The notes under the pieces are model-generated. The model worked only from the letters and a program-made list of their open reading frames with translations, made no database searches and was not told the origin of the DNA. From Chitinophagaceae bacterium (GTDB lineage Bacteria; Bacteroidota; Bacteroidia; Chitinophagales; Chitinophagaceae), in the NCBI GenBank assembly GCA_023957155.1, contig JAMLHK010000013.1, forward strand, positions 47,598-111,597: a stretch of DNA of 64,000 nucleotides. The letters are read 5' to 3'. How positions within the stretch are numbered: the stretch's first letter is position 1; every line of letters begins with the position of its first letter. Shown here piece after piece: positions 1 through 64,000 of this stretch. The position numbers and the translations under genes are program-made.

Positions 1-1
1 T

Positions 2-874
2 CAGCATGAAGACGGTTTCTTTCATCTTAAAGCCCCGGTTTTAAAAGGTGTGGAAATGCTGCTGGATGAGCCTTCGGTGACCGGGACGGCCAATATCCTG
101 ATGGCAGCGGTTTTGGCTGAAGGGAAAACCATCATTTATAATGCGGCCTGTGAGCCTTACGTACAGCAGCTATGCAATATGTTAAACCGTATGGGTGCGC
201 GGATAAGCGGTATAAGCTCTAACCTGCTTACCATTGAAGGGGTGGATCATTTAAGCGGCACAACCCATACCCTCCTGCCTGATATGATTGAAGTAGGCTC
301 TTTTATCGGGCTGGCAGCTATGACCCGGAGTGAGATCACTATAAAAAATGCCGGTATTGCCCACCTGGGACAGATACCCGATAAATTTCGCCAGCTGGGC
401 ATTGGAATGGAATATAGAGGAGATGATATTTATATTCCTGAGCAGGAGCATTATGAAATCCAGACTTTCTTAGATGGCTCGGTGATGACGATTTATGATC
501 ATCCCTGGCCGGGTTTTACACCCGATTTGCTGAGTATAGTGCTGGTGGTGGCTACACAGGCTAAGGGTTCCGTGCTGGTACATCAGAAAATGTTTGAAAG
601 CCGGCTGTTTTTTGTAGATAAGATTATTGATATGGGTGCGCAGATCATCCTTTGCGATCCGCACCGGGCCGCCGTGATCGGGCTGGGCCGGCAGCATCCC
701 CTGCGTGGTATTACCATGAGCAGCCCGGATATAAGAGCCGGTGTTGCCCTGCTTATTGCGGCCCTCAGCGCGGAAGGTAAAAGCATCATACAAAATATAG
801 AACAGATAGACAGGGGATATCAGTACATTGATAAAAGATTACAACAGTTAGGCGCCCAGATACAGCGTATTTAA
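2..874 (+). CDS. murA: UDP-N-acetylglucosamine 1-carboxyvinyltransferase (partial, 5' end outside window)
   Basis: C-terminal 290 residues or so of MurA, the cytoplasmic enzyme that transfers enolpyruvate from PEP to UDP-GlcNAc in the first committed step of peptidoglycan synthesis. The reading frame is open from base 2, so the gene starts upstream and the catalytic cysteine loop lies outside the window. Visible family features are the EPSP-synthase-like alpha/beta repeats, the GFTPDLLS segment carrying the conserved aspartate, and the C-terminal DIRAG arginine motif followed by the typical ending (IDRGYQYIDKRLQQLGA). gmk follows 57 bases downstream on the same strand. Family identification is firm; only the truncation limits the description. 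Confidence 0.93.
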   Translation, partial: QHEDGFFHLKAPVLKGVEMLLDEPSVTGTANILMAAVLAEGKTIIYNAACEPYVQQLCNMLNRMGARISGISSNLLTIEGVDHLSGTTHTLLPDMIEVGSFIGLAAMTRSEITIKNAGIAHLGQIPDKFRQLGIGMEYRGDDIYIPEQEHYEIQTFLDGSVMTIYDHPWPGFTPDLLSIVLVVATQAKGSVLVHQKMFESRLFFVDKIIDMGAQIILCDPHRAAVIGLGRQHPLRGITMSSPDIRAGVALLIAALSAEGKSIIQNIEQIDRGYQYIDKRLQQLGAQIQRI

Positions 875-931
875 AGTGTTTTCTTTACCGGATGCTGCGA
901 TTTCCCGGGGTTAAAAGCAGCTGATTACAAT

Positions 932-1498
932 ATGAATCAAAATAACATCATTATCATAACGGCTCCTTCGGGGGCAGGGAAAACAACTATTGTACACTAC
1001 CTGCTGCAACAATACCCGGAAAAACTTGCCTTTTCCATATCTGCTACCACGCGCCAGCCCAGGGAAGGCGAAACCGATGGCCGGGATTATTATTTTTTGA
1101 GCGAGGAGACATTCAGGCAAAAAATACAACAGAACGAATTTGTAGAATGGGAGATGGTATACGAAGGAAAATATTACGGCACATTACAGTCGGAGCTGGA
1201 ACGTATCCGGGAAACAGGAAGGATCCCCGTACTGGATATTGATGTTAAAGGAGCACTGCATATACAACGCCGTTTTCCGGGATCTTCCGTTTCTCTTTTC
1301 ATTGAGCCTCCTTCGGTTGAGGAATTAAGGAAGCGATTAGAAAGCCGTGGAACAGAAACTCCTGAATCGCTGCAGGCAAGAGTTAATAAGGCCTCCTATG
1401 AATTGTCTTTCAGGAATCATTTTGATCATATCATTGTAAATAATAACCTGGCAACAGCGTGCCGGGAAGCGGAGGAAATCATAACGGGTCTTTTTTAG
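932..1498 (+). CDS. gmk: Guanylate kinase
   Basis: A 188-residue guanylate kinase that converts GMP and ATP to GDP and ADP. The P-loop APSGAGKTT is at residues 11-19, followed by the GMP-binding stretch SATTRQPREGETDGRDYYF and the lid/LID-proximal segment SRGTETPESLQARVNKA. Length is normal for the family (about 190-205). It follows murA on the same strand and probably shares its transcript. The ATG at 932 places the Walker motif at the usual distance from the N-terminus. Confidence 0.95.
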   Translation: MNQNNIIIITAPSGAGKTTIVHYLLQQYPEKLAFSISATTRQPREGETDGRDYYFLSEETFRQKIQQNEFVEWEMVYEGKYYGTLQSELERIRETGRIPVLDIDVKGALHIQRRFPGSSVSLFIEPPSVEELRKRLESRGTETPESLQARVNKASYELSFRNHFDHIIVNNNLATACREAEEIITGLF

Positions 1499-1604
1499 CG
1501 GTTGGCTGATCGTTTAAATAGCGCAGCAACAGGTGATTGCTTATTACGGACTTATTATAACCATTAGGTAATCATAATATAAAATACCATCGCAGCGTTT
1601 TTAT

Positions 1605-1612
1605 TATATTTG
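1605..1612 (+). promoter_or_regulatory. Candidate Bacteroidota -7 box (TATATTTG) upstream of the CNNM-like gene
   Basis: TATATTTG matches the TAnnTTTG consensus and ends only 7 bases before the ATG at 1620, so a transcript started here would be almost leaderless. No good -33 TTG is seen at the usual distance, so the call is weak. The rest of 1499-1604 is AT-rich with nothing else recognisable. Confidence 0.3.
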
Positions 1613-1619
1613 AAGATAT

Positions 1620-2912
1620 ATGACGGATGTAGATATATTAAAATTAATCGGTATTATTTTAACCCTGCTGCTGGTGGGGTTTTTTGCCGGTATTGAAGCG
1701 GCATTTGTATCCGCAAATAAGTTTTCCTTTGAACTGAAAAGAAAACAGGGCTTACGCAGCGGCAGAATATTATCCCAGCTACTGGATCAGCCGGTAAAAT
1801 TTATAGGAACTACTTTAGTTGGACTGAGCTTAGTGGTGGTGGTATACGGACTACTGGTGGGAGAGGTTCTTTCTCCTTTGTGGGACTGGATCGAGGTGCA
1901 TCTTGCAGCGTCCTTTTCGGATTATGTAAAATACCTGCGGCTTATTTTTGAAACGCTTATTTCTGCCCTGATCCTGCTAATTGTTCAGTTTTCTTTCCGT
2001 GCTGTATTCCGGGCAAAAAATGATTCCGTACTTTCTATTTTTGCCCAATTGGGCATATTGGAGTTTTTCCATGGGATACTCTATCCCATTGCCTCTTTTT
2101 TTATTGGCATTTCTGAATGGGTGCTGACTTATTTGTTTAATATCCGGATATCTGATCAGAAAAGAGCGGCGATCTCTCCGGTGGATCTTGAACATTTTAT
2201 TCAGCAGCATAAGAACCAGTCCGAGGGAGGACAGGATCTGAACGCCCAGCTGTTTGAGAATGCGCTGCAGCTTCCTTCGGTTAAGATACGCCAGTGCCTT
2301 ATCCCCCGGAAGGAGATTGAATCTGTGGAGATCAATATGTCAATAGATGAGGTGAAACAAAAATTTATTGATACTAAGCTCAGCCGGCTTGTGGTATATG
2401 AAAACAGCATAGACAATATCCGGGGATATATTCACCAGATTGAACTTTTTAAAAATCCATCCGGTATCTCATCTATCCTGTTGCCTATACCGGCAGTGCC
2501 CGAAAGCATGAGCGTGATGGACCTGATCAGTAAATTCAATAAGGAACAAAAAAGTATTGCCTGGGTTGTTGATGAGTTTGGAGGCACGGCGGGCATCATT
2601 ACCATGGAGGATCTGCTGGAAGAGATTTTCGGTGAGATCCGTGATGAGTATGATACGGACAAATTTGTTGAAAAGCAGATTGCTGAAAATGAATTTATTT
2701 TTTCAGGCCGGTTAGAGCTGGATTATTTAAATAAAAAATACCATCTCGATTTTGGTGAAACGGAATCGGAAACACTTTCGGGATATATCATCCGGTATCA
2801 CGAAATGATCCCCAAGATCAAAGAAAGAATTATCATTGACAACTTTGAATTTGATATCATTAACGTAAGTGATACCCGTATCGAAATGGTTAAGATGAAG
2901 CGGTTGAAGTGA
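1620..2912 (+). CDS. CNNM/CorC-type hemolysin-family membrane protein with CBS domains
   Basis: 430-residue integral membrane protein. The N-terminal DUF21 (CNNM) domain has about four hydrophobic helices (roughly residues 8-160), starting with FFAGIEAAFVSANKF. A CBS pair follows at about 220-345 (LIPRKEIESV... and VVDEFGGTAGIITMEDLLEEIFGEI), and a CorC_HlyC transporter-associated domain lies at 355-430. The VVDEFGG and EIFGEIRDEYD motifs are diagnostic of the family. Members are linked to divalent cation (Mg/Co) homeostasis; the old name hemolysin is misleading. It resembles but is not an obvious GldE. The gene stands alone after gmk and is convergent with the next gene. Confidence 0.85.
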   Translation: MTDVDILKLIGIILTLLLVGFFAGIEAAFVSANKFSFELKRKQGLRSGRILSQLLDQPVKFIGTTLVGLSLVVVVYGLLVGEVLSPLWDWIEVHLAASFSDYVKYLRLIFETLISALILLIVQFSFRAVFRAKNDSVLSIFAQLGILEFFHGILYPIASFFIGISEWVLTYLFNIRISDQKRAAISPVDLEHFIQQHKNQSEGGQDLNAQLFENALQLPSVKIRQCLIPRKEIESVEINMSIDEVKQKFIDTKLSRLVVYENSIDNIRGYIHQIELFKNPSGISSILLPIPAVPESMSVMDLISKFNKEQKSIAWVVDEFGGTAGIITMEDLLEEIFGEIRDEYDTDKFVEKQIAENEFIFSGRLELDYLNKKYHLDFGETESETLSGYIIRYHEMIPKIKERIIIDNFEFDIINVSDTRIEMVKMKRLK

Positions 2913-2980
2913 GCAGACATTCTATTGTACAGGATGAACAGGCAACAACGGATAAGCCGGGTGCCGATGCGAAAAATGAA

Positions 2981-3020
2981 ACCTTCCTCCCTGTACCCTG
3001 TGACCTGCACCTTGTCCCCT
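2981..3020. repeat. Dispersed pyrimidine-rich repeat in convergent intergenic region
   Basis: Short intergenic copy of a CCCTGnGACnTGnACCTTG-type unit ending in TCCCCT. A related and longer copy occurs at 23147-23250. Both sit between two converging genes. The remainder of the 113-base gap (2913-3025) holds nothing else that I recognise. Confidence 0.4.
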
Positions 3021-3025
3021 CTCCA

Positions 3026-4618
3026 TCACCACCGGTCTGTATGCGCAGCTTCTACATCCTGCTTATATTTTTCGGGAATTTGGCCCCGGATAATACAGCC
3101 CGGTTGCAGGGATGGAAAGATATCTTCAAACGTTCTTACTTCATTCATAAACACCCGGCGATAGATATGAGAACGGTTTAGCTGTTCTTTTTCGCTTACT
3201 CCTGCTGCACTGCAAAGCTCAACAAAAGATTTAACCACTTCTTCGTGGTAGTTGGCTACGCGCTGCTTTTTGTCTTTCACTACCAAACCCACGGTTAATT
3301 TAGGATCCTGCGTGGCAACACCGGTAGGGCACCTGTTGGTATTACATAGCAATGCCTGGATACAGCCGATAGCCATCATCATCGCCCTGGCGCTGTTACA
3401 GCCGTCTGCTCCCAGCGCTATGGCGCGGAGAATATGAAAGCCGGATAAAATTTTTCCGGAAGCAATTACTTTAATATGCTGCCTGATCCCAAAACCCACA
3501 AGCATGTTGTGTACAAAAGCCAGCCCGTCCATCATCGGGGCGCCCACATAATTGGAAAACTCCTGGGGTGCGGCGCCGGTGCCTCCTTCGCCGCCATCTA
3601 CTGTTATAAAATCAGGATAGGTATCCAGCGCTGCCATTGCCTTACAGATTCCTGCAAATTCGCTTTTTTTACCCACGCAGAGCTTAAACCCTACCGGTCT
3701 GCCATCACTCAGCGCTCTTAATTGCTGAATAAATCGTATCAACCCTTCAGGAGAGTTGAATGCGGTATGGAAAGGAGGTGATGCCACTGTTGTAAAAGGC
3801 TTTACATGCCGGATCGTTGCAATTTCAAGCGTATTCTTTTTAGCGGGTAATATGCCGCCGTGCCCGGGTTTGGCGCCCTGTGAAAGCTTGATCTCTATCA
3901 TTTTGATCTGTGGGCGACTTACATTTTTTTTAAACACTTCCGCTGAAAAATTACCTTCCTCGTCCCGGCAGCCGAAATATCCTGTTCCTATCTGCCATAT
4001 AAGATCACCTCCGTGTTTAAGATGGTAAGCGCTTATGCCGCCTTCGCCGGTATTATGCGCAAAGCCCCCGATTTTTGCACCTCCGTTCAATGCCTCAATG
4101 GCATTGGAGCTTAATGCCCCGAAGCTCATTGCCGATACATTTAAGATGCTGGATGAATAAGGTTGCGTACAGTCTTTATTACCGATCGTTATTCTCGGAT
4201 CGTGGTTCAATGTATTGAAATCCTTTGGCGATATGGAATGGCTCACCCATTCATATCCTTCCTGGTATACATTTAATTGTGTTCCGAAAGGCATCGTATC
4301 CATTTCACGTTTAGCCCGCTGGTATATGGTTGAGCGGTCAATCCGGTTAATGGGACTGCCGTCAATATCCGATTCAATAAAATACTGGTACATTTTAGGC
4401 CGGATGTCTTCCATCCAATACCGGATGCGGCCTACTACGGGGTAGGTGCGCATAATGGAATGCCGGGTTTGAAGCATATCATAAATACCCATTATAACGA
4501 GCAGTACCACAATGATAAAAGTGACCAGCCACCACGGGCTTACTGCGTAGGATAATAATCCGGTAACCAGCAAACTGAAAAAAGAGGTGATAATAAATGT
4601 TCTTCTCATGTTTCCCAA
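3026..4618 (-). CDS. FMN-binding glutamate synthase-like protein, membrane-anchored
   Basis: 530 residues. Two hydrophobic segments lie at the N-terminus (about residues 7-45), followed by the glutamate synthase central/FMN (GltB alpha-like) TIM-barrel domain. Visible hallmarks are GEGGISAYHLKHGGDLIWQIGTGYFGCR, KLSQGAKPGHGG, ITVDGGEGGTGAAP and the 3Fe-4S-type cysteine spacing C-x5-C-x4-C in GCIQALLCNTNRCPTG. There is no amidotransferase domain and no partner small subunit nearby, so it is not a complete GOGAT. The physiological reaction of these stand-alone, membrane-tethered homologues is not established. The gene is divergent from asd. Confidence 0.85.
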   Translation of the reverse strand: MGNMRRTFIITSFFSLLVTGLLSYAVSPWWLVTFIIVVLLVIMGIYDMLQTRHSIMRTYPVVGRIRYWMEDIRPKMYQYFIESDIDGSPINRIDRSTIYQRAKREMDTMPFGTQLNVYQEGYEWVSHSISPKDFNTLNHDPRITIGNKDCTQPYSSSILNVSAMSFGALSSNAIEALNGGAKIGGFAHNTGEGGISAYHLKHGGDLIWQIGTGYFGCRDEEGNFSAEVFKKNVSRPQIKMIEIKLSQGAKPGHGGILPAKKNTLEIATIRHVKPFTTVASPPFHTAFNSPEGLIRFIQQLRALSDGRPVGFKLCVGKKSEFAGICKAMAALDTYPDFITVDGGEGGTGAAPQEFSNYVGAPMMDGLAFVHNMLVGFGIRQHIKVIASGKILSGFHILRAIALGADGCNSARAMMMAIGCIQALLCNTNRCPTGVATQDPKLTVGLVVKDKKQRVANYHEEVVKSFVELCSAAGVSEKEQLNRSHIYRRVFMNEVRTFEDIFPSLQPGCIIRGQIPEKYKQDVEAAHTDRW

Positions 4619-4629
4619 TTAGATTTCAG

Positions 4630-4637
4630 CAAATGTA
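4630..4637 (-). promoter_or_regulatory. Candidate -7 box for the glutamate synthase-like gene
   Basis: Read on the minus strand this is TACATTTG, a match to TAnnTTTG, 11 bases before the ATG at 4618. No convincing -33 element is seen, so confidence is low. Confidence 0.3.
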
Positions 4638-4790
4638 TCGAAATCGTTTATTTATTTTTGGCGGAATCCGGACGGGCAATTACCTTTGCCGCCATTATGT
4701 TGATCATAACGAAGCATACAAAACGCACAAAGAAACAGTTCCTCCAAAGGAAAGGTTAAAGAGTGTATAGTATGATCGAATATATTCAAG

Positions 4791-4818
4791 GCCTTTCCGG
4801 AACAGGGAAGGCTTTTTT
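4791..4818 (+). terminator. Intrinsic terminator-like hairpin just upstream of asd
   Basis: An 8-bp stem (GCCTTTCC / GGGAAGGC, one G-U pair) with loop GGAACA is followed directly by six T's (4813-4818), 40 bases before the asd ATG. No plus-strand gene lies between the divergent start at 4618 and this hairpin. It therefore either ends a short leader RNA that regulates asd or terminates an unrecognised small transcript. Confidence 0.6.
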
Positions 4819-4858
4819 AGTGTGATATATTTAAACAAAAACCATAAAACAAATCAAA

Positions 4859-5866
4859 ATGAAAGTTGCAGTAGTTGGAGCTACCGGATTAGTAGGCACC
4901 AAAATGTTACAGGTTCTTTCGGAAAGGAATTTCCCGGTAACAGAATTATTACCTGTTGCTTCGGAAAAGTCTGTTGGAAAAGAAGTTGAATTTAAGGGCA
5001 GAAAATTCAAGGTAGTAAGCGCCGCGGATGCTATCGCAGCTAAACCGGATGTGGCTTTGTTTTCGGCCGGCGGAAGTACTTCACTGGCGTTAGCTCCGCA
5101 ATTTGCTGCAGCGGGTATTACCGTTATAGATAACTCTTCTGCCTGGAGGATGGATGCCTCTAAAAAATTAGTTGTACCTGAAATTAATGCTGATGTCTTA
5201 ACAAAGGAAGACAAGATTATTGCCAATCCCAATTGCTCAACCATACAGATGGTGGTAGCGCTTAACCCGTTACATAAAAGGTACGGAATTAAAAGGATTA
5301 TCGTAAGCACTTACCAGAGTGTTACCGGAACAGGTGTAAAGGCGGTGCAACAAATGATGGGTGAAAGAGAACAGGCGGTTAAAGGAGAAAACGAGGAATA
5401 CCCGATGGCATATAAGTACCCGATTGATTTGAATGTTATACCCCAGATTGATGTATTCCTGGATAACGGATATACCAAAGAAGAGATGAAGATGGTGAAT
5501 GAAACCCGTAAAATATTAAGGGACGATAACATCCGGGTAACGGCTACTACGGTCCGTATCCCGGTGATGGGCGGGCACAGTGAAAGTGTGAATATAGAGT
5601 TTGAGCAGGATTTTGATTTGAATGAGATAAAAGAAATACTGGGCAATGCGCCGGGAGTTGTGGTTGTGGATGATCCTGCCAATGCGTTGTATCCTATGCC
5701 TAAGGATGCGCACGAAAAGGATGAAGTGTTTGTGGGAAGATTAAGAAGAGATGAATCGCAACCCAATACCCTTAATATGTGGATTGTTAGCGATAATCTT
5801 CGTAAAGGTGCGGCAACCAATGCCGTACAGATTGCAGAATACCTTGCTGCAGAAAATTTATTGTAG
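4859..5866 (+). CDS. asd: Aspartate-semialdehyde dehydrogenase
   Basis: 335-residue enzyme that reduces aspartyl phosphate to aspartate semialdehyde with NADPH, feeding lysine, diaminopimelate, threonine and methionine synthesis. The nucleotide-binding motif GATGLVG is at residues 8-14, the catalytic cysteine is C126 in NPNCSTIQM, and the general base is H240 in MGGHSESVN. Length and motifs are typical. A hairpin with a T tract sits 40 bases upstream, which could attenuate transcription. Downstream it converges with the DUF2461 gene. Confidence 0.96.
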   Translation: MKVAVVGATGLVGTKMLQVLSERNFPVTELLPVASEKSVGKEVEFKGRKFKVVSAADAIAAKPDVALFSAGGSTSLALAPQFAAAGITVIDNSSAWRMDASKKLVVPEINADVLTKEDKIIANPNCSTIQMVVALNPLHKRYGIKRIIVSTYQSVTGTGVKAVQQMMGEREQAVKGENEEYPMAYKYPIDLNVIPQIDVFLDNGYTKEEMKMVNETRKILRDDNIRVTATTVRIPVMGGHSESVNIEFEQDFDLNEIKEILGNAPGVVVVDDPANALYPMPKDAHEKDEVFVGRLRRDESQPNTLNMWIVSDNLRKGAATNAVQIAEYLAAENLL

Positions 5867-5884
5867 GTTGTATTATAACCCGGT

Positions 5885-6553
5885 TTAATCTTCTATTGCC
5901 CGGTTAAGAAACAGGATCAGGGGATGAAGTGTGTGAAAAGCCTGCACCGTTTGTTGTAGCAGGCTTTTTTTATGCAGGTCCGTGTCACCAATTGCCTGCA
6001 TGGCGATCCAGCTTTTTAGCCTGAGGTAGGGAGCTGCAGGGTTATCTTTTGTGTATCCTTTAGGTACGTTAACCAGCGAGATTTCCGGATCATTATCCAG
6101 GCAGCCGTATATGGTTTTAAATTTTTTTGCTGTCAGTATTTTGTTGAACTCGGGTAAACTATAATCAATTTCCTGCCGGATCTTTTGTGTCTCTGCCGGT
6201 CCGGGCATCCAGATACCACCGCCCACAAAGCTGTTACCGGGTTCGAGGTGAAAATAGTAACCGGCAAAAATGGATTTTTTTCCTCCGCGGTTAATGCTGG
6301 CCGCAAAGTTTTTTTTGTAGGGCGTTTTATTTTTACTGAACCGGATGTCCCGGTTGATGCGGAATAAACATGACTTTGCCGTTAAGGGAGCAATGGAGGA
6401 ATCGTATTTTCCAAAAGAGTCAATTACATGCTGTATGAAATCTTCAAAATCTTTACGGGCAGTTTCATAATCTTTCCTGTGCAGGTCAAACCAGGTCTTA
6501 TGGTTATTTTTTGCCAGGTCTTTAAGGAACCGTACAGTATCAGGTTGTATCAT
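5885..6553 (-). CDS. DUF2461 (TIGR02453 family) protein
   Basis: 222 residues, recognised by the family pattern FLKDLAKNNHKTWFDLHRKDYETARKDFE near the N-terminus, FRINRDIRFSKNKTPYKKNF in the middle, and a GIWMPGPAETQKIRQEID segment. It is a conserved cytoplasmic protein of unknown function. It is the last gene of the minus-strand block and begins 9 bases after the HNH gene, so co-transcription is likely. Confidence 0.85.
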   Translation of the reverse strand: MIQPDTVRFLKDLAKNNHKTWFDLHRKDYETARKDFEDFIQHVIDSFGKYDSSIAPLTAKSCLFRINRDIRFSKNKTPYKKNFAASINRGGKKSIFAGYYFHLEPGNSFVGGGIWMPGPAETQKIRQEIDYSLPEFNKILTAKKFKTIYGCLDNDPEISLVNVPKGYTKDNPAAPYLRLKSWIAMQAIGDTDLHKKSLLQQTVQAFHTLHPLILFLNRAIED

Positions 6554-6561
6554 TTGCTTTA

Positions 6562-7125
6562 TTATTTTACTCTTCGCCAGTTTTCACCGCTTTTAATTCT
6601 GTATAGTGTCATTTCACTTACCGCATATTTTTTGGCGAGCTGCTTATAGGTAAGCCTGCGTTTGGGATCCGCTATTATTTTTTTAATAGCGCTTACCTGG
6701 TTTGCATTGAGCTTTAGTCCGGAAGACCTGTTGGCCTGGATTTTTTTGTAGGCGATTTTAGCCGGGCTGTTTTGCTGATGCCGGCTAACTTCATCTGATA
6801 CCACCCACTTCAGGTTGGCGGCTTTATTGTCTGTTTTGTTGTGATTGAGGTGAATAACAAAGCGGTGCCTGGGAGATGGCTTTTTACAGAACAGGCGTGC
6901 AATTTCCCGGTGTATATAGAGTGTGCCTTTGTTGTTTGGCCGGTGCAGGTTCAGGCTCCTGTAGCCTGTAGTCAGCGACCCGCTGAGCAATTGTCCGTCG
7001 GCGTGAAGATCATCGGTATAGCTGGCTATTCTGCCATGGTTTGAAACAGCATATTTTTTCCGAAGCTGCTTCCATCCGGGAAACTGTAATGGCTTCCATG
7101 CTTCTCCGGGCGTTTTTTTTATCAT
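6562..7125 (-). CDS. NUMOD4/HNH endonuclease-like protein with C-terminal helix-turn-helix
   Basis: 187 residues. A NUMOD4-type N-terminus (EAWKPLQFPGWKQLRKKYAVSNHGRIASY) is followed by an HNH segment (VIHLNHNKTDNKAANLKWV) and a C-terminal HTH (LTYKQLAKKYAVSEMTLYRIKSG). This is the layout of phage and intron-derived homing-type nucleases that nick or cut DNA. Here it is free-standing, in line with ligA and the DUF2461 gene, with no intron or interrupted host gene visible. Whether it is an active nuclease cannot be told from sequence. Confidence 0.75.
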   Translation of the reverse strand: MIKKTPGEAWKPLQFPGWKQLRKKYAVSNHGRIASYTDDLHADGQLLSGSLTTGYRSLNLHRPNNKGTLYIHREIARLFCKKPSPRHRFVIHLNHNKTDNKAANLKWVVSDEVSRHQQNSPAKIAYKKIQANRSSGLKLNANQVSAIKKIIADPKRRLTYKQLAKKYAVSEMTLYRIKSGENWRRVK

Positions 7126-7227
7126 AAGGAGATGTTTTTAGGTGTTATAAATGTAATAAATTAGAATGGCTTGGCATATTTATTTTTATTGCCATTCCTT
7201 CTGTTGTGGTCGCCCCTGTATGATCTT

Positions 7228-9336
7228 TTATTTTTCCGGTTCGCCAACCATCTTCAAAAACTCCTCTTCATTAATGATTTTAATTGTAGCAATTTTTTTT
7301 GCTTTTTCCAGCTTTGAACCTGCATCGTCTCCTACCACTAAGTAATTCAGCTTACTGCTTACACCGCTGAGTATGGCGCCCCCGTTTTCTTCTACTATAG
7401 ATTCGGCTACATTTCTTTTTAGCTGGTTGAGTGTTCCGGTAAAAAGAAAAGTTTGCCCCGACAGGTTGTTACTGCTATGCAGCTCTTTCTTTTTATTTTT
7501 AAGCTGTAATCCGATATCCTCCAGTTGCTTCAGCATTTGTATATTTTCTGCATTATGGAAAAACTGGTACACGCTCTCCGCAACTTTAGGACCAACATCT
7601 TCCGTTTCCTGGAGCTCTTCTATGGTGAGGGTGGTAAAATCCAGGAGATGCTCTACCCGTTGCGCCAGTGCCTTAGCCGTAGCTTCACCTATATACCGGA
7701 TCCCTAATGCGTAAATCAACCGGTGGAGCGGCTGCTTTTTGGATGCTTCAATTGCCAGCTGTAAATTGGTTACACTCTTGTTTCCGAAACCTTCCATTTC
7801 CCGGATTATATCGTATGGGAGATGATAAATGCCGGGGATATCCTTCAGGTAGCCGAGGGTATAAAATTTCCTTACGATGGCATCGCCAAGTCCCCGGATA
7901 TCCATTGCATCTTTACTGTTGAAATGAATGATCCGTTCTACAATCTGTGCCGGGCAGTGATTGCTGTTGTTACATCGCCATATCGCTTCTTCTTCAGGCT
8001 TTTCCAGCGGGTAGCCGCACACAGGGCAGGAAACGGGGAAAAGAATAGGGGTTTCTTCCCCGGTTCTAAGCTCCGGGAATGATTTAACCACTTGCGGGAT
8101 TACATCACCCGATCGTTCGATCAGAATATGATCGCCTATCCGCAGGTTCTTTTCCCTGATGTATTCTTCATTATGCAGTGAAATACTACCTACGGTAACG
8201 CCACCCACCAGTACCGGGTCAATTTTTGCAACAGGAGTAACTGCCCCTGTTCTGCCCACCTGAAATTCTACAGCTCTCAGTTTACTGGTTCCCTGCCGGG
8301 CCTTAAATTTATACGCAATTGCCCAACGGGGATGGTGTGTGGTCATACCCAGCTTTTCCTGTACTGCTACTTCGTTTACTTTAATTACCATCCCGTCAAT
8401 TTCATAGGGCAGGGTATCCCGCTGTTTTTCGAATGCTTCGCAATAGGCAATAACCTCGTCTATGCCGGTAAGTACTTTTTTTTCGTTTTCAGGACTTCTG
8501 AAACCAAGTTCCCACAGCATTTTCAGTGACCCGCTATGTGTTTCCAATGCAGGAGAAGCGTGATGACCCGGTAAAAGCGTTATGTCACTGATATGATACA
8601 GGAATGCCTCCAGGTTCCTACGGTTTACCTCCCGCGGATCTTTTATGCGAAGTGATCCTGCAGCAGCATTGCGCGGGTTGGCCAGCCTGTTTTCACCTTT
8701 TTCCTCCAGCAAGTCGTTATAGGCTTTAAAATGATCTTTGTTCATCAGCACTTCTCCGCGTATTTCAATTTGCTGTATGCCGTAGGCTGAAAAATTTGCC
8801 GACAGGGGCACCGACCTGATCTGCCGGATATTGGTGGTGATATCATCTCCTACCACTCCGTCACCACGAGTGGCGCCACGAACCAGCAGGTCGTTTTCGT
8901 ATATCAGTGAAATACTGGCGCCATCAAACTTAGGCTCAACACAATATGCAATCACCGGGAGTCCGCTCAGTTCCTTAGCCTTACGGTCGAAGTCGGCCAG
9001 GTCGGGTGCATTATAAGAATTATCCAGGGAGAGCATCGGGACAAGGTGCTGTACTTTCGGAAAGTCTTTTATAAGTCCTTTACTTACCCGTTGGGTGGGA
9101 GAGTCGGCGGTTATAAGCCCGGGTTGCTGCTGTTCTATCTTTTCCAGCGCCTTATACAGCCGGTCATATTCGGCGTCAGCGATTAACGGGTCATTTAATA
9201 TATAATACCGGTACTCGTGAAAACGCAATACCTGGCGAAGCAGGTTAACGGGGGCTGCTTCAATATGCTCATCGGAATCGTTTAAAAAAGACAGGGTTTG
9301 CTGCTGTAAATGTTGCGTTTGTTCTTTGTTGTACAT
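7228..9336 (-). CDS. ligA: NAD-dependent DNA ligase
   Basis: 702 residues, normal for LigA. In order: domain Ia and the nucleotidyltransferase domain with the adenylated lysine K136 in EPKFDGAS, an OB fold (VEFQVGRTGAVTPVAKI), a four-cysteine zinc finger (CPVCGYPLEK...CNNSNHCPAQ), helix-hairpin-helix repeats (IRGLGDAIV, EDVGPKVAESV), and a C-terminal BRCT domain (GQTFLFTGTLNQLKR...). It seals nicks in replication and repair. It lies 90 bases downstream of the response regulator gene on the same strand. Confidence 0.96.
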   Translation of the reverse strand: MYNKEQTQHLQQQTLSFLNDSDEHIEAAPVNLLRQVLRFHEYRYYILNDPLIADAEYDRLYKALEKIEQQQPGLITADSPTQRVSKGLIKDFPKVQHLVPMLSLDNSYNAPDLADFDRKAKELSGLPVIAYCVEPKFDGASISLIYENDLLVRGATRGDGVVGDDITTNIRQIRSVPLSANFSAYGIQQIEIRGEVLMNKDHFKAYNDLLEEKGENRLANPRNAAAGSLRIKDPREVNRRNLEAFLYHISDITLLPGHHASPALETHSGSLKMLWELGFRSPENEKKVLTGIDEVIAYCEAFEKQRDTLPYEIDGMVIKVNEVAVQEKLGMTTHHPRWAIAYKFKARQGTSKLRAVEFQVGRTGAVTPVAKIDPVLVGGVTVGSISLHNEEYIREKNLRIGDHILIERSGDVIPQVVKSFPELRTGEETPILFPVSCPVCGYPLEKPEEEAIWRCNNSNHCPAQIVERIIHFNSKDAMDIRGLGDAIVRKFYTLGYLKDIPGIYHLPYDIIREMEGFGNKSVTNLQLAIEASKKQPLHRLIYALGIRYIGEATAKALAQRVEHLLDFTTLTIEELQETEDVGPKVAESVYQFFHNAENIQMLKQLEDIGLQLKNKKKELHSSNNLSGQTFLFTGTLNQLKRNVAESIVEENGGAILSGVSSKLNYLVVGDDAGSKLEKAKKIATIKIINEEEFLKMVGEPEK

Positions 9337-9426
9337 GGTGAACTTTTCTGGTGTAAAAGTAGGTTAAAGCAGGAGAAGCGATACGGAAAGGAGGCTAATA
9401 ATATGATTACCTTCCGGAAGGATTCC

Positions 9427-10137
9427 TCAGATGGTAAACTTATACCCTACACCCCTGATAGAGTGGATATAGCGTGGGTTACGGCTGTCTTCTTCAAAGT
9501 ATTTTCTGAAGCTCAGTATAAAATTGTCTACGGTGCGGGTAGTGGGATATACATTATAACCCCAAACGGCCTGTAATATCTTTTCCCGGGTAACCACATC
9601 ATTTTTATTTTCTATCAGCAATTTCAGCAGCATGGTTTCTTTCCGGCTTAGCTCTATGTTTTCCCCGCGGTAATTAACGGCGGTCTGGGCTTTAAAGTCT
9701 ATGCTGTTTTTCCCAAACCGGTATTGATCCCCGATAGATTCTTTTTCCTGGATACGTTTGTTTTTATTGATCAGTTTTTTTATTCGTAATAAAAGCTCTT
9801 CCAGGTTAAAGGGCTTGGTAATATAATCATCGGCTCCTTTTTTGAGTCCCAGCACTTTTTCCGCGCTGCTGCTTTTTGCGCTTACAATCAAAATCGGCGT
9901 ATCGTTATTATTGAGCCGTACATGCTCAGTAACGCTGATGCCGTCAATTTCAGGCAGCATCACATCCATGATGATGAGGTCAAAATATTCTTCGCTTATA
10001 CATTTCAACGCCTGGGCGCCGTCTCCGGCGCAGGTCACTTCGTACCCTTCCATCGCTAAATTAAGCTTAAGGGCTTCCTGGAGATTTTCTTCATCTTCAA
10101 CCAGTAAAATATATCCCTGTTCTGTGGCTTTGCTCAT
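9427..10137 (-). CDS. OmpR-family response regulator
   Basis: 236 residues from the ATG at 10137. That start is chosen because it overlaps the kinase stop codon in an ATGA arrangement and gives a standard receiver N-terminus (ILLVEDEE). The receiver domain has phosphoacceptor D58 (IIMDVMLPE) and K108 (ITKPF). A winged-helix DNA-binding domain with the usual C-terminal pattern (TRTVDNFILSFRKYFEE, IRGVGYKFTI) follows. Partner of the histidine kinase encoded immediately upstream. Targets are unknown. Confidence 0.92.
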   Translation of the reverse strand: MSKATEQGYILLVEDEENLQEALKLNLAMEGYEVTCAGDGAQALKCISEEYFDLIIMDVMLPEIDGISVTEHVRLNNNDTPILIVSAKSSSAEKVLGLKKGADDYITKPFNLEELLLRIKKLINKNKRIQEKESIGDQYRFGKNSIDFKAQTAVNYRGENIELSRKETMLLKLLIENKNDVVTREKILQAVWGYNVYPTTRTVDNFILSFRKYFEEDSRNPRYIHSIRGVGYKFTI

Positions 10138-11126
10138 GAGGCATCTTCCGTTATGGGTAATGATATGGCAAAAATACACCCGGAAGGGATATTATCCTTC
10201 ACGGTTATGCTTCCATTGTGATCTTTAATAATTTTTTTGGTGAGGTATAGCCCGATCCCGGTACCTTTCGTTTTACGGGTATTTTCATCGCCTGCCCGGT
10301 AAAATTTTTCAAATATTTTTTTCTTCTCATCATTGGCTATCCCTTTTCCCTGGTCTTTTACCCGTAATACGGCTACACCATCGGCCTGGCGCAGGTGAAT
10401 AACAACAGCCTGCTGCTTACCTGAATATTTTATAGCGTTTTCAATGAGGTTATTAATTGCTAACTGGAGCAGCAGACCGTCTCCTTTTATATAGATACCC
10501 GGTTCAATAACTTCTTCAATGAGCTGGTGAGGGAATCGTGTTTTAAAATAAGCGGCGCTTGTCCCGGCCAGTTCACCCAGGTTGATCAACTCTTTGCCGG
10601 GCTTATAATTCCCCGCATCTATCTGGGAGGCCAGCAGAATGTTATTGCAAAGGTCATTAAGCCGGTTTGTTTCCTGGAGAGTATTGTGCAGGAGCTTTTC
10701 CTGTTGCGCTTCCTCCAGCTTTCTTTTAAGCAGGGTTTCGATATTCAGCTTTGTAACGGCAATGGGTGTTTTTAACTCGTGTGTAATAGCCATCATAAAG
10801 TTCTGCTGCTGTATGTTAAGCCTTATCTGTCGCCGGGTTGCCCGGTAAACGAATACTGCCCCGATCAGGATCAGCAGCATAAACGTGGACCCTTCACCGG
10901 TGTATTGGGCGATTTTCCTTTTCTCTTCATTCTGAATTTCTGCTACTTTGAGATGGTAGTCAGGCGTGTCTTTTTTCAGCTGCAGCAGCTTGTATTCCGA
11001 CATCTGTGTGCTTTGCCTCACTAAGGAAAGAAACCAGAATATCAGGGCGGTAGTAATATAGGTAAGCAGGAACCAGTAAACGATGGTGATTACGGTGAGT
11101 CTTTTTCTTTTGTAGAGGCTGGCCAT
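10134..11126 (-). CDS. Sensor histidine kinase
   Basis: 330 residues. Two membrane helices (about 12-34 and 80-97) bracket a short periplasmic segment of about 45 residues. The HisKA domain carries H116 in ITHELKTPIAV, and the HATPase domain shows N (NLIENAIKYS), G1 (VKDQGKGIA), F (IFEKFYRAGDE) and G2 (GTGIGLYLTKKII) boxes. All catalytic motifs are intact. Its start overlaps the gldH stop (TAATG) and its stop overlaps the response regulator start, so the three genes form one translationally coupled unit. Confidence 0.93.
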   Translation of the reverse strand: MASLYKRKRLTVITIVYWFLLTYITTALIFWFLSLVRQSTQMSEYKLLQLKKDTPDYHLKVAEIQNEEKRKIAQYTGEGSTFMLLILIGAVFVYRATRRQIRLNIQQQNFMMAITHELKTPIAVTKLNIETLLKRKLEEAQQEKLLHNTLQETNRLNDLCNNILLASQIDAGNYKPGKELINLGELAGTSAAYFKTRFPHQLIEEVIEPGIYIKGDGLLLQLAINNLIENAIKYSGKQQAVVIHLRQADGVAVLRVKDQGKGIANDEKKKIFEKFYRAGDENTRKTKGTGIGLYLTKKIIKDHNGSITVKDNIPSGCIFAISLPITEDAS

Positions 11127-11623
11127 TACCGGTTCGCTTTTTCAACACGGATACCTGCATTCATAATATGCTTCAACGGGTTTTCGCGCATGATCTGTTC
11201 AAGCGTAAAGGTACATTGTCCCGGGTTTTTAAACCGGTAGGGTTGTGGTGTGATCAGTTTTCTTACTTCGTAAATGTCGTCCATACCTGTACCTATCCAC
11301 CCTTTATTGTTGTCTGCAAGCAGGATGTCTACCCTTTGCCGCCTGGCGGTGTCGCCGGGAAGCGTAAAGTTAACGTTTAGCCAGATATTATTATAATTAT
11401 AAGCGTGGGTATGCCGGAGCGTTACATAGATATTATAAAGCGCAGCCGTGTCGCTGATATTAAATGCGATAGCAGGCTGAAAAGAGCGGTCCCATTCCTG
11501 TTGGGGGATAGTAACGTTCTTTTCAAAAACATCAACGGTTTTACACGCTATACCTCCCAGTATCATACCGCCGGTCAGTATGGCAAAGAGAACTGCCGAA
11601 CCCGTTTTTCTTTTCAAGTGCAT
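11126..11623 (-). CDS. gldH: GldH-type gliding motility lipoprotein
   Basis: 165 residues with a lipoprotein signal peptide; the lipobox cysteine is C27 (LGGIAC). The body fits the GldH family (FQPAIAFNISDTAALYNIYVTLRHTHAYNYNNIWLNV), a lipoprotein required for gliding in Flavobacterium. Homologues are also present in non-gliding Bacteroidota, so motility is not proven. It is coupled by overlap to the histidine kinase and starts 12 bases after yicC. Confidence 0.85.
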   Translation of the reverse strand: MHLKRKTGSAVLFAILTGGMILGGIACKTVDVFEKNVTIPQQEWDRSFQPAIAFNISDTAALYNIYVTLRHTHAYNYNNIWLNVNFTLPGDTARRQRVDILLADNNKGWIGTGMDDIYEVRKLITPQPYRFKNPGQCTFTLEQIMRENPLKHIMNAGIRVEKANR

Positions 11624-11634
11624 ATATTTTTTAC

Positions 11635-12510
11635 TTACAAAACATTTAGAACCTGTTCTTTTGCCTTTTCCAGTTCATCTTTCATAAGCACCACGCATTT
11701 TTGTATAGTGGCATCGTACGCTTTGGCTCCCGTAGTATTGATCTCCCTTCCTATCTCCTGTAAAATAAAAGAAAGTTTTTTTCCTTTGGCTTCGCCTTTT
11801 TCCTGCAGTAAAGCCTGAAAATAATCACAGTGATTTTTCAATCGTACCTGTTCTTCGCTGATATCAATCTTTTCAATATAATAGATCATTTCCTGCTCCA
11901 GGCGGTTACTGTCGAAATTATCTTTTCCCACATTATCTTCCAGCAGCTTTTTCAGCCCTTCCCGGATCTTTTGCTGCCGCAACGGTTCCAGCGCAATCAC
12001 TTCTTTTTGAAGTGTCCTGATATTATCAATACGCAGGGTAAGGTCTTTTTCCAGCACATCACCTTCATTTACCCGGTGCGCATTGATATGCTGAATAGCA
12101 TTAAGCAGGATTTCCCGGAAGCCTCTCCAGTCTTCTTCCTCCAGTACTTCCGTAGAGGGTACCACCACTTCAGGCAATTTGAGCAGGGAGCTCAGGATAG
12201 AACCGGTATCGAGATTCAGGTCGTTAGCCAGTTCAGCCAGCGACTGGTAATACGCTTTTGCCAGTTCGGAGTTGATGACAACGGGTTTGGCTGCGCCATT
12301 TTGTTTTAGCGTAATGGAACAGTCAACACTTCCCCTGAGCAGGTGCTCGGAGAGCATATTTCTTATATCAAATTCATAGGGGCGAAGTAAAGAAGGCATT
12401 TTAAGCGAAAGCTCAAGCTGTTTCCCGTTCAGGGACTTGATCTCTACTAAAAAAGCATTTTTCCCGATGGTTTGTTCAGCGCGTCCAAATCCGGTCATTG
12501 ACTTTAGCAT
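11635..12510 (-). CDS. yicC: YicC/YloC-family endoribonuclease
   Basis: 291 residues from the ATG at 12510, chosen because family members begin with a short residue run before SMTGFGRAE; an upstream ATG at 12534 would add eight non-conserved residues. The N-terminal YicC domain (SMTGFGRAE, VEIKSLNGKQLELSLKMP) and the C-terminal DUF1732 (LSFILQEIGREINTTGAKA) are complete. E. coli YicC is reported to be an endoribonuclease. It lies between the pseudouridine synthase gene and gldH in the minus-strand block. Confidence 0.88.
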   Translation of the reverse strand: MLKSMTGFGRAEQTIGKNAFLVEIKSLNGKQLELSLKMPSLLRPYEFDIRNMLSEHLLRGSVDCSITLKQNGAAKPVVINSELAKAYYQSLAELANDLNLDTGSILSSLLKLPEVVVPSTEVLEEEDWRGFREILLNAIQHINAHRVNEGDVLEKDLTLRIDNIRTLQKEVIALEPLRQQKIREGLKKLLEDNVGKDNFDSNRLEQEMIYYIEKIDISEEQVRLKNHCDYFQALLQEKGEAKGKKLSFILQEIGREINTTGAKAYDATIQKCVVLMKDELEKAKEQVLNVL

Positions 12511-12540
12511 ATCTCCGATAAGTTTGGAAGGCAAGGTAAT

Positions 12541-13131
12541 TTATTTTCCGAAGAGTTGATGATAGATCGTTTGGTGCGACAAAGATTTGATATCTCCGGG
12601 CTGCATACCTTTTATGTCTGTGCCTTCAATACGATAACGAATTAACCGGAGTACGGGGAAGCCGGTGTAAGCCAGCATCTTTCGTACCTGCCGGTTCTTT
12701 CCTTCTGTAAGAATAAGTTTTATCCATGATGTAGGAATATTTTTACGGAAGCGTATCGGCGGGTTGCGATCGGGTATCCCGGAAGGTTCATTCCAAATCC
12801 GGGCCCGGCAGGGCCGCGTGTGATACGGTTTCCTGTTGACCTGGATGGGCACACCCGTTATAAGCTCCTGTATGGTCTTATCGGTTATCAGTCCTTCGCA
12901 TTGTGCCAGGTATTCCCGTTCGTGTATAAATTTCGGATGCAGTAAACGATGGTTTAAAGAAGTATCGTTCGTTAAAATAAGAAGTCCTTCGCTATCATAG
13001 TCCAGCCTTCCAACGGGGTAAACATCTTTTTCAACGGAGAAAATATCTTTCAGGCATGGTTTATTATCTGCAGAAGTGAACTGTGATAACACCTGGTATG
13101 GTTTGTAAATAATGTAGTATTTATACTGCAT
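12541..13131 (-). CDS. rRNA pseudouridine synthase (RsuA/RluE type)
   Basis: 196 residues from the ATG at 13131. The catalytic aspartate motif is GRLDYDSEGLLILTND. The C-terminal part has the conserved LTEGKNRQVRKML signature. There is no N-terminal S4 domain, as in RluE-like enzymes. An alternative ATG at 13170 would add 13 residues, but that stretch is encoded by a terminator-like hairpin, so the later start is preferred. First gene of the minus-strand block that runs to 5885. Confidence 0.88.
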   Translation of the reverse strand: MQYKYYIIYKPYQVLSQFTSADNKPCLKDIFSVEKDVYPVGRLDYDSEGLLILTNDTSLNHRLLHPKFIHEREYLAQCEGLITDKTIQELITGVPIQVNRKPYHTRPCRARIWNEPSGIPDRNPPIRFRKNIPTSWIKLILTEGKNRQVRKMLAYTGFPVLRLIRYRIEGTDIKGMQPGDIKSLSHQTIYHQLFGK

Positions 13132-13138
13132 GGCAAAT

Positions 13139-13165
13139 AAAAAAGCCTCCCGTTTTGCGGGAGAC
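13139..13165 (-). terminator. Intrinsic terminator-like hairpin ending 8 bases before the pseudouridine synthase ATG
   Basis: Read on the minus strand: stem GTCTCCCG / CGGGAGGC (one U-G pair), loop CAAAA, then six T's. The T tract ends at 13139 and the ATG is at 13131. No gene is visible upstream on the minus strand for about 400 bases. Either a small RNA ends here or this is a leader attenuator for the gene block below. Confidence 0.6.
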
Positions 13166-13170
13166 TTCAT

Positions 13171-13577
13171 TATATGGATGGGTTAGTAAGTACCGGGAAT
13201 TTTATTTCCCATCACAATATTAAAAATAATTTTTTCTACCAAGAAAAATTTTCGATTAAATTTTATACACATTTTTTTTCACCGGCTTGTGGATATCAAC
13301 AGGGTTTAAAATGAAGCTGCTGAAAATCGGTGAGCAGCAGTTGCCGTTTTTTGTTTTTCGCAGGTAAAAAAAGAACAGCTTTAAAAAATGCCTTCCTGTG
13401 TTTTTAAAAAACGATACTGTACCAACATGTGTTTTTATTTTTACTGTAATCTTTGTCCATGCGGTATTTGCGATATGGTGTTTATTAAACGGTATGGTTG
13501 AAAAGTAATACAGCGATCATTAATAATAAGTGCGGAGAAGTTGTGTAAGCTGCTTTATTTTTGCCAAAACTTCACGT
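13171..13577. other. 407-base gap with two DnaA-box-like sites; no protein gene seen
   Basis: Very AT-rich stretch between divergent genes. It carries TTATACACA (13263-13271) and TGTGGATAT (13288-13296), each 8/9 to the DnaA box TTATCCACA, next to AT-rich runs. There is also a -7-like TATTTTTG at 13556-13563 for lpxD, and the minus-strand terminator described separately. It could be a replication origin-like region or hold a small RNA. Two imperfect boxes are weak evidence for either. Confidence 0.25.
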
Positions 13578-14528
13578 ATGAAATTTCCCTCTCCCGTTTC
13601 TGTTCAATGGATAGCAGAATTGATTGGTGCCGACGTAGCAGGCAATATTAACGGTTCCGTAACAGGGATAAATGAAATTCACCGGGTGGAATCCGGAGAT
13701 ATCGTATTTGTAGATCATCCGAAGTATTATGACAAGTGTATTCATTCCGCAGCAACATGCATCATTATTAATAATACGGTAACTGTTCCTGAAGGAAAGA
13801 CCCTGTTGATTACGGACAACCCTTTTGAGGCGTATCTTACTATTGTTCGTCATTTCAAACCTTTTATCCCGGCTGTTAAAGAGATCAGTGATACAGCTGT
13901 TATCGGAGAGGGAACAACAATAATGCCGGGCGTGTTTATCGGAAATGAAGTGACCATTGGGCGCAATTGTGTTATCTATCCCAATGTTACTATTCTTGAT
14001 CATTCTGTTATCGGCAATAATGTTGTTATTCAGTCCGGCACGGTGATCGGATCGGATGCATTTTACTATAACAGCAGGAAGGACCGGGAAGTATGGTATA
14101 AAAGAATGGAAAGCTGCGGACGGGCGGTTATTGAAGATGATGTTGAAATTGGCGCCGGCTGTACGATTGACCGGGGGGTTACGAATGATACTGTGATCGG
14201 CAGCGGTACGAAGATGGATAATATGATACATATCGGGCATGACACCCTTGTCGGTAAGAATTGTTTACTGGCTGCCCAGGTAGGTATAGCCGGTGGGGTT
14301 GAAATTGGTGATGGGGTAACATTATGGGGACAGGTAGGCGTAAGCAAAACAATAACGATAGGAGATAATGTAACCGTACTTGCGCAAAGCGGTATTAAAA
14401 ACTCGCTGGAAAAAGATAAGGTATATTTCGGTTACCCGGCGGAAGATGCGGGTTTAAAAAAACGTGAGCTGGTTTGGATTAAACGAATACCGGAAATCTG
14501 GAAGAAGGTGATGCATAATGATGCGTAG
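13578..14528 (+). CDS. lpxD: UDP-3-O-(3-hydroxyacyl)glucosamine N-acyltransferase-like protein (LpxD family)
   Basis: 316 residues from the ATG at 13578 (an upstream GTG at 13530 would add 16 non-conserved residues). After an N-terminal uridine-binding domain come left-handed beta-helix hexapeptide repeats (TIMPGVFIGNEVTIGRNCVIYPNVTI and onward). The catalytic histidine region reads MDNMIHIGHDT, matching LpxD. The enzyme N-acylates UDP-3-O-acylglucosamine in lipid A synthesis. It is separate from lpxC/fabZ, which are not in the window, so it could be a second copy. An IS element sits 30 bases downstream. Confidence 0.85.
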   Translation: MKFPSPVSVQWIAELIGADVAGNINGSVTGINEIHRVESGDIVFVDHPKYYDKCIHSAATCIIINNTVTVPEGKTLLITDNPFEAYLTIVRHFKPFIPAVKEISDTAVIGEGTTIMPGVFIGNEVTIGRNCVIYPNVTILDHSVIGNNVVIQSGTVIGSDAFYYNSRKDREVWYKRMESCGRAVIEDDVEIGAGCTIDRGVTNDTVIGSGTKMDNMIHIGHDTLVGKNCLLAAQVGIAGGVEIGDGVTLWGQVGVSKTITIGDNVTVLAQSGIKNSLEKDKVYFGYPAEDAGLKKRELVWIKRIPEIWKKVMHNDA

Positions 14529-14558
14529 CGTTGTTTGCTATAATGTGTAATAGTTAAA

Positions 14559-15820
14559 ACTTAATCTGACAATTCTTAAATTAGTTAATTTAAAAACAGA
14601 TTAAGATGACAACACAAAAAAAGTTAATTCAGCCGAAGTTGGGTGTTCTAAAGCTGGCCGAGAAACTGGGTAATGTTTCTGAAGCCTGTAAAGTAATGGG
14701 ATACTCCCGCGACAGTTTTTATCGGTTCCAGAAATTATATGAAGAGGGCGGTGAGATGGCCTTGAAGGAGATTAGCCGTAGTAAGCCATTGTTGAAGAAC
14801 CGTATTGAAAAAGCATTAGAAGATGTTGTAGTGGCCTATGCAACCGAGCAACCAGCTCACGGGCAACAGCGTGTGAGTAATGAGTTGCTTAAAAGGGGGC
14901 AGATGGTAGCACCATCGACTGTTAGAAGTGTCTGGCTACGTCATGACCTGGAGACCTTTCAAAAGCGTTTAAAAGCATTAGAAGCCAAAGTTCAACAAGA
15001 CGGTCTTGTTCTTACCGATGCACAGGTGGCAGCACTGGAAAAGAAAAAAGAAGACGAACAAAGCAAAGGCGAAATTGAAACTCATCATCCAGGTTACCTG
15101 GGGTCGCAGGATACTTACTATGTTGGCTACATTAAAGGCGTAGGTAAAATATACCAGCAGACGTTTATAGATACCTATACACGGGTGGCTTTTGCAAAGG
15201 TCTATGATCGGAAAAATGCTTTGGTAGCAGCCGATATGCTCAATGACAAAGTACTTCCTTTTTATCAGGAACAGGATATAAAGTTGCTACGTATTCTTAC
15301 CGATAGAGGAACCGAATATTGCGGGGCAAGAGAGCATCACGAATATCAGCTTTATCTCAATATTGAAGATATTGACCACACCAAGACCAAAGCAAAGAGC
15401 CCTCAAACTAATGGCATTTGCGAACGGTTCCACCGCACCATGCAGGAAGAATTTTACGCGATTGCTTTTAGAAAAAAGCTCTACAACACGCTGGAGGAAC
15501 TTCAATCAGATATTGACCACTGGATCGATTTTTACAACAGCGAGCGTCCTCATAGTGGTCGTTATTGCTTTGGCAAGACACCGGCACAAACGTTTGCCGA
15601 TAGTAAAAATTTAGCGCATGAAAAAGACCTCAACAACTTTTTCAGACAAAGCATTAACTTTAAATCGCCAGACGAAACGGAAACAGGCGCTGCTGAGGAG
15701 CAACCTGTCAGGGATAGTCTGACAGACGGAAATGAAAAAGCGGTTGAATCTACAGCCGCTTCTTCTTCAAAATCATTTTTGTCTCAAATGCCTTAAAAAA
15801 CCTAAACTGTCAGATTAAGT
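14559..15820 (+). mobile_element. IS481-type insertion sequence, complete
   Basis: About 1262 bp with terminal inverted repeats ACTTAATCTGACAATT (14559-14574) and its near-exact complement at 15805-15820 (15/16). A second inverted copy of the outer 9 bases (CAGATTAAG, 14597-14605) sits against the transposase ATG, so the left end can fold around the promoter. A shorter CTGTCA/TGACAG inverted repeat lies near the 3' end of the gene (15705-15725). No clear target duplication is visible. It lies between two converging genes and disrupts neither. Confidence 0.85.
14606..15796 (+). CDS. IS481-family DDE transposase
   Basis: 396 residues. An N-terminal helix-turn-helix ([30 protein letters not shown]) is followed by an HTH-like segment around residues 65-110 and an rve integrase core with the expected DDE residues: [19 protein letters not shown] and the [16 protein letters not shown] glutamate region. 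The C-terminal 45 residues are low-complexity and acidic. Length is complete and there are no internal stops, so the element may be active. Confidence 0.93.
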
Positions 15821-15914
15821 GATGACGATTACATATAATGTGATGTATCATTGGTCAAAGGAGAGTCCGGATTTCTGGTTTCAGGGTAAAATGGTAAACG
15901 ATTCATCTCGCCCC

Positions 15915-17093
15915 TCACTCCCTGTTCGGGGTTTCTTCTGCAGGAACGCTTTCCTCTGTCCCGTTTTCTTTTTGGGCTTCCCTGTGTATACCGGCTTTCA
16001 TATTATCAATGGTATCTTTATCGGGGTGGTAATCATAGGGTAAAAAGTCCGCCATCTTTTCCCAGGCCCAGTATCCCAGGGTAAGTACATCCTTCTGATC
16101 GAAATAGTAGCCGTTTTCTTCAACTATAATACCATTTGCAAGATCGAGAATGGATATTTGCACCGGTGTACCTGCGGGTAATTTATTTGCAGCAAGATAT
16201 TCCGGCCCTGGTTTTTCTTTTGAGTATACCACCCGGAGTTTGCCGGGAAAGAAAAGCTCCACCCGTTTAAAATCAAGGGTATCATAATAAGGGGCTTCAT
16301 ACGGGTTATAGATGGGAGAGGGCTTACTGTTGCCATCACCAATAAGTTCGATCCGGAAGCCATCGCCGTGTAATGTACTATCGTGGTATGCTCTCAAAAA
16401 TTGTAATACCGAACCGTTATATGCGGTTTCCCTTTTTTCTTTCCATACCTGCATTTCTTCATCGCTGCCCTCCATCTGCTCGTAAAACGGATAGCCGGAA
16501 TACAGTGTTTTGCCATTATCGTATTCATGCACAAAAGAATCCAGTTGGTATTTGATCACATAGCCTAAAGCCTTATTATTGATTACTAAAACGGAATCAC
16601 CGGTTACCTTTAGCCGTTTTCTCTTTTTACTGTAAAAAAAATGCAGAACTTCGGGATTTGTAATTTCACATGCCTTGCTGTTGTCGGTTCTGCCGATAAA
16701 GTTATCCATCAGAAACGACCCGTATTTTTCCCACCCGTTGGCTACCTCATTGGTAGCGATAATAGCAATTTCTTCCAGGTTTTTCTCTTTTGCCTGGAGT
16801 GTTATGGTTAAGTTGGCCACTTCCGGCATGGTATTACTGATCCGCACAGATTGTGTTTCGTACCCCGTAAATGAAATCACCAGGTCATAACCCCCATTGC
16901 TTAAAGTGAGTCCAAATTCCCCTTCGGCATTACTTACAGTGCCTATCGTTGTATTTTGACAAAATACGGAAGCGCCCTGTAGGGGCTGTTGTGTAAGCGC
17001 ATCCGTTATTTTTCCGGCAATACGAAAATTACCCTGGGTCATTCCAAAGAAGGGGAATACTAAAAGAGATAATAATTGAATGGTTCTCCTCAT
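15915..17093 (-). CDS. Secreted protein with carboxypeptidase-D regulatory-like domain
   Basis: 392 residues from the ATG at 17093, chosen because it gives a clean signal peptide (MRRTIQLLSLLVFPFFGMTQG). An N-terminal CarboxypepD_reg-like beta domain (IAGKITDALTQQPLQGASVFCQNT... DLVISFTGYETQSV) covers about residues 22-110; this domain also caps TonB receptors. The rest is a Bacteroidota family without a known role. The C-terminal tail is Glu/Pro rich. Probably periplasmic or outer-membrane associated. It ends 94 bases from the IS right end. Confidence 0.7.
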   Translation of the reverse strand: MRRTIQLLSLLVFPFFGMTQGNFRIAGKITDALTQQPLQGASVFCQNTTIGTVSNAEGEFGLTLSNGGYDLVISFTGYETQSVRISNTMPEVANLTITLQAKEKNLEEIAIIATNEVANGWEKYGSFLMDNFIGRTDNSKACEITNPEVLHFFYSKKRKRLKVTGDSVLVINNKALGYVIKYQLDSFVHEYDNGKTLYSGYPFYEQMEGSDEEMQVWKEKRETAYNGSVLQFLRAYHDSTLHGDGFRIELIGDGNSKPSPIYNPYEAPYYDTLDFKRVELFFPGKLRVVYSKEKPGPEYLAANKLPAGTPVQISILDLANGIIVEENGYYFDQKDVLTLGYWAWEKMADFLPYDYHPDKDTIDNMKAGIHREAQKENGTEESVPAEETPNRE

Positions 17094-17139
17094 TATCTGA
17101 TGGTTATGCATTTGTAATAATAACACGCAGGGGGCGGAA

Positions 17140-18108
17140 TTATTGCATGGATCTGTATTCATTACAGTATTCTTCTATCGTTTGTTGCAAAGGCTTATAA
17201 ACAAATGAGGGCAATGCTTTTAAGAGCCTGGTATTGTCAAAATGAACCTTTCTTGCGGCCGTATCTGCTGTTTCCCGGGTCAGCAGGGGCTCTGCTCCTG
17301 TAAACCATCCCCGTATCTTTTCTATACGCCATAACAAACCCGTCAAAAAGGGAGAGGCTTTTTTATAAGGCGGTTTTTTACCAAAAGCTATTGCCATTTC
17401 GGTAAACAATTTTTTAAATGACCAGTTTTCCGCACTGATAATAAATCGCTCATTAGTGATATCACTTTCCATGAGCATGACCATCGCGCGGGCAACATCG
17501 GCTGCATCTACCATACCACTAACGCCTTCGGTATACCAGGGAAATTGATTCCATGCTTTTTTAAAAATAGCCGAAGACCCGGTATCCCAGTTTCCTGATC
17601 CTAAAATCAGTGTGGGGTTTACAATAACAGCGTTCAGTCCTTCGCTGATACCTCTCCATACTTCCAGTTCGGCATAATATTTACTGCGACCGTATTCCGA
17701 GTTGTTACTGTCTTCCTCCCACCGGGCAGCTTCTGTTACCAGCATATCATCGCGTTTGCGTCCAAGGGCTGAAACAGAACTTACATGCAATAGTTTTTGA
17801 ACGCCTGTTTTTAAGGCGGCGTTTACGATATTGGCGGTGCCTTCCGCATTTACTTTTAGGAGCTCGTATTTTTTTTTCGGATTGAAAGATACGATAGCGG
17901 CGCAGTGATAAACCTGCCGGACCTGCTGCATAATTTCCTCCAGCAATACTGCATCATGAATATCACCGTTTATCCATTGCACCTGTCCGGGATAGCTTTG
18001 CGGGGGGATTTCTTTCCGGTAGAGCGCAATAACCTGTTTTCCGCGGGCAGTTAACTCACGCAGAAGATAGCTTCCCAATAACCCTGTACCGCCCGTAACA
18101 AAAACCAT
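17140..18108 (-). CDS. NAD-dependent epimerase/dehydratase (extended SDR)
   Basis: 322 residues from the ATG at 18108, where the Rossmann start MVFVTGGTGLLGS is canonical. An upstream ATG at 18168 is in frame, but the extra 20 residues would be encoded entirely by a dispersed repeat (18111-18160), so that start is rejected. The catalytic Tyr/Lys pair is YGRSK. It resembles dihydroflavonol-4-reductase-like SDRs that act on NDP-sugars or steroid-like substrates; the actual substrate is unknown. It follows pheS on the minus strand. Confidence 0.8.
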   Translation of the reverse strand: MVFVTGGTGLLGSYLLRELTARGKQVIALYRKEIPPQSYPGQVQWINGDIHDAVLLEEIMQQVRQVYHCAAIVSFNPKKKYELLKVNAEGTANIVNAALKTGVQKLLHVSSVSALGRKRDDMLVTEAARWEEDSNNSEYGRSKYYAELEVWRGISEGLNAVIVNPTLILGSGNWDTGSSAIFKKAWNQFPWYTEGVSGMVDAADVARAMVMLMESDITNERFIISAENWSFKKLFTEMAIAFGKKPPYKKASPFLTGLLWRIEKIRGWFTGAEPLLTRETADTAARKVHFDNTRLLKALPSFVYKPLQQTIEEYCNEYRSMQ

Positions 18109-18110
18109 CC

Positions 18111-18160
18111 GATTTGAGATTTGATCCCGCCATCGGCGGGAGAAATTTGAGATTTGATTT
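18111..18160. repeat. Palindromic dispersed repeat, copy A
   Basis: Core hairpin TCCCGCC-ATC-GGCGGGA (18125-18141) flanked by inverted arms of the TTTGAGATTTGAT type. It is the reverse complement, with about one mismatch in 46 bases, of the copy inside leuS at 20884-20935. It sits directly before the epimerase start and creates a spurious in-frame N-terminal extension. Confidence 0.85.
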
Positions 18161-18174
18161 TCCCCCATTAACCT

Positions 18175-19206
18175 CTATACCACACTTGTAAACTGTTTCA
18201 GGAACCGTACATCATTTTCGCTGAACAGGCGGATATCATTGATACCGTATTTTAACATCGTCGGCCGCTCCACGCCCATGCCGAAAGCAAACCCGGTATA
18301 TTTTTCGGGATCAATATTGCAGTTTTGCAGCACTTTCGGATGTACCATACCGCAGCCTAATATTTCGAGCCAGCCGGTATATTTACAAACGTTACAGCCC
18401 TTGCCTTTACATAGCTGGCAGCTTATATCCATCTCGGCGCTGGGTTCGGTAAATGGAAAATAACTTGGACGGAAGCGGACACTCACGTCATTGCCGTACA
18501 TTTCTTTTACAAAAAAGTAGAGGGTTTGTTTCAGGTCGGCAAATGAAACATTTTCGTCAATATACAGCCCTTCTACCTGGTGAAAAAAACAATGGCTTCG
18601 GGCGCTGATGGTTTCGTTGCGGTATACTCTTCCCGGGCATACAATACGTAAGGGCAATATCCCTTTTTCCATTTCCCTGATCTGGATGTTACTGGTGTGC
18701 GTGCGTAACAGCCAGGCAGGGTCGGTTGAGATATAAAAAGTGTCCTGCATATCCCGGGCAGGATGATATTCGGGCAGGTTAAGCGCGGTAAAATTGTGCC
18801 AGTCGTCTTCTATTTCCGGGCCTTCTGCAACTGAAAATCCCAGGCGTTGGAAGATGGAGATGATCCGGTTGCGCATTATACTGATAGGATGGCGGCTGCC
18901 CACCGGAATGGAGTCGCCCGGCAGACTCAGATCAATAGCGGCAACAGCGGAAGGCTGCCCGCCTGAGCCGGCTTCTTTCAGTGCATTATATTTTGCTTCG
19001 GTAAATTGTTTGAAATCATTCAGGATCTGTCCAAACTCCCTTTTCTGCTCTGCAGGGATATGCTTCATTTCACCCATCAGGGTTTTTACCAGGCCTTTGG
19101 AGCCTAAGTATGCGATCCGGAACTGTTCTGCAGCTTCGGCGCCTGCGGCCGGATAATCGTTTATTTCCTGTCGGTAAGACTCAATTTTCTGTAAAAAAGC
19201 TTCCAT
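18175..19206 (-). CDS. pheS: Phenylalanine--tRNA ligase alpha subunit
   Basis: 343 residues, normal for bacterial PheS. The N-terminal coiled-coil tRNA-binding region is followed by the class II catalytic core: HPISIMRNRI, HNFTALNLPEYHPARDMQDTFYI (motif 2 region), RSHCFFHQVEGLYID, FRPSYFPFTEPSAEMD and the motif 3 region GFAFGMGVERPTMLKYGI. PheS pairs with PheT to charge tRNA-Phe; pheT is not in the window. ftsX lies 27 bases upstream on the same strand. Confidence 0.96.
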   Translation of the reverse strand: MEAFLQKIESYRQEINDYPAAGAEAAEQFRIAYLGSKGLVKTLMGEMKHIPAEQKREFGQILNDFKQFTEAKYNALKEAGSGGQPSAVAAIDLSLPGDSIPVGSRHPISIMRNRIISIFQRLGFSVAEGPEIEDDWHNFTALNLPEYHPARDMQDTFYISTDPAWLLRTHTSNIQIREMEKGILPLRIVCPGRVYRNETISARSHCFFHQVEGLYIDENVSFADLKQTLYFFVKEMYGNDVSVRFRPSYFPFTEPSAEMDISCQLCKGKGCNVCKYTGWLEILGCGMVHPKVLQNCNIDPEKYTGFAFGMGVERPTMLKYGINDIRLFSENDVRFLKQFTSVV

Positions 19207-19233
19207 GGCGCGAAGATATGAAAAGGAAAATCT

Positions 19234-20106
19234 TTAATACAGATCATCCAGCTTCATCTTCAGATATTTAGTTACGCTTCGGTGGGTGCTGATAAAGGTG
19301 ATAACGATGCCGATAATAATAAGTCCCAGGAATAATAAGGCCAGAAGGACATTATCGCGTAGCGCCTGGATTTCAGGGAGCCATTTTTCCGCGCTGAAAA
19401 TGAAGATGAGCACTACCCCGATGGCTATGAGCGCACTTATGAAGCCGTTTGCCACCGCTTTTATATCAAAAGGCTTACAGATAAACCAGCGGGTGGCTCC
19501 AACCATTTGCATGGTTTTTATTAAAAAGCGATTGCTGAACATAGCCAGCCTGATGGTATTGTCAATAAGAACAAGCACGAGGATCCCTAGCAAAGTTACC
19601 GCACCCAGCAGTACCCATCCTACCTTGCGGACTACGTTGTTCAGGTTACTGACCACTTCATCAGGATACCTGATATCACTTACAATAATGTTTTGTGACA
19701 GGTCTGCCGTTATATTGCTGAGCGTGTCTTTATTAACGTATTCCGACTTTAGCTTAAAGTCAATGCTTGCGGGAAGGGGGTTGTAATCCAGCACTTTATT
19801 CCAGTCTTCATTGCCGTCTTTTATAAACTTGTCCTTGGCCATCTCCTTGGTAACATGCTCGGCAGCCGAGGCATACGGTTTGGATCTGATATAAGAGATC
19901 AGGCTGTCAATGTCAGCCTGGGGAGCATTTTCACGCAGGTAAACCTGTACCTGAACGCTTCCGCGAAAATATCGTTCAAGTTTGCTTCCATTAATAACAA
20001 ACCAGCCTAAAATACCAACGAGAACCAGCAGGGATGCTACACCAAGGATGCTAAAAAAATAAGAAGGCTTACTTCTTCTCATGGAAGTTTTACTGATTTC
20101 AAGCAT
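19234..20106 (-). CDS. ftsX: Cell division protein FtsX (ABC-type permease)
   Basis: 290 residues. The N-terminal TM helix (about 17-37) is followed by a periplasmic domain (VQVQVYLRENAPQADIDSLISYIRSKPYASAAEHVTKEMAKDKF) that fits FtsX, and then three C-terminal TM helices. FtsX with FtsE controls periplasmic cell-wall hydrolases at the septum. ftsE is not adjacent, as is common in Bacteroidota. Divergent from leuS. Confidence 0.92.
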   Translation of the reverse strand: MLEISKTSMRRSKPSYFFSILGVASLLVLVGILGWFVINGSKLERYFRGSVQVQVYLRENAPQADIDSLISYIRSKPYASAAEHVTKEMAKDKFIKDGNEDWNKVLDYNPLPASIDFKLKSEYVNKDTLSNITADLSQNIIVSDIRYPDEVVSNLNNVVRKVGWVLLGAVTLLGILVLVLIDNTIRLAMFSNRFLIKTMQMVGATRWFICKPFDIKAVANGFISALIAIGVVLIFIFSAEKWLPEIQALRDNVLLALLFLGLIIIGIVITFISTHRSVTKYLKMKLDDLY

Positions 20107-20356
20107 TGAAACGGGATTATATGAGTTTTATAATGATGACATTCCGCTAAAAAGAGAAAAATGTTTTCACTTAAAAGAGACATCATGCGGTTTTTCATTT
20201 CCTTTCCTGCTAACGCGGTGAACGGGTGGTTAGTGTTGCGCAAAATTAACGGTTTTACGGCTGCTTTCCGTAATTTTGCCCCCCACTTAACGGACTATTG
20301 GGTTGAATATTTTTTTTATGCTCATTTACTTTGTCCGGTAAGGGATTTTTAACATT
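20107..20356. promoter_or_regulatory. Divergent ftsX-leuS intergenic region with a -7-like element
   Basis: 250 bases with no supported gene. TAATTTTG at 20271-20278 fits the TAnnTTTG box on the plus strand, leaving a leader of about 70 bases before the leuS ATG at 20357. No good -33 element was found, and no T-box or other riboswitch structure could be recognised by eye. Confidence 0.3.
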
Positions 20357-23143
20357 ATGGAATACAATTTCAGGGCAATAGAGCAACGCTGGCAGGAGCG
20401 ATGGAAAACAGAGGGTGCATACAAGGTGAGTAATGATACCCGTAAACCCAAATACTATGTTTTGGATATGTTTCCATACCCGAGCGGCTCCGGCTTACAT
20501 GTGGGTCATCCTTTGGGCTATATTGCCAGTGATATTTTTGCCCGTTACAAACGGCTGAAGGGCTTCAATGTATTGCATCCGATGGGGTATGATGCGTTTG
20601 GACTGCCGGCTGAGCAGTATGCGATTGATCATGGTATTCATCCGGCCGTATCCACAGCGAATAATATTAACACGTTCAGAAAGCAGTTGGATAATATCGG
20701 GTTTTGTTACGACTGGAGCCGGGAGATCCGTACCTGCGATACTTCGTACTACAGGTGGACCCAATGGATATTTCTGCAATTGTTTAAGAGCTGGTACAAC
20801 AGAAAGACCAACAGGGCGGAGCCTATTGACCGGCTCGTTGCTTTTTTTGAAAAGGAAGGGAATGTGAACCATCCTATCCCCAATTTCAAATCTGAAATTT
20901 CTCCCGCCGATGGCGGGATCAAATCTCAAATTTTTTCAGCTTCCGGCTGGAACGGGTTTGATGAGGCCACACAGCAGGCGATCCTGATGGAATACCGCCT
21001 GGCGTATTGCGGCTACGGTGAGGTAAACTGGTGCGAGGCTTTGGGAACCGTATTGGCCAATGATGAAGTAATAAACGGGGTGAGTGAGCGCGGCGGTTTC
21101 CCTGTTGTAAAGAAAAAATTAAGGCAGTGGTATTTACGGATCACCGAATATGCCGATCGTCTTCAGCATGATCTGGATGTATTGGAATGGAGTGATGCCA
21201 TGAAGGAAATGCAGACCAACTGGATCGGTAAGAGCAGCGGGGCGGAGATCAAATTTGAAATTTCAAATTTGAAATTTCAAATTGTAGCATACACCACCCG
21301 CCCCGACACCATCTTTGGTGTTGACTTTATGGTGCTGGCTCCGGAACATGAATTAGTAGATCATATAACCACCGCAGAACAAAAAGCAGCAGTGGAGGAA
21401 TATGTGGCCTATGTAAAAAGTCGCAGCGAGCGGGAGCGCATGGCGGAAAAGAAAATTTCAGGCTGTTTTACCGGGGCGTATGTAATAAACCCCGTGAATG
21501 CAAAAGAAATACCTGTATGGATTAGTGAGTATGTACTCGCCGGCTATGGAACCGGCGCCATCATGGCGGTACCCTGCGGTGATGAGCGTGATCACAGATT
21601 CGCAAAACATTTTAATATTCCCATTACCAATATTTTTGGTGATTTGTATACAGGCGAAGAAGCGATTACCGGTAAACATGTTACTGTTTATAACAGCGGG
21701 TTTATTACCGGGCTTAAAGTGAGCGAAGCTGCAGAAAAAGTGATTGAGTGGCTGGGAGATGAGGGTGTAGGAGAACGTAAGATCAATTATAAAATGCGTG
21801 ATGCGGCGTTTAGCCGGCAACGCTATTGGGGTGAGCCTTTCCCGATCGTATGGAAAGACGGGATAGCGTATCCGCTGGAAGAATCAGCGCTTCCGCTTGA
21901 ATTACCCCACGTAGATTCCTATAAGCCCGGCCCGGAAGGAGAAGGCCCGCTGGCAAATATAAAAGCGTGGACGGAGCAACATCTCGAAACCAATACCATG
22001 CCCGGCTATGCCGGCAGCAGCTGGTATTTTTTGCGCTATATGGATCCCCATAATGACAAGACTTTTTGCGACCGAAAAGTTTCCGATTACTGGAACCAGG
22101 TAGACTTATACATCGGAGGTACCGAGCATGCCGTAGGACACCTGTTGTACAGCCGCATGTGGACGAAGGTATTGTATGACCTGGGGCATATCGGCTTCAA
22201 TGAACCGTTTAAAAGGCTGCTGAACCAGGGAATGATACAGGGGAGCAGCCGGTTTGTGTACAGGGTGAGAGGGACCAATTCATTTGTATCTTTCGGACTT
22301 ATTGAAAATTATGAAACGGATAAGATTCATGTAGATGTAAACATAGTAGATGGAGTGGAATTAGATATTGAGGCGTTTAGAAAATGGCGGAACGCGGAAT
22401 ATGCCAATGCGGAATTTATTTTAGAAGGTGACAGGTACATCTGCGGAGTGGAAGTTGAAAAAATGTCCAAATCGAAATTTAATACGGTTAACCCTGATGA
22501 CCTGGTGGACAGGTATGGCGCCGATACTTTCCGCATGTACGAGATGTTTCTTGGCCCGGTAGAGCAAAGCAAACCCTGGGATACCAAAGGGATTGAGGGT
22601 GTACACCGCTTTTTGAAAAAGCTATGGCGTTTGTTTTATGATGAGCAAAAAGGAAAGCTATGGACTGAAGAAAACCCGTCTGCAGAAGAATTAAAAGTAT
22701 TGCATCGTACCATTAAGAAGATTGAGGAAGATACTGAGCATTTTTCCTTTAACACGGCGGTGAGCGCATTTATGATCGCGGTGAATGAGCTGACCGATCT
22801 GCAATGCCATAAAAAGGCAATCCTCGAAAACATACTGGTGCTGTTAACCCCCTATGCGCCTCATGTTGCCGAAGAGCTGTGGCACCTGCTGGGCAACAGT
22901 GGCAGTGTACTCGATACCGCTTACCCGGTATTTGAAGAAAAATATGTAACCGAATCTTCAAAATTATATCCCGTAGCGATCAATGGCAAAACCCGTACAG
23001 AAATTCATATTGCGCTGGATGCCACACCGCAGCAGGTGGAAGAGCTGGTGATAGCGAATGAAATAGTACAGAAATGGCTGGAGGGTAAGACGCCAAAAAA
23101 GGTTATTTACGTAAAAAACCGGATGATTAATGTGGTGGTGTGA
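20357..23143 (+). CDS. leuS: Leucine--tRNA ligase
   Basis: 928 residues. Class I signature HVGHPLGY near residue 47, zinc/CP1 region, editing domain threonine-rich motif TTRPDTIFG, and KMSKSKFN near the C-terminal third, all intact. The enzyme charges tRNA-Leu. Two palindromic DNA elements lie inside the gene and are translated: residues 176-193 come from the repeat at 20884-20935, and residues 298-309 come from a 32-bp perfect palindrome at 21252-21283, just before the editing motif. Both keep frame, so the protein should be functional. Confidence 0.96.
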   Translation: MEYNFRAIEQRWQERWKTEGAYKVSNDTRKPKYYVLDMFPYPSGSGLHVGHPLGYIASDIFARYKRLKGFNVLHPMGYDAFGLPAEQYAIDHGIHPAVSTANNINTFRKQLDNIGFCYDWSREIRTCDTSYYRWTQWIFLQLFKSWYNRKTNRAEPIDRLVAFFEKEGNVNHPIPNFKSEISPADGGIKSQIFSASGWNGFDEATQQAILMEYRLAYCGYGEVNWCEALGTVLANDEVINGVSERGGFPVVKKKLRQWYLRITEYADRLQHDLDVLEWSDAMKEMQTNWIGKSSGAEIKFEISNLKFQIVAYTTRPDTIFGVDFMVLAPEHELVDHITTAEQKAAVEEYVAYVKSRSERERMAEKKISGCFTGAYVINPVNAKEIPVWISEYVLAGYGTGAIMAVPCGDERDHRFAKHFNIPITNIFGDLYTGEEAITGKHVTVYNSGFITGLKVSEAAEKVIEWLGDEGVGERKINYKMRDAAFSRQRYWGEPFPIVWKDGIAYPLEESALPLELPHVDSYKPGPEGEGPLANIKAWTEQHLETNTMPGYAGSSWYFLRYMDPHNDKTFCDRKVSDYWNQVDLYIGGTEHAVGHLLYSRMWTKVLYDLGHIGFNEPFKRLLNQGMIQGSSRFVYRVRGTNSFVSFGLIENYETDKIHVDVNIVDGVELDIEAFRKWRNAEYANAEFILEGDRYICGVEVEKMSKSKFNTVNPDDLVDRYGADTFRMYEMFLGPVEQSKPWDTKGIEGVHRFLKKLWRLFYDEQKGKLWTEENPSAEELKVLHRTIKKIEEDTEHFSFNTAVSAFMIAVNELTDLQCHKKAILENILVLLTPYAPHVAEELWHLLGNSGSVLDTAYPVFEEKYVTESSKLYPVAINGKTRTEIHIALDATPQQVEELVIANEIVQKWLEGKTPKKVIYVKNRMINVVV
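20884..20935. repeat. Palindromic dispersed repeat, copy B, in frame inside leuS
   Basis: Core hairpin TCCCGCC-GAT-GGCGGGA with inverted A/T-rich arms. Near-identical to the reverse complement of 18111-18160. It encodes leuS residues 176-193 (starts NFKSEIS, ends KSQIF) in a region where other bacterial LeuRS proteins have a shorter variable loop before the conserved MEYRLAY/NWCEALGTVLANDEV segment. Confidence 0.85.
21252..21283. repeat. 32-bp perfect palindrome inside leuS
   Basis: An exact 32-bp palindrome built from alternating AATTTGAAATTTC-type units, related to the arms of the GC-stem repeat but without the GC core. It encodes residues 298-309 (IKFEISNLKFQI), a beta-hairpin of the CP1 editing domain. 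Confidence 0.8.
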
Positions 23144-23146
23144 GTA

Positions 23147-23250
23147 GGGTGCAGGTCGCAGGTTTCATGTTACAGGGTGGAAATTCCTTGTGTCTTGTGA
23201 CTTATATCTTGCCCCCTGCGACATGTACCTTGCGACTTGTCCCCTGCCTG
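23147..23250. repeat. Dispersed pyrimidine-rich repeat, inverted pair, in convergent intergenic region
   Basis: Right part (about 23186-23250) repeats CTTGnGAC / CCCCTGC units; left part (about 23147-23178) contains the same type of unit in the opposite orientation. Related to 2981-3020. Fills the gap between leuS and the converging secreted-protein gene. Confidence 0.5.
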
Positions 23251-23261
23251 CATCGAACTAC

Positions 23262-24284
23262 TCACTCCTCTTTCTTCATAAACCGGATCATTGCGCTGCT
23301 TCCTTCGCTGCTTTCGAGCCGTGCCTCGTAACGTTTTTCTCCTATATAAGCTACCATAAAAGAAGTATTGGGTGGAATAGAACCCAGGTTTTCAGCTACC
23401 ATTACCAGCTCATTACTTTGATGTAGCTCGTTTACGGAAATCTTTACGATAAAAGGTTTGTCGGTAAGATAAATATGTTCAAAAATGAGCCTGTTGTTTA
23501 AGAAAAGCGAAATGGAATCGCCGTCTATTTCGGCGTTATCATAAAAATGCAGCTCAACCGAATCTCCCGCAAGAGGTATTTCCAGTACCGGTACTTTTTG
23601 TCTTTGTGTAAATTTCTCTTCGATGGTAAGTGGCGTTGCTATACTTACCGGTGGAACCCTGGATGGCGTTGCAACTGCAGGCGCGGCTTCTTTTTCTTTT
23701 ATAACGGGTGGCGCAATGGCTACAGACTTTTCTGCCGGAACAGGTGCCGGCTGTTTTGCGATCAGTTCCACACTATCAATAATATAAGGATCATTGGCGC
23801 CGGCAGTAAAATTTTCGATCACGAAATCCCACTCATCGTAAAAAGAAGGCTGGTTGGTCTTATCCAACTGTACCCGGCCTTTGGGTTGACGTTCCTCGTT
23901 TTTCAGGCTGGCAGTTCCCTCTAATTGCATGATATCTCCGCCGGGACAGTTAAAATCAGCCTGTAGCAATAAGGATGCTTTACCCGATCGTCCGGGTATT
24001 GTTTTGCCGTTTTTATCTTCCAACAGTTCATCGTCCCACCATACGGCTACATTATTAGGCTCGTCAAAAAATCCTTTTATACTGTAACGTTGGTAATGAC
24101 TGGCAGACTGGTAGTAGTAAGATGTACCGGTCAGGCTGTCTCCTTTTTGTATGATCTTTAGCTCCACTTTTTGCCGGTTGATCTTTCCATGCCATACCCC
24201 GGTGATCATCTGGGAAACAGCCTGCCGGGCGGATAAGGAAATAATAACGGGAAGAAGTATTTTTTTTAGTGTGCCGGGTTCCAA
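23262..24284 (-). CDS. Secreted protein of unknown function
   Basis: 340 residues. No ATG is available upstream before a stop, so translation probably starts at TTG 24284, giving a signal peptide (LKKILLPVIISLSARQAVSQ). The N-terminal domain (ITGVWHGKINRQKVELKIIQKGDSLTGTSYYY) looks like a beta-barrel/lipocalin-like extracellular fold. A Pro/Ala-rich linker (about 180-225) follows, then a C-terminal beta domain (LHFYDNAEIDGDSISLFLNNRLIFEH) seen in other Bacteroidota secreted proteins. I do not recognise a function. Confidence 0.65.
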   Translation of the reverse strand: MEPGTLKKILLPVIISLSARQAVSQMITGVWHGKINRQKVELKIIQKGDSLTGTSYYYQSASHYQRYSIKGFFDEPNNVAVWWDDELLEDKNGKTIPGRSGKASLLLQADFNCPGGDIMQLEGTASLKNEERQPKGRVQLDKTNQPSFYDEWDFVIENFTAGANDPYIIDSVELIAKQPAPVPAEKSVAIAPPVIKEKEAAPAVATPSRVPPVSIATPLTIEEKFTQRQKVPVLEIPLAGDSVELHFYDNAEIDGDSISLFLNNRLIFEHIYLTDKPFIVKISVNELHQSNELVMVAENLGSIPPNTSFMVAYIGEKRYEARLESSEGSSAMIRFMKKEE

Positions 24285-24372
24285 AATCAGGATTTTGGGT
24301 GTAACGGATCGGGGCAGCAGATTATTTTACCCTGGTGGGTTGTATGACAACCTTTTAACAAAATTTACACCG

Positions 24373-24380
24373 TATCTTTG
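24373..24380 (+). promoter_or_regulatory. Candidate -7 box (TATCTTTG) for mfd
   Basis: TATCTTTG fits TAnnTTTG and lies 61 bases before the mfd ATG. A TTTT-containing segment is upstream but no clean -33 TTG is at the expected distance. Confidence 0.35.
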
Positions 24381-24441
24381 CAGCCTCTTACCAATAGCCC
24401 ATACAACGCAGGTTAACTGTAAAGGGCGGATATGATATAAG

Positions 24442-27400
24442 ATGAATTTGAATGTGTTGCTGGATGAGTATCTAAAAGACCCCCGCATTTTTCAGATTGC
24501 GGACAGGATCGTATTGTCTAAACCCCAACGTATTTTTTTAAGAAACCTCCATGGAAGCGCCTCCCAGTTTGTTTTCGGATCTGTATTCCGCCACGATCTG
24601 GCTTCGCAGCTCAATCACCTGGTTATTTTAAATGATGCGGAAGAAGCGGCTTATTTCCACAATACGTTAGAAAATCTTACTTCGGCGCTCAACGTCTATT
24701 ATTTCCCTTCTTCTTTTAAAACAAGGAAAAACTACCGGCAGCTCAATGCTTCGCATGTTATGTTGCGAACGGAGATGCTTACCCGGTTTTCTACCGCAGC
24801 GGGCAACAGGGTGGGTGTAATTGTTACTTACCCCGAGGCGCTGTTTGAAAAAGTAGTATTGCCGGATACGCTTTCCGGCAATATGATCAGCATTAAAGCC
24901 GGAGACCGTATTCAGGTTAACGAACTCTTGTCGCAGTTCGTGGATTATGGTTTTGAACGTACTGATTTTGTATATGAACCCGGACAGTTTGCTTTACGTG
25001 GCGGTATACTTGATATTTATTCTTTTGGTAATGAAAAGCCTTACCGGGTTGAATTGTTTGGCAATGATGTAGATTCCATACGCATTTTTGACCCGGAAAC
25101 ACAATTGAGCGAAAGGAAGCTGTTGCAGGTAACCATCATCCCCAATGTGGATATCCGGTTTGATTCGGGAGAAAAAGTTTCTTTACTGGAATTTCTTCCT
25201 CAAAATACGGTGGTGTGGGTTCAGGATTGGGATGTGGTAAAAGAGAAGCTACAGGTGCAGGAGGAAGACCTTGCCATATTTTTCAGGGTGCAGGAAACGG
25301 CAGTAAAGCCCCAGGCAGAAGAGTATGATAATACGGTGAAGCGGGAGGTAAGCGGTGATGATTTTGTTCCGGCAGCCGTTATTGAAGAGCAGATACCTTT
25401 ACGCCATATTGTTGAATTTGGCCATGCTCCTCATTTCGGAGGTATTGAATTAACCTTTGATACCAAAGAACAACCTTCTTTTAACCGCCAGTTTGATTTT
25501 CTGATCAAAGACCTGAAAAGCTGGGAAGCGAAAAAATACAGTATTTACCTGTTTGCCGAAAACCCCAGACAGTTAGAAAGAGTACACAGCATCCTGGCAG
25601 ACATGAAGGCAGAGATACCGTTTACGCCAGTTCCGGTTTCCATTCACGAAGGCTTCATTTCCCATGATCTTAAAGCGGTTTGTTATACCGACCACCAGAT
25701 ATTTCAACGCTATCATAAATACCGGGTCAGGCAGGCCTATAATAAAAATAAAGCGCTTACGCTCCGCGCCCTGCGCGAACTACAGCCCGGCGATTATGTA
25801 ACGCATATAGATCATGGTGTAGGTATTTACAGCGGACTGCAAAAAATTGAAGTGAATGGCAGGTTGCAGGAGGCGGTGCGGATCATTTATAAGGATACCG
25901 ATATCCTGTATGTCAACATCAACTCGCTTCATAAGATAGCCAAGTATACCGGTAAAGAAGGTACAGCGCCTAAAGTGAATAAATTAGGCAGCGATGTATG
26001 GAATAAGCTGAAAGAAAAAACAAAGGCAAAGGTTAAGGAAATTGCTTTTGATCTTATCCGGTTATATGCCCAACGAAAGACTGAGTCCGGGTTTGCGCAT
26101 AGCCCGGACAATTATATGCAAACCGAGCTGGAGGCTTCCTTTATATATGAAGACACGCCCGACCAGAGCAAATCATCGGCCGATGTGAAGAAAGATATGG
26201 AAGCGCCATACCCTATGGACAGGCTGATCTGTGGCGATGTGGGCTTTGGCAAAACGGAGATAGCAGTTCGCGCCGCTTTTAAAACCTGTTGTGACAATAA
26301 GCAGGCTGCGGTGCTGGTGCCCACAACGATTCTTGCCTTCCAGCATTATAAAACATTTAAAGACCGGCTGAAAGATTTTCCCGTAACGGTGGATTATATT
26401 AATCGTTTTAAATCGTCCAAAGAGAAAAAAGAAACGCTTGAAAAGCTGAAGGAGGGTAAAATTGATATTATTATCGGCACCCATGCTCTTGTAGGGAAAG
26501 AAGTAAAATTCAGGGAACTGGGTTTACTGGTAATAGATGAGGAACAGAAATTTGGCGTAGGGCATAAAGAAAAAATTAAAACGCTTAAAACGAATGTAGA
26601 CTGTCTTACGCTGACGGCAACGCCTATTCCGAGAACGCTGCAGTTCTCACTGATGGGGGCGCGCGATCTGAGTATCATTAATACACCTCCTCCTAACCGG
26701 CAGCCTATACAAACGGAAGTGCAGGTATTTAATGAAGATCATATCCGTGATGCGATCTATTACGAAACCGAAAGAGGCGGACAGGTTTTTTTTATACACA
26801 ACCGCGTACTGGGGTTGAGCGAAATAGCGAACATGATACAGGGCCTGTGTCCTGATCTGAGTATTGGTGTGGCGCACGGGCAGTTAGAAGGTCATGTACT
26901 GGAAGAAAGAATCCTGGATTTCATTGAGCACAGATACGATGTGCTGATATCTACCAATATTGTGGAGAGCGGAGTGGATATACCGAATGTGAATACCATT
27001 ATTGTTAACAATGCACATCAGTTTGGATTAAGCGATCTGCACCAGTTACGCGGCCGCGTGGGCAGAAGCAATAAAAAGGCATTTTGTTATCTGCTGGCTC
27101 CGCCCATGAGCACATTGCCTGATGACTCGCGGAAGCGGCTGCAGACATTAGAGCAGCATAGTGAGCTGGGTAGCGGCTTCCAGATTGCCATGCGTGATCT
27201 GGATATCCGTGGCGCCGGTAATTTGCTGGGTGGTGAGCAAAGCGGTTTTATGGCCGAGATCGGCTTTGAAATGTACCAGAAGATACTGGATGAAGCCATC
27301 AGGGAGCTGAAACGAACCTCCTTCCGGGAAGTATTCCGGGAAGAAATTCAAAAACAGGAGGATTTTGTACAGGATTGTACCATTGATACCGACCTTGAAA

Positions 27401-27864
27401 TACTGATACCGGATGCTTACGTAGAAAGCATTAATGAAAGGTTATCGTTATACACCCGGTTAGACAATTGTGATGATGAAGCCGAACTGGAGCATTTTCA
27501 CACTGAAATGACCGACCGGTTTGGTCCCGTCCCGCCGCAGGTGGAAGACCTTTTCACTACCGTGCGCTGCCGGCGCCTGGCAGTGGAGCTTGGGTTTGAA
27601 AAAATGGTGCTGAAGGAAGAAGCGCTGAGGTGTTATTTTATAAATAACCCTGATTCTCCCTATTTTGAATCGGATACTTTTAATAAGATATTGCAGTTTG
27701 TACAAACCCTTACACATAAAGCCCGGTTAAAACAAACGGGTAGAAACTTCCTGCTTATTCACGAAGATATAGGCGGGATGGAGCAGTTATATCATTTTTT
27801 GTTTAAGATGCACCAGTACACAAAGCCGCATGTTGAGGAAGTGAAAAAGACACAAAAAATATAA
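24442..27864 (+). CDS. mfd: Transcription-repair coupling factor
   Basis: 1140 residues. The N-terminal UvrB-like damage-recognition module, the CarD-like RNA polymerase interaction domain (LQPGDYVTHIDHGVGIYSGLQKI), the RecG-like superfamily 2 helicase domains with Walker A GDVGFGKTEIA, DEEQ box, TATPIPRTLQFS, and the C-terminal TRCF domain are all present. The protein removes stalled RNA polymerase and recruits UvrA. It converges with the S9 peptidase gene, leaving only 8 bases between stops. Confidence 0.96.
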   Translation: MNLNVLLDEYLKDPRIFQIADRIVLSKPQRIFLRNLHGSASQFVFGSVFRHDLASQLNHLVILNDAEEAAYFHNTLENLTSALNVYYFPSSFKTRKNYRQLNASHVMLRTEMLTRFSTAAGNRVGVIVTYPEALFEKVVLPDTLSGNMISIKAGDRIQVNELLSQFVDYGFERTDFVYEPGQFALRGGILDIYSFGNEKPYRVELFGNDVDSIRIFDPETQLSERKLLQVTIIPNVDIRFDSGEKVSLLEFLPQNTVVWVQDWDVVKEKLQVQEEDLAIFFRVQETAVKPQAEEYDNTVKREVSGDDFVPAAVIEEQIPLRHIVEFGHAPHFGGIELTFDTKEQPSFNRQFDFLIKDLKSWEAKKYSIYLFAENPRQLERVHSILADMKAEIPFTPVPVSIHEGFISHDLKAVCYTDHQIFQRYHKYRVRQAYNKNKALTLRALRELQPGDYVTHIDHGVGIYSGLQKIEVNGRLQEAVRIIYKDTDILYVNINSLHKIAKYTGKEGTAPKVNKLGSDVWNKLKEKTKAKVKEIAFDLIRLYAQRKTESGFAHSPDNYMQTELEASFIYEDTPDQSKSSADVKKDMEAPYPMDRLICGDVGFGKTEIAVRAAFKTCCDNKQAAVLVPTTILAFQHYKTFKDRLKDFPVTVDYINRFKSSKEKKETLEKLKEGKIDIIIGTHALVGKEVKFRELGLLVIDEEQKFGVGHKEKIKTLKTNVDCLTLTATPIPRTLQFSLMGARDLSIINTPPPNRQPIQTEVQVFNEDHIRDAIYYETERGGQVFFIHNRVLGLSEIANMIQGLCPDLSIGVAHGQLEGHVLEERILDFIEHRYDVLISTNIVESGVDIPNVNTIIVNNAHQFGLSDLHQLRGRVGRSNKKAFCYLLAPPMSTLPDDSRKRLQTLEQHSELGSGFQIAMRDLDIRGAGNLLGGEQSGFMAEIGFEMYQKILDEAIRELKRTSFREVFREEIQKQEDFVQDCTIDTDLEILIPDAYVESINERLSLYTRLDNCDDEAELEHFHTEMTDRFGPVPPQVEDLFTTVRCRRLAVELGFEKMVLKEEALRCYFINNPDSPYFESDTFNKILQFVQTLTHKARLKQTGRNFLLIHEDIGGMEQLYHFLFKMHQYTKPHVEEVKKTQKI

Positions 27865-27872
27865 AATTTCTT

Positions 27873-30092
27873 CTATTTCAGTTCACGCTTTAAAAATTCA
27901 CTGATCCTCGTATAAAGGGTCATTCTCAGGATATTGGGCGTTCCGTCACTGAGGTTATGGGTTTTGTCGGTATAGAAATGCTGTTCAAAGTTTGACTTCA
28001 TTGCGTTGGTTAACTGCTTGCTCAATTCCATGCTGTTCTGCAAATGCACATTATCATCCGCTGTTCCGTGTACCAGGAATAGCCCGCTTTTATAGTTATC
28101 CGCAAAGCTTACCGGTGAGGCGTTTTTATATCGTTCGGCATTTTCGCTGGGCATGGAAAGGAGGCGTTCGGCATATACGCTTTCGTAAAACCGCCAATTG
28201 GTGACCGGCGCTATGGCCACAGCGGCTTTAAAGCGACCGGCATATTTTGTCTGCGCCAGTGCCGCCAGGTAACCGCCATAACTCCAGCCCATAACTGCAA
28301 CATTCGATGAATCAACACGGTAATTCCTTGCCAGGTAGGCTTTTACTTTGAGGATATCTTCTATTTCAATATCGCCCGGTGCATTGTAGTTCATTTTCCG
28401 GAATGCTTCCCCTTTACCCGGTGTACCCCGTGGGTCTATACAGGCTACCGCATAGCCCTGGTTGGCAAGCCATCGCATGGTCAGCGTAAATTTGTCGCTC
28501 CATTTATCCAGTACCTCCTGGTGGGTTGAGCCTCCGTAAACATATAGTATTAAGGGCAGCTTCCCCCTGGTATGGTTATATGGGCGGATGATCCAGCCGT
28601 TCATTGTCGTGCTGTCGTTAGCCGCTACCGTAAAGAAATAGGCGTTGGGTATTTTAAAATCCCGGAGCCGGTCATTCAGTTCTTTGTTTTCAATGAGTTT
28701 TTTCTGGCCTTTATCCACGGTGGAAATAACCTGGTAAACCGGCGGTTTATTTAAGGAAGAATATTCATCAAAAAAGAATCTTTTGTCATTGCTTATCCAG
28801 ATATCATGATATCCGGTGCCCGTAGTCAGTTTCGTTTTCCCGCTGCCATCATAATTTATTTTATACAACTGCTTCTGCCTTGAACCGGGTTCGTTTGACG
28901 TGTAATACAGTTCATTACGGGTATCATCCACTGCTTTTATTTCAAGCACTTCCCATTTGCCGCCGGTTATTGGCGTAACCTTTGCCACATCTGCGCTGAT
29001 CTCATACAAGTGGGTATATCCATCTTTTTCACTCTTCCACAGAAAAGATTTTCCCTCTTTGATAAAAGAAATATTATCCGGGTAAGTACGAACATAATTA
29101 TCCGGCTTTTCCTCGGTATATACCACCGTTGTTTTTCCGGTAATGACATCTGCCTTCAGCAGCTCTAATTTTTTCTGATTTCTTGAGAGCCGTTGCACAT
29201 ACAGGGTTTTATTATCGGGGCTCCAGCGTATTCCGGTAATATACTGATCCGGGTTTATACCCACGTCTACAGGAATAAATATTTTATTGGCAACATCGTA
29301 TACAAAAACCTTTACATCGGGTACCATTTCACCAGCCAGCGGATAGCGCTGATCCCTTACTTCCGCATAAGGTCTTTCATAGAGGGTTAGCGGATATGTT
29401 TTTACGGCATTTTCATTGAAGCGAAGCATGGCAATATAATTGCCGTCAGGGCTCCATTCGTAGGCTTTCGTCATCCCAAAGCCATTCTCATATAATGCAT
29501 CCGCCATACCATATAGAAACTGCCCCGGCACCCCGTCAACCGTAACCGGCACAGTGGTATTCTTTTCAATATCCAGGATATAAAGATTGCCACTAAAGAT
29601 ATAGGCCAATTGTTTGCTGTCAGGCGAAAAGGATGGGTATAATTGTTTCCCGTTGGCTGAAACCACCCTTAAAATTTTCTTATTAATGTCCCACACGTAA
29701 TTGAAAGCCTTTTCGGAGATCGTATAAAAGGGTTCTATTTGCGTATGGACGAGTATCTTGCTGTCATCGGGGGAAAAGCTGAAATCCTGGAAATAAGTAA
29801 ACGTAGTGGGTAATGAATCTGTTTCTCCCTTAACCTGGTTTGAAAAAAGCGTATCTACAATACGGGTAGTATTAAAGTCAAGAGATAAGATTACCTGCGG
29901 ACCCGAACCGGTGTCTGTCTGTATCCATGCAAAGTGAGGCGACTGGTTCATGAGGTGTACCACGTACTTTCGCTCATCAAAATGGCCGCTCCATATCTGC
30001 TGCAGGTCCATATCTGCCTTTCCCTGCTGCTGGGCATAAAGAACAGGAGAAGTAAAAATAATGAATAGAGAAACAAACAGCTTTTTCATCAT
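27873..30092 (-). CDS. S9 family dipeptidyl-peptidase-IV-like serine peptidase
   Basis: About 739 residues from the ATG at 30092 (a second ATG follows at 30089). This start gives a signal peptide ([20 protein letters not shown]); an ORF-internal ATG 90 bases upstream would bury it. The DPP4 N-terminal beta-propeller ([31 protein letters not shown]) is followed by a C-terminal alpha/beta hydrolase with nucleophile [11 protein letters not shown], acid in HGTADDNVH and histidine in DKTHNLSDG. Predicted periplasmic exopeptidase releasing X-Pro dipeptides. Confidence 0.92.
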
Positions 30093-30229
30093 CAGCTTTG
30101 TTGGATAAAAAAATCTAAGCACGGATCGTGGTAATGCTGCCATATAGCACAGACATTGAAGGGTAAAAATAACGGTATTCATTTAAATTGCATGATATTA
30201 CGGGGTTCGTATTCCAAATTTTGATCATC

Positions 30230-31621
30230 ATGACGAATTATCTTATAAAAAATATACGTATCGTTAACGAAAACGCTATTGTTGTATCGGATGTATTGGT
30301 CAGCCGGGGCCGGATTGAAAAGATAGATAAATCCATTAGCAACCGGCCGGCTGTCAGGGAAATTAACGGGGAAGGTAAGTACCTGTTTCCGGGTGTTATA
30401 GATGACCAGGTGCATTTCAGGGAACCGGGCCTCACGCACAAGGCTAACATCTATTCCGAGTCCAGAGCTGCGGTGGCCGGAGGGGTAACCTCATTTATGG
30501 AAATGCCCAACACCATACCCAATGCGCTGACGCTTGATTTGCTGGAAGATAAATATGAAATTGCCCGGCAGACGGCCTTAGCGAATTATTCCTTTTTTAT
30601 GGGGACTTCCAATACGAATCCGGATGAAGCGCTGAAAGTGAACCGGCATCGTGACAGCATCTGCGGTATTAAAATTTTTATGGGCTCCAGCACCGGTAAT
30701 ATGCTCGTAGATAATTATCTCACTCTTGATAAGCTGTTCAGGGAGAGTGAAGTGCTGATTGCCACGCATTGTGAGGAAGAAAAGATCATTAAAAGCAATT
30801 ACGAAAGAATAAAAAGGGATCACCCTGATTTAAGACCGGAAGATCATCCGCTTATCCGCAATGAGGAGGCCTGTTTTGAATCATCGCTCGCTGCCATACA
30901 ATTTGCGGGAAAATATAACAGCCGCCTGCATATCCTGCATATTTCTACCGCTAAAGAACTACAATTATTCGGCAACCTGAGGCCATTAAAGGAAAAACAT
31001 ATTACCTGCGAGGTTTGTGTACATCATCTTCATTTTACCGCGGATGATTATAAACGGCTGGGCTATCTCATTAAATGTAACCCGGCCATTAAAGCGGCTG
31101 ATAACCGGGATGCCTTGTGGAAAGCTTTATTAGACGACCGGATAGATATTATTGCTACGGATCATGCTCCGCACACTTTGCAGGAAAAAGGGTATTACAG
31201 GGACGATTCGGGTAACCTGATGCCGGTAGAAAAGCTGCAATATGAGCAGGCACATGCCGGGCTGCCTTTAGTGCAACATCCGCTGCAACTGATGTTGCAT
31301 TATTATAAGCAGGGAAAAATTTCATTGGAGACTATTGTTCAAAAGATGAGCCATGCCGTAGCCGATTGTTACCGGGTATCCAACAGGGGATACATCCGTG
31401 AAGGATATTGGGCGGACTTAGTAATTGCCGACCTGGACAAGCCGCAAAAGGTTACGCCGGAAAATGTTTTATATCATTGCGGATGGAGCCCGCTGGAAGG
31501 CTTTACTTTCCCTTCAACCATTACTCATACCTTCGTAAATGGTAACCTGGTATATGAAAATTATGGAAAAGCAGTATGGGATGAATCCTATAAAGGTATG
31601 CGACTCCTGTTTGAGCGATAA
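30230..31621 (+). CDS. pyrC: Dihydroorotase (Bacteroidota type)
   Basis: 463 residues from the ATG at 30230, which puts NYLIKNIRIVNE at the N-terminus as in homologues. Amidohydrolase fold: metal region DDQVHFREPG (Q60, H62), carboxylated lysine K148 in CGIKIFMGSS, histidines in ATHCEEE and LHILHIS, and aspartate in ATDHAPH. The first metal histidine of the usual HxH is glutamine here, which from memory is normal for Bacteroidota dihydroorotases. It catalyses ring closure of carbamoyl-aspartate in pyrimidine synthesis; allantoinase is the main alternative. Confidence 0.87.
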   Translation: MTNYLIKNIRIVNENAIVVSDVLVSRGRIEKIDKSISNRPAVREINGEGKYLFPGVIDDQVHFREPGLTHKANIYSESRAAVAGGVTSFMEMPNTIPNALTLDLLEDKYEIARQTALANYSFFMGTSNTNPDEALKVNRHRDSICGIKIFMGSSTGNMLVDNYLTLDKLFRESEVLIATHCEEEKIIKSNYERIKRDHPDLRPEDHPLIRNEEACFESSLAAIQFAGKYNSRLHILHISTAKELQLFGNLRPLKEKHITCEVCVHHLHFTADDYKRLGYLIKCNPAIKAADNRDALWKALLDDRIDIIATDHAPHTLQEKGYYRDDSGNLMPVEKLQYEQAHAGLPLVQHPLQLMLHYYKQGKISLETIVQKMSHAVADCYRVSNRGYIREGYWADLVIADLDKPQKVTPENVLYHCGWSPLEGFTFPSTITHTFVNGNLVYENYGKAVWDESYKGMRLLFER

Positions 31622-31635
31622 TCCAGGTAAAGGGG

Positions 31636-31657
31636 ACCGGTTTAAGCAACTTACCGG
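31636..31657 (+). terminator. Weak hairpin after dihydroorotase
   Basis: ACCGGTTTAAG-CAA-CTTACCGGT can form a bulged stem followed by a short T-rich tail (TTTATTG), between the pyrC stop and the MutS-like start. The tail is weak, so it may not terminate efficiently. Confidence 0.3.
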
Positions 31658-31670
31658 TTTATTGTAGTAT

Positions 31671-32987
31671 ATGCAAATAGATAAAACCACATATAACGAT
31701 CTTTCTATCTTCAATGCGGAAGAGACCTTTTCCGTTTTTCATAAGCTCAATTTTACCCGGACGGGTGGCGGCAAACAATGGCTGCGCCATATTATGGGAG
31801 AACCTTTTGATACGTTAGATAAGATACAGGAAAACCAGCATATAATCCGGCATATTCTATCCTGCCTGGATAAATGGCCGCTTTCCGTAACCAACGGCAC
31901 GATGATCATGATGGAGCGTTTTTATGATACGCCGATTGATCCCATCCCCCGTTCAACTGGTTTTTTCAATACCCTGCTGTATAAGTTACTGCACAGTCCG
32001 GATTACGGGCTGATCCGGTATTCGGTTATCCATTTCCGTGATTTTATTGCCGGAATGCAGCAACTGGCGCTGTTGATTGATACGCCGCAGGCGCCAGCCC
32101 GGCTGCAGACGCTCGCATCCCGCATCCGGATGTTATTGTTGCACCGGCAGCCGCAGGATCTTTTAAAAAAAAAGACGGGAGAAAAATTTTCTGCCGGGGA
32201 GAACCTGTATTACGGGCATTTCCTGCGAACGGCGTTTAAATCACATTATACCGAGCTAACGGAGGTGTTTTATCAGTTGGATGCCTGGTATGCTATGGCT
32301 ACGGCAGTTGAACGCTACAAGCTGTCTTTTCCTGAATTTATTGTTTCGGATGAGCCTTTTATAAAAGCAGATAAGATCTGTCATATTCTGTTACCGCAGC
32401 CGGTTTCCTATAATATTTCCCTGTCTCCCCGAAGTAATTTTTTATTTCTTACCGGCGCTAATATGGCCGGGAAAAGCACATTCATCAAATCGCTGGGTGT
32501 GGCCGTTTACTTAGCTCATTTGGGTATGGGTGTTCCTGCCGAAAAATTACAGCTTTCCCTGTTTGACGGTATTTTAAGCAATATTAATGTGGAGGATAAT
32601 ATTGTAAAGGGGGAAAGCTTTTTCTTTAATGAGGTACAGCGGATCAAAAAAACAATATTAACCATCAGCAACGGAAAGAAATGGCTGGTGCTGATTGATG
32701 AATTATTTAAAGGAACCAATATCCAGGATGCGATGCGTTGTTCCCTGGCTGTAATCAAAGGACTGATCCGCATTAAAGGCTCCTTGTTGATCCTCTCTAC
32801 ACACCTGTATGAAATAGGAGATGAAATAAAAGCATACCCGACCATTTCATTCAAATATTTTGAAACCGGGATACAAAATGACAGGCTGGTATTCAGCTAT
32901 CAGTTGAAAGACGGCATAAGCAATGACCGGTTGGGTTATTTCATCTTAAAAACGGAGAAGGTGGTGGAGTTGCTGGAAAACCTTTAA
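31671..32987 (+). CDS. MutS-family ATPase lacking the mismatch-recognition domain
   Basis: 438 residues with a MutS clamp/core helical region (about 10-240) and the ABC-type ATPase domain V. Walker A is TGANMAGKST (261-270); Walker B is VLIDELFKGTN; the STHLYEI segment follows. It lacks the N-terminal mismatch-recognition domain of MutS and the C-terminal Smr domain of MutS2. It belongs to the small MutS-like proteins found in Bacteroidota, whose role is unknown. Preceded by pyrC on the same strand. Confidence 0.82.
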   Translation: MQIDKTTYNDLSIFNAEETFSVFHKLNFTRTGGGKQWLRHIMGEPFDTLDKIQENQHIIRHILSCLDKWPLSVTNGTMIMMERFYDTPIDPIPRSTGFFNTLLYKLLHSPDYGLIRYSVIHFRDFIAGMQQLALLIDTPQAPARLQTLASRIRMLLLHRQPQDLLKKKTGEKFSAGENLYYGHFLRTAFKSHYTELTEVFYQLDAWYAMATAVERYKLSFPEFIVSDEPFIKADKICHILLPQPVSYNISLSPRSNFLFLTGANMAGKSTFIKSLGVAVYLAHLGMGVPAEKLQLSLFDGILSNINVEDNIVKGESFFFNEVQRIKKTILTISNGKKWLVLIDELFKGTNIQDAMRCSLAVIKGLIRIKGSLLILSTHLYEIGDEIKAYPTISFKYFETGIQNDRLVFSYQLKDGISNDRLGYFILKTEKVVELLENL

Positions 32988-33024
32988 CCGCCTATTTTTA
33001 TACCGGCTCGTACCATATATTTTT

Positions 33025-34176
33025 ATGAAGAAAAAACTATCGGTTTTTATTGTCCTGGCTACCGTTATCTTCTTTCCGTTCGCTGTATTAAGCGTTCAGA
33101 GAGACAAAGGGGTAAGATCGCTATCATCCTCACCTGTAAGTCAGGGTGAAAACAGGATCTGTGATTCTTTCGGAAAGGATAGCAGCATTATTGGAACGCA
33201 GCCCGTACTCCTGGTTGCCAATAAACACTCCAATACGTTATCTTATATTGACCCGGTAGCTTTTAGGGTTATAGAAACCATTCCGACAGGGCCTAACCCG
33301 CATGAAATAACGGTAACGCCCGACCAGCGGTTTGCCTACCTCAGCAGTTATGAACCGCCGGGTAATACCATTTCGGTTATAGATCTTGTAAAGAGAAAAC
33401 AAATCAAACAGATTAGTACCGGAACGTATGGGCGTATACATGGAGCAGCAATGGCCTTAGATGGAAAGCATGCTTATTTTACCGCCGGGCAAAGCGGCTT
33501 TGTGGTAGAAATAGATACCAAAACCAACGAAGTTACGAGGGCTATTCCGACCCATGGAAAAATATCCCACATGGTATATGTTTCCCCGGACGGGAAATAT
33601 TTATACACCGCTAATATTGTTTCTGAAAATATTTCTGTCATTGACCGTATTACGGGTAAGCTCATTACCCAGATTCCATGCGGCCCGGGTTGCGAAGGAA
33701 TGGCATTTACCCCGGACGGAAAATATATATGGGTTGCCAATCAAACCGCAGGTACGATCACTATTGTTGATATTGCCGGTTACAAGCCGGTAGAAACTTT
33801 TGAATGTAAAGGCATGCCTGTACGTATTCGTTTCACTTCAGACGGCAAGCTTGCTTTGGTGGCGGGTTGGGTAAAAGAGGGCACGCTTACGGTAATTGAT
33901 GTTGCCACCCGTAAAGAGCTGAAACGGATAAGAGTAGGAGATTATGCAATTGGTGTTGAGCTGGCGCCGGATGAAAAGTTTGCTTTTGTAGGATGTGAAG
34001 ATGCTATGGATGCACAGGTGCTGCCAGACGGTACTGAAAAAATGAAGCCAGGTAAGGACGATTCTCACGGGATACACGTTATAGATATGAAAACCCTTTC
34101 CGTAACCACTATCATAAAATCCGGGTTAGGCCCCGACCCGATGGTACTCTGGCATCCCCCTGCCCACATAGAATGA
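33025..34176 (+). CDS. Secreted YVTN/YncE-like beta-propeller protein
   Basis: 383 residues with an N-terminal hydrophobic signal (KKLSVFIVLATVIFFPFAVLS) and about seven blades with the YVTN pattern (LVANKHSNTLSYIDPVAFRVIETIPTGPNPHEITVTPDQRFAYLSSY...). Such propellers act as scaffolds or in metal/redox protein contexts; no specific function can be assigned. The stop codon lies within the left 43-bp direct repeat (34172-34214) that bounds the following cassette. Confidence 0.82.
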   Translation: MKKKLSVFIVLATVIFFPFAVLSVQRDKGVRSLSSSPVSQGENRICDSFGKDSSIIGTQPVLLVANKHSNTLSYIDPVAFRVIETIPTGPNPHEITVTPDQRFAYLSSYEPPGNTISVIDLVKRKQIKQISTGTYGRIHGAAMALDGKHAYFTAGQSGFVVEIDTKTNEVTRAIPTHGKISHMVYVSPDGKYLYTANIVSENISVIDRITGKLITQIPCGPGCEGMAFTPDGKYIWVANQTAGTITIVDIAGYKPVETFECKGMPVRIRFTSDGKLALVAGWVKEGTLTVIDVATRKELKRIRVGDYAIGVELAPDEKFAFVGCEDAMDAQVLPDGTEKMKPGKDDSHGIHVIDMKTLSVTTIIKSGLGPDPMVLWHPPAHIE

Positions 34177-34214
34177 GATCGTTGTTGCCATACAGGCATT
34201 GGCGCTATAATTTA
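34172..34214. repeat. Left 43-bp direct repeat flanking the GNAT cassette
   Basis: Begins AATGAGATCGTTGTTG and ends GGCGCTATAATTTA. It matches 35039-35081 at 40 of 43 positions in the same orientation. It includes the stop codon of the YVTN gene. A diverged third copy lies at the 3' end of the FCD-gntR gene (about 38691-38725). Confidence 0.85.
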
Positions 34215-34230
34215 AAGCAGAAAAACGTTA

Positions 34231-34440
34231 CTATTGCTGGTGCTGCACTGTGTCACCCCCGCTTGCAGCAATACTTTTATTGGGTGTGCTACTTCTTTTT
34301 CGGAGCGTTCGTGTCTTACCAAGACCTCTTTTTGTTTTTGCCTTATCTTTTTTAATCCATTCACTGATTTTGGTGAACTCTTGTTCAGAAAGTTGTCTGC
34401 CTGTAGTATAAAAGTCTATATTTTTTTCTTCTTTAATCAT
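34231..34440 (-). CDS. Small basic protein of a two-gene cassette, unknown function
   Basis: 69 residues (starts MIKEEKNIDFYTTGRQLSEQ), with a short helical acidic/basic N-terminus containing FTKISEWIKKDK and a Lys/Arg-rich, probably disordered tail. It begins 9 bases after the stop of the GNAT-like gene, so the two are co-transcribed. The pair is more AT-rich than its neighbours. It could be the small partner of a toxin-antitoxin-like module, but I cannot name a family. Confidence 0.55.
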   Translation of the reverse strand: MIKEEKNIDFYTTGRQLSEQEFTKISEWIKKDKAKTKRGLGKTRTLRKRSSTPNKSIAASGGDTVQHQQ

Positions 34441-34449
34441 GATTGTAAG

Positions 34450-34974
34450 TTACAACTTTTCAGGAAAATACTGTTCAATTAGTTTGTTCGCAGCCCTTGT
34501 GTCAATAGCCATAATGTTACCGAAAAGAGCATGAGCACCTAAAGACTTTTGATAATGCTCAATTAATTTTGTTTTACTTTCAAATGAAACATAACCACCA
34601 TAACCTTTGTCAAACGAAAGTTTACAAGCAAAAGCTACAAGATTTCCTGGCACTCCAAGATATACTTTCTTTGCACCTTTATTAAACTTGTTGCTTTCAA
34701 TTAGTGGCACGAAGATATGGTCGCCTCGGTCTTGCAAACTGATAATTCCCTGAATGATTGATGGATTGTCAATGATGACAAGTTTATAAACTTTTTTATC
34801 TAATTGTTTTGCTTCTGTTTTCCAATCAAAAAGCCAATCTGCTTTCTTTAATGATTTAATATCTGTTGGAGTTAACTCAAGAACTTGTGTTTTAAAACTG
34901 TCGCCTGTTGTTGCATTTTCAATTGAACGTGTCAGCTTGTCAATTTTAATGTCAAATGGTTTATATTTTGCCAT
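34450..34974 (-). CDS. GNAT-like acetyltransferase-fold protein
   Basis: 174 residues from the ATG at 34974 (MAKYKPFDIKIDKL). An upstream ATG at 35025 would add 17 residues that overlap the cassette end and look non-coding. The pattern KLVIIDN-SIIQGIISL, VYLGVPGNLVAFACKLSF and GYGGYVSFESKTKLIEHYQKSLGAH resembles the central and C-terminal parts of GNAT N-acetyltransferases. Substrate unknown. AT-rich and bounded by direct repeats, so probably acquired. Assignment to GNAT is by pattern only. Confidence 0.55.
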   Translation of the reverse strand: MAKYKPFDIKIDKLTRSIENATTGDSFKTQVLELTPTDIKSLKKADWLFDWKTEAKQLDKKVYKLVIIDNPSIIQGIISLQDRGDHIFVPLIESNKFNKGAKKVYLGVPGNLVAFACKLSFDKGYGGYVSFESKTKLIEHYQKSLGAHALFGNIMAIDTRAANKLIEQYFPEKL

Positions 34975-35038
34975 GGTCGAAAGTAGTCGAATTAATTGAA
35001 CCCATTTTGAAGTTGAAGCTGTCAAATAGTATCATGCC

Positions 35039-35081
35039 AATGAGATCGTTGTTGTTATACAGGCCTTGGCGCTATAATTTA
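35039..35081. repeat. Right 43-bp direct repeat flanking the GNAT cassette
   Basis: Same orientation as 34172-34214 with three mismatches. Its right part runs into a decayed gntR 3' end, so the repeat marks the junction between the YVTN gene end and that remnant before the cassette came in. Confidence 0.85.
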
Positions 35082-35122
35082 TTGAAATACTGGCTCAGGT
35101 AACCCGCATCTTATTGCTGAAT
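35072..35122 (-). pseudogene. Remnant of the 3' end of an FCD-type gntR gene
   Basis: Read on the minus strand it parallels the last 17 codons of the intact regulator at 38714-39400 (EEFRNKMRGHLNQYFNKL). The remnant keeps FSNKMR, then a one-base deletion shifts the frame, while the DNA for the final QYFNKL stays alignable. Bases beyond 35122 are no longer convincingly similar. It sits upstream of the first sialidase gene in the same relative place as the intact gntR upstream of susC. Confidence 0.6.
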
Positions 35123-35229
35123 TTATTTTATAATCTTTATTAATTCTATGGTGTAGTAAAGATAACCCTGCGGATTTTTATCCTATCGGTTAAGATTATT
35201 TTTTACAACAGTGAGTTTTATGTTATAAA

Positions 35230-35260
35230 TAAGTATATTAGCCGTATGTAATACATATAA
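35230..35260 (+). promoter_or_regulatory. Operator/promoter-like element upstream of the first sialidase gene
   Basis: Matches 39511-39541 (the susC promoter) at 27 of 31 positions. It contains a degenerate -7 box TATATTAG (35234-35241) and the palindrome GTAT-GTA-ATAC (35244-35254). The start codon follows 10 bases later. A likely target of the FCD-GntR regulator at 38714-39400. Confidence 0.5.
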
Positions 35261-35270
35261 CGCTGTATTG

Positions 35271-36410
35271 ATGAAAAAAAAAATAATAAATATTCCCCAG
35301 ACCCTTAGCCGTTTCGGCATATCAGCCCTCTGTCTGCTATTTCTTTTTAGTACTGTAACCAGTGCTTTTTCTCAAAGTACCGGGGTGAGCGAAGGAAACC
35401 GTACCGTGGCTCAATTACTTCCCGGTCCCAATAATCCGCGGAACAGTGAGGGAGACTTTATAACCTTAAAAGACGGCCGTATTCTTTTTGTGTATTCCCA
35501 TTACACCGGCACCTCAGGTTCGGATCACGGCAATGCCTTTCTTGCCGGAAGATATTCTTCCGATAAAGGAAAAACATGGACACAGGAAGATGTAAAAATA
35601 GTGGATCAGGAAGGGGATATGAATGTGATGTCGGTTTCCTTATTAAGATTAAAGAATGGTGAAATCGCCTTGTTTTATCTGAGAAAGAATTCACATACCG
35701 ATTGTATTCCATATATCCGGATATCTAATGATGAAGCGAAAACCTGGAGTGATCCCCGTCCGTGTATTACCGATAAAAAAGGATATTTTGTACTCAATAA
35801 CAATCGGGTCATTCAACTGCGAAATGGCCGTCTTCTTTTAGCGGTAGCGCTGCACCAGAGCCCCGGTCAAACAAAGTTTTCCGAGGCAGGTCGTCTTTGG
35901 AGCTATTTTTCGGATGATAACGGCAGAACCTGGAAAGCTGGTAACGAGGTACCTAATCTATCCGGCATTGTAACCCAGGAGCCGGGAATGGTAGAATTAA
36001 AGAACCGTCATATCTTAATGTTCATACGTACCAATGCGGGCGCCCAGTATTTCTCCTACTCTAAGGATAAAGGTGTTACCTGGAGTGAAATTGAACGAAG
36101 CAATATCACGTCTCCCACTTCCCCCGCTTCCATTGCCAGAATACCTTCTACCCGGAATTTGCTGATGGTTTGGAATAATACGGTGAATGAAAAACGCACG
36201 CCTTTGAATATTGCCGTTTCCAAAGATGAAGGCAAAACCTGGGCATATATAAAAACGCTTGAAGACAATCCGGACAGAGGATATTGCTACATCGCCATTC
36301 ATTTCATAGAAAAAAATGTGTTATTGAGTTATTGTGCTGGAAGTCTCTCAAAGGGCAGACTTAACCAAACGGATATTAAACGGCTAAGCTTAGATTGGAT
36401 ATATGAATGA
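35271..36410 (+). CDS. Secreted sialidase-fold (BNR/Asp-box) protein 1
   Basis: 379 residues from the ATG at 35271 (a TTG immediately before it is in frame). Signal peptide through about SAFSQ. Five Asp boxes: SSDKGKTW, SNDEAKTW, SDDNGRTW, SKDKGVTW and SKDEGKTW, giving a six-bladed sialidase-type propeller. An early arginine in PRNSEGD (R57) occupies the place of the RIP arginine of GH33 sialidases. Annotated homologues are called exo-alpha-sialidase, but the exact glycoside is unproven. Close paralogue of the next gene. Preceded by an operator-like element shared with susC. Confidence 0.8.
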   Translation: MKKKIINIPQTLSRFGISALCLLFLFSTVTSAFSQSTGVSEGNRTVAQLLPGPNNPRNSEGDFITLKDGRILFVYSHYTGTSGSDHGNAFLAGRYSSDKGKTWTQEDVKIVDQEGDMNVMSVSLLRLKNGEIALFYLRKNSHTDCIPYIRISNDEAKTWSDPRPCITDKKGYFVLNNNRVIQLRNGRLLLAVALHQSPGQTKFSEAGRLWSYFSDDNGRTWKAGNEVPNLSGIVTQEPGMVELKNRHILMFIRTNAGAQYFSYSKDKGVTWSEIERSNITSPTSPASIARIPSTRNLLMVWNNTVNEKRTPLNIAVSKDEGKTWAYIKTLEDNPDRGYCYIAIHFIEKNVLLSYCAGSLSKGRLNQTDIKRLSLDWIYE

Positions 36411-36473
36411 AAGAAAAGTTAAGCGTTTTCAAAACATCTTTCGGAAAACAGAATGATAAATTAATGATTTGCC

Positions 36474-37538
36474 ATGAAAAAAATATGGGTTTTCGGTTTA
36501 ATGGTCTCAGGATGTTTTCCTGTTGTGGTTAGTTCACAAAGCAAAGGCGCGATAGACACCAGACATAGCGATACCTTCGAATATTTCGTTGCCCCCGTTG
36601 GTCCGAAAAACCCCCGCAACAGTGAGGCGGCCATTATCCCTTTAAAAAATGGTTCACTGCTATTGGGATGGACGGAGTTCTATGCAGGTAAAGGAGATGA
36701 CCATGGACCTGCCCGCCTCTCGGGGAAAATATCAACAGACGGAGGCCGTTCATGGGGCAGAAAATATACCCTGGTAAAAAATGACGGAGGCTGTAATGTA
36801 ATGGAGGTTAATTTTTTGAGATTGCTGAATGGTGATCTTGCACTCTTTTATTGCCAGAAAAATACCGAGTCAACAGACTGCCGTGTGATGATGCGTACTT
36901 CATCCGATGAAGGAAAAACATGGCGCAATCCCAAACAATTGAGTCCCTCAGGTAAATATACCGGTCTGACGAACGGAAGGGCTATACGGCTCCGGTCGGG
37001 TCGCATCCTGCTTGAGGCATGGGAAGGAGGATACAGTTATTGTGTTATTTCAGATGATGATGGAAAAACCTGGCGTGATAGCCAGCATATTAAACCTTCC
37101 GGCGGACCGAGTTATGAGCCGGCCTGTATTGAGCTAAAGGATGGCAGGGTGCTGATGCTGATGCGTACGGAGCTGGGAGGGCAGTATAAAAGTATTTCTG
37201 CCGATGGAGGTGAAACATGGAGCGACCCGGAATTAACTCAGTTTACAGGCTCTGCTGCACCTGTATCCATAAGCCGCATTCCTGAAACAGGCGACTTGCT
37301 TGCTATATGGAACAATAACCCGGGGGTAAACAAACGTAATCCGCTCAGCTCTGCTGTATCAAAAGATGAAGGTGAAACCTGGACTCACATAAATAATATA
37401 GAAGATGCGCCGGATGATGCCTGGGCCTATCCTGCAGTTACATGGGCAGGAACCGATGCGCTTATCACTTACTTTAACTATAAAGGTGGCTTATCGCTGA
37501 AGATTAAAAAATTACCTGTGGAATGGTTCTATCAATAA
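36474..37538 (+). CDS. Secreted sialidase-fold (BNR/Asp-box) protein 2
   Basis: 354 residues. The N-terminus MKKIWVFGLMVSGC has a plausible lipobox (C14), so it may be a lipoprotein. Five Asp boxes (STDGGRSW, SSDEGKTW, SDDDGKTW, SADGGETW, SKDEGETW) and the same PRNSE arginine motif (R48) as its upstream paralogue. The shared order NVMxVxxLRLxNGxxALFYxxKN shows a tandem duplication. It starts 63 bases after the previous stop and is probably in the same transcript. Confidence 0.8.
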   Translation: MKKIWVFGLMVSGCFPVVVSSQSKGAIDTRHSDTFEYFVAPVGPKNPRNSEAAIIPLKNGSLLLGWTEFYAGKGDDHGPARLSGKISTDGGRSWGRKYTLVKNDGGCNVMEVNFLRLLNGDLALFYCQKNTESTDCRVMMRTSSDEGKTWRNPKQLSPSGKYTGLTNGRAIRLRSGRILLEAWEGGYSYCVISDDDGKTWRDSQHIKPSGGPSYEPACIELKDGRVLMLMRTELGGQYKSISADGGETWSDPELTQFTGSAAPVSISRIPETGDLLAIWNNNPGVNKRNPLSSAVSKDEGETWTHINNIEDAPDDAWAYPAVTWAGTDALITYFNYKGGLSLKIKKLPVEWFYQ

Positions 37539-37670
37539 ATGTTGCCTGTCCGTGGGTATGTTTGAAGCGAGACCCCCGGAAATATGAATAACAATTGTGT
37601 CTGCCGGATTTGCCGGTGAATTCAGTATTAAAATGGGGCAAAAAATATTTTTCAAGCTAAAACGATATAT

Positions 37671-38585
37671 ATGACCTCCAGGATGAAACAAAGTAATATA
37701 CAGGGCAGGAATGATGAAGCGCCCTTACCTTCTGAAGAAAGATCACGCCGGACTTTTATTAAAAACGGGCTGTTAGCAGCCTCCGGTGTATTAGGAGCAT
37801 CTGTTTCTATTGCTGCTGTGAATGAACCGACTACCCCGGTGCAAAGCCGGGACCAGCTGAGGTGTATTGACTATGGCAGATCCTTTTTATGCAATACGGC
37901 TGAGTTTAATTCCGTAAGAATGTGGATAGAAAGCCGGACAATCATTACGGATACCCGATCCGGTGAAAGTACTGTTTATTACCAGGGGGCTTCCTGCAAA
38001 AGTGAGAATACCTTTGGTGAAAGAGACCTGTTCTATAAAGATAATTATGATTTCCTTCCCATTTTTGGAGAGGGTAAAGTATTGGTTTTCCGGCGTCATT
38101 CCAACAAACGCGGGGACGGGTACCGGTCTGTGAAAAAAATGGAAGAGATGTGGGGTGCAAATCCTGTATTACGGATGCCTGCCCCAAAGGTGGTTACCGT
38201 GTTAGATTCATTTGAGAAAATCCGCGATGCAACCGCCGCCGGAATCCCTATCGTTACGCAAACTGAATTTCAAAATAATGAAACCGGGTTACGCGCAGTA
38301 ATAGAGGCCCCCTGCAAGACGATGAATATAAGCCACCCTAAAAAAATGTACCAGGTGGATACCGGTCCTATTGCTTTCCCCGACCTGTCAAAGAGGTATG
38401 ATGTACAGATCAATTGCCTGAACCTTGCATATATAGCCTTCAATGTGGATCATTTTGCCGATTTTGTTATAGAAGCTCCCACCCCGGTTATAGAGGATAA
38501 AAAGGAAGTTTCGACCGTCTATCACTATTCTAAAATCGAAAGCCTGCAGGTAAAGAACAGGATATTGGCTCTCGGAAAAGTGTAA
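37671..38585 (+). CDS. Tat-signal secreted protein of unknown function
   Basis: 304 residues. A twin-arginine-type signal RSRRTFIKNGLLAASGVLGASVSIAA (about residues 24-50) implies export folded, often with a cofactor. The remainder (YGRSFLCNTAEFNSVRMWIESRTIITDTRSGESTVYYQGASCKSENTFG...) matches no family I recognise. It is placed between the two sialidase-fold genes and the regulator, in the same orientation, so it is likely part of the same catabolic function. Confidence 0.7.
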   Translation: MTSRMKQSNIQGRNDEAPLPSEERSRRTFIKNGLLAASGVLGASVSIAAVNEPTTPVQSRDQLRCIDYGRSFLCNTAEFNSVRMWIESRTIITDTRSGESTVYYQGASCKSENTFGERDLFYKDNYDFLPIFGEGKVLVFRRHSNKRGDGYRSVKKMEEMWGANPVLRMPAPKVVTVLDSFEKIRDATAAGIPIVTQTEFQNNETGLRAVIEAPCKTMNISHPKKMYQVDTGPIAFPDLSKRYDVQINCLNLAYIAFNVDHFADFVIEAPTPVIEDKKEVSTVYHYSKIESLQVKNRILALGKV

Positions 38586-38618
38586 ATAACAGAGAACGAT
38601 TAAAGTAAATCCGGATAA

Positions 38619-38669
38619 CCTGAATGGTGGTTCAGGGAAAGTATAATGTATAATAGCTACATATACTTT
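38619..38669. terminator. Two inverted repeats between converging genes (bidirectional terminator candidate)
   Basis: CCTGAA-TGGTGG-TTCAGG (38619-38636) is a perfect 6-bp stem. AAAGTATA (38638-38645) pairs with TATACTTT (38662-38669). Both lie in the 128-base gap between the Tat-signal gene and the converging gntR gene. T-rich sequence follows on the plus strand. Confidence 0.45.
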
Positions 38670-38713
38670 CTTTGTATCTCTTTATTAAACCCGTTGCTAT
38701 ATAAGCGTTAGCG

Positions 38714-39400
38714 CTACAATTTATTGAAATATTGGTTCAAATGCCCCCGCATCTTATTTCTGAATTCTTCCGGAGTCCCATTTTTTAATGCATTTAATAA
38801 ATCTCTATGTGATATGTTATTATCGGTTCCTACTACATCTAAAGAATCATTATCAAAGTTAAAAAAGGGAAATAACATTTTTTGAAACCGTTGAATAAAA
38901 TCATTGCCTGAAATTTCATATAATAAGGAATGAAATTCAACATCATATTTCTTCTGTTCAATTTTGCTCTTTGATTGTTCATCTTTCATAACAATTTTTT
39001 CAAGTTTTTCTAAATCCATATTCGTTTTTCTCAAGAAAAGTAGATCTGAGATCCCAATCTCAAGCACAAGCCGCAATTCAAAAATATCTTTCCATGTTGC
39101 ATTGTCTAATAGATTTAAATCTACAATTTTCTGCATGTTATATAATAGATCAGTGCGTTTAATCAGCATGCCTCTATTTTTTTTAGATTCAATAATCCCC
39201 AGAGTCTTGAATCTTGATAGAGCCTCTCTTATTGAAGTTCTGCTAACATTAAGAGCTTTTGACAATTCAATTTCCTTAGGAATAGAGTCTCCTGGTTGAA
39301 AATTTCCATTACGAAAATATTCTTGTAAACTATTTTCAATTTTATCTACCTGTGTTTGATTTTCAATCGGTTGTAACTTTTCTAATGTTAATGCTTTCAT
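38714..39400 (-). CDS. GntR-family regulator with FCD ligand-binding domain
   Basis: 228 residues. Winged helix-turn-helix (about 25-85: GDSIPKEIELSKALNVSRTSIREALSRFKTLGIIES) followed by an all-helical FCD domain (DIFELRLVLEIGISDLL... DVEFHSLLYEISGND). FCD regulators often sense sugar acids, sialic acids or related carboxylates (NanR, UxuR, LldR relatives). It is divergent from susC, 151 bases apart, the classic layout for a local regulator. The probable operator is GTAT-N3-ATAC at 39525-39535 and again at 35244-35254. Confidence 0.88.
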   Translation of the reverse strand: MKALTLEKLQPIENQTQVDKIENSLQEYFRNGNFQPGDSIPKEIELSKALNVSRTSIREALSRFKTLGIIESKKNRGMLIKRTDLLYNMQKIVDLNLLDNATWKDIFELRLVLEIGISDLLFLRKTNMDLEKLEKIVMKDEQSKSKIEQKKYDVEFHSLLYEISGNDFIQRFQKMLFPFFNFDNDSLDVVGTDNNISHRDLLNALKNGTPEEFRNKMRGHLNQYFNKL

Positions 39401-39437
39401 TTTAAAAAACTGGCTACCTATTTATTATTTTAAAATG

Positions 39438-39445
39438 CAAAGATA
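39438..39445 (-). promoter_or_regulatory. Candidate -7 box (TATCTTTG) for the gntR gene
   Basis: Perfect TAnnTTTG match on the minus strand, 37 bases before the gntR ATG. The -33 element is not clear. Confidence 0.4.
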
Positions 39446-39491
39446 CTTATAGAATTCTATTTTTCATAAGTAATAAGTCTTTTATAATAAA

Positions 39492-39541
39492 TTTGGTTTT
39501 ATTAATTTAATAAGTATATTTGAAGTATGTCATACATATAA
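39492..39541 (+). promoter_or_regulatory. susC promoter with overlapping GTAT-N3-ATAC operator
   Basis: TTTG (39492-39495), 19-base spacer, TATATTTG (39515-39522): a full Bacteroidota housekeeping promoter. The palindrome GTATG-T-CATAC (39525-39535) lies where transcription should start, so a bound repressor would block initiation. The element is shared with the promoter of the first sialidase gene. Confidence 0.7.
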
Positions 39542-39551
39542 AACATGCTTT

Positions 39552-42500
39552 ATGAGAAAATTACTAGCTTATTTATCAGGGGTAATAAAAATGGTCTTTT
39601 CTAAAAGAAAACTAATCTGCTCTTTATTCTTATGCCAGTTTTTGTTTTTGGGTGCTTACGCACAAAACATAATAAGAGGTAAGGTGACTGATGATAAAGG
39701 GCCCCTTTCGGGTGCTTCTATTTCTGTAATAGGTGATACTAAAGCTGTTACAACCGACAAGGAGGGGCTTTTTGTAATTGAGGCCAATCCGACAGATAAT
39801 CTTTTATTTTCATTCGTTGGGATGGAATCACAGACAGTTGCTGTTAATAATCAAACTGAGATCAATGTTAAACTAATTGCAAAAACAGATGCTTTGGAAG
39901 GAGTAACTGTAGTGGCTTTTGGAACCCAAAAAAAGGAAAGTGTGGTGTCGTCTATCACTACGATTAATGTAAAGGATCTGCGTGTTCCTTCCAGTAATTT
40001 AACTACAGCATTGGCAGGCCGCTTAGCCGGTATCGTTGCTTATCAAAGAAGTGGTGAACCCGGTAAAGACAATGCGGATTTTTTTATACGTGGGGTAACC
40101 AGTTTTGGATATACATCCAGTCCACTTATTTTAATTGATGGCGTAGAAATGAGCTCAGAAGATTTAGCCCGCATTCAACCAGATGATATTGCGAGCTTTT
40201 CTATCATGAAGGATGCCTCTGCAACCTCTCTTTATGGTGCCAGGGGGGCTAATGGTGTCATATTAGTTACTACAAAAGAAGGGAAGGAAGGAAAAACTCA
40301 GGTTTCGATCCGCTATGAAAGGTCGGTTTCATCTCCTACCAGGCGGTTGCAGTTTTCAAATCCGGTAAACTACATGAAATTATACAATGAATCTATACTT
40401 ACCCGTAATCCGTTGGGTGAACTTCCTTATAGCCAGGAAAAAATTGAAGGTACAGAAGCAGGCTTGTATCCGTTACTTTATCCTGCAACTGACTGGTATG
40501 ATATGTTATTCAAAAGAACTACATCTAACGGACGACTTAATTTGAATGTAAGTGGTGGCGGTAAAATAGCTCGCTATTATGTAGCAGCAACTTACAATCA
40601 GGATAATGGTATGCTGAAAGTTGATAGAAAAAATAATTTTAACAGCAATATAGATTTAAAAAGATATCTGTTGCATTCCAATGTAAATATTAATGTAACC
40701 AAAACGACGGAACTGATAGTGCGTCTGCATTCTACCTTTGATGATTATAACGGCCCACTTGATGGCGGTGCAGATTTGTTTGAAAAGGTCATGCATACCA
40801 ATCCTACTTTTTTCCCACCATATTATCCGCCGGATGAAGCTAATGAGTTAACCCAACATATTCTATTTGGCAATTATGGCACAGGTGGCTATTTAAATCC
40901 TTATGCAGACCTGATGAGAGGGTACAAAGATTACACTACGTCAGTTATGATGGCACAATTTGAAGCTAAACAGGATCTGAAATTTATTCTTGATGGTTTG
41001 AAAATACGGGGATTATACAATACTGAACGCTATACATATTTTGACGTACAGCGGTTTTACAATCCATTTTATTATAGCTTAATCAATTTTGATAAAAAAA
41101 CAGGGAGTTACAGTCTGTTTCCCCTAAATCCGGAATCAGGAACAGAATATCTTGATTATTCTGAAGGAACTAAAGTAGTTACGGCAACCAGTTATGTTGA
41201 AACTGCCTTGAGCTATAACAAAGTATTTGCTACAGATCATACTGTGGGAGCCTTATTGGTTTTCAATATGCGTAATGAATTAGTTGGGAATGCAGGTTCT
41301 TTGCAAAATTCACTTGCTTTCAGAAATATGGGATTGGCAGGAAGAGCTACCTATGGGTATAAAGACCGTTATTTCGTTGAAGGGAACTTTGGATATAATG
41401 GCTCTGAACGTTTTTCAGTGCAGCACCGTTTTGGGTTTTTCCCATCAATCGGAGCCGGATGGATTATATCAAATGAATCGTTTTGGAATAATAGCTTGAA
41501 GACGATTGTACCTAAACTAAAACTGAAGGCAACAACAGGGTTGGTTGGAAACGATGCTATAGGCAGTTCTACAGATCGCTTCTTCCAATTGTCTGAAGTG
41601 AATATGAATGATGGATCCAAAGATTATACTTTTGGTTCAGAGTTTAATAATACGCAAAATGGTATTACGGTACTACGTTACGCAAACCCGAATATTACCT
41701 GGGAAACTGCTAATAAAACGAATATTGGTCTTGAAGTTAATTTATTTCAAGTACTGGATATAAACGCGGATGTTTATAATGAACATCGTACGAATATCTT
41801 GATGAATCGTGCTTATGTACCAACAACAATGGGCTTGCAATCCATACCCAGAGCTAACGTAGGCGAAGCTAAAGGTAAAGGGATTGATCTCTCTTTGGAC
41901 TATCATAAGAGTTTTTACAATGGGTGGTGGCTTGTCGGTCATGCAAACTTTACATATGCTACCAGTAAATATCAGGTTTATGAAGAACCAGACTATAGTA
42001 ACGCTCCATGGAAATCCCGTATAGGTCAATCTTTAGGACAAAACTGGGGCTATGTTGCTGAACGTTTGTTTGTGGATGAATATGAAGTAAGGAATTCGCC
42101 AAGGCAGGCTGCTGATGCAATGGCTGGTGATATTAAATATAAAGACATTAATGGTGATGGTCAGATCAATGAGTTGGACCAGGTTCCTATAGGATTTCCG
42201 ACAACACCTGAAATTATTTATGGCTTTGGCTTCTCTGCCGGCTTCAAAGCGTTTGATTTTTCTTGTTTCTTTCAAGGGTTGGGAAGAGAATCATTCTGGA
42301 TTGACTATGCTAATACTGCTCCTTTCATAAATGAAGCTGCGCTGTTAAAAGTATACGAAGACAGTCATTGGTCGGAAAACGATCGCAATCTTTACGCTTT
42401 ATGGCCACGTTTATCTAGTAATTTAAATGTAAACAATAATGCTACCAGTACCTGGTTTATGCGTAATGGAGCTTTTTTGAGGCTTAAGGCCGTAGAGTTT

Positions 42501-42683
42501 GGATATAGTATGCCTGAAAGGTTAATTAAAAAAATTGGTGTAACTAAAGCCCGTTGGTATGCAAGTGGGACTAATCTGATGACTTTTAGCTCATTCAAAT
42601 TGTGGGACCCCGAAATGGCCGGGGAGGGTTTAGGGTACCCTGTTCAGAAGGTAGTGAATTTAGGTCTTCAAGTCTCATTTTAA
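39552..42683 (+). CDS. susC: SusC/RagA-family TonB-linked outer membrane receptor
   Basis: 1043 residues. Signal peptide around residues 14-38 (ICSLFLCQFLFLGAYAQ), CarboxypepD_reg-like domain (IIRGKVTDDKGPLSGASISV), plug domain with the SusC signature (FFIRGVTSF, LILIDGVEM, IQPDDIASFSIMKDASATSLYGARGANGVILVTTK), then the 22-strand barrel ending in a C-terminal aromatic (LQVSF). It imports oligosaccharides or similar ligands with SusD. Transcribed from the promoter at 39492 and probably the first gene of a unit reaching at least 49719. Confidence 0.94.
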   Translation: MRKLLAYLSGVIKMVFSKRKLICSLFLCQFLFLGAYAQNIIRGKVTDDKGPLSGASISVIGDTKAVTTDKEGLFVIEANPTDNLLFSFVGMESQTVAVNNQTEINVKLIAKTDALEGVTVVAFGTQKKESVVSSITTINVKDLRVPSSNLTTALAGRLAGIVAYQRSGEPGKDNADFFIRGVTSFGYTSSPLILIDGVEMSSEDLARIQPDDIASFSIMKDASATSLYGARGANGVILVTTKEGKEGKTQVSIRYERSVSSPTRRLQFSNPVNYMKLYNESILTRNPLGELPYSQEKIEGTEAGLYPLLYPATDWYDMLFKRTTSNGRLNLNVSGGGKIARYYVAATYNQDNGMLKVDRKNNFNSNIDLKRYLLHSNVNINVTKTTELIVRLHSTFDDYNGPLDGGADLFEKVMHTNPTFFPPYYPPDEANELTQHILFGNYGTGGYLNPYADLMRGYKDYTTSVMMAQFEAKQDLKFILDGLKIRGLYNTERYTYFDVQRFYNPFYYSLINFDKKTGSYSLFPLNPESGTEYLDYSEGTKVVTATSYVETALSYNKVFATDHTVGALLVFNMRNELVGNAGSLQNSLAFRNMGLAGRATYGYKDRYFVEGNFGYNGSERFSVQHRFGFFPSIGAGWIISNESFWNNSLKTIVPKLKLKATTGLVGNDAIGSSTDRFFQLSEVNMNDGSKDYTFGSEFNNTQNGITVLRYANPNITWETANKTNIGLEVNLFQVLDINADVYNEHRTNILMNRAYVPTTMGLQSIPRANVGEAKGKGIDLSLDYHKSFYNGWWLVGHANFTYATSKYQVYEEPDYSNAPWKSRIGQSLGQNWGYVAERLFVDEYEVRNSPRQAADAMAGDIKYKDINGDGQINELDQVPIGFPTTPEIIYGFGFSAGFKAFDFSCFFQGLGRESFWIDYANTAPFINEAALLKVYEDSHWSENDRNLYALWPRLSSNLNVNNNATSTWFMRNGAFLRLKAVEFGYSMPERLIKKIGVTKARWYASGTNLMTFSSFKLWDPEMAGEGLGYPVQKVVNLGLQVSF

Positions 42684-42695
42684 AAACTATTTGTT

Positions 42696-44600
42696 ATGAA
42701 AATAAAAACTGTATATATAGCAATAGTGTGTATTATAGCACTGCCATCATGTAAAAAATACCTTGATGTTGTTCCGGATAACATTGCTACACTTGACTAT
42801 GCGTTTAGAGATCGTGTAAGAGCTGAACATTATTTATATACATGCTATTCTTATATGCCCAAGCATGGTTCCGGAGATGATCCTGGCCTGGCAGCGGATG
42901 AAATCTGGTCCAATCTGGGAAGAAGCGGTAATTTCCCTAACAGAGGCTTTGATATCATGTATAACGGTAATAATGTAACCAATCCTATATTAAACTATTG
43001 GGATGGGGAGATAGGTGGTACTGCATTATGGAAAGGTATTCGTGATTGTAATATTTTTCTGGAAAATGTAGATAAGGTTAGAGGGCTGGAAGAGTTTGAT
43101 AAGAAACGTTGGGCTGCTGAAGTAAAATTTTTAAAGGCTTATTATCATTTTTATTTATTCCGGCTATACGGGCCAATACCAATCGTGCATGAAAATCTTC
43201 CTATTAATGTGTCGCCTGAAGATGTTAGAGTATATCGGGAACCGGTAGATTCAGTAGTCAATTACGTGGTGCGGTTACTAGACGAAGCTGCGTCTGATTT
43301 ACCTTCAGTTATTGATAAGAGAATTTCAGAGTTAGGTAGAATTACTAAACCCATTGCCTTATCGGTAAAAGCAAAGGTATTGATAGATGCTGCAAGTCCC
43401 CTTTTCAACGGCAATCCTGATTATGCTACAATGGTAGATAAGAGAGATATACATTTATTCAGTCAGACGGCAGATAAAACTAAATGGGATAGAGCATTGA
43501 AAGCATGCAGTGAAGCCATTGAAGCGTGTCACTCTGTAGGAATAGGCTTATATTATTTTAGCAATCCATCTTTAAATTTATCTGACTCTACGAGTAAGAT
43601 TCTACAGGTAAGCCAGATTATTACAGACAAATGGAATGTAGAAACTGTCTGGGGATGGGCATCTAATAAACAATACTACGCCAGCCGGTATACAGAGGAG
43701 TTTACGATGGCTCCTTTACATGCCGACCATAGAGCTTTTAATGGTGGTGGTACATGGGCACCAACAATGAAGGCTGCTGAAATGTTTTACTCAAAGAATG
43801 GAGTACCTATTGATGAAGATATAAATTATGACTACAGTAATCGCTATGCTTTAGCAACAGTGCCGGCAACCGGATATAATTACTACTTGCAACCCGGCTA
43901 TACAACTGCAAAACTGCACATGGATCGTGAGCCGAGATTTTATGGAAATATAGGGGTTGATGGAGGCTGGTGGTATGGTGTCGGGCGGCTTAATGACAAG
44001 TCTCAATGGCCAATACAGAGCAGGCTGGGGCAAGTATCAGGCCGGCAGGGTATTGAGCGGTTAAGCCCAACATCGTTTTATCTTAAAAAACTTTACAATT
44101 ATCAATCCGTGTATAATGGAACCGTTTACATAGAGAAACAATGGAATTTTCCGATTATCCGTTTAGCTGATTTGTATTTATTATACGCGGAAGCATTGAA
44201 TGAGACTTTGGATGCCCCTACAGCAGAGGTTTACAAATATGTGGATATAATACGTGAACGTGCGGGGCTGAAAAGTGTTGCAGAATCCTGGAGCAATTAT
44301 TCAGTATTTCCTCAAAAATATTTGACTAAGGAAGGTATGCGCACCATTATTCATAAAGAGCGAAATATTGAATTAGCTTTTGAGGATCAGCGGTTTTATG
44401 ATATGCGGCGTTGGAAAGAGGCTTTGTACAGTTTCAGTCAGCCGGTCATGGGTTGGAATATAGGCGGCTCAGCGCCCGAAGATTTTTATCAGCCAACTGT
44501 TTTGAAGACGATGATATATAATCCCAGGGATATATTTTGGCCGATAAAGCAAAGCGATATTTCCGCAAATATAAATTTATTACAAAACCCCGGCTGGTAA
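42696..44600 (+). CDS. susD: SusD/RagB-family substrate-binding lipoprotein
   Basis: 634 residues, 12 bases after susC. Lipobox cysteine C19 (IIALPSCKKYLDVVPDN). TPR-type helical core with the family signatures FLKAYYHFYLFRLYGPIPIV and the C-terminal RxxNIELAFEDQRFYDMRRWKEA. Surface-exposed glycan-binding partner of SusC. No features show the ligand directly; the surrounding sialidase-fold enzymes suggest a glycan. Confidence 0.94.
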   Translation: MKIKTVYIAIVCIIALPSCKKYLDVVPDNIATLDYAFRDRVRAEHYLYTCYSYMPKHGSGDDPGLAADEIWSNLGRSGNFPNRGFDIMYNGNNVTNPILNYWDGEIGGTALWKGIRDCNIFLENVDKVRGLEEFDKKRWAAEVKFLKAYYHFYLFRLYGPIPIVHENLPINVSPEDVRVYREPVDSVVNYVVRLLDEAASDLPSVIDKRISELGRITKPIALSVKAKVLIDAASPLFNGNPDYATMVDKRDIHLFSQTADKTKWDRALKACSEAIEACHSVGIGLYYFSNPSLNLSDSTSKILQVSQIITDKWNVETVWGWASNKQYYASRYTEEFTMAPLHADHRAFNGGGTWAPTMKAAEMFYSKNGVPIDEDINYDYSNRYALATVPATGYNYYLQPGYTTAKLHMDREPRFYGNIGVDGGWWYGVGRLNDKSQWPIQSRLGQVSGRQGIERLSPTSFYLKKLYNYQSVYNGTVYIEKQWNFPIIRLADLYLLYAEALNETLDAPTAEVYKYVDIIRERAGLKSVAESWSNYSVFPQKYLTKEGMRTIIHKERNIELAFEDQRFYDMRRWKEALYSFSQPVMGWNIGGSAPEDFYQPTVLKTMIYNPRDIFWPIKQSDISANINLLQNPGW

Positions 44601-44658
44601 TTGCAGAAAAATAGGATCCTGTATAACATTAATTATAATAATAACTAAACCGAAAAAT

Positions 44659-45819
44659 ATGAAGCTATATTATATCCTTTTGGGAATGTCTATTTTCATC
44701 TTTAATTCTTGCGTACAGGATGAAATAGGACAATATCCTACAGATCATATACCTCCTGGTGAAATCAAATCACCCGAAGTAAAAAATGTTCCAGGTGGTG
44801 CAATTATTTCTTATATAATACCAGATGATGAAGATTTGTTGTATGTCAAAGCTGTCTATACCCTTGATAACGGAAAAGTAATGGAACAGAAAGCCTCAGC
44901 ATATACTAATCGTTTGAAGATTGAAGGATTTGGAAGATCACGTGAAATTGATGTGAAATTAATTGCAGGAGATCGTAGCAAAAATGAATCCAAGCCCGTT
45001 ATCGTGAAAGCACATCCTCTGGAAGCACCTATATTTTCTATTTTACAATCTGTGAAAGTCGAAAATGATTTTGGTGGTATTCTTATTAATTGGTCAAATC
45101 CCGAAGAGGCAGATGTGGTTCTTGATATGCTTTCGACTAATGATGCAGGGGAATGGGAAGTTGTTCATAGTTTTTATACTAATGCGAAGGATGGAAAAGG
45201 TACCTTACGAGGTTATTCTAATGAAGAACGCAAATTTGGATGGTATCTCCGTGACAGATGGGGTAATATAACAGATACCATTAAGGGGACGTTCCTTCCT
45301 TTATTTGAGGAGGAAATCAAAGGTTATGTAAGATGGAATCCTCCCGGAATTCCATACAACGAATATGATTATACCGTAGTTCTTGAATATCTCTGGGATT
45401 ATAACCCTTTGACTTATCATCTTGAAATAGCAAGAGGGTTTCCCTGGAGTTTTACATTTGATTTAGGAAAGACCGTGAAATTGAGCCGTTTTCATCAGTT
45501 ACAACGCCAGGAAGTATCGCTTCTCTATACTTCTCAAAATGTGCAAAAATTTGAGATTTGGGGATCAGCTACACCTAATGTCACTGATGATTTTTCGGGG
45601 TGGACGAAAGTGGGCAGCTTCGAATCTACAAAACCATCAGGTGGGCCTCAGGGCGTAAATACATCGGCAGATCTGGCTTTCGCTAAGGAAGGGGAGGATT
45701 TTTATGTAGATCCTTCTGTTCCTCCAATTCGTTATATACGTTATGTGGTAGTTGATACTTGGTCAGGAAGTATGGCTTGGGCAATTGCAGAACTCCACTT
45801 TTTTGGCTCTGTCCAGTAA
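44659..45819 (+). CDS. DUF4959/DUF5126/DUF5000-type surface lipoprotein
   Basis: 386 residues with lipobox cysteine C18 (IFIFNSC). The N-terminal DUF4959-like and central DUF5126-like Ig-fold modules are followed by a C-terminal discoidin-like DUF5000 domain (PWSFTFDLGKTVKLSRFHQLQRQ ... RYIRYVVVDTW). Such proteins accompany SusCD pairs and are thought to bind glycan at the cell surface. The C-terminal 150 residues or so are homologous to those of the next gene. Confidence 0.85.
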   Translation: MKLYYILLGMSIFIFNSCVQDEIGQYPTDHIPPGEIKSPEVKNVPGGAIISYIIPDDEDLLYVKAVYTLDNGKVMEQKASAYTNRLKIEGFGRSREIDVKLIAGDRSKNESKPVIVKAHPLEAPIFSILQSVKVENDFGGILINWSNPEEADVVLDMLSTNDAGEWEVVHSFYTNAKDGKGTLRGYSNEERKFGWYLRDRWGNITDTIKGTFLPLFEEEIKGYVRWNPPGIPYNEYDYTVVLEYLWDYNPLTYHLEIARGFPWSFTFDLGKTVKLSRFHQLQRQEVSLLYTSQNVQKFEIWGSATPNVTDDFSGWTKVGSFESTKPSGGPQGVNTSADLAFAKEGEDFYVDPSVPPIRYIRYVVVDTWSGSMAWAIAELHFFGSVQ

Positions 45820-45874
45820 TGGGCCTGCTTATTAGTTATACAGAACAATAATATTAACTATTAATTACTTTGAA

Positions 45875-47095
45875 ATGAAATTAACCGGTAGCAGTAATAA
45901 AGTGCTGTGCCTTTGTTTAGCACTCTTTACGCTTTTTAACTCCTGTTCTAAAATGAACGACTTACACGATAAATATTTGAAACGCGGAGAGACCATTTAT
46001 GTTGCAAAGCCTGATTCGGTCTTTGCCTTTGCGGGTAAAGAGCGTGTCAAAATTCGTTATTGGGAGTCGGATCCTAAATCAGTTAAATTAGTAGTTTACT
46101 GGCTATCACGCACAGATTCTATGGTATTTGATATCCCTGTCCATGCTCCTAAAGATTCAATAGAAATTATTATTCCAAATCTATCAGAATATAACTATTT
46201 ATTTGAATTAGTAACAATGAACTCGAAGATGGAGAACAGATCATTGTCGTTAAATGTAAATGCCAGTTCATACGGTGATCAATTTAGGTCACATTTACTG
46301 GACAGAGCAATGGAATCGTATCGTTGGCTTGACCGTAATAAATTAGAAATAAAGTGGAGAGGAGCTATTGAAAAGGGAGTAGGGTGTGAGCTTCTGTATG
46401 ATAATATAGATGGTAACCGCGCCACGAGATTTGTGCCAATGGCTGAGAATCTCACACAGATTGAAGATTTTGAAGGAGAGCTTGAAATGAGAACTGTATT
46501 TTTACCTGAAAAGACGGCCATTGACACTTTTAATACGCCATTCAAGTCAATAAATATAGAACCTTTATCGGAGTTGGAGTTGGATAAAACATTGTTCAAA
46601 CAATGGAACCCACCTCAAATTCCGTATACATATTATGATTGGACTAGTACAATTGACAAGTTATGGGACAATACACCCGCAACTCAATACCTGACATTCA
46701 CGCCGTCCGGATTTCCATACAGTTTTACTTTTGATCTGGGGCAAACCGTTAAGCTAAAAAGATTTAAACACTGGCAGAGGATTGACAGGGGTGTGGTATA
46801 TCGAATACAGAATGTTAAAAAGTTTCAACTATGGGGCTCTGCCACATCTGATGTAACAGATGATTTTTCTGAATGGATAAAGTTGGGTGATTTTGAAGTG
46901 TATAAACCTTCCGGATTACCTTGGGGGCAGGAAACTGATGAAGATATAGCATACGCTACTCAGGGAGATAATTTTACTATTGATCCTAACGCACCTCCTG
47001 TACGCTATATAAGATATGTTGTTGAAGATTCCTGGGATGGAGCACAAAATCTTTTTACGGTTGGGGAATTGACATTTTTTCAAGAAGTGCACTAA
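45875..47095 (+). CDS. DUF4998 plus DUF5000-like surface lipoprotein
   Basis: 406 residues with lipobox cysteine near C24 (LALFTLFNSCSKM). A DUF4998-type N-terminal region (FAFAGKERVKIRYWESDPKSVKLVVYW) precedes a C-terminal discoidin-like domain clearly paralogous to that of the preceding protein (PYSFTFDLGQTVKLKRFKHWQR; RYIRYVVEDSWDG). Likely a second surface glycan-binding protein for the SusCD system. Confidence 0.82.
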   Translation: MKLTGSSNKVLCLCLALFTLFNSCSKMNDLHDKYLKRGETIYVAKPDSVFAFAGKERVKIRYWESDPKSVKLVVYWLSRTDSMVFDIPVHAPKDSIEIIIPNLSEYNYLFELVTMNSKMENRSLSLNVNASSYGDQFRSHLLDRAMESYRWLDRNKLEIKWRGAIEKGVGCELLYDNIDGNRATRFVPMAENLTQIEDFEGELEMRTVFLPEKTAIDTFNTPFKSINIEPLSELELDKTLFKQWNPPQIPYTYYDWTSTIDKLWDNTPATQYLTFTPSGFPYSFTFDLGQTVKLKRFKHWQRIDRGVVYRIQNVKKFQLWGSATSDVTDDFSEWIKLGDFEVYKPSGLPWGQETDEDIAYATQGDNFTIDPNAPPVRYIRYVVEDSWDGAQNLFTVGELTFFQEVH

Positions 47096-47111
47096 GTGAT
47101 AATTTCTTATA

Positions 47112-48431
47112 ATGATAAACCCTGTAACCATGCAAAAGACGAGTGACTGTAGAAAGGGATTATTATCTTTCCACTATTTTATCTATTCCCTGGCATGCTG
47201 TTTTATTGGCATTACAGATTTGCTGGCACAAGCGGATGCTGGTAAAATCCCTTTACTAAAAATAGTAAGTCGTGAAGTATCTTCTAACCGACCAGGGTTC
47301 TATGGTAGTATTTATCTGGGAAGAGAAGGTGTCAGATTACGATCTAATGATTTTATTTCCGAAGATAACGGCAAGACATGGGATAATAACCCCATGAAAC
47401 CGGACTTAACTTCAGGGCTGCCTTATGGGTACCGTTGGGATCCGGTTACTTCAGTTCTGGATACTAACAATGAAAAGATTGTAACTATTGTGAATGCTTT
47501 AGACGTTAAAGACCTGGACCCGACAATCAATGAACCTCCAATTGCACAAGAAACATATTATCTTCGATATAGAGTATCGGAAGATCAGGGAAAAACCTGG
47601 TCATACGATGAACCCATTGTGCAATGCGGCAATTTTACAATACAACACCCGCTTCCGGATATCTTCATTGGAAAAAATTCGATCTATATAGGTGATATAG
47701 GCTCTATTCCTATTGTTACTCAAAAGAGGAAAATTTTAGTACCGGCACAAGCTACTCTCGTAAACCATGATAGTAGTGGATTGTGGAATCCGGGAGGAGG
47801 AGAATCTTACACGGATGCGGTTATTCTTGAAGGTACTTGGCGGGATGATGGTAAAATTGACTGGAAAATGTTAGGGCGTATAGAAGCTGACCCTAAACGC
47901 TCCACCAGAGGTATGATTGAACCTACGCTTTTGGAAATAAGAGATGGGCTATTATTAGTAGTGATGCGTGGTAGCAATGAAAAAAGAGGAAGTAATAATT
48001 ATCAGTTACCCAGCTATAAATGGTTTTCTATTTCAGAAAATGGTGGGAAAACCTGGTCTATTCCCGAAGCATTTACATTCCAGGATGGGAAGGCTTTTTA
48101 TTCCCCCTCGTCAATGTCAACTCTGTTTAAACATTCCAGCGGACGATGTTTTTGGGTTGGAAACATGACAGAAGAAAACAGCGATGGCAATCTTCCACGT
48201 TGGCCATTGGTAATTGCTGAACTTGATACTAATAATTTAAAATTGATTAAGTCCAGTCTTTTAGTTGTAGATACACGTCAAATGGAGGATCAATCACGTG
48301 GGCGACTGGACATATCTCATATCTCACTTATTGAAGACAGAAAAACAGGAGAAATTATATTAATATATCCACGCTATTATAATGCTTATAAATCAAGAGA
48401 ATGGGTGACAACAAGAATTGCAATCAAATAA
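47112..48431 (+). CDS. Secreted sialidase-fold (BNR/Asp-box) protein 3
   Basis: 439 residues, with a signal sequence ending about LLAQA (residue 42). Three Asp boxes: SEDNGKTW, SEDQGKTW and SENGGKTW, plus MIEPTLLEIRDGLLLVVMRG, a conserved sialidase-superfamily segment where the catalytic Glu/Arg pair often lies. More divergent than the pair at 35-37.5 kb. Exact activity unknown; other sialidase-fold glycosidases or lyases are possible. A second ATG at 47130 is an alternative start. Confidence 0.75.
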   Translation: MINPVTMQKTSDCRKGLLSFHYFIYSLACCFIGITDLLAQADAGKIPLLKIVSREVSSNRPGFYGSIYLGREGVRLRSNDFISEDNGKTWDNNPMKPDLTSGLPYGYRWDPVTSVLDTNNEKIVTIVNALDVKDLDPTINEPPIAQETYYLRYRVSEDQGKTWSYDEPIVQCGNFTIQHPLPDIFIGKNSIYIGDIGSIPIVTQKRKILVPAQATLVNHDSSGLWNPGGGESYTDAVILEGTWRDDGKIDWKMLGRIEADPKRSTRGMIEPTLLEIRDGLLLVVMRGSNEKRGSNNYQLPSYKWFSISENGGKTWSIPEAFTFQDGKAFYSPSSMSTLFKHSSGRCFWVGNMTEENSDGNLPRWPLVIAELDTNNLKLIKSSLLVVDTRQMEDQSRGRLDISHISLIEDRKTGEIILIYPRYYNAYKSREWVTTRIAIK

Positions 48432-48477
48432 AAGTATAGTCAAAAATGCGTTGATTAATGGATAACGAATAACGCCA

Positions 48478-49719
48478 ATGAAAAAGTATCTCCTGTACAA
48501 GCCGAAATTATTGATCTCTATTTTGGTTATATTCCTTTTTATCGGTTCTGGTTTTTACCGAAAGCAAGCCAGGTATCTTAAATTCAAAGTACAATCTGAT
48601 GTGGCTTACCAGGAACTCAGTAAGAAATTTGTTTGGTCTCATCCCAGAGCTGCTGCCATACCGGGATTAGGAAAGAAAGGGAACCCTGCTGTTATCATGA
48701 CGCTTCAAAAACATCTTGTTGTGAGTGATTATTATTCAGGCTTGTATTACATGAGAACCGATGACCTTGGAAAAACATGGTCTCATCCTATTGAAATACC
48801 TGAACTGGCGTGGCAATATGAAGGAGACAGTACTACTGTTAGTGTTGCTGATGTTACACCAGGCTGGCATGAAAAGACAGGCAAGCTAATCGCGATTGGA
48901 ATAAAAGTGAGGTATAATAAAGCGGGAAAACAGGTATTCGACAAGCCCCGTTCGCATGATGCTGCCTACACAATTTTTGACCCGGTTACTAATTCATGGA
49001 CTCGATGGAAAATGATAAAAAATATACCAGAACTGAACTCTAAGTTTTACCTGGTTAATCCTGGATGTGTACAGTGGATTGTGAAACCTGATGGAAAGAT
49101 TCTCCTTCCTATTTACTTTAGCGGATCTGAATTAGGTGAATCTTCAGTTACAGTATTAGAATGCTTATTTGATGGCAGTACTTTGTCCTATCTGCGAAAT
49201 GGCGATGAAATGACCGTTGAAGGTGGGCGTGGCCTTGTTGAACCGTCAATAGTGCTGTTTAAAGGGACTTATTATCTCACTATGAGAAATGACTTTAAGG
49301 CTTATGTAGCTACAAGTAAAGATGGGCTACAATGGACTTCGCCGAAGCCGTGGACTTTTGACGATGGAAGTGATCTTGGAAGCTACAATACACAAGCTCA
49401 TTGGCTGGTACACAGTGATGGATTGTTCCTGTCATATACCAGGAGAGGAGCCAATAATGATCACATTCCTCGTAACCGGGCTCCCATATTCCTTGCCCAG
49501 GTTGATCCTTTGAAGTTAAATGTAATTCGATCAACTGAACAAATATTAATACCTGAGCGGGGTGCCATGCTTGGAAATTTTGGGGCTTCGGCAATTACGC
49601 AACATGAATCCTGGGTTACGGATGCAGAATTTATGATAGAAGACAAACCTCATCCTTTGGGAGCCAATGGTACTATTTGGAATGCCCGTGTTTTGTGGTC
49701 CAAGAAAAACAAATTGTAA
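48478..49719 (+). CDS. Secreted or membrane-anchored sialidase-fold protein 4
   Basis: 413 residues. N-terminal hydrophobic helix (LLISILVIFLFIGSGF, 11-26) as signal or anchor. Asp-box-like elements TDDLGKTW and TSKDGLQW, and the segment GLVEPSIVLFKGTYYLTMRND with the conserved Glu and Arg. Fourth sialidase-fold protein of the locus and a distant relative of the preceding one. Probably the last gene of the susC transcript, since a 200-base gap follows. Confidence 0.75.
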   Translation: MKKYLLYKPKLLISILVIFLFIGSGFYRKQARYLKFKVQSDVAYQELSKKFVWSHPRAAAIPGLGKKGNPAVIMTLQKHLVVSDYYSGLYYMRTDDLGKTWSHPIEIPELAWQYEGDSTTVSVADVTPGWHEKTGKLIAIGIKVRYNKAGKQVFDKPRSHDAAYTIFDPVTNSWTRWKMIKNIPELNSKFYLVNPGCVQWIVKPDGKILLPIYFSGSELGESSVTVLECLFDGSTLSYLRNGDEMTVEGGRGLVEPSIVLFKGTYYLTMRNDFKAYVATSKDGLQWTSPKPWTFDDGSDLGSYNTQAHWLVHSDGLFLSYTRRGANNDHIPRNRAPIFLAQVDPLKLNVIRSTEQILIPERGAMLGNFGASAITQHESWVTDAEFMIEDKPHPLGANGTIWNARVLWSKKNKL

Positions 49720-49921
49720 AAGTGAGAGATTTAATGGCAGAAGCTATTTAAATTTAATCTATAGACATTTATCACCTATAACGGGATACAGTCAAAACCG
49801 AGAGTGTCTCAAAATATCAGAGATTGTATATTTCAACAAGCTCAATATGGCAGGTTTGTTTTTCAATCGGAATAGTCTCTTTTACATTAGATCTCTGCTA
49901 AAATTTTGCTGTTAAAATACT
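49720..49921. other. 202-base gap inside the catabolic locus; possible repeat or IS-end debris
   Basis: No gene seen. GAGTGTCTCAAAAT (about 49801-49815) looks like the end of some insertion sequences, and TTCAACAAGCTCAATATGGC (about 49832-49851) resembles a common Bacteroidota intergenic repeat. No good -7/-33 pair was found for the downstream genes. Confidence 0.3.
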
Positions 49922-50857
49922 ATGAAGGAGAGCATTAACCATATTAAAAGCTTCCGCATTGAAGGGAAAACTCCCGGGCCACATGTATTGCTGGCAGCAG
50001 GGGTGCATGGAGATGAATATGAACCTGTGTTAACGGCAATAGAATTAATTAATGAATTGCCTCAGCTATTGATCTCAGGGAGTGTGACAATTGTTCCGAT
50101 AGTAAACGTTACCGCTTATCGCATGAGCAGCCGTTATGGAGAAGATGGACTGGACCTTGCCCGGATATGCCCGGGGAAACCGGATGGCTCCGCGTCAGAA
50201 AAAAATGCTTTCGAAATAAGCACACTGATCAAAGCATCGGATTACCTGGTAGATATGCATACGGGCGGGCTCGCACATCATATTTATCCTATGGCCGGAT
50301 TTATGCTGCATCCTTCCGGGGAAGTGCTGGAAAAACAAAGAGCGTTGGCGCTGGCCTGTAACCTGCCTGTAATTTGGGGAACGGATCATCGCCCGAACGG
50401 CAGAACGCTTTCGGTAGCGCGTGATGAGTATATCCCCGCTATTTATCTTGAATATGGAGGTGGTTCGGGAATTAGAAAAGAAGTAGTTAAAACGTATAAA
50501 GACAGTTGTATAAACGTATTGAAATATTTGAAGATGGCAGAAGGTGAGGCGGAAATCATTGCCCCGGAAAAAAGATTTTGGGTTGAGGATTCCATGCCTG
50601 ACAGCGGCTATTTCCAGGGTAAAATGCCGGCTCCTTCCGATGGAATATTTGTATGTGAAAAAACACCCGGCGAACCAATTAAAAGGGAAGAGCTATTTGG
50701 GAAAATAATAGATCCTTTTACAGGCAGCTCCACGGCTATACTTGCAGACATAGAGGGAATAGTGTTGTCGGTAAGAGTGGCTGTTCATGTAAAAAAAGGA
50801 GATGCCTTAGGATCAATATTGCCCATCGTTGAGCCGGGGAAAGTCATTATAAATTAG
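49922..50857 (+). CDS. M14-family deacylase (succinylglutamate desuccinylase/aspartoacylase type)
   Basis: 311 residues. Zinc ligands H29-x-x-E32 (AGVHGDEYEP) and H113 (VDMHTGG), with the catalytic-Glu region YLEYGGGSG. A C-terminal beta-barrel (DGIFVCEKTPGEPIKREELFGKIIDPFTG) is typical of the AstE/AspA/DoeB group, which removes acyl groups from N-acylated amino acids. The substrate is unknown; in this locus an N-acyl amino-sugar acid is a reasonable guess. First gene of the intracellular enzyme series. Confidence 0.83.
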   Translation: MKESINHIKSFRIEGKTPGPHVLLAAGVHGDEYEPVLTAIELINELPQLLISGSVTIVPIVNVTAYRMSSRYGEDGLDLARICPGKPDGSASEKNAFEISTLIKASDYLVDMHTGGLAHHIYPMAGFMLHPSGEVLEKQRALALACNLPVIWGTDHRPNGRTLSVARDEYIPAIYLEYGGGSGIRKEVVKTYKDSCINVLKYLKMAEGEAEIIAPEKRFWVEDSMPDSGYFQGKMPAPSDGIFVCEKTPGEPIKREELFGKIIDPFTGSSTAILADIEGIVLSVRVAVHVKKGDALGSILPIVEPGKVIIN

Positions 50858-50863
50858 AGATAA

Positions 50864-51679
50864 ATGGAAAATAAAAAAGTAGTCATTATCACAGGTGCCG
50901 CAGGAGGAATTGGATTGGCTACGGCTAAAAAATTTGCAGAAAATAATTTTTGCATAGCCCTGTCGGATATTGACCAGGATGGGCTGATCCGGGCTGTGGA
51001 AATCCTGGAAAAGAAATACGAGGCGGATTGCTTCATCTGTCATGGAAATTTAGAAGATATCCATTATATAGAAAACATAGTTAAGCAAACCATTGCAAAA
51101 TGGGGTCGCATAGATGTTCTGATCAATAATGCGGCATGGCGTACCATAGAAACGATGCGTACCATTTCCATAGAAAACTGGGAAAAAACACTTCGGGTCA
51201 ATTTAACTGCCCCGGCATTCCTGGCAAAATATGCTGCTGCAGCAATGGAAGAAAAAAGAGTAGCGGGTGCCATCATCAATATTTCCAGTGTGATGTCACA
51301 AAATGCTGCCGGCTATAGCCCCGCCTATATTTCCTGCAAAGGCGGGATCGAAAGTCTTACGTATGAGCTGGCGGCTTTATATGGCCCAAAAGGTATAAGG
51401 GTTGTAGCTGTTAACCCGGGTAGTATTGTAACCAACCTGAGTAACGATTATAAAGATGGATCAGGTAACAATATCAGTGAACAGCTAAAGGATCACATGA
51501 GTGATAGCACACCTCTTCAGAGAGCAGGCAATCCGGGGGAAATAGCTAATGTTTGCTATTGGCTTTCATCTGATGAAGCCTCATTTATAACGGGTACTTC
51601 CATACTCGTGGATGGAGGTTTCCTGCACAACTTTAACGCGTATAAAATGAAAAAGCTTCAATTCCCAAATGAATTTTAG
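50864..51679 (+). CDS. Short-chain dehydrogenase/reductase
   Basis: 271 residues. TGAAGGIG cofactor motif (10-17), Asp in LSDID after beta-2 indicating preference for NAD(H), NNA motif (88-90), catalytic S141/S142-Y155-K159 (YISCK). The C-terminal TGTSILVDGG segment is normal. Family members include glucose-1-dehydrogenase-like sugar oxidases. With the downstream lactonase gene it fits oxidation of a sugar to a lactone. Six bases after the deacylase gene. Confidence 0.88.
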   Translation: MENKKVVIITGAAGGIGLATAKKFAENNFCIALSDIDQDGLIRAVEILEKKYEADCFICHGNLEDIHYIENIVKQTIAKWGRIDVLINNAAWRTIETMRTISIENWEKTLRVNLTAPAFLAKYAAAAMEEKRVAGAIINISSVMSQNAAGYSPAYISCKGGIESLTYELAALYGPKGIRVVAVNPGSIVTNLSNDYKDGSGNNISEQLKDHMSDSTPLQRAGNPGEIANVCYWLSSDEASFITGTSILVDGGFLHNFNAYKMKKLQFPNEF

Positions 51680-52793
51680 AATGAGAGGAATATGGAAATA
51701 CAGCCATCTGCTGCCTTACATGGACGAGAACGCTAAATTAACTTTAGGCGAAGGAAATACACCATTGGTAAAGTCCAGACAATTGGGAAGGCAATTAGGT
51801 ATGGATCATTTATATTTCAAACTCGAAATTGTTAATCCTTCGGGTTCTTATAAAGACCGGTTTGCTGCTTTCGCCATATCTGACCTGGTGCAGAAAAATA
51901 TCAACTTCTGTATCGCTACCTCAAGTGGTAATACCGGCGCGGCCTTATCTGCGTATTGTGCGGTGGCAGGAATAAAATGTTATATCGCTATCGTAGATGG
52001 AGCGCCTGCAGGAAAGATGCAACAGATGCAGGTATATGGCGCTCAAACCTTAATGATAAAGGGTTTTGGGATAGACCCTGACGTTACCAATGAAGTCATG
52101 AAGGGACTACATATAATCGCTGAAAATTTAGGTGGTCCTGTTCAGATAAGCGCTTATCAATACAGTTCTTTGGCCATGACCGGCGTTCAGACCATTGCTT
52201 ATGAAATTGCTGAAGAAATTCCGTCATTCAGCGGGCATATATTTTCACCTGCAGGCGGAGGCGGCCTAACGTTAGCCATGGTAAAAGGATTCAACAAATG
52301 GAAAGAAGTAGATCCTGGCTTTAAAATACCTAAAGTACACTGTGTACAACCGGAAGGGAACGATACGATATCCGGCCCGCTTAGGAACGGATTAACTAAA
52401 GCACAGCCGGTTTCTAAAAGCCAAACTTCTATAAGTGGATTGCAGGTTCCCAATGTAATGGATGGTAATGAAGTGTTAGGCGCATGCAGAGAAACGGGTG
52501 GGGTTGGTTATACAGTAACTGACAGTATGGTATATGAATGCCAGGAAAACTTAGCCAAAATGGAAGGGATCTATTGTGAACCTGCAGGAGCCGTTGCACT
52601 TGCAGGAGCTTTAAAAGCTGCAGAAAACGGGGAAATAAATAAAAATGATCATGTGGTTTGTTTAGTTACCGGCCATGGTTTTAAAGACCCCGCCTCAGCA
52701 GGAAGGATCGCGAAAAAATCCGGAGACTACTATTTCAATAGTGCAAATGAAACTTTTGAATACATAAAATCTCAAATAAAAAATAACAATTAA
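51669..52793 (+). CDS. Threonine synthase-like PLP enzyme (fold type II)
   Basis: 374 residues. The PLP lysine is K62 in PSGSYKDRFA; the phosphate-binding loops are ATSSGNTGAALSA and FSPAGGGGLTLA. The overall pattern (LTLGEGNTPLVKS at the N-terminus) is threonine-synthase/threonine-dehydratase like. A biosynthetic threonine synthase would be out of place here, so a beta-elimination or ammonia-lyase role on a hydroxy-amino acid is more likely. The start at 51669 overlaps the SDR end; the ATG at 51681, directly after the SDR stop, is an equally good start. Confidence 0.82.
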   Translation: MNFRMRGIWKYSHLLPYMDENAKLTLGEGNTPLVKSRQLGRQLGMDHLYFKLEIVNPSGSYKDRFAAFAISDLVQKNINFCIATSSGNTGAALSAYCAVAGIKCYIAIVDGAPAGKMQQMQVYGAQTLMIKGFGIDPDVTNEVMKGLHIIAENLGGPVQISAYQYSSLAMTGVQTIAYEIAEEIPSFSGHIFSPAGGGGLTLAMVKGFNKWKEVDPGFKIPKVHCVQPEGNDTISGPLRNGLTKAQPVSKSQTSISGLQVPNVMDGNEVLGACRETGGVGYTVTDSMVYECQENLAKMEGIYCEPAGAVALAGALKAAENGEINKNDHVVCLVTGHGFKDPASAGRIAKKSGDYYFNSANETFEYIKSQIKNNN

Positions 52794-52807
52794 AATAGAA
52801 TTTTCAA

Positions 52808-53716
52808 ATGAAAGAAAAATTTAAAGGCTTGTGGCCTGCAATGTTTACTCCCGTTCTTGATAACGGGGAGCCGGCTTATGAAGAAATGGAGAAATTGGTT
52901 GAATTATTGATTTCCCAGCAGATGGATGGTTTGTATATCCTGGGATCTACCGGGCAGGGCTTACTCTTCACAGAGGAGCAACGAAAAAAAGCAACCGAAG
53001 TAGTGAGTAAAATATCAGCCGGAAGAATCCCTGTTATTGTTCATGTGGGCTCGCTTACTACAGCAGAATCCATCCGGTTAGCACAGCATGCTGAAAAATG
53101 CGGTGTTGATGGAATTTCTTCCGTACCGCCTATTTATTATACAGGAAATGCAGACACAGCATTGGCGCATTACAACAAGATTGCAGAATCTACTAATCTG
53201 CCCTTTTTCCCCTACCAGTTGGGAGATAATTCCATTCCCGGTAATGTACATGCTTTCATAGAAAAGCTGCTCGAAATTCCCAATGTGACCGGGATGAAGT
53301 TAACTACGAATCAATTATTGAATATCAGTAGTATTCATAACCAGGCAGGTGACAAACTGAAATTATTCAGCGGTTCTGATGAATTATTTTGTCACGCTAC
53401 GCTTTGTGGAACAGTAGGAGCTATCGGTACGTTTTATAACGTTTGGGGAGAGGCCTGTAAGCATGTAATGGCAGAGTTTGTAAATGGAAATTATACACTT
53501 GGCAAGGAGTTTATGCTTGCCTTTCAGGAAATCATTGAGTTGGTTTTACCCAACGCCTGGACGTTTCTCAGAAAAGCGATGTTATTAAAATACCGTATTG
53601 ATATCGGTCAAACGAAAGAACCATTAGGAAATGTTCAAAAAGAATGGCCGGATGACCAGGTAAGACGAATACTGGAAAGGATAGACTCCATTCCCCAATC
53701 TATTATCAGCCATTAA
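52808..53716 (+). CDS. N-acetylneuraminate lyase-like aldolase (DapA/NanA superfamily)
   Basis: 302 residues, TIM barrel. Schiff-base lysine K164 (GMKLTTNQL), Y136 (FFPYQL), carboxylate-binding GSTGQG (S47, T48). D191-E192 in GSDE and T208 in AIGTFYN fall at the positions that bind the polyol tail in E. coli NanA (D191, E192, S208). This points to a nonulosonate or 2-keto-3-deoxy-acid lyase rather than dihydrodipicolinate synthase. Product pyruvate plus an aldehyde is expected. Located 14 bases after the PLP-enzyme gene. Confidence 0.82.
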   Translation: MKEKFKGLWPAMFTPVLDNGEPAYEEMEKLVELLISQQMDGLYILGSTGQGLLFTEEQRKKATEVVSKISAGRIPVIVHVGSLTTAESIRLAQHAEKCGVDGISSVPPIYYTGNADTALAHYNKIAESTNLPFFPYQLGDNSIPGNVHAFIEKLLEIPNVTGMKLTTNQLLNISSIHNQAGDKLKLFSGSDELFCHATLCGTVGAIGTFYNVWGEACKHVMAEFVNGNYTLGKEFMLAFQEIIELVLPNAWTFLRKAMLLKYRIDIGQTKEPLGNVQKEWPDDQVRRILERIDSIPQSIISH

Positions 53717-53726
53717 TATTTTCAAG

Positions 53727-54110
53727 ATGACAACTGAGAAAAAGAAAATAATTACAGGTGCTAATGTACCGCAAAGCCACTTGCCGTTTTCGCCTGCCAT
53801 TCAATCAGGAAATTATGTTTTTATTTCGGGGCAGGCATCCACAGATAAGGAGGGAAAAATTGTTTCAGGAACTTTTGAAGAAGAATGCAGGAGGTCATTT
53901 GAAAATCTGAAAGCCATATTGGAGGCCTCGGGTCTTGGCTTTAAAGATGTTATCCAGGTGCGGAATTATGTCGGTAAGCAGGAATACCTCGCATCATTCA
54001 ATACTATTTATAAAGAATTTTTTAATGAACCTTACCCGGCGCGGACAACACTTATAGGTTGCTTAGGCAACCTGCTGAAATTTGAAGTAGATGCAATTGC
54101 TGCCTGCTAA
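53727..54110 (+). CDS. RidA-family enamine/imine deaminase
   Basis: 127 residues. R106 (PARTTLIG) and E120 (LLKFEVDAIA) match the catalytic Arg105/Glu120 pair of RidA. The family hydrolyses reactive enamine/imine intermediates made by PLP-dependent dehydratases. Its placement 10 bases after the aldolase gene and two genes after a fold-type II PLP enzyme supports exactly that role here. Confidence 0.9.
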   Translation: MTTEKKKIITGANVPQSHLPFSPAIQSGNYVFISGQASTDKEGKIVSGTFEEECRRSFENLKAILEASGLGFKDVIQVRNYVGKQEYLASFNTIYKEFFNEPYPARTTLIGCLGNLLKFEVDAIAAC

Positions 54111-54173
54111 TACATTATTTATGCTATTTAGAATACCATTATCGTGAATTTATCATGAGCCGGGTATTCCCAT

Positions 54174-55016
54174 TTGAAGCGAGATAATATAGATGTAAAT
54201 CATCCAGTGATGGGAATCAAAAAAATAAGTGATCTGCCCTTCTATACAGAAGGTCCTGCAATGGATAGCAAAGGGAATATTTACTGCACCACACTTTCAG
54301 GTGGAACTATATTAAAAATTGATGCTGAAAATAAAATAACCGAATGGGCTTACTCAGATTGTCCTAACGGGCAAATTGTTTTACCTGGTGATGACCATTT
54401 GATTTGCGATGTTAAACTCGCTGCTGTAAGAAGATTTGATAGTAAGGGCTGCTTTGTAAAGAGTGAAATAGAAAAATATTGTGCGGGCATCGAAGTTTAT
54501 TGCCCCAACGATTTGATAACTGATAGTAATGAGAATATTTATTTTACAGATTCTGTAAGACACCAAGGGAAAATCTGTTTTGTAGGAACAAATGGTGAGC
54601 AAAGTATCCTGGCTAAAGATTTAGATTATCCTAATGGACTTGCCCTGTCTTTTGATCAAAAAACACTGTATGTAGCGGAAAGCTATAAGAACAGGATTTT
54701 AAAAATTGATTTGGAAAGTCCCGGCAGGACAAAAGATGATATTGAAATTTTTGCTGAATTACCGGCGCATTCATCAGGTATGGAAACGGATAATTTACCC
54801 GATGGATTGACCCTGGACCATGAGGGAAATCTATGGGTAGCACATTATGGTATGCAGGCTATACATAAGTTATCACCTGAAGGAAGTTTATTGGCTTCGA
54901 TTGATACGAATATGCGGCTTACCAGCAATTTATTTTTTTATGATCAGGGAACGATAGTAGTTACAGGCGGATACAGTGAGCCGGGGCCCGGAGGCTTATT
55001 CAGGGTCTTTTTGTGA
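54174..55016 (+). CDS. SMP-30/gluconolactonase/LRE-family lactonase
   Basis: 280 residues from a TTG at 54174; an ATG at 54210 would give 268 residues and is a credible alternative. Six-bladed propeller with the metal ligands E in FYTEGP, N/D in YCPNDLITDSNENIYFTDS and D in PDGLTLDHEGNLWVAH. The enzyme opens sugar lactones to aldonates. With the SDR gene upstream it forms an oxidise-then-hydrolyse pair. Cytosolic, as no signal peptide is visible. Confidence 0.85.
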   Translation: MKRDNIDVNHPVMGIKKISDLPFYTEGPAMDSKGNIYCTTLSGGTILKIDAENKITEWAYSDCPNGQIVLPGDDHLICDVKLAAVRRFDSKGCFVKSEIEKYCAGIEVYCPNDLITDSNENIYFTDSVRHQGKICFVGTNGEQSILAKDLDYPNGLALSFDQKTLYVAESYKNRILKIDLESPGRTKDDIEIFAELPAHSSGMETDNLPDGLTLDHEGNLWVAHYGMQAIHKLSPEGSLLASIDTNMRLTSNLFFYDQGTIVVTGGYSEPGPGGLFRVFL

Positions 55017-55117
55017 GTAATGAATCGTGAGTAGCGAGTTGTCAGTTGTGAGTGAGTGTTACGTTACTGATAACTCACAATTAACCCGGTAATGGTATTA
55101 AAGCATAAAAAAATTAT
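55017..55117. repeat. GTGAGT-type intergenic repeat with inverted segment
   Basis: Iterated GTGAGTAAT/GTGAGTAGC/GTGAGTGAG units. AGTTGTGAGT and ACTCACAATT (near 55078) can pair with one mismatch. Resembles low-complexity dispersed repeats of Bacteroidota. May end transcripts or be debris, as it separates the lactonase from a broken gene. Confidence 0.35.
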
Positions 55118-55303
55118 ATGGAGTATTCAAAGTTACATGGGTACGATATATCAAAGCTTACCTTAGGAACAGTAGTGCTTGGAATGGATTATGGTATTTC
55201 TAACGAAGGCAATAAACGGGACAGGACTAATGGCTTTAGCATCATATCATCAGCATTGAAGGCTGGTATTAATACGTTGGATACTGCTTCAAAACAAAAA
55301 TAA
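55118..55303 (+). pseudogene. Truncated aldo-keto reductase (N-terminal fragment)
   Basis: 61 residues matching the AKR N-terminus (YSKLHGYDISKLTLGTVVLGMDYGISNEGN, then INTLDTA), including the catalytic Asp, and then ending abruptly in SKQK-stop. Full-length AKRs continue with the catalytic Tyr about five residues later. An intact AKR of the same superfamily lies at 56587-57498. The break falls 6 bases before the MFS start, as if transporter insertion or deletion cut the gene. Confidence 0.7.
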
Positions 55304-55309
55304 TTTTTT

Positions 55310-56557
55310 ATGGAATTGGCTGCTATCGCTTCCGGATCAAAGTTACCCAAACGAGCATGGTTAGTGGTGGTGCTACTGGCTATTGTGGGATGTTTGAATT
55401 ACCTGGATCGCATCATGATCACTACCATGCGGGTATCCATAGTTGAGGCTATTCCCATGTCTGATGCCCAATTTGGTCTGCTTACTTCCGTGTTTTTATG
55501 GGTATATGGTATCGCCAGTCCTTTTGCCGGGTTTCTTGCAGACCGGTTTAATCGTAGCGTGGTAATTATTGCAAGCCTGTTCCTGTGGTCATTGGTTACC
55601 TGGTTGACCGCTTATTCAACCACCTTCAACCACCTGCTGATAACACGTGCATTAATGGGGATAAGCGAAGCCTGTTATATTCCTGCGGCGCTTTCGTTAA
55701 TCGTGGAGTATCACCGGAATGCTACCCGTTCATTAGCCGTAGGCATTCACATGGTTGGAATTATGATAGGGTCAGGCCTGGGCTTCGTTGGAGGCTGGGT
55801 GGCAGAGAATCATCATTGGAATACGATTTTTATTATTCTCGGAGTCTTTGGGATCATTTATGCAGTTATGCTTTCCTTTATGTTGAAAGATGCGCCAAAG
55901 AACGAAGTTATTATTGCTCCGGAAAAAACCGGGGATAAAGTCAATTTCTTTCATTCTGTCAAAGTGCTGTTTAAGCTGAGGTCATATATTTTTGTACTTA
56001 TTGCATGGGGCTTACTCGGAACCGTAGCATGGCTGGTAGTAGGCTGGCTTCCTACCTATTTCCAGGAACATTTTAACCTTACCCAGGCAATGGCGGGCTT
56101 ATATGCCACGGGGTATTTATATCCTGCTGCTATTGTTGGATTATTATTAGGAGGATATTGGGCAGACCGGTGGAGCCGCTCGAATCCCCGTGCAAGGATT
56201 CTTGTACCGGCTATTGGTTTATGTATTGCTGCGCCAAGTATTTTTATTGCAAGCTACACCAGCATTCTTCCTGTTGCTGTACTATGTTTTATGCTCTACT
56301 CACTTACCAAGTCTTTTATTGATACGAATATGATGCCTATCCTTTGCCTTATAACTTATTCGCGCTATCGGGCAACGGGGTATGGCATATTAAATTTAGT
56401 GGCCACTGTTATTGGTGGAATAGGGCTTTATGCCGGCGGTGTTTTGCGTGACTTACATATTAATCTGAGCGCTGTTTATCAAATTGCCGCTTTAACAATG
56501 ATCATCAGTATTGTTTTCCTGATTGCCGTTAAGCCTAAATATATTGAACCGGAGTAG
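55310..56557 (+). CDS. MFS transporter (ACS/anion-cation symporter-like)
   Basis: 415 residues with 12 predicted TM helices. N-terminal NYLDR motif after TM1 (CLNYLDRIMITT), and the loop 2-3 signature GFLADRFNRSVVI. This motif set is common in the ACS group that takes up sugar acids, sialic acid-type and other organic anions. It would carry the SusCD-derived product across the inner membrane. Immediately downstream of the broken AKR. Confidence 0.87.
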   Translation: MELAAIASGSKLPKRAWLVVVLLAIVGCLNYLDRIMITTMRVSIVEAIPMSDAQFGLLTSVFLWVYGIASPFAGFLADRFNRSVVIIASLFLWSLVTWLTAYSTTFNHLLITRALMGISEACYIPAALSLIVEYHRNATRSLAVGIHMVGIMIGSGLGFVGGWVAENHHWNTIFIILGVFGIIYAVMLSFMLKDAPKNEVIIAPEKTGDKVNFFHSVKVLFKLRSYIFVLIAWGLLGTVAWLVVGWLPTYFQEHFNLTQAMAGLYATGYLYPAAIVGLLLGGYWADRWSRSNPRARILVPAIGLCIAAPSIFIASYTSILPVAVLCFMLYSLTKSFIDTNMMPILCLITYSRYRATGYGILNLVATVIGGIGLYAGGVLRDLHINLSAVYQIAALTMIISIVFLIAVKPKYIEPE

Positions 56558-56586
56558 GAATGCACTTGAGTTTTTTATAATCAGCA

Positions 56587-57498
56587 TTGAAAATGGAAAG
56601 AACACTTACCTCGCTTACTAATAAATCCTTTAGTGCTATCGGCCTGGGATGCGTTACTTTTGGAAGGGAGATAGACCGGCAGGCTTCTTTTTCATTAATG
56701 GATTATGCGGTGGAAAACGGGGTCTCTTTTTTTGATACCGCTGCTGCCTATGGTGATGGGGCATCTGAAAAGATCATTGGATCCTGGATAGCCGACCGCT
56801 GTTCGGTATCCGGCTCCCTGCTTATAGCAACCAAGATTCTTCCTCCTTATACCCCAAAAAAAATTATAGAATCCGTAGATCAAAGCCTGGAGCGTTTGGG
56901 AACAGAGGCTATAGATTTGCTTTATTTACATCGTTGGGATACTACTATTGAGGATATTGATGCATTATATACACTTAATGATCTTATAAAAGTTGGAAAA
57001 ATAAAAATACCCGGGGTAAGTAATTTTAATGCCGGGCAATTGGGAAGAGCCATTCAGCTACAGAAAGACAACGGGTTTGATGTATTCCGAACCATTCAAA
57101 ACAATAACAACTTTGCAGTAAGGGACATTAATAAAGAGATCATAAAAATATCTGTTGATCACGATATTAAAATCGTAACGTATAGCCCGCTTGGAGCAGG
57201 ATTTCTTACCGGTAAATATAAAAACGGGGTAGAAGACAATACCCGCTTTTCACTGATCAGGGGGCACCAGGATATTTATTTTAATGAATCTTCATTTCAA
57301 CGGCTTACTCAGCTTCAAAAGATCTCAGCCCTTACAGGTTATTCAACATCGCACCTGGCACTTGTATGGGCATTGCACCAACCCTATACCACTTCTGTTC
57401 TTGTTGGCGGGCGCTCTACGGAGCAATTGAAGCAGGCCTTTGCGGCGCTGTCTTTTTATGATCGTGATATTTTTAATGAACTTGAATTAACTAAATAA
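56587..57498 (+). CDS. Aldo-keto reductase
   Basis: 303 residues, (beta/alpha)8 barrel. Catalytic tetrad visible: D and Y in FFDTAAAYGDG, K in LLIATKI, H in LLYLHRW. NADPH-binding C-terminal pattern VLVGGRSTEQL. Reduces an aldehyde or ketone, possibly the aldehyde released by the upstream aldolase, or the reverse. An N-terminal fragment of a second AKR precedes the transporter. Confidence 0.88.
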   Translation: MKMERTLTSLTNKSFSAIGLGCVTFGREIDRQASFSLMDYAVENGVSFFDTAAAYGDGASEKIIGSWIADRCSVSGSLLIATKILPPYTPKKIIESVDQSLERLGTEAIDLLYLHRWDTTIEDIDALYTLNDLIKVGKIKIPGVSNFNAGQLGRAIQLQKDNGFDVFRTIQNNNNFAVRDINKEIIKISVDHDIKIVTYSPLGAGFLTGKYKNGVEDNTRFSLIRGHQDIYFNESSFQRLTQLQKISALTGYSTSHLALVWALHQPYTTSVLVGGRSTEQLKQAFAALSFYDRDIFNELELTK

Positions 57499-57514
57499 AT
57501 TTTTAAAAGAAAAT

Positions 57515-58807
57515 ATGAATTATTCACAATCTGCAGCATTATTGGAAAGAGCAAAGAAAGTATTAGCGGGAGGAGTATCTTCAGAATTCAGGAAATACAA
57601 TCATCCGCATGCCCTTTTCTACACTCACGGAAAAGGAAGCCGTATCTACGATGTGGATGGCAATGAATACCTGGATTTTACCTTAAGTCAGGGTCCGCTT
57701 ATTTTAGGACACTCACACCCGGATATCATCAGGTCAGTTGCTGAATATGCTTCCACCGGGCAGCTTTTTGCCGGGCAGCATATCAAAGAAGTGGAACTGG
57801 CAGAAACGATCAGCCGTATGGTTCCATCTGCTGAAGTAATGCGGTTTTGCCTGGACGGCTCGACTGCCGTACAAACGGCTTTTCGCATAGCCAGGGCAAA
57901 GACAGGGAAAGATAAATTTTTACGATTCGAGGGACATTACCATGGGTGGTTAGACAATGTATGCTGGGGAAATGCTGCGGCATCTGCTGAAGCAATGGGT
58001 AGCAGAACGCAGCCGGTAGTAAGCCCCTGGTCAAAAGGCATGTACAAGCTCTCAAAAGATGAATCTGTGGTATTGCCCTGGAACGATCTGCCATTGGTGG
58101 AAAAAACACTTGCGGAAAGGCATGCAGAAATTGCAGCTATTATTACCGAACCGGTGATGTGCAATAATGGATGTATCCCTCCGGAACCCGGTTTTCTCGA
58201 AGGACTCCGGAAACTTTGCGATACCTATGGCATCGCGCTTATTTTTGATGAAGTTATAACAGGTTTCAGGTTGTCACTGGGCGGAGCACAGCAATATTTC
58301 AATATAAAACCGGATATTTCCGTTTTTGCCAAAGCTATGGCAAGCGGTTACCCAATAAGTGTGGTAACCGGTAGCAGGAAGTGGCTGGATGTACTGGAGA
58401 ACGGCTCGGTGATACACGCCGGCACGATGAATACGGGAAATGCTACCGTAGCGGCTGCTTTAGCAACGTTGACCACGCTTGAAAAGGAAGCTCCCTATGA
58501 GCGCATGTTTGATTACGGAACACGCTTAATGGAAGGACTCAGGAAAGCGGCCAGGGATTCGGGGCATGAAGTGCTTGTTCAGGGCCCCGGTCCTATGTTC
58601 AATATATCTTTCACATCATTGAGGAAAATTACAGATTACAGAGAATTTTTAACTACAGACAGGCAAAAGCTGAATGCCTTTACCAGTAAAATGCACGATC
58701 ACGGGATCCGCATCATTGGAAGAGGATTGTGTATCAGCGTTGTACACATGAAAGAAGAAATTGATCATGCCATCCAGGTAGCAGGGCAGGTCTTTAGGGA
58801 AATGTAA
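57515..58807 (+). CDS. Class III (GSA-type) PLP aminotransferase
   Basis: 430 residues. PLP lysine K273 (FAKAMASGYP), cofactor-ring aspartate in IFDEVITGFR, and GST/HYHGW segments as in glutamate-1-semialdehyde aminomutases and omega-aminotransferases. The gabaculine-sensitive GSA enzyme would sit with heme genes, which are absent, so a catabolic amine/aldehyde role is more likely. Sixteen bases after the AKR gene. Confidence 0.87.
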   Translation: MNYSQSAALLERAKKVLAGGVSSEFRKYNHPHALFYTHGKGSRIYDVDGNEYLDFTLSQGPLILGHSHPDIIRSVAEYASTGQLFAGQHIKEVELAETISRMVPSAEVMRFCLDGSTAVQTAFRIARAKTGKDKFLRFEGHYHGWLDNVCWGNAAASAEAMGSRTQPVVSPWSKGMYKLSKDESVVLPWNDLPLVEKTLAERHAEIAAIITEPVMCNNGCIPPEPGFLEGLRKLCDTYGIALIFDEVITGFRLSLGGAQQYFNIKPDISVFAKAMASGYPISVVTGSRKWLDVLENGSVIHAGTMNTGNATVAAALATLTTLEKEAPYERMFDYGTRLMEGLRKAARDSGHEVLVQGPGPMFNISFTSLRKITDYREFLTTDRQKLNAFTSKMHDHGIRIIGRGLCISVVHMKEEIDHAIQVAGQVFREM

Positions 58808-58850
58808 TTGTAGCTAAAAATATTCAATGGCATATAAAAAAATATAGCGT

Positions 58851-60302
58851 ATGCTTCGGGTTGCTCTGTTAGGGATTTATCATGAGTCGAATACGTTCAT
58901 TGAAGGTTATACAACAATCAATGACTTTACCTATTCGCATTGGTTAACAGGAGAGGCGATCTGCCGGGAGTATTCGGCAGCACATCACGAGATCGGTGGG
59001 ATGATAGAGGTATTAGAAGAAAATAATATAGAGGTAGTACCGGTTATGTTTGCAGAAGCGGTTCCCGGCGCACCGCTTTCAGCGGAAACATACCATGTAT
59101 TATTAGAGAAAATGATCAGTGAATTAAATAACAGGCTGCCTGTAGACGGTTGCCTGGTAGCGGTTCACGGTGCCGGGGTTGCTGAAGATGAGCCTGATAT
59201 GGATGGTCATTGGCTTTCTCTGCTGAGAAAAAAGCTGGGACCGGAGATACCCATTATCGGAACATTGGATCCCCATGCGAATTGCAGCGATAAAATGACA
59301 GCGGCAACAGATGCGCTTGTTGCTTACCATACGAACCCACATATAGATCAACGTCAAACCGGCAGAGAAGCGGCCACGCTGATGGTGAAAAAACTCCTTA
59401 AAAAGGTTACTCCCATCCAGGTAAAAACAGATTTGCCGATTGCCATCAGCATAGAACAGCAGTTTACAAGCGAAGAACCCTGCCTGGGGCTTTACCGGTA
59501 TGCAGACCAGTTATCTAAACAACCGGGCATTTTATTTGTAAGCATCTTACTGGGCTTTCCTTATGCAGACGTGGAAGAGATGGGAAGCTCAATCATCGTG
59601 GTTGCAGATAACAACCGGGCCCTGGCAGAAAGTACCGGAATGTTGATAAAGGATTTTGTGCTGGGTATCCACACAAGGTTTAATGGTGAAAAAATTAAAA
59701 TTGATACACTGCTTACGCAACTGCAGGCATTATCAAAGCCGGTATTACTATTGGATATGGGAGATAATGTAGGTGGTGGGGCCCCGGGCAACAGCAGCTT
59801 TTTGTTAGATATCCTTGAAGCAGCTCAGGCGGGCCGTTTCGTTATTTGTATCCACGACCCCGTTTCTGTTAAGCAGCTTTCGAAAAAGCATGTTGGGGAC
59901 AGGTTGCCCGCCCGGATGGGAGACAGTACTGTAGAAAGAACGGTATTGATCCGGAAGCTGGGTGATGGCAAATTCCGGGAAAGAGAACCCCGGCATGGCG
60001 GGCAGGTGAACTTTGATATGGGACCCATTGCCATTGTTCAAACTGAAAACGGGAATACGGTTTTGCTGACTTCCCTGAGAGTACCGCCCTTTAGCCTGCA
60101 GCAACTGGTAGACTTTAACATCATTCCTTCAGATTATGACCTGATCGTTGCAAAAGGGGTAAATGCTCCCATTGCCGCGTATGCCGGCGTATGTAATACC
60201 ATCGTAAAACTGGATACCCCGGGTGTTACACAAGCCGACATGACGCGCTTCACTTACAGGAACAGGCGTATACCCCTGTTTCCTTTTGAGCAGATCATGT
60301 AA
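58851..60302 (+). CDS. M81-family (MlrC-like) metallohydrolase
   Basis: 483 residues, with the N-terminal DUF1485 domain beginning VALLGIYHESNTF and the MlrC C-terminal domain (DMGDNVGGGAPGNSSFLLDIL). Likely zinc ligands D140, H142 (TLDPHAN) and H160 (YHTNPHID). The founding member cleaves linearised microcystin peptides, but most M81 proteins act on unknown amide or peptide bonds. Last gene of the plus-strand catabolic series and convergent with a regulator. Confidence 0.87.
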   Translation: MLRVALLGIYHESNTFIEGYTTINDFTYSHWLTGEAICREYSAAHHEIGGMIEVLEENNIEVVPVMFAEAVPGAPLSAETYHVLLEKMISELNNRLPVDGCLVAVHGAGVAEDEPDMDGHWLSLLRKKLGPEIPIIGTLDPHANCSDKMTAATDALVAYHTNPHIDQRQTGREAATLMVKKLLKKVTPIQVKTDLPIAISIEQQFTSEEPCLGLYRYADQLSKQPGILFVSILLGFPYADVEEMGSSIIVVADNNRALAESTGMLIKDFVLGIHTRFNGEKIKIDTLLTQLQALSKPVLLLDMGDNVGGGAPGNSSFLLDILEAAQAGRFVICIHDPVSVKQLSKKHVGDRLPARMGDSTVERTVLIRKLGDGKFREREPRHGGQVNFDMGPIAIVQTENGNTVLLTSLRVPPFSLQQLVDFNIIPSDYDLIVAKGVNAPIAAYAGVCNTIVKLDTPGVTQADMTRFTYRNRRIPLFPFEQIM

Positions 60303-60470
60303 AAAGGTGCATAGCGCCGTAATATTAAGATGGGTCTTATACAGGTAGGTTATCATTCCTGGTCAAAAAGTTAAACAGATTTCCTTCTATTCTACACCAT
60401 ATTTGTCTAAGGAACCAGGATATTCTTCTTTAAAGGGCTTTTGCGATGATCTTCCTCCTGTGAGGAATAC

Positions 60471-61559
60471 CTATAGATTGAATATGGTGGATTTCCGTTC
60501 GATTATTTTTCCATTAAGGTTTACCATCATTGGGATGTGATGATTGTTTTTTATACGCCTTAACGCTAATTCAATACTGATATTTGCCATTTCTTCACAG
60601 GGTTGAAGGTAACTGGTCAGCGGATATTTAAGGTATTGAGCATATTTCATATTATCATAGCCACAGATTAAGCAGTCTGAAGTGACCTTTACATTAATCT
60701 TTTCCAGTGAAGAGAGCAAAACGGCAGCGGTGGAATCGTTTGCACATATAATACCGGTTTTGCCGGTCACCATCTTCATTGTTTTTATAAAGTCAATATC
60801 AGCAGGATCTCCGCAGTGGATGTTTTCATCAGTAAATGGCAGGTGATTTTTTAATACAGCATCCCGGATGCCGGATAACCGGAGGTCTACAGAATTAGCT
60901 GAATTTGTCCGATAGAAAAAATGTATGGTTTCACAACCCTTTTTTATGAGATGTTGTGCCATTGTGGCTCCTGCAAAAAAATTATCTAACCAAATGATAT
61001 CATATCCTCCTGCTTCCGGTTGAATCGTTAAGCCGCGATCAATTAAGATAAGGGGGATATTCGCACTGATGATTTTATTGAATATGCTAAGGTTGATTTC
61101 ATTTGCGTCCGGCAGGCGCTCGAGCGGAGAAAACAGAATAGCATCAACTTTTTGTGATATATACTCGTTACAATAATGTTCCGTCTGCGATCTCCTGATT
61201 TCTGCATTGCTTGCCGTAGCGCCTCCCCACAAAAAATTCAACCCGTTTTTTTGTGACAGGTTTAATAGCTGATCATTGATGGTTGTAAATATCTCCGACT
61301 CTCCGGAGCCTGGCAATAACAGGCCGATGTTGTAGGTTAATCGCGCATTATTATGAATGACCTGGGATCCGTATCCTCTGGTTTTTTTAATATACCCGTT
61401 GCTCTGTAACCGGTTATATACTTTGGCAATGGTGGGACGTGATACGGAATATTGTTTTGCAAGCGTATTTTCCGAAGGTAACAATGTTCCATTTTTGTAG
61501 ACCCCCCTGACAATATCTTCCTTTAAGGACTCAAAAATACTGAACTGTTGTTTGCGCAA
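60471..61559 (-). CDS. GntR-HTH / LacI-type sensor hybrid regulator (AraR-like)
   Basis: 362 residues from a TTG at 61559, the only start available before an upstream stop. N-terminal GntR winged helix (LKEDIVRGVYKNGTLLPSENTLAKQYSVSRPTIAKVYNRLQSNGYI) fused to a periplasmic-binding-protein-like sensor domain (TYNIGLLLPGSGESEIFTTI... ICANDSTAAVLLSSLEK...). Such hybrids are repressors that respond to sugars. Divergent from the GH32-like gene, which it probably controls. Confidence 0.87.
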   Translation of the reverse strand: MRKQQFSIFESLKEDIVRGVYKNGTLLPSENTLAKQYSVSRPTIAKVYNRLQSNGYIKKTRGYGSQVIHNNARLTYNIGLLLPGSGESEIFTTINDQLLNLSQKNGLNFLWGGATASNAEIRRSQTEHYCNEYISQKVDAILFSPLERLPDANEINLSIFNKIISANIPLILIDRGLTIQPEAGGYDIIWLDNFFAGATMAQHLIKKGCETIHFFYRTNSANSVDLRLSGIRDAVLKNHLPFTDENIHCGDPADIDFIKTMKMVTGKTGIICANDSTAAVLLSSLEKINVKVTSDCLICGYDNMKYAQYLKYPLTSYLQPCEEMANISIELALRRIKNNHHIPMMVNLNGKIIERKSTIFNL

Positions 61560-61871
61560 TTGAATTAGTCTTTTATTCTTATAGAAATTACTTCCTATAT
61601 GTGATTAGGATTTATTGTTTTTCCAGAAAGGGCAAAGATAATTAATTAGTTTTGTTTAATTGTAAATGATAACAAAATGTAAACTTTTATATTTTGGTTC
61701 TTTATAAATCTCCGGAATGAGGAGTTATATGAATATATTATAAAAATAATTTTATTTACTTATATAATAATGAGTGTAATATGTGATTGTATCCTGAGCT
61801 TTATCTTGTAATTCTTTAGATAATTCTTCTTCAAAAAAGATTAGTTATATAAAATAATATTTACTTTATAT

Positions 61872-61908
61872 GTTGGATATGAATATGATTTTAGTATATT
61901 TGATATAC
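61872..61908 (+). promoter_or_regulatory. Strong promoter with perfect palindromic operator
   Basis: TTG (61873-61875), 19-base spacer, TATATTTG (61895-61902). The -7 box is embedded in GTATAT-TTG-ATATAC (61894-61908), a perfect 15-bp palindrome, so a repressor there would occlude the promoter. Similar in style to the GTAT-N3-ATAC site of the susC promoter. Confidence 0.65.
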
Positions 61909-61948
61909 ATATATTTATCTTATTGTTTACAAATTAAAACCTAACGGT

Positions 61949-62023
61949 ATGCTTGTATTTACATTTTGGAAAGAAGAGAAGGATAGCCATTATGTTTATT
62001 TTCCTACTTCTTACAAGGCTTAA
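61949..62023 (+). CDS. Possible 24-residue leader peptide
   Basis: Short ORF (starts MLVFTFWKEEKDS) between the promoter at 61872 and the GH32-like ATG at 62071. It lies on the predicted mRNA. No family is recognised and it may be chance; aromatic residues (F, W, Y) are frequent. Confidence 0.25.
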   Translation: MLVFTFWKEEKDSHYVYFPTSYKA

Positions 62024-62070
62024 AGCCAGCCTGCACTTTAAACTTAATGTATAATATTATCCCAACGAAC

Positions 62071-64000
62071 ATGAAGAAAATAACCCTGCTTGTATTTGCC
62101 GGCCTTTTCCATTTCCAATTTGGAAATGCGCAGTCTCAAAATCATGCTTCTGCAAATACCTCTGCCAAAATGCACCTGTTAAGTCCCTATTTTTTATTTG
62201 AAACAAAAGTTGCTCCCCAAAGCATTCCTGGCAGGGAAACGAAAGGCAGCTTTTCCTCGGGAAAAAGAGAAGAGGGCTTTACGATAAAAGCATTGGTGAA
62301 CTTTAAGGAATTCACCCGGGAACAAACCCTTTTAGAGATACCCGGGCTTGTATCCGTAAATCTCAAACAGGCAAGCCCCTCTGTTCGGGATAAACAAAAC
62401 TATCCTGCTTTTACCATGCATGATGGTTCTGTTCCTGTTTTGGAAGCAAGCATTATGTTGACGGCGCCTGTTGAAAAGGTTTTTAAACGTGAAATGACGA
62501 TTGGGTTTCCCATTGCCGCACTGAAAAATCCATGGGGCCAGCATGAGTTGGTTTTAAATTTTACCGGTATACAATGGACCATGTATATAGATGGCCAGGT
62601 CATGGATAATGATTTTGCGATTGGATATCCACAGTTTGGAGAAAAAAATGCATGGCAAATTGATCCCGCTTATGTAAGCCAGGCAAGTATCTTCTTTCCG
62701 GCAATGGTAGCAGTGAGAGACACCTTAAGGAAAAATGATTTTACGCCTTATGTGCAATACTGGACTCCGCAGGGACATAATGCATGGGTGGGAGATGTTA
62801 CCACTCTTTATCATAATGGACGTTATCATGTTTTTTACCTCTTTGACAGGAGACATCATGCCAGCAAGCTGGGTATGGGGGGACATTATTTTGAGCATTT
62901 TTCCACTACAGACTTTAAGACGTGGGCCGAACATGAAGCAGCAGTGCCAATAGAAGAGCAATGGGAAACTATTGGTACGGGAACTCCTTTCGTGCTTAAC
63001 AATAAACTGTATATCTCTTATGGACTGCATACAGCACGCATTTATCCGTATGAGATGACCATGACGCCTATATTAAAAGAGTACTATGAAAAGCATGGCA
63101 AGACCGGAGCCTTCTCATTTGATCTCTCCAAAGGATATCCTTCGGGAGCAAGTTATTCAGTTAGCCAAAATGGAACAGACAACTTTAAAAAATCGAAAAT
63201 GCTGTTTCACTACAGCGAGAATCCAAGTGTTTACATTGATCCCGAAGGGAAATTAAAAATGATCGCCAACGCCGGGGCAAAAGGAATATGGGAGTCAGAA
63301 AGCATAGACAGCAATTGGCATAGCATCAGTCCTGATTTTCCGCCTGGTGGTGACTGCACATTTTATTTCCGTTGGGGTAAATTCGACTACATCATCGGTG
63401 GGTTTGTGAATTTATGGAGTAAGCCGGTAAAAACGGGTAATGAAGGATGGGTTGATATGGTTAAAGAAGGACGCGACTTTTACAATGGGATTAATGTACC
63501 TGCCATTACACAAATTCATGACGGGCGTTTTTTAATGGCCGGTTGGTTCCCGATTCACAATGGCTGGGGAGGTCCTTTTGTAGTGCATGAGCTGATCCAG
63601 TATCCTGATGGAAGGATCCGCACCAAATGGATGAAAGAATTGATACCCGATACCAGGGATACGGTATTGGTGGCCAAACGGATAGACAGCGTAATTTCCT
63701 TCCCGGTTAAAAACAAATCTTTTATGCTCAGTTTTGATGTTTATCCCACAAAGAAAAAAGACGGTAAACTGGCTGTCTCCTTTCTTTCCTCCGGGCAGAA
63801 TGAAAAAGATTGTAAACTCCAGATCAATATAAAAGAGATGACCGCTCAATATAGTAATGCAACAAAAGATCCTTTTTCAGCACCGGAGCTGTCGTTACGG
63901 GAAGGCGGTTCCCTGCGACGTGCAGGGAATTATACTATTGAGAATTTAACAGGAACAGACAAGCCATTTTCTGTAAGAATACTGGTAAAGAGCACCCCCA
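62071..64000 (+). CDS. Secreted GH32-like glycoside hydrolase (3' end outside window)
   Basis: At least 643 residues, open at the window edge. Signal peptide through about GNAQ (residue 20). N-terminal beta-sandwich, concanavalin-A-like region (about 40-195). Then a clan-J-like five-bladed propeller, as suggested by QYWTPQGHNAWVGDVTTLYHNGRYHVFYLFD, HHASKLGMGGHYFEHFSTTDFKTWAEHE and ENPSVYIDPEGKLKMI. The canonical GH32 WMNDPNG nucleophile motif is replaced by NAWVGD, so this is a divergent member. Substrate may be fructan-like, but that is not proven. Confidence 0.7.
   Translation, partial: MKKITLLVFAGLFHFQFGNAQSQNHASANTSAKMHLLSPYFLFETKVAPQSIPGRETKGSFSSGKREEGFTIKALVNFKEFTREQTLLEIPGLVSVNLKQASPSVRDKQNYPAFTMHDGSVPVLEASIMLTAPVEKVFKREMTIGFPIAALKNPWGQHELVLNFTGIQWTMYIDGQVMDNDFAIGYPQFGEKNAWQIDPAYVSQASIFFPAMVAVRDTLRKNDFTPYVQYWTPQGHNAWVGDVTTLYHNGRYHVFYLFDRRHHASKLGMGGHYFEHFSTTDFKTWAEHEAAVPIEEQWETIGTGTPFVLNNKLYISYGLHTARIYPYEMTMTPILKEYYEKHGKTGAFSFDLSKGYPSGASYSVSQNGTDNFKKSKMLFHYSENPSVYIDPEGKLKMIANAGAKGIWESESIDSNWHSISPDFPPGGDCTFYFRWGKFDYIIGGFVNLWSKPVKTGNEGWVDMVKEGRDFYNGINVPAITQIHDGRFLMAGWFPIHNGWGGPFVVHELIQYPDGRIRTKWMKELIPDTRDTVLVAKRIDSVISFPVKNKSFMLSFDVYPTKKKDGKLAVSFLSSGQNEKDCKLQINIKEMTAQYSNATKDPFSAPELSLREGGSLRRAGNYTIENLTGTDKPFSVRILVKSTP

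Follow-up and report, generated by a model that had tools for sequence, protein, structure and literature searches.

Can a bacterium live on a sialic-acid-like sugar (a nonulosonate) without phosphorylating what it takes from it? The question is raised by a ten-gene cluster of a Chitinophagaceae bacterium, found in the window analysed here (the whole stretch of 64,000 nucleotides). ManNAc derived from sialic acid is described as following two routes, both via phosphorylation and NagA/NagB (PMC10017367), and two pathways are named for Neu5Ac (PMC5583593). More generally, the catabolism of GlcNAc, GalNAc, ManNAc and MurNAc is stated to start with phosphorylation (PMC9537276). In a global survey, nanE serves as the marker of sialate use, and environmental sialidase genes are reported to exceed nanE (PMC10570557). 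Among the literature matches listed, no published description was found of an oxidative, non-phosphorylative route of the kind considered below.

Layout of the cluster

The ten genes are co-directional, occupy positions 49922–60302 and lie downstream of a SusCD pair and four sialidase-fold proteins (Table 1). Intergenic gaps range from −11 to +63 bases, with the sole exception of 293 bases ahead of the MFS gene, where the remnant of a second AKR is found. Catalytic residues are as expected at every site checked within the ten genes. There is no kinase among the ten proteins and no RraA in the window; the cluster of the source genome has no end aldolase besides the lyase.

Table 1. Features in and around the cluster (window coordinates)
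Feature	Coordinates	Strand	Evidence
BNRa, sialidase-fold enzyme	35268..36410	+	complete GH33-type set R58, D86, E238, R254, R310, Y341
BNRb, second sialidase-fold protein	36474..37538	+	same catalytic set as BNRa
Protein with twin-arginine-like N-terminus	37671..38585	+	twin-arginine reading by eye
GntR/FCD regulator	38714..39400	-	best NCBIfam model NanR, 85.6 bits vs cut-off 260
SusC-type outer-membrane transporter	39552..42683	+	sequence; BLAST to similar ORFs preceding SusD-type ORFs in related loci
SusD-type surface glycan-binding protein	42696..44600	+	family match
DUF4959/DUF5126/DUF5000 protein	44659..45819	+	domain matches
DUF4998/DUF5000 protein	45875..47095	+	domain matches
BNRc, sialidase-fold protein	47112..48431	+	catalytic set incomplete
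BNRd, divergent sialidase-fold protein	48478..49719	+	Pfam 28.9 bits vs cut-off 31.4; catalytic set incomplete
M14 AstE/AspA/DoeB-type deacylase	49922..50857	+	H29, E32, H113, E177 invariant, n=9 sequences
NAD-type SDR	50864..51679	+	S142, Y155, K159 invariant, n=9 sequences (one partial)
Fold-type II PLP enzyme, threonine synthase relative	51669..52793	+	K62
N-acetylneuraminate-lyase-branch aldolase	52808..53716	+	S47, T48, Y136, K164, D191, E192
RidA	53727..54110	+	R106, E120
SMP-30/SGL lactonase	54174..55016	+	family match
Remnant of second AKR gene	55118..55288	+	57 residues, 60% identity to gene in related cluster
MFS porter	55310..56557	+	top NCBIfam model is the D-galactonate transporter subfamily, score under cut-off
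Aldo/keto reductase (AKR)	56587..57498	+	family match
Class-III aminotransferase	57515..58807	+	nearest models GntE and HemL, below both cut-offs
M81/MlrC-like metallohydrolase	58851..60302	+	family match
GntR-type regulator, LacI-like sugar-binding domain	60471..61559	-	domain matches

The families named in the initial annotation (M14, SDR, PLP, lyase, RidA, SMP-30, MFS and AKR) are all found in place by family matches. The residue pairs that it had assigned to the lyase (D191/E192, seen in the alignment) and to RidA (R106/E120) are present, as are the adjoining SusCD and the four sialidase-fold proteins, the fourth by a weak match. Its picture of one continuous series holds for these families, but it overlooked the class-III aminotransferase and the M81 hydrolase, which lie within the same series. 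The best solved relatives of the SDR are generic or glucose dehydrogenases. For a role of M81, the literature matches listed consist of microcystin work and unrelated papers. The protein encoded at 37671 has no Pfam or NCBIfam matches; it is also found beside a few related clusters.

The lyase, the sialidase-fold proteins and their conservation

By sequence, the lyase is a member of the N-acetylneuraminate-lyase (NAL) branch. Every one of the 26 best solved sequences matched by its profile carries a neuraminate lyase label, and many are variants of a single enzyme. The NAL site is made up of a Schiff-base Lys, a Tyr, a Ser-Thr carboxylate site and Asp191-Glu192, and in the alignment this set is present in the cluster lyase. 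Y136, K164, T166, G189, D191 and E192 are found in 49/49 orthologues (at least 45% identity), S47 in 48/49 (one gap) and T48 in 47/49 (one Ser, one gap). The lyase scores under both NCBIfam NanA cut-offs (176.4 versus 281 and 134.7 versus 382 bits). In a second copy from one related genome (L143 in G256, 47% identity), Glu replaces D191. Three of the four other DHDPS-family proteins of the source genome were aligned as candidates for a further NAL and rejected, as they are without the D191-E192 pair; the fourth (L005) lies outside the lyase alignment.

The cluster lyase is 24–27% identical to its paralogues in the five standard sialate loci described below. Cluster lyases differ from these five at positions 139, 190, 193 and 248–253, while the catalytic set is kept; the changed positions may line the pocket.

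BNRa and BNRb retain all residues of the sialidase catalytic set, BNRc and BNRd only part of them. The predicted structure of BNRa has the sialidase fold (pLDDT 89.7), and its first-ranked Foldseek match is the P. gingivalis sialidase (E 1.8e-18). The features of a GH33 enzyme, namely a six-bladed propeller with an Arg triad, Asp, Glu and Tyr, are all found in it. Its six catalytic residues are each present in 95% or more of 72 sequences, and orthologues are present in 45/80 related loci. The catalytic set is taken from what we assume to be that of the M. viridifaciens sialidase, with which the residue spacing agrees. Alignments of PDB profiles of solved sialidases to BNRa are mainly C-terminal and do not reach the N-terminal Arg and Asp, so the assignment of those residues rests on conservation, spacing and the assumed set.

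Related loci are 80 from among 458 relatives: going by record title, 55 from Bacteroidota, 24 from other phyla and one (L070) unassigned. Species that bear the cluster include Dyadobacter fermentans (L066), Niabella aurantiaca (L054) and Runella zeae (L058). The M14, SDR and PLP genes stand together on one strand in 54/80, which argues that the arrangement is not due to chance. Among the 47 Bacteroidota loci that span 15 kb or more, SDR and the PLP enzyme are each found in 45, lyase and RidA each in 44, M81 and SMP-30 each in 42, BNRa in 39 and a NanM-like protein in 34; the cluster is a conserved unit. Genes for sialidase, NanM, lyase and a NanR-like regulator recur in related loci, and no NanM-like protein is over its cut-off in the source genome. 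Loss of the lyase from the loci of G123 and G256, which might have marked it as dispensable, was rejected because it reflects how long the stretches are: an orthologue lies ~10–16 kb away from two of the three lyase-free Bacteroidota loci.

Co-occurrence was counted in the 63 of 80 loci that are at least 15 kb long, with identity thresholds set by us. Lyase and BNRa occur together in 38 of these, lyase only in 6, BNRa only in 1 and neither in 18 (p 9e-10), an association which is confounded by phylum and drawn from related genomes that are not independent (L047 and L048 are one genome). The aminotransferase and RraA are never found together in the same 63 loci (RraA only in 26, aminotransferase only in 10, neither in 27). 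The split mostly tracks the lyase tree, with exceptions, and the two look like lineage-bound alternatives. That they mark clusters for different sugars was considered and rejected: only lyase positions 102 and 157 separate the groups and neither is catalytic, in a comparison with a position cut set by us and with L054 and L069 placed in the aminotransferase group from longer stretches.

In the 24 loci outside Bacteroidota, M14 has neither this lyase nor BNRa nor SMP-30 in its vicinity, and the PLP enzyme is present in only 11. Three non-homologous aldolase families, DapA, RraA and HpcH, are found beside the core across the related loci, as expected if a pyruvate aldolase carries out the end step.

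A search of 294 genomes gave 15 with a match, from which a cluster-bearing set of ten was taken at an identity of at least 44%; G214, G136, G006, G036 and G260 (at most 31%) were dropped. NanE (PF04131) has no match across the source genome, which is 88% complete. The initial annotation had not seen the usual sialate genes nanE, nanK, nagA and nagB in the sequence; there is no kinase in the cluster, and the NagB family has four matches elsewhere in the source genome. It had also proposed a search for genomes with the same families but without nanE/nanK; NanE is over cut-off in 0/10 cluster-bearing genomes, with one sub-threshold match in G123. No AGE epimerase (PF07221) lies within the cluster, and the source genome has its single one on a different contig, within an unrelated locus. 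A standard operon around it was rejected; its neighbours are a metallophosphatase, a SIS protein and an NAD epimerase, and no lyase is beside it.

Five of the ten cluster-bearing genomes have a standard Bacteroidota sialate locus elsewhere (lyase, AGE epimerase, MFS and sialidase-like protein), a count that covers at most one epimerase match per genome, and none of G242. The cluster contig of G242 is only 4.4 kb long. No standard locus is found in the source genome or in G279. The claim that the cluster stands in for an absent standard route agrees with the lack of NanE in the source genome, yet it is not supported, given these five genomes and the differences of their standard lyases near the active site. 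The coexistence suggests that the cluster may serve another nonulosonate, plain Neu5Ac possibly not being its substrate.

A proposed route and its alternatives

The families present, their catalytic residues, the sialidase fold, the conserved linkage and the lack of a cluster kinase together make it somewhat more probable than an even chance that the cluster is a nonulosonate utilisation locus with an oxidative, non-phosphorylative end. In this respect the initial annotation, which had tied a kinase-free oxidative amino-sugar route to a nonulosonate-type lyase and sialidase-type enzymes, is supported by families, residues and linkage. The substrate, the step order and every activity are what we infer, as follows. 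BNRa and BNRb would release the sugar, and SusCD and the MFS porter would take it in. Cleavage by the lyase would give pyruvate and an N-acyl amino sugar of manno configuration, ManNAc or a related compound. The SDR, as an N-acylhexosamine 1-dehydrogenase, would oxidise this amino sugar at C1 with NAD, leaving SMP-30 to open the lactone. M14 would act as an N-acyl-aminoaldonate deacylase that takes off the N-acyl group, and the PLP enzyme as an aminoaldonate ammonia-lyase that eliminates the 3-hydroxyl. RidA, the presumed imine hydrolase, would then yield ammonia and a 2-keto-3-deoxyaldonate. This last may pass to an RraA- or HpcH-type aldolase where the cluster has one, or else to KDG/KDPG enzymes elsewhere in the genome. 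Such a scheme gives no step to M81 or the aminotransferase, and M81 is more constant than it needs. The steps set out in the initial annotation likewise leave M81 and the aminotransferase unaccounted for, as well as the RraA aldolase that many relatives carry.

Placing the lyase first rather than last, which the initial annotation had also preferred, is favoured by the chemistry of the families. The aldonate derived from ManNAc is (2S), or L-type, and those derived from GlcNAc and GalNAc are D-type. AstE/AspA/DoeB deacylases and fold-II PLP lyases have L-amino acid substrates, as the ManNAc-derived aldonate requires. The published route for (2R) N-acetylglucosaminate is described as relying on a relative of D-aminoacylase and on an enzyme of fold-type III (PMC9537276).

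A lyase acting last is improbable. An imported N-acetylhexosamine or aldonate would be oxidised, deacylated and deaminated, the NanA-like protein would cleave the 2-keto-3-deoxyaldonate, and the sialidase-fold proteins would act elsewhere. This would suit an MFS porter nearest to an aldonate transporter model and a window without RraA, in which the lyase could be the end aldolase, and outside Bacteroidota the M14-PLP core is accompanied by RraA or HpcH/HpaI aldolases without this lyase nearby. However, the lyase belongs to the NAL branch and has an invariant D191/E192 pair, is retained in 23 loci that also carry RraA and co-occurs with the sialidase-type BNRa, and D-type aldonates would fit M14 and the fold-II enzyme poorly. 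It is very improbable that the cluster serves a hydroxyectoine-like or N-acyl amino acid pathway (DoeB-type, EutB-type and aminotransferase) beside sugar genes that are there by chance. Among NCBIfam models DoeB matches the M14 protein best, EutB is among the matches of the PLP protein and 3/24 non-Bacteroidota loci have an M24 gene (the DoeA superfamily). Against this, the scores are far under the cut-offs (80 versus 402.7 bits, on which ectoine degradation by a DoeB equivalog was rejected, and 70.4 versus 413), the ten cluster proteins include no M24 and none like that of L104 is found in the 55 Bacteroidota loci, while sialidase, NanM, lyase and NanR-like genes recur.

The same enzymes in the same order may instead act on a nonulosonate other than Neu5Ac, one that the lyase turns into a product closed to the standard route; this is possible, if rather doubtful. 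An example is 9-deoxy legionaminate, from which a 6-deoxy amino sugar without a 6-hydroxyl to phosphorylate would arise; M81 could here remove a second N-acyl group. This would fit the standard loci in five of the ten genomes, the lyase differences beside the catalytic positions and two amide-type hydrolases (M14 and M81) within one cluster, and the degradation of 6-deoxy sugars is frequently oxidative and non-phosphorylative. The source genome and G279 speak against it, since no standard locus is found in them and Neu5Ac could be the substrate there. Carried further, the cluster might be a third nonulosonate catabolic route beside the standard locus, for sugars that kinase, epimerase and NagAB cannot take, such as 9-deoxy bacterial sialic acids of the legionaminate type with several N-acyl groups, a speculative and unlikely reading. 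The lyase product, a 6-deoxy amino sugar of manno configuration, would undergo oxidation and then deacylation by M14, with M81 taking off a second acyl group, and deamination would leave a keto acid leading to pyruvate. If true, this legionaminate-type reading would, to our knowledge, describe for the first time how bacteria can use such sialic acids from other bacteria as food.

Should the cluster be the oxidative nonulosonate locus that we favour, it would represent a new route in environmental Bacteroidota, offer candidate functions for one family each of M14, fold-II PLP and M81 proteins, and allow tests in cultured strains of what becomes of bacterial nonulosonates. A survey that scores nanE, as the published one is described as doing, would overlook the present cluster, and the route could account for part of the environmental excess of sialidase genes over nanE (PMC10570557).

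Comparison with known systems

For the SDR step, an NAD-dependent SDR of Flavobacterium sp. 141-8, N-acylmannosamine 1-dehydrogenase (EC 1.1.1.233), reportedly converts ManNAc to its lactone; no paper on it was among the literature matches listed. The (hydroxy)ectoine pathway of DoeB and EutB shares the M14 deacetylase and fold-II PLP dehydratase families with the cluster, but the DoeA-type M24 gene is not present here. The E. coli-type nanA/nanK/nanE system has a lyase of the same branch, whereas the present cluster has no kinase and NanE is not over cut-off in any of the ten genomes.

The Bacteroides fragilis type, described with NanL, NanE-II (AGE) and RokA (PMC10017367), likewise has a sialate-type lyase in common with the cluster, by branch and residues. 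The standard loci of relatives and the present locus are also alike in their GntR/FCD regulator, SusCD, MFS porter and sialidase-like protein. The cluster differs from the B. fragilis type in that it has neither AGE epimerase nor kinase, and has an oxidation-deacylation-deamination module instead.

The ong pathway for oxidised chitin (GlcNAc1A) in Pseudoalteromonas, which the initial annotation had cited as an analogy, is real (PMC9537276). As described there, the ong substrate reaches the cell already oxidised, the deacetylase OngB is of D-aminoacylase type and the PLP enzyme OngC is of fold-type III, in contrast to the M14 AstE/AspA type and PALP fold-type II of the cluster. The ong cluster has a KDG kinase and the present one has none, while a sialate-type lyase, SDR and lactonase, all found here, are not named in what that source sets out for ong. 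In ong, and in the route proposed here, an N-acetylaminoaldonate is deacetylated and then deaminated by a PLP enzyme (to KDG in ong), with no phosphorylation before that step. Both clusters also have a RidA gene, which is reported to be essential in the ong pathway (PMC9537276).

Gene content and catalytic residues

Spacing between the ten genes of the cluster ranges from -11 to +63 bases; the one exception is the 293 bases before the MFS gene. By Pfam they encode an AstE/AspA-type M14 deacylase, an SDR, a PALP-family PLP enzyme, a DHDPS/NanA-family aldolase (the lyase), RidA, an SMP-30/SGL lactonase, an MFS porter, an aldo/keto reductase (AKR), a class-III aminotransferase and an M81/MlrC-like hydrolase; the families named in the initial annotation are confirmed, but the aminotransferase and the M81 hydrolase were missing from it. 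Upstream, a pair of sialidase-fold proteins is followed by a protein with a twin-arginine-like N-terminus, a GntR/FCD regulator, SusC, SusD, two DUF4959/DUF4998-type proteins and a second sialidase-fold pair, the final one a weak match. The top NCBIfam model for the regulator is NanR, at 85.6 bits and so below its cut-off of 260.

Coordinates of features in the window and in related loci (L numbers)
Location	Feature	Observation
Window 49922-60302	Ten-gene cluster	10/10 genes on the + strand
Window 35268, 36474, 47112, 48478	BNRa, BNRb, BNRc, BNRd	Sialidase-fold proteins
Window 33025-34176	Beta-propeller protein	324-residue match at 73% identity to the C-terminal half of a NanM-YNCE fusion
L026:8019-10118, sister genome	NanM-YNCE fusion	
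Window 37671-38585	Twin-arginine-like N-terminus protein	Without family match; adjoins the cluster in 3/47 Bacteroidota loci; relatives at L040, L050, L065 and L086, one planctomycete locus among them (31% identity)
Window 55118-55288	AKR gene remnant between SGL and MFS	57 residues, 60% identity to L027:16590-17528
L030:2512-5043, genome G256	Kelch domain fused to a sodium:solute symporter (SSF)	NanM match under Pfam cut-off
L102:9482-12004, Opitutaceae	FAD-linked oxidase genes (PF02913, PF01565)	Follow the core
L120:5128-10623, own genome (C1)	AGE-type epimerase	Separate locus with metallophosphatase, SIS protein and NAD epimerase

Residues with roles assigned by family are retained in the enzymes: H29, E32, H113 and E177 of the M14 deacylase (9/9 aligned sequences), S142, Y155 and K159 of the SDR (9 sequences, one partial), K62 of the PLP enzyme and E12, H106, D140, H142 and H164 of the M81 hydrolase, some of which may bind metal. 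RidA carries both R106 and E120, as originally proposed. Among BNRa orthologues (72 sequences), R58, D86, E238, R254, R310 and Y341 are conserved in 95% or more; we take these to be the GH33 set, which in the M. viridifaciens sialidase is R68, D92, E260, R276, R342 and Y370, with similar spacing. BNRb has the same set, while BNRc and BNRd do not keep it. The predicted BNRa model (pLDDT 89.7) matches sialidases best in the PDB, with that of P. gingivalis ranked first (E 1.8e-18) and the functionally uncharacterised Dfer_1899 of Dyadobacter fermentans second and third; TM-scores against the M. viridifaciens sialidase 1eus are 0.73/0.77. The second-best match, 5hx0, is a solved sialidase-fold protein of D. 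fermentans, and the cluster occurs in another strain of this species (L066).

Conservation within and outside Bacteroidota

A scan of the M14 alignment against a genome collection (84,980 species) found 458 relatives; 80 of these were retained. Among the 47 Bacteroidota loci that span 15 kb or more, the SDR and PLP enzyme each occur 45 times, the lyase and RidA 44, and M81 and SGL 42, accompanied by BNRa (39), a NanM-like Kelch protein (34), an MFS (32) or SSF (11) porter and GDSL esterases (26). The lyase is missing nearby in three loci: two have it ~10-16 kb away (L061, genome G256; L065, genome G123), and L068 (genome G294) gave weak lyase hits only. A second AKR gene of the remnant's type is found in 25 of the 47, so the window's lineage, with its remnant, seems to have lost this gene. 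NanM-like proteins scanned were above the Pfam cut-off, and the single one run against NCBIfam fell far under the NanM cut-offs; the own genome has none over cut-off. MFS and SSF, both known sialate porter classes, are nearly exclusive (1 both, 31 MFS only, 13 SSF only, 18 neither; 63 loci). Mutarotation and uptake may be coupled in the Kelch-symporter fusion.

The 24 loci outside Bacteroidota (Planctomycetota, Opitutales and others) carry the PLP enzyme (11), an HpcH/HpaI aldolase (9), M81 (8), SDR (7), RraA (5) and RidA (3), and the cluster-type lyase, BNRa and SGL are absent from the stretch examined in all 24. A distant lyase-family member with the D191-E192 pair (24-31% identity) is present elsewhere in 6 of 12 such genomes searched. 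The cluster therefore looks like two modules, one for sugar release together with the lyase, the other an oxidation-deacylation-deamination core paired elsewhere with other pyruvate aldolases. At three Opitutales loci (L102, L104, L108) an M24 (creatinase/prolidase-family) gene adjoins the M14-SDR-PLP-M81 core. At L102, where FAD-linked oxidase genes come after the core, the products may include glycolate or lactate, derived for instance from an N-glycolyl group.

The lyase and the standard sialate locus

When solved sequences are ranked against the lyase profile, the first 26 all carry a neuraminate-lyase label, many of them being variants of a single enzyme, and a dihydrodipicolinate synthase comes next. 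In an alignment of the window protein with 48 orthologues collected down to 45% identity, the D191/E192 pair reported initially is found in 49/49, as are Y136, K164, T166 and G189; S47 is kept in 48, with a gap in the remaining sequence, and T48 in 47, the other two having Ser and a gap. In a second G256 copy (L143, 47% identity), position 191 is Glu. By its sequence the window lyase belongs to the neuraminate-lyase branch; as it scores under NCBI's NanA cut-offs, it is a candidate NanA-type enzyme and no proven NanA equivalent.

A standard Bacteroidota sialate locus is also present in 5 of 10 cluster-bearing genomes (G123, G277, G030, G028, G237). All five contain a lyase, MFS, AGE epimerase and sialidase-like protein (that of G123 assigned through similarity to its G028 and G237 counterparts), and four each SusCD, a NanM-like protein and a SASA-like esterase. 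Their lyases share 24-27% identity with the window lyase and differ in alignment from cluster lyases at 139-140, 190, 193 and 248-253, with motifs GRDEN versus G-A/S-D-E-L and KYGGIA versus PNxWTF. Of the four others covered (all but G242), the own genome, G256 and G211 have an AGE-type epimerase with no adjoining lyase in the surroundings examined, which for G256 and G211 are those of some of the matches, and G279 has none over cut-off. Given this coexistence, the oxidative cluster is a system parallel to the standard route, perhaps serving another nonulosonate. One possible case, not our main claim, is a 9-deoxy nonulosonate: it would yield a 6-deoxy amino sugar closed to any 6-kinase, which would explain the oxidative route and perhaps the second amide hydrolase.

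Order of steps and comparison with known routes

The lyase could act last, as an end aldolase on a 2-keto-3-deoxyaldonate, or first, on the nonulosonate. The window cluster has no RraA; the own genome encodes an RraA-family protein outside it and a KDPG-aldolase-family protein. RraA and the class-III aminotransferase never co-occur (0 both, 26 RraA only, 10 aminotransferase only, 27 neither; 63 loci, p 0.004), a split which for the most part follows lineage. Pyruvate phosphate dikinase-like genes near the clusters of three relatives (one Pfam-confirmed) would suit pyruvate as product. The lyase is retained in 23 loci that also carry RraA, which argues for more than the role of a substitute end aldolase, and it accompanies BNRa (both genes in 38 loci, the lyase alone in 6, BNRa alone in 1 and neither in 18), an association confounded by phylum. 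The alpha carbon is L-type in the ManNAc-derived aldonate and D-type in those from GlcNAc and GalNAc; the substrates of AstE, AspA and DoeB are N-acyl-L-amino acids and those of fold-II lyases are L-amino acids. The M14 and PLP families would therefore fit a ManNAc-type lyase product. From BNRa association, retention beside RraA and stereochemistry, we infer that the lyase acts first.

The initial observation is confirmed, its interpretation supported in part only. The most likely reading, to which we give somewhat better than an even chance, is a nonulosonate utilisation locus whose end part is oxidative and non-phosphorylative. Among the papers listed by a targeted literature search, which covered few subscription titles, there was no oxidative sialate pathway, so novelty is not proven. 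One source describes two Neu5Ac routes, both with phosphorylation (PMC10017367), and another names two Neu5Ac pathways (PMC5583593); archaeal glucosamine oxidation with later phosphorylation appears in a third as a prediction with no tests (PMC12343721). The published GlcNAc1A route relies on a relative of D-aminoacylase and an enzyme of fold type III (PMC9537276), whereas the window cluster has an AstE/AspA-type M14 deacylase and a PALP-family PLP enzyme.
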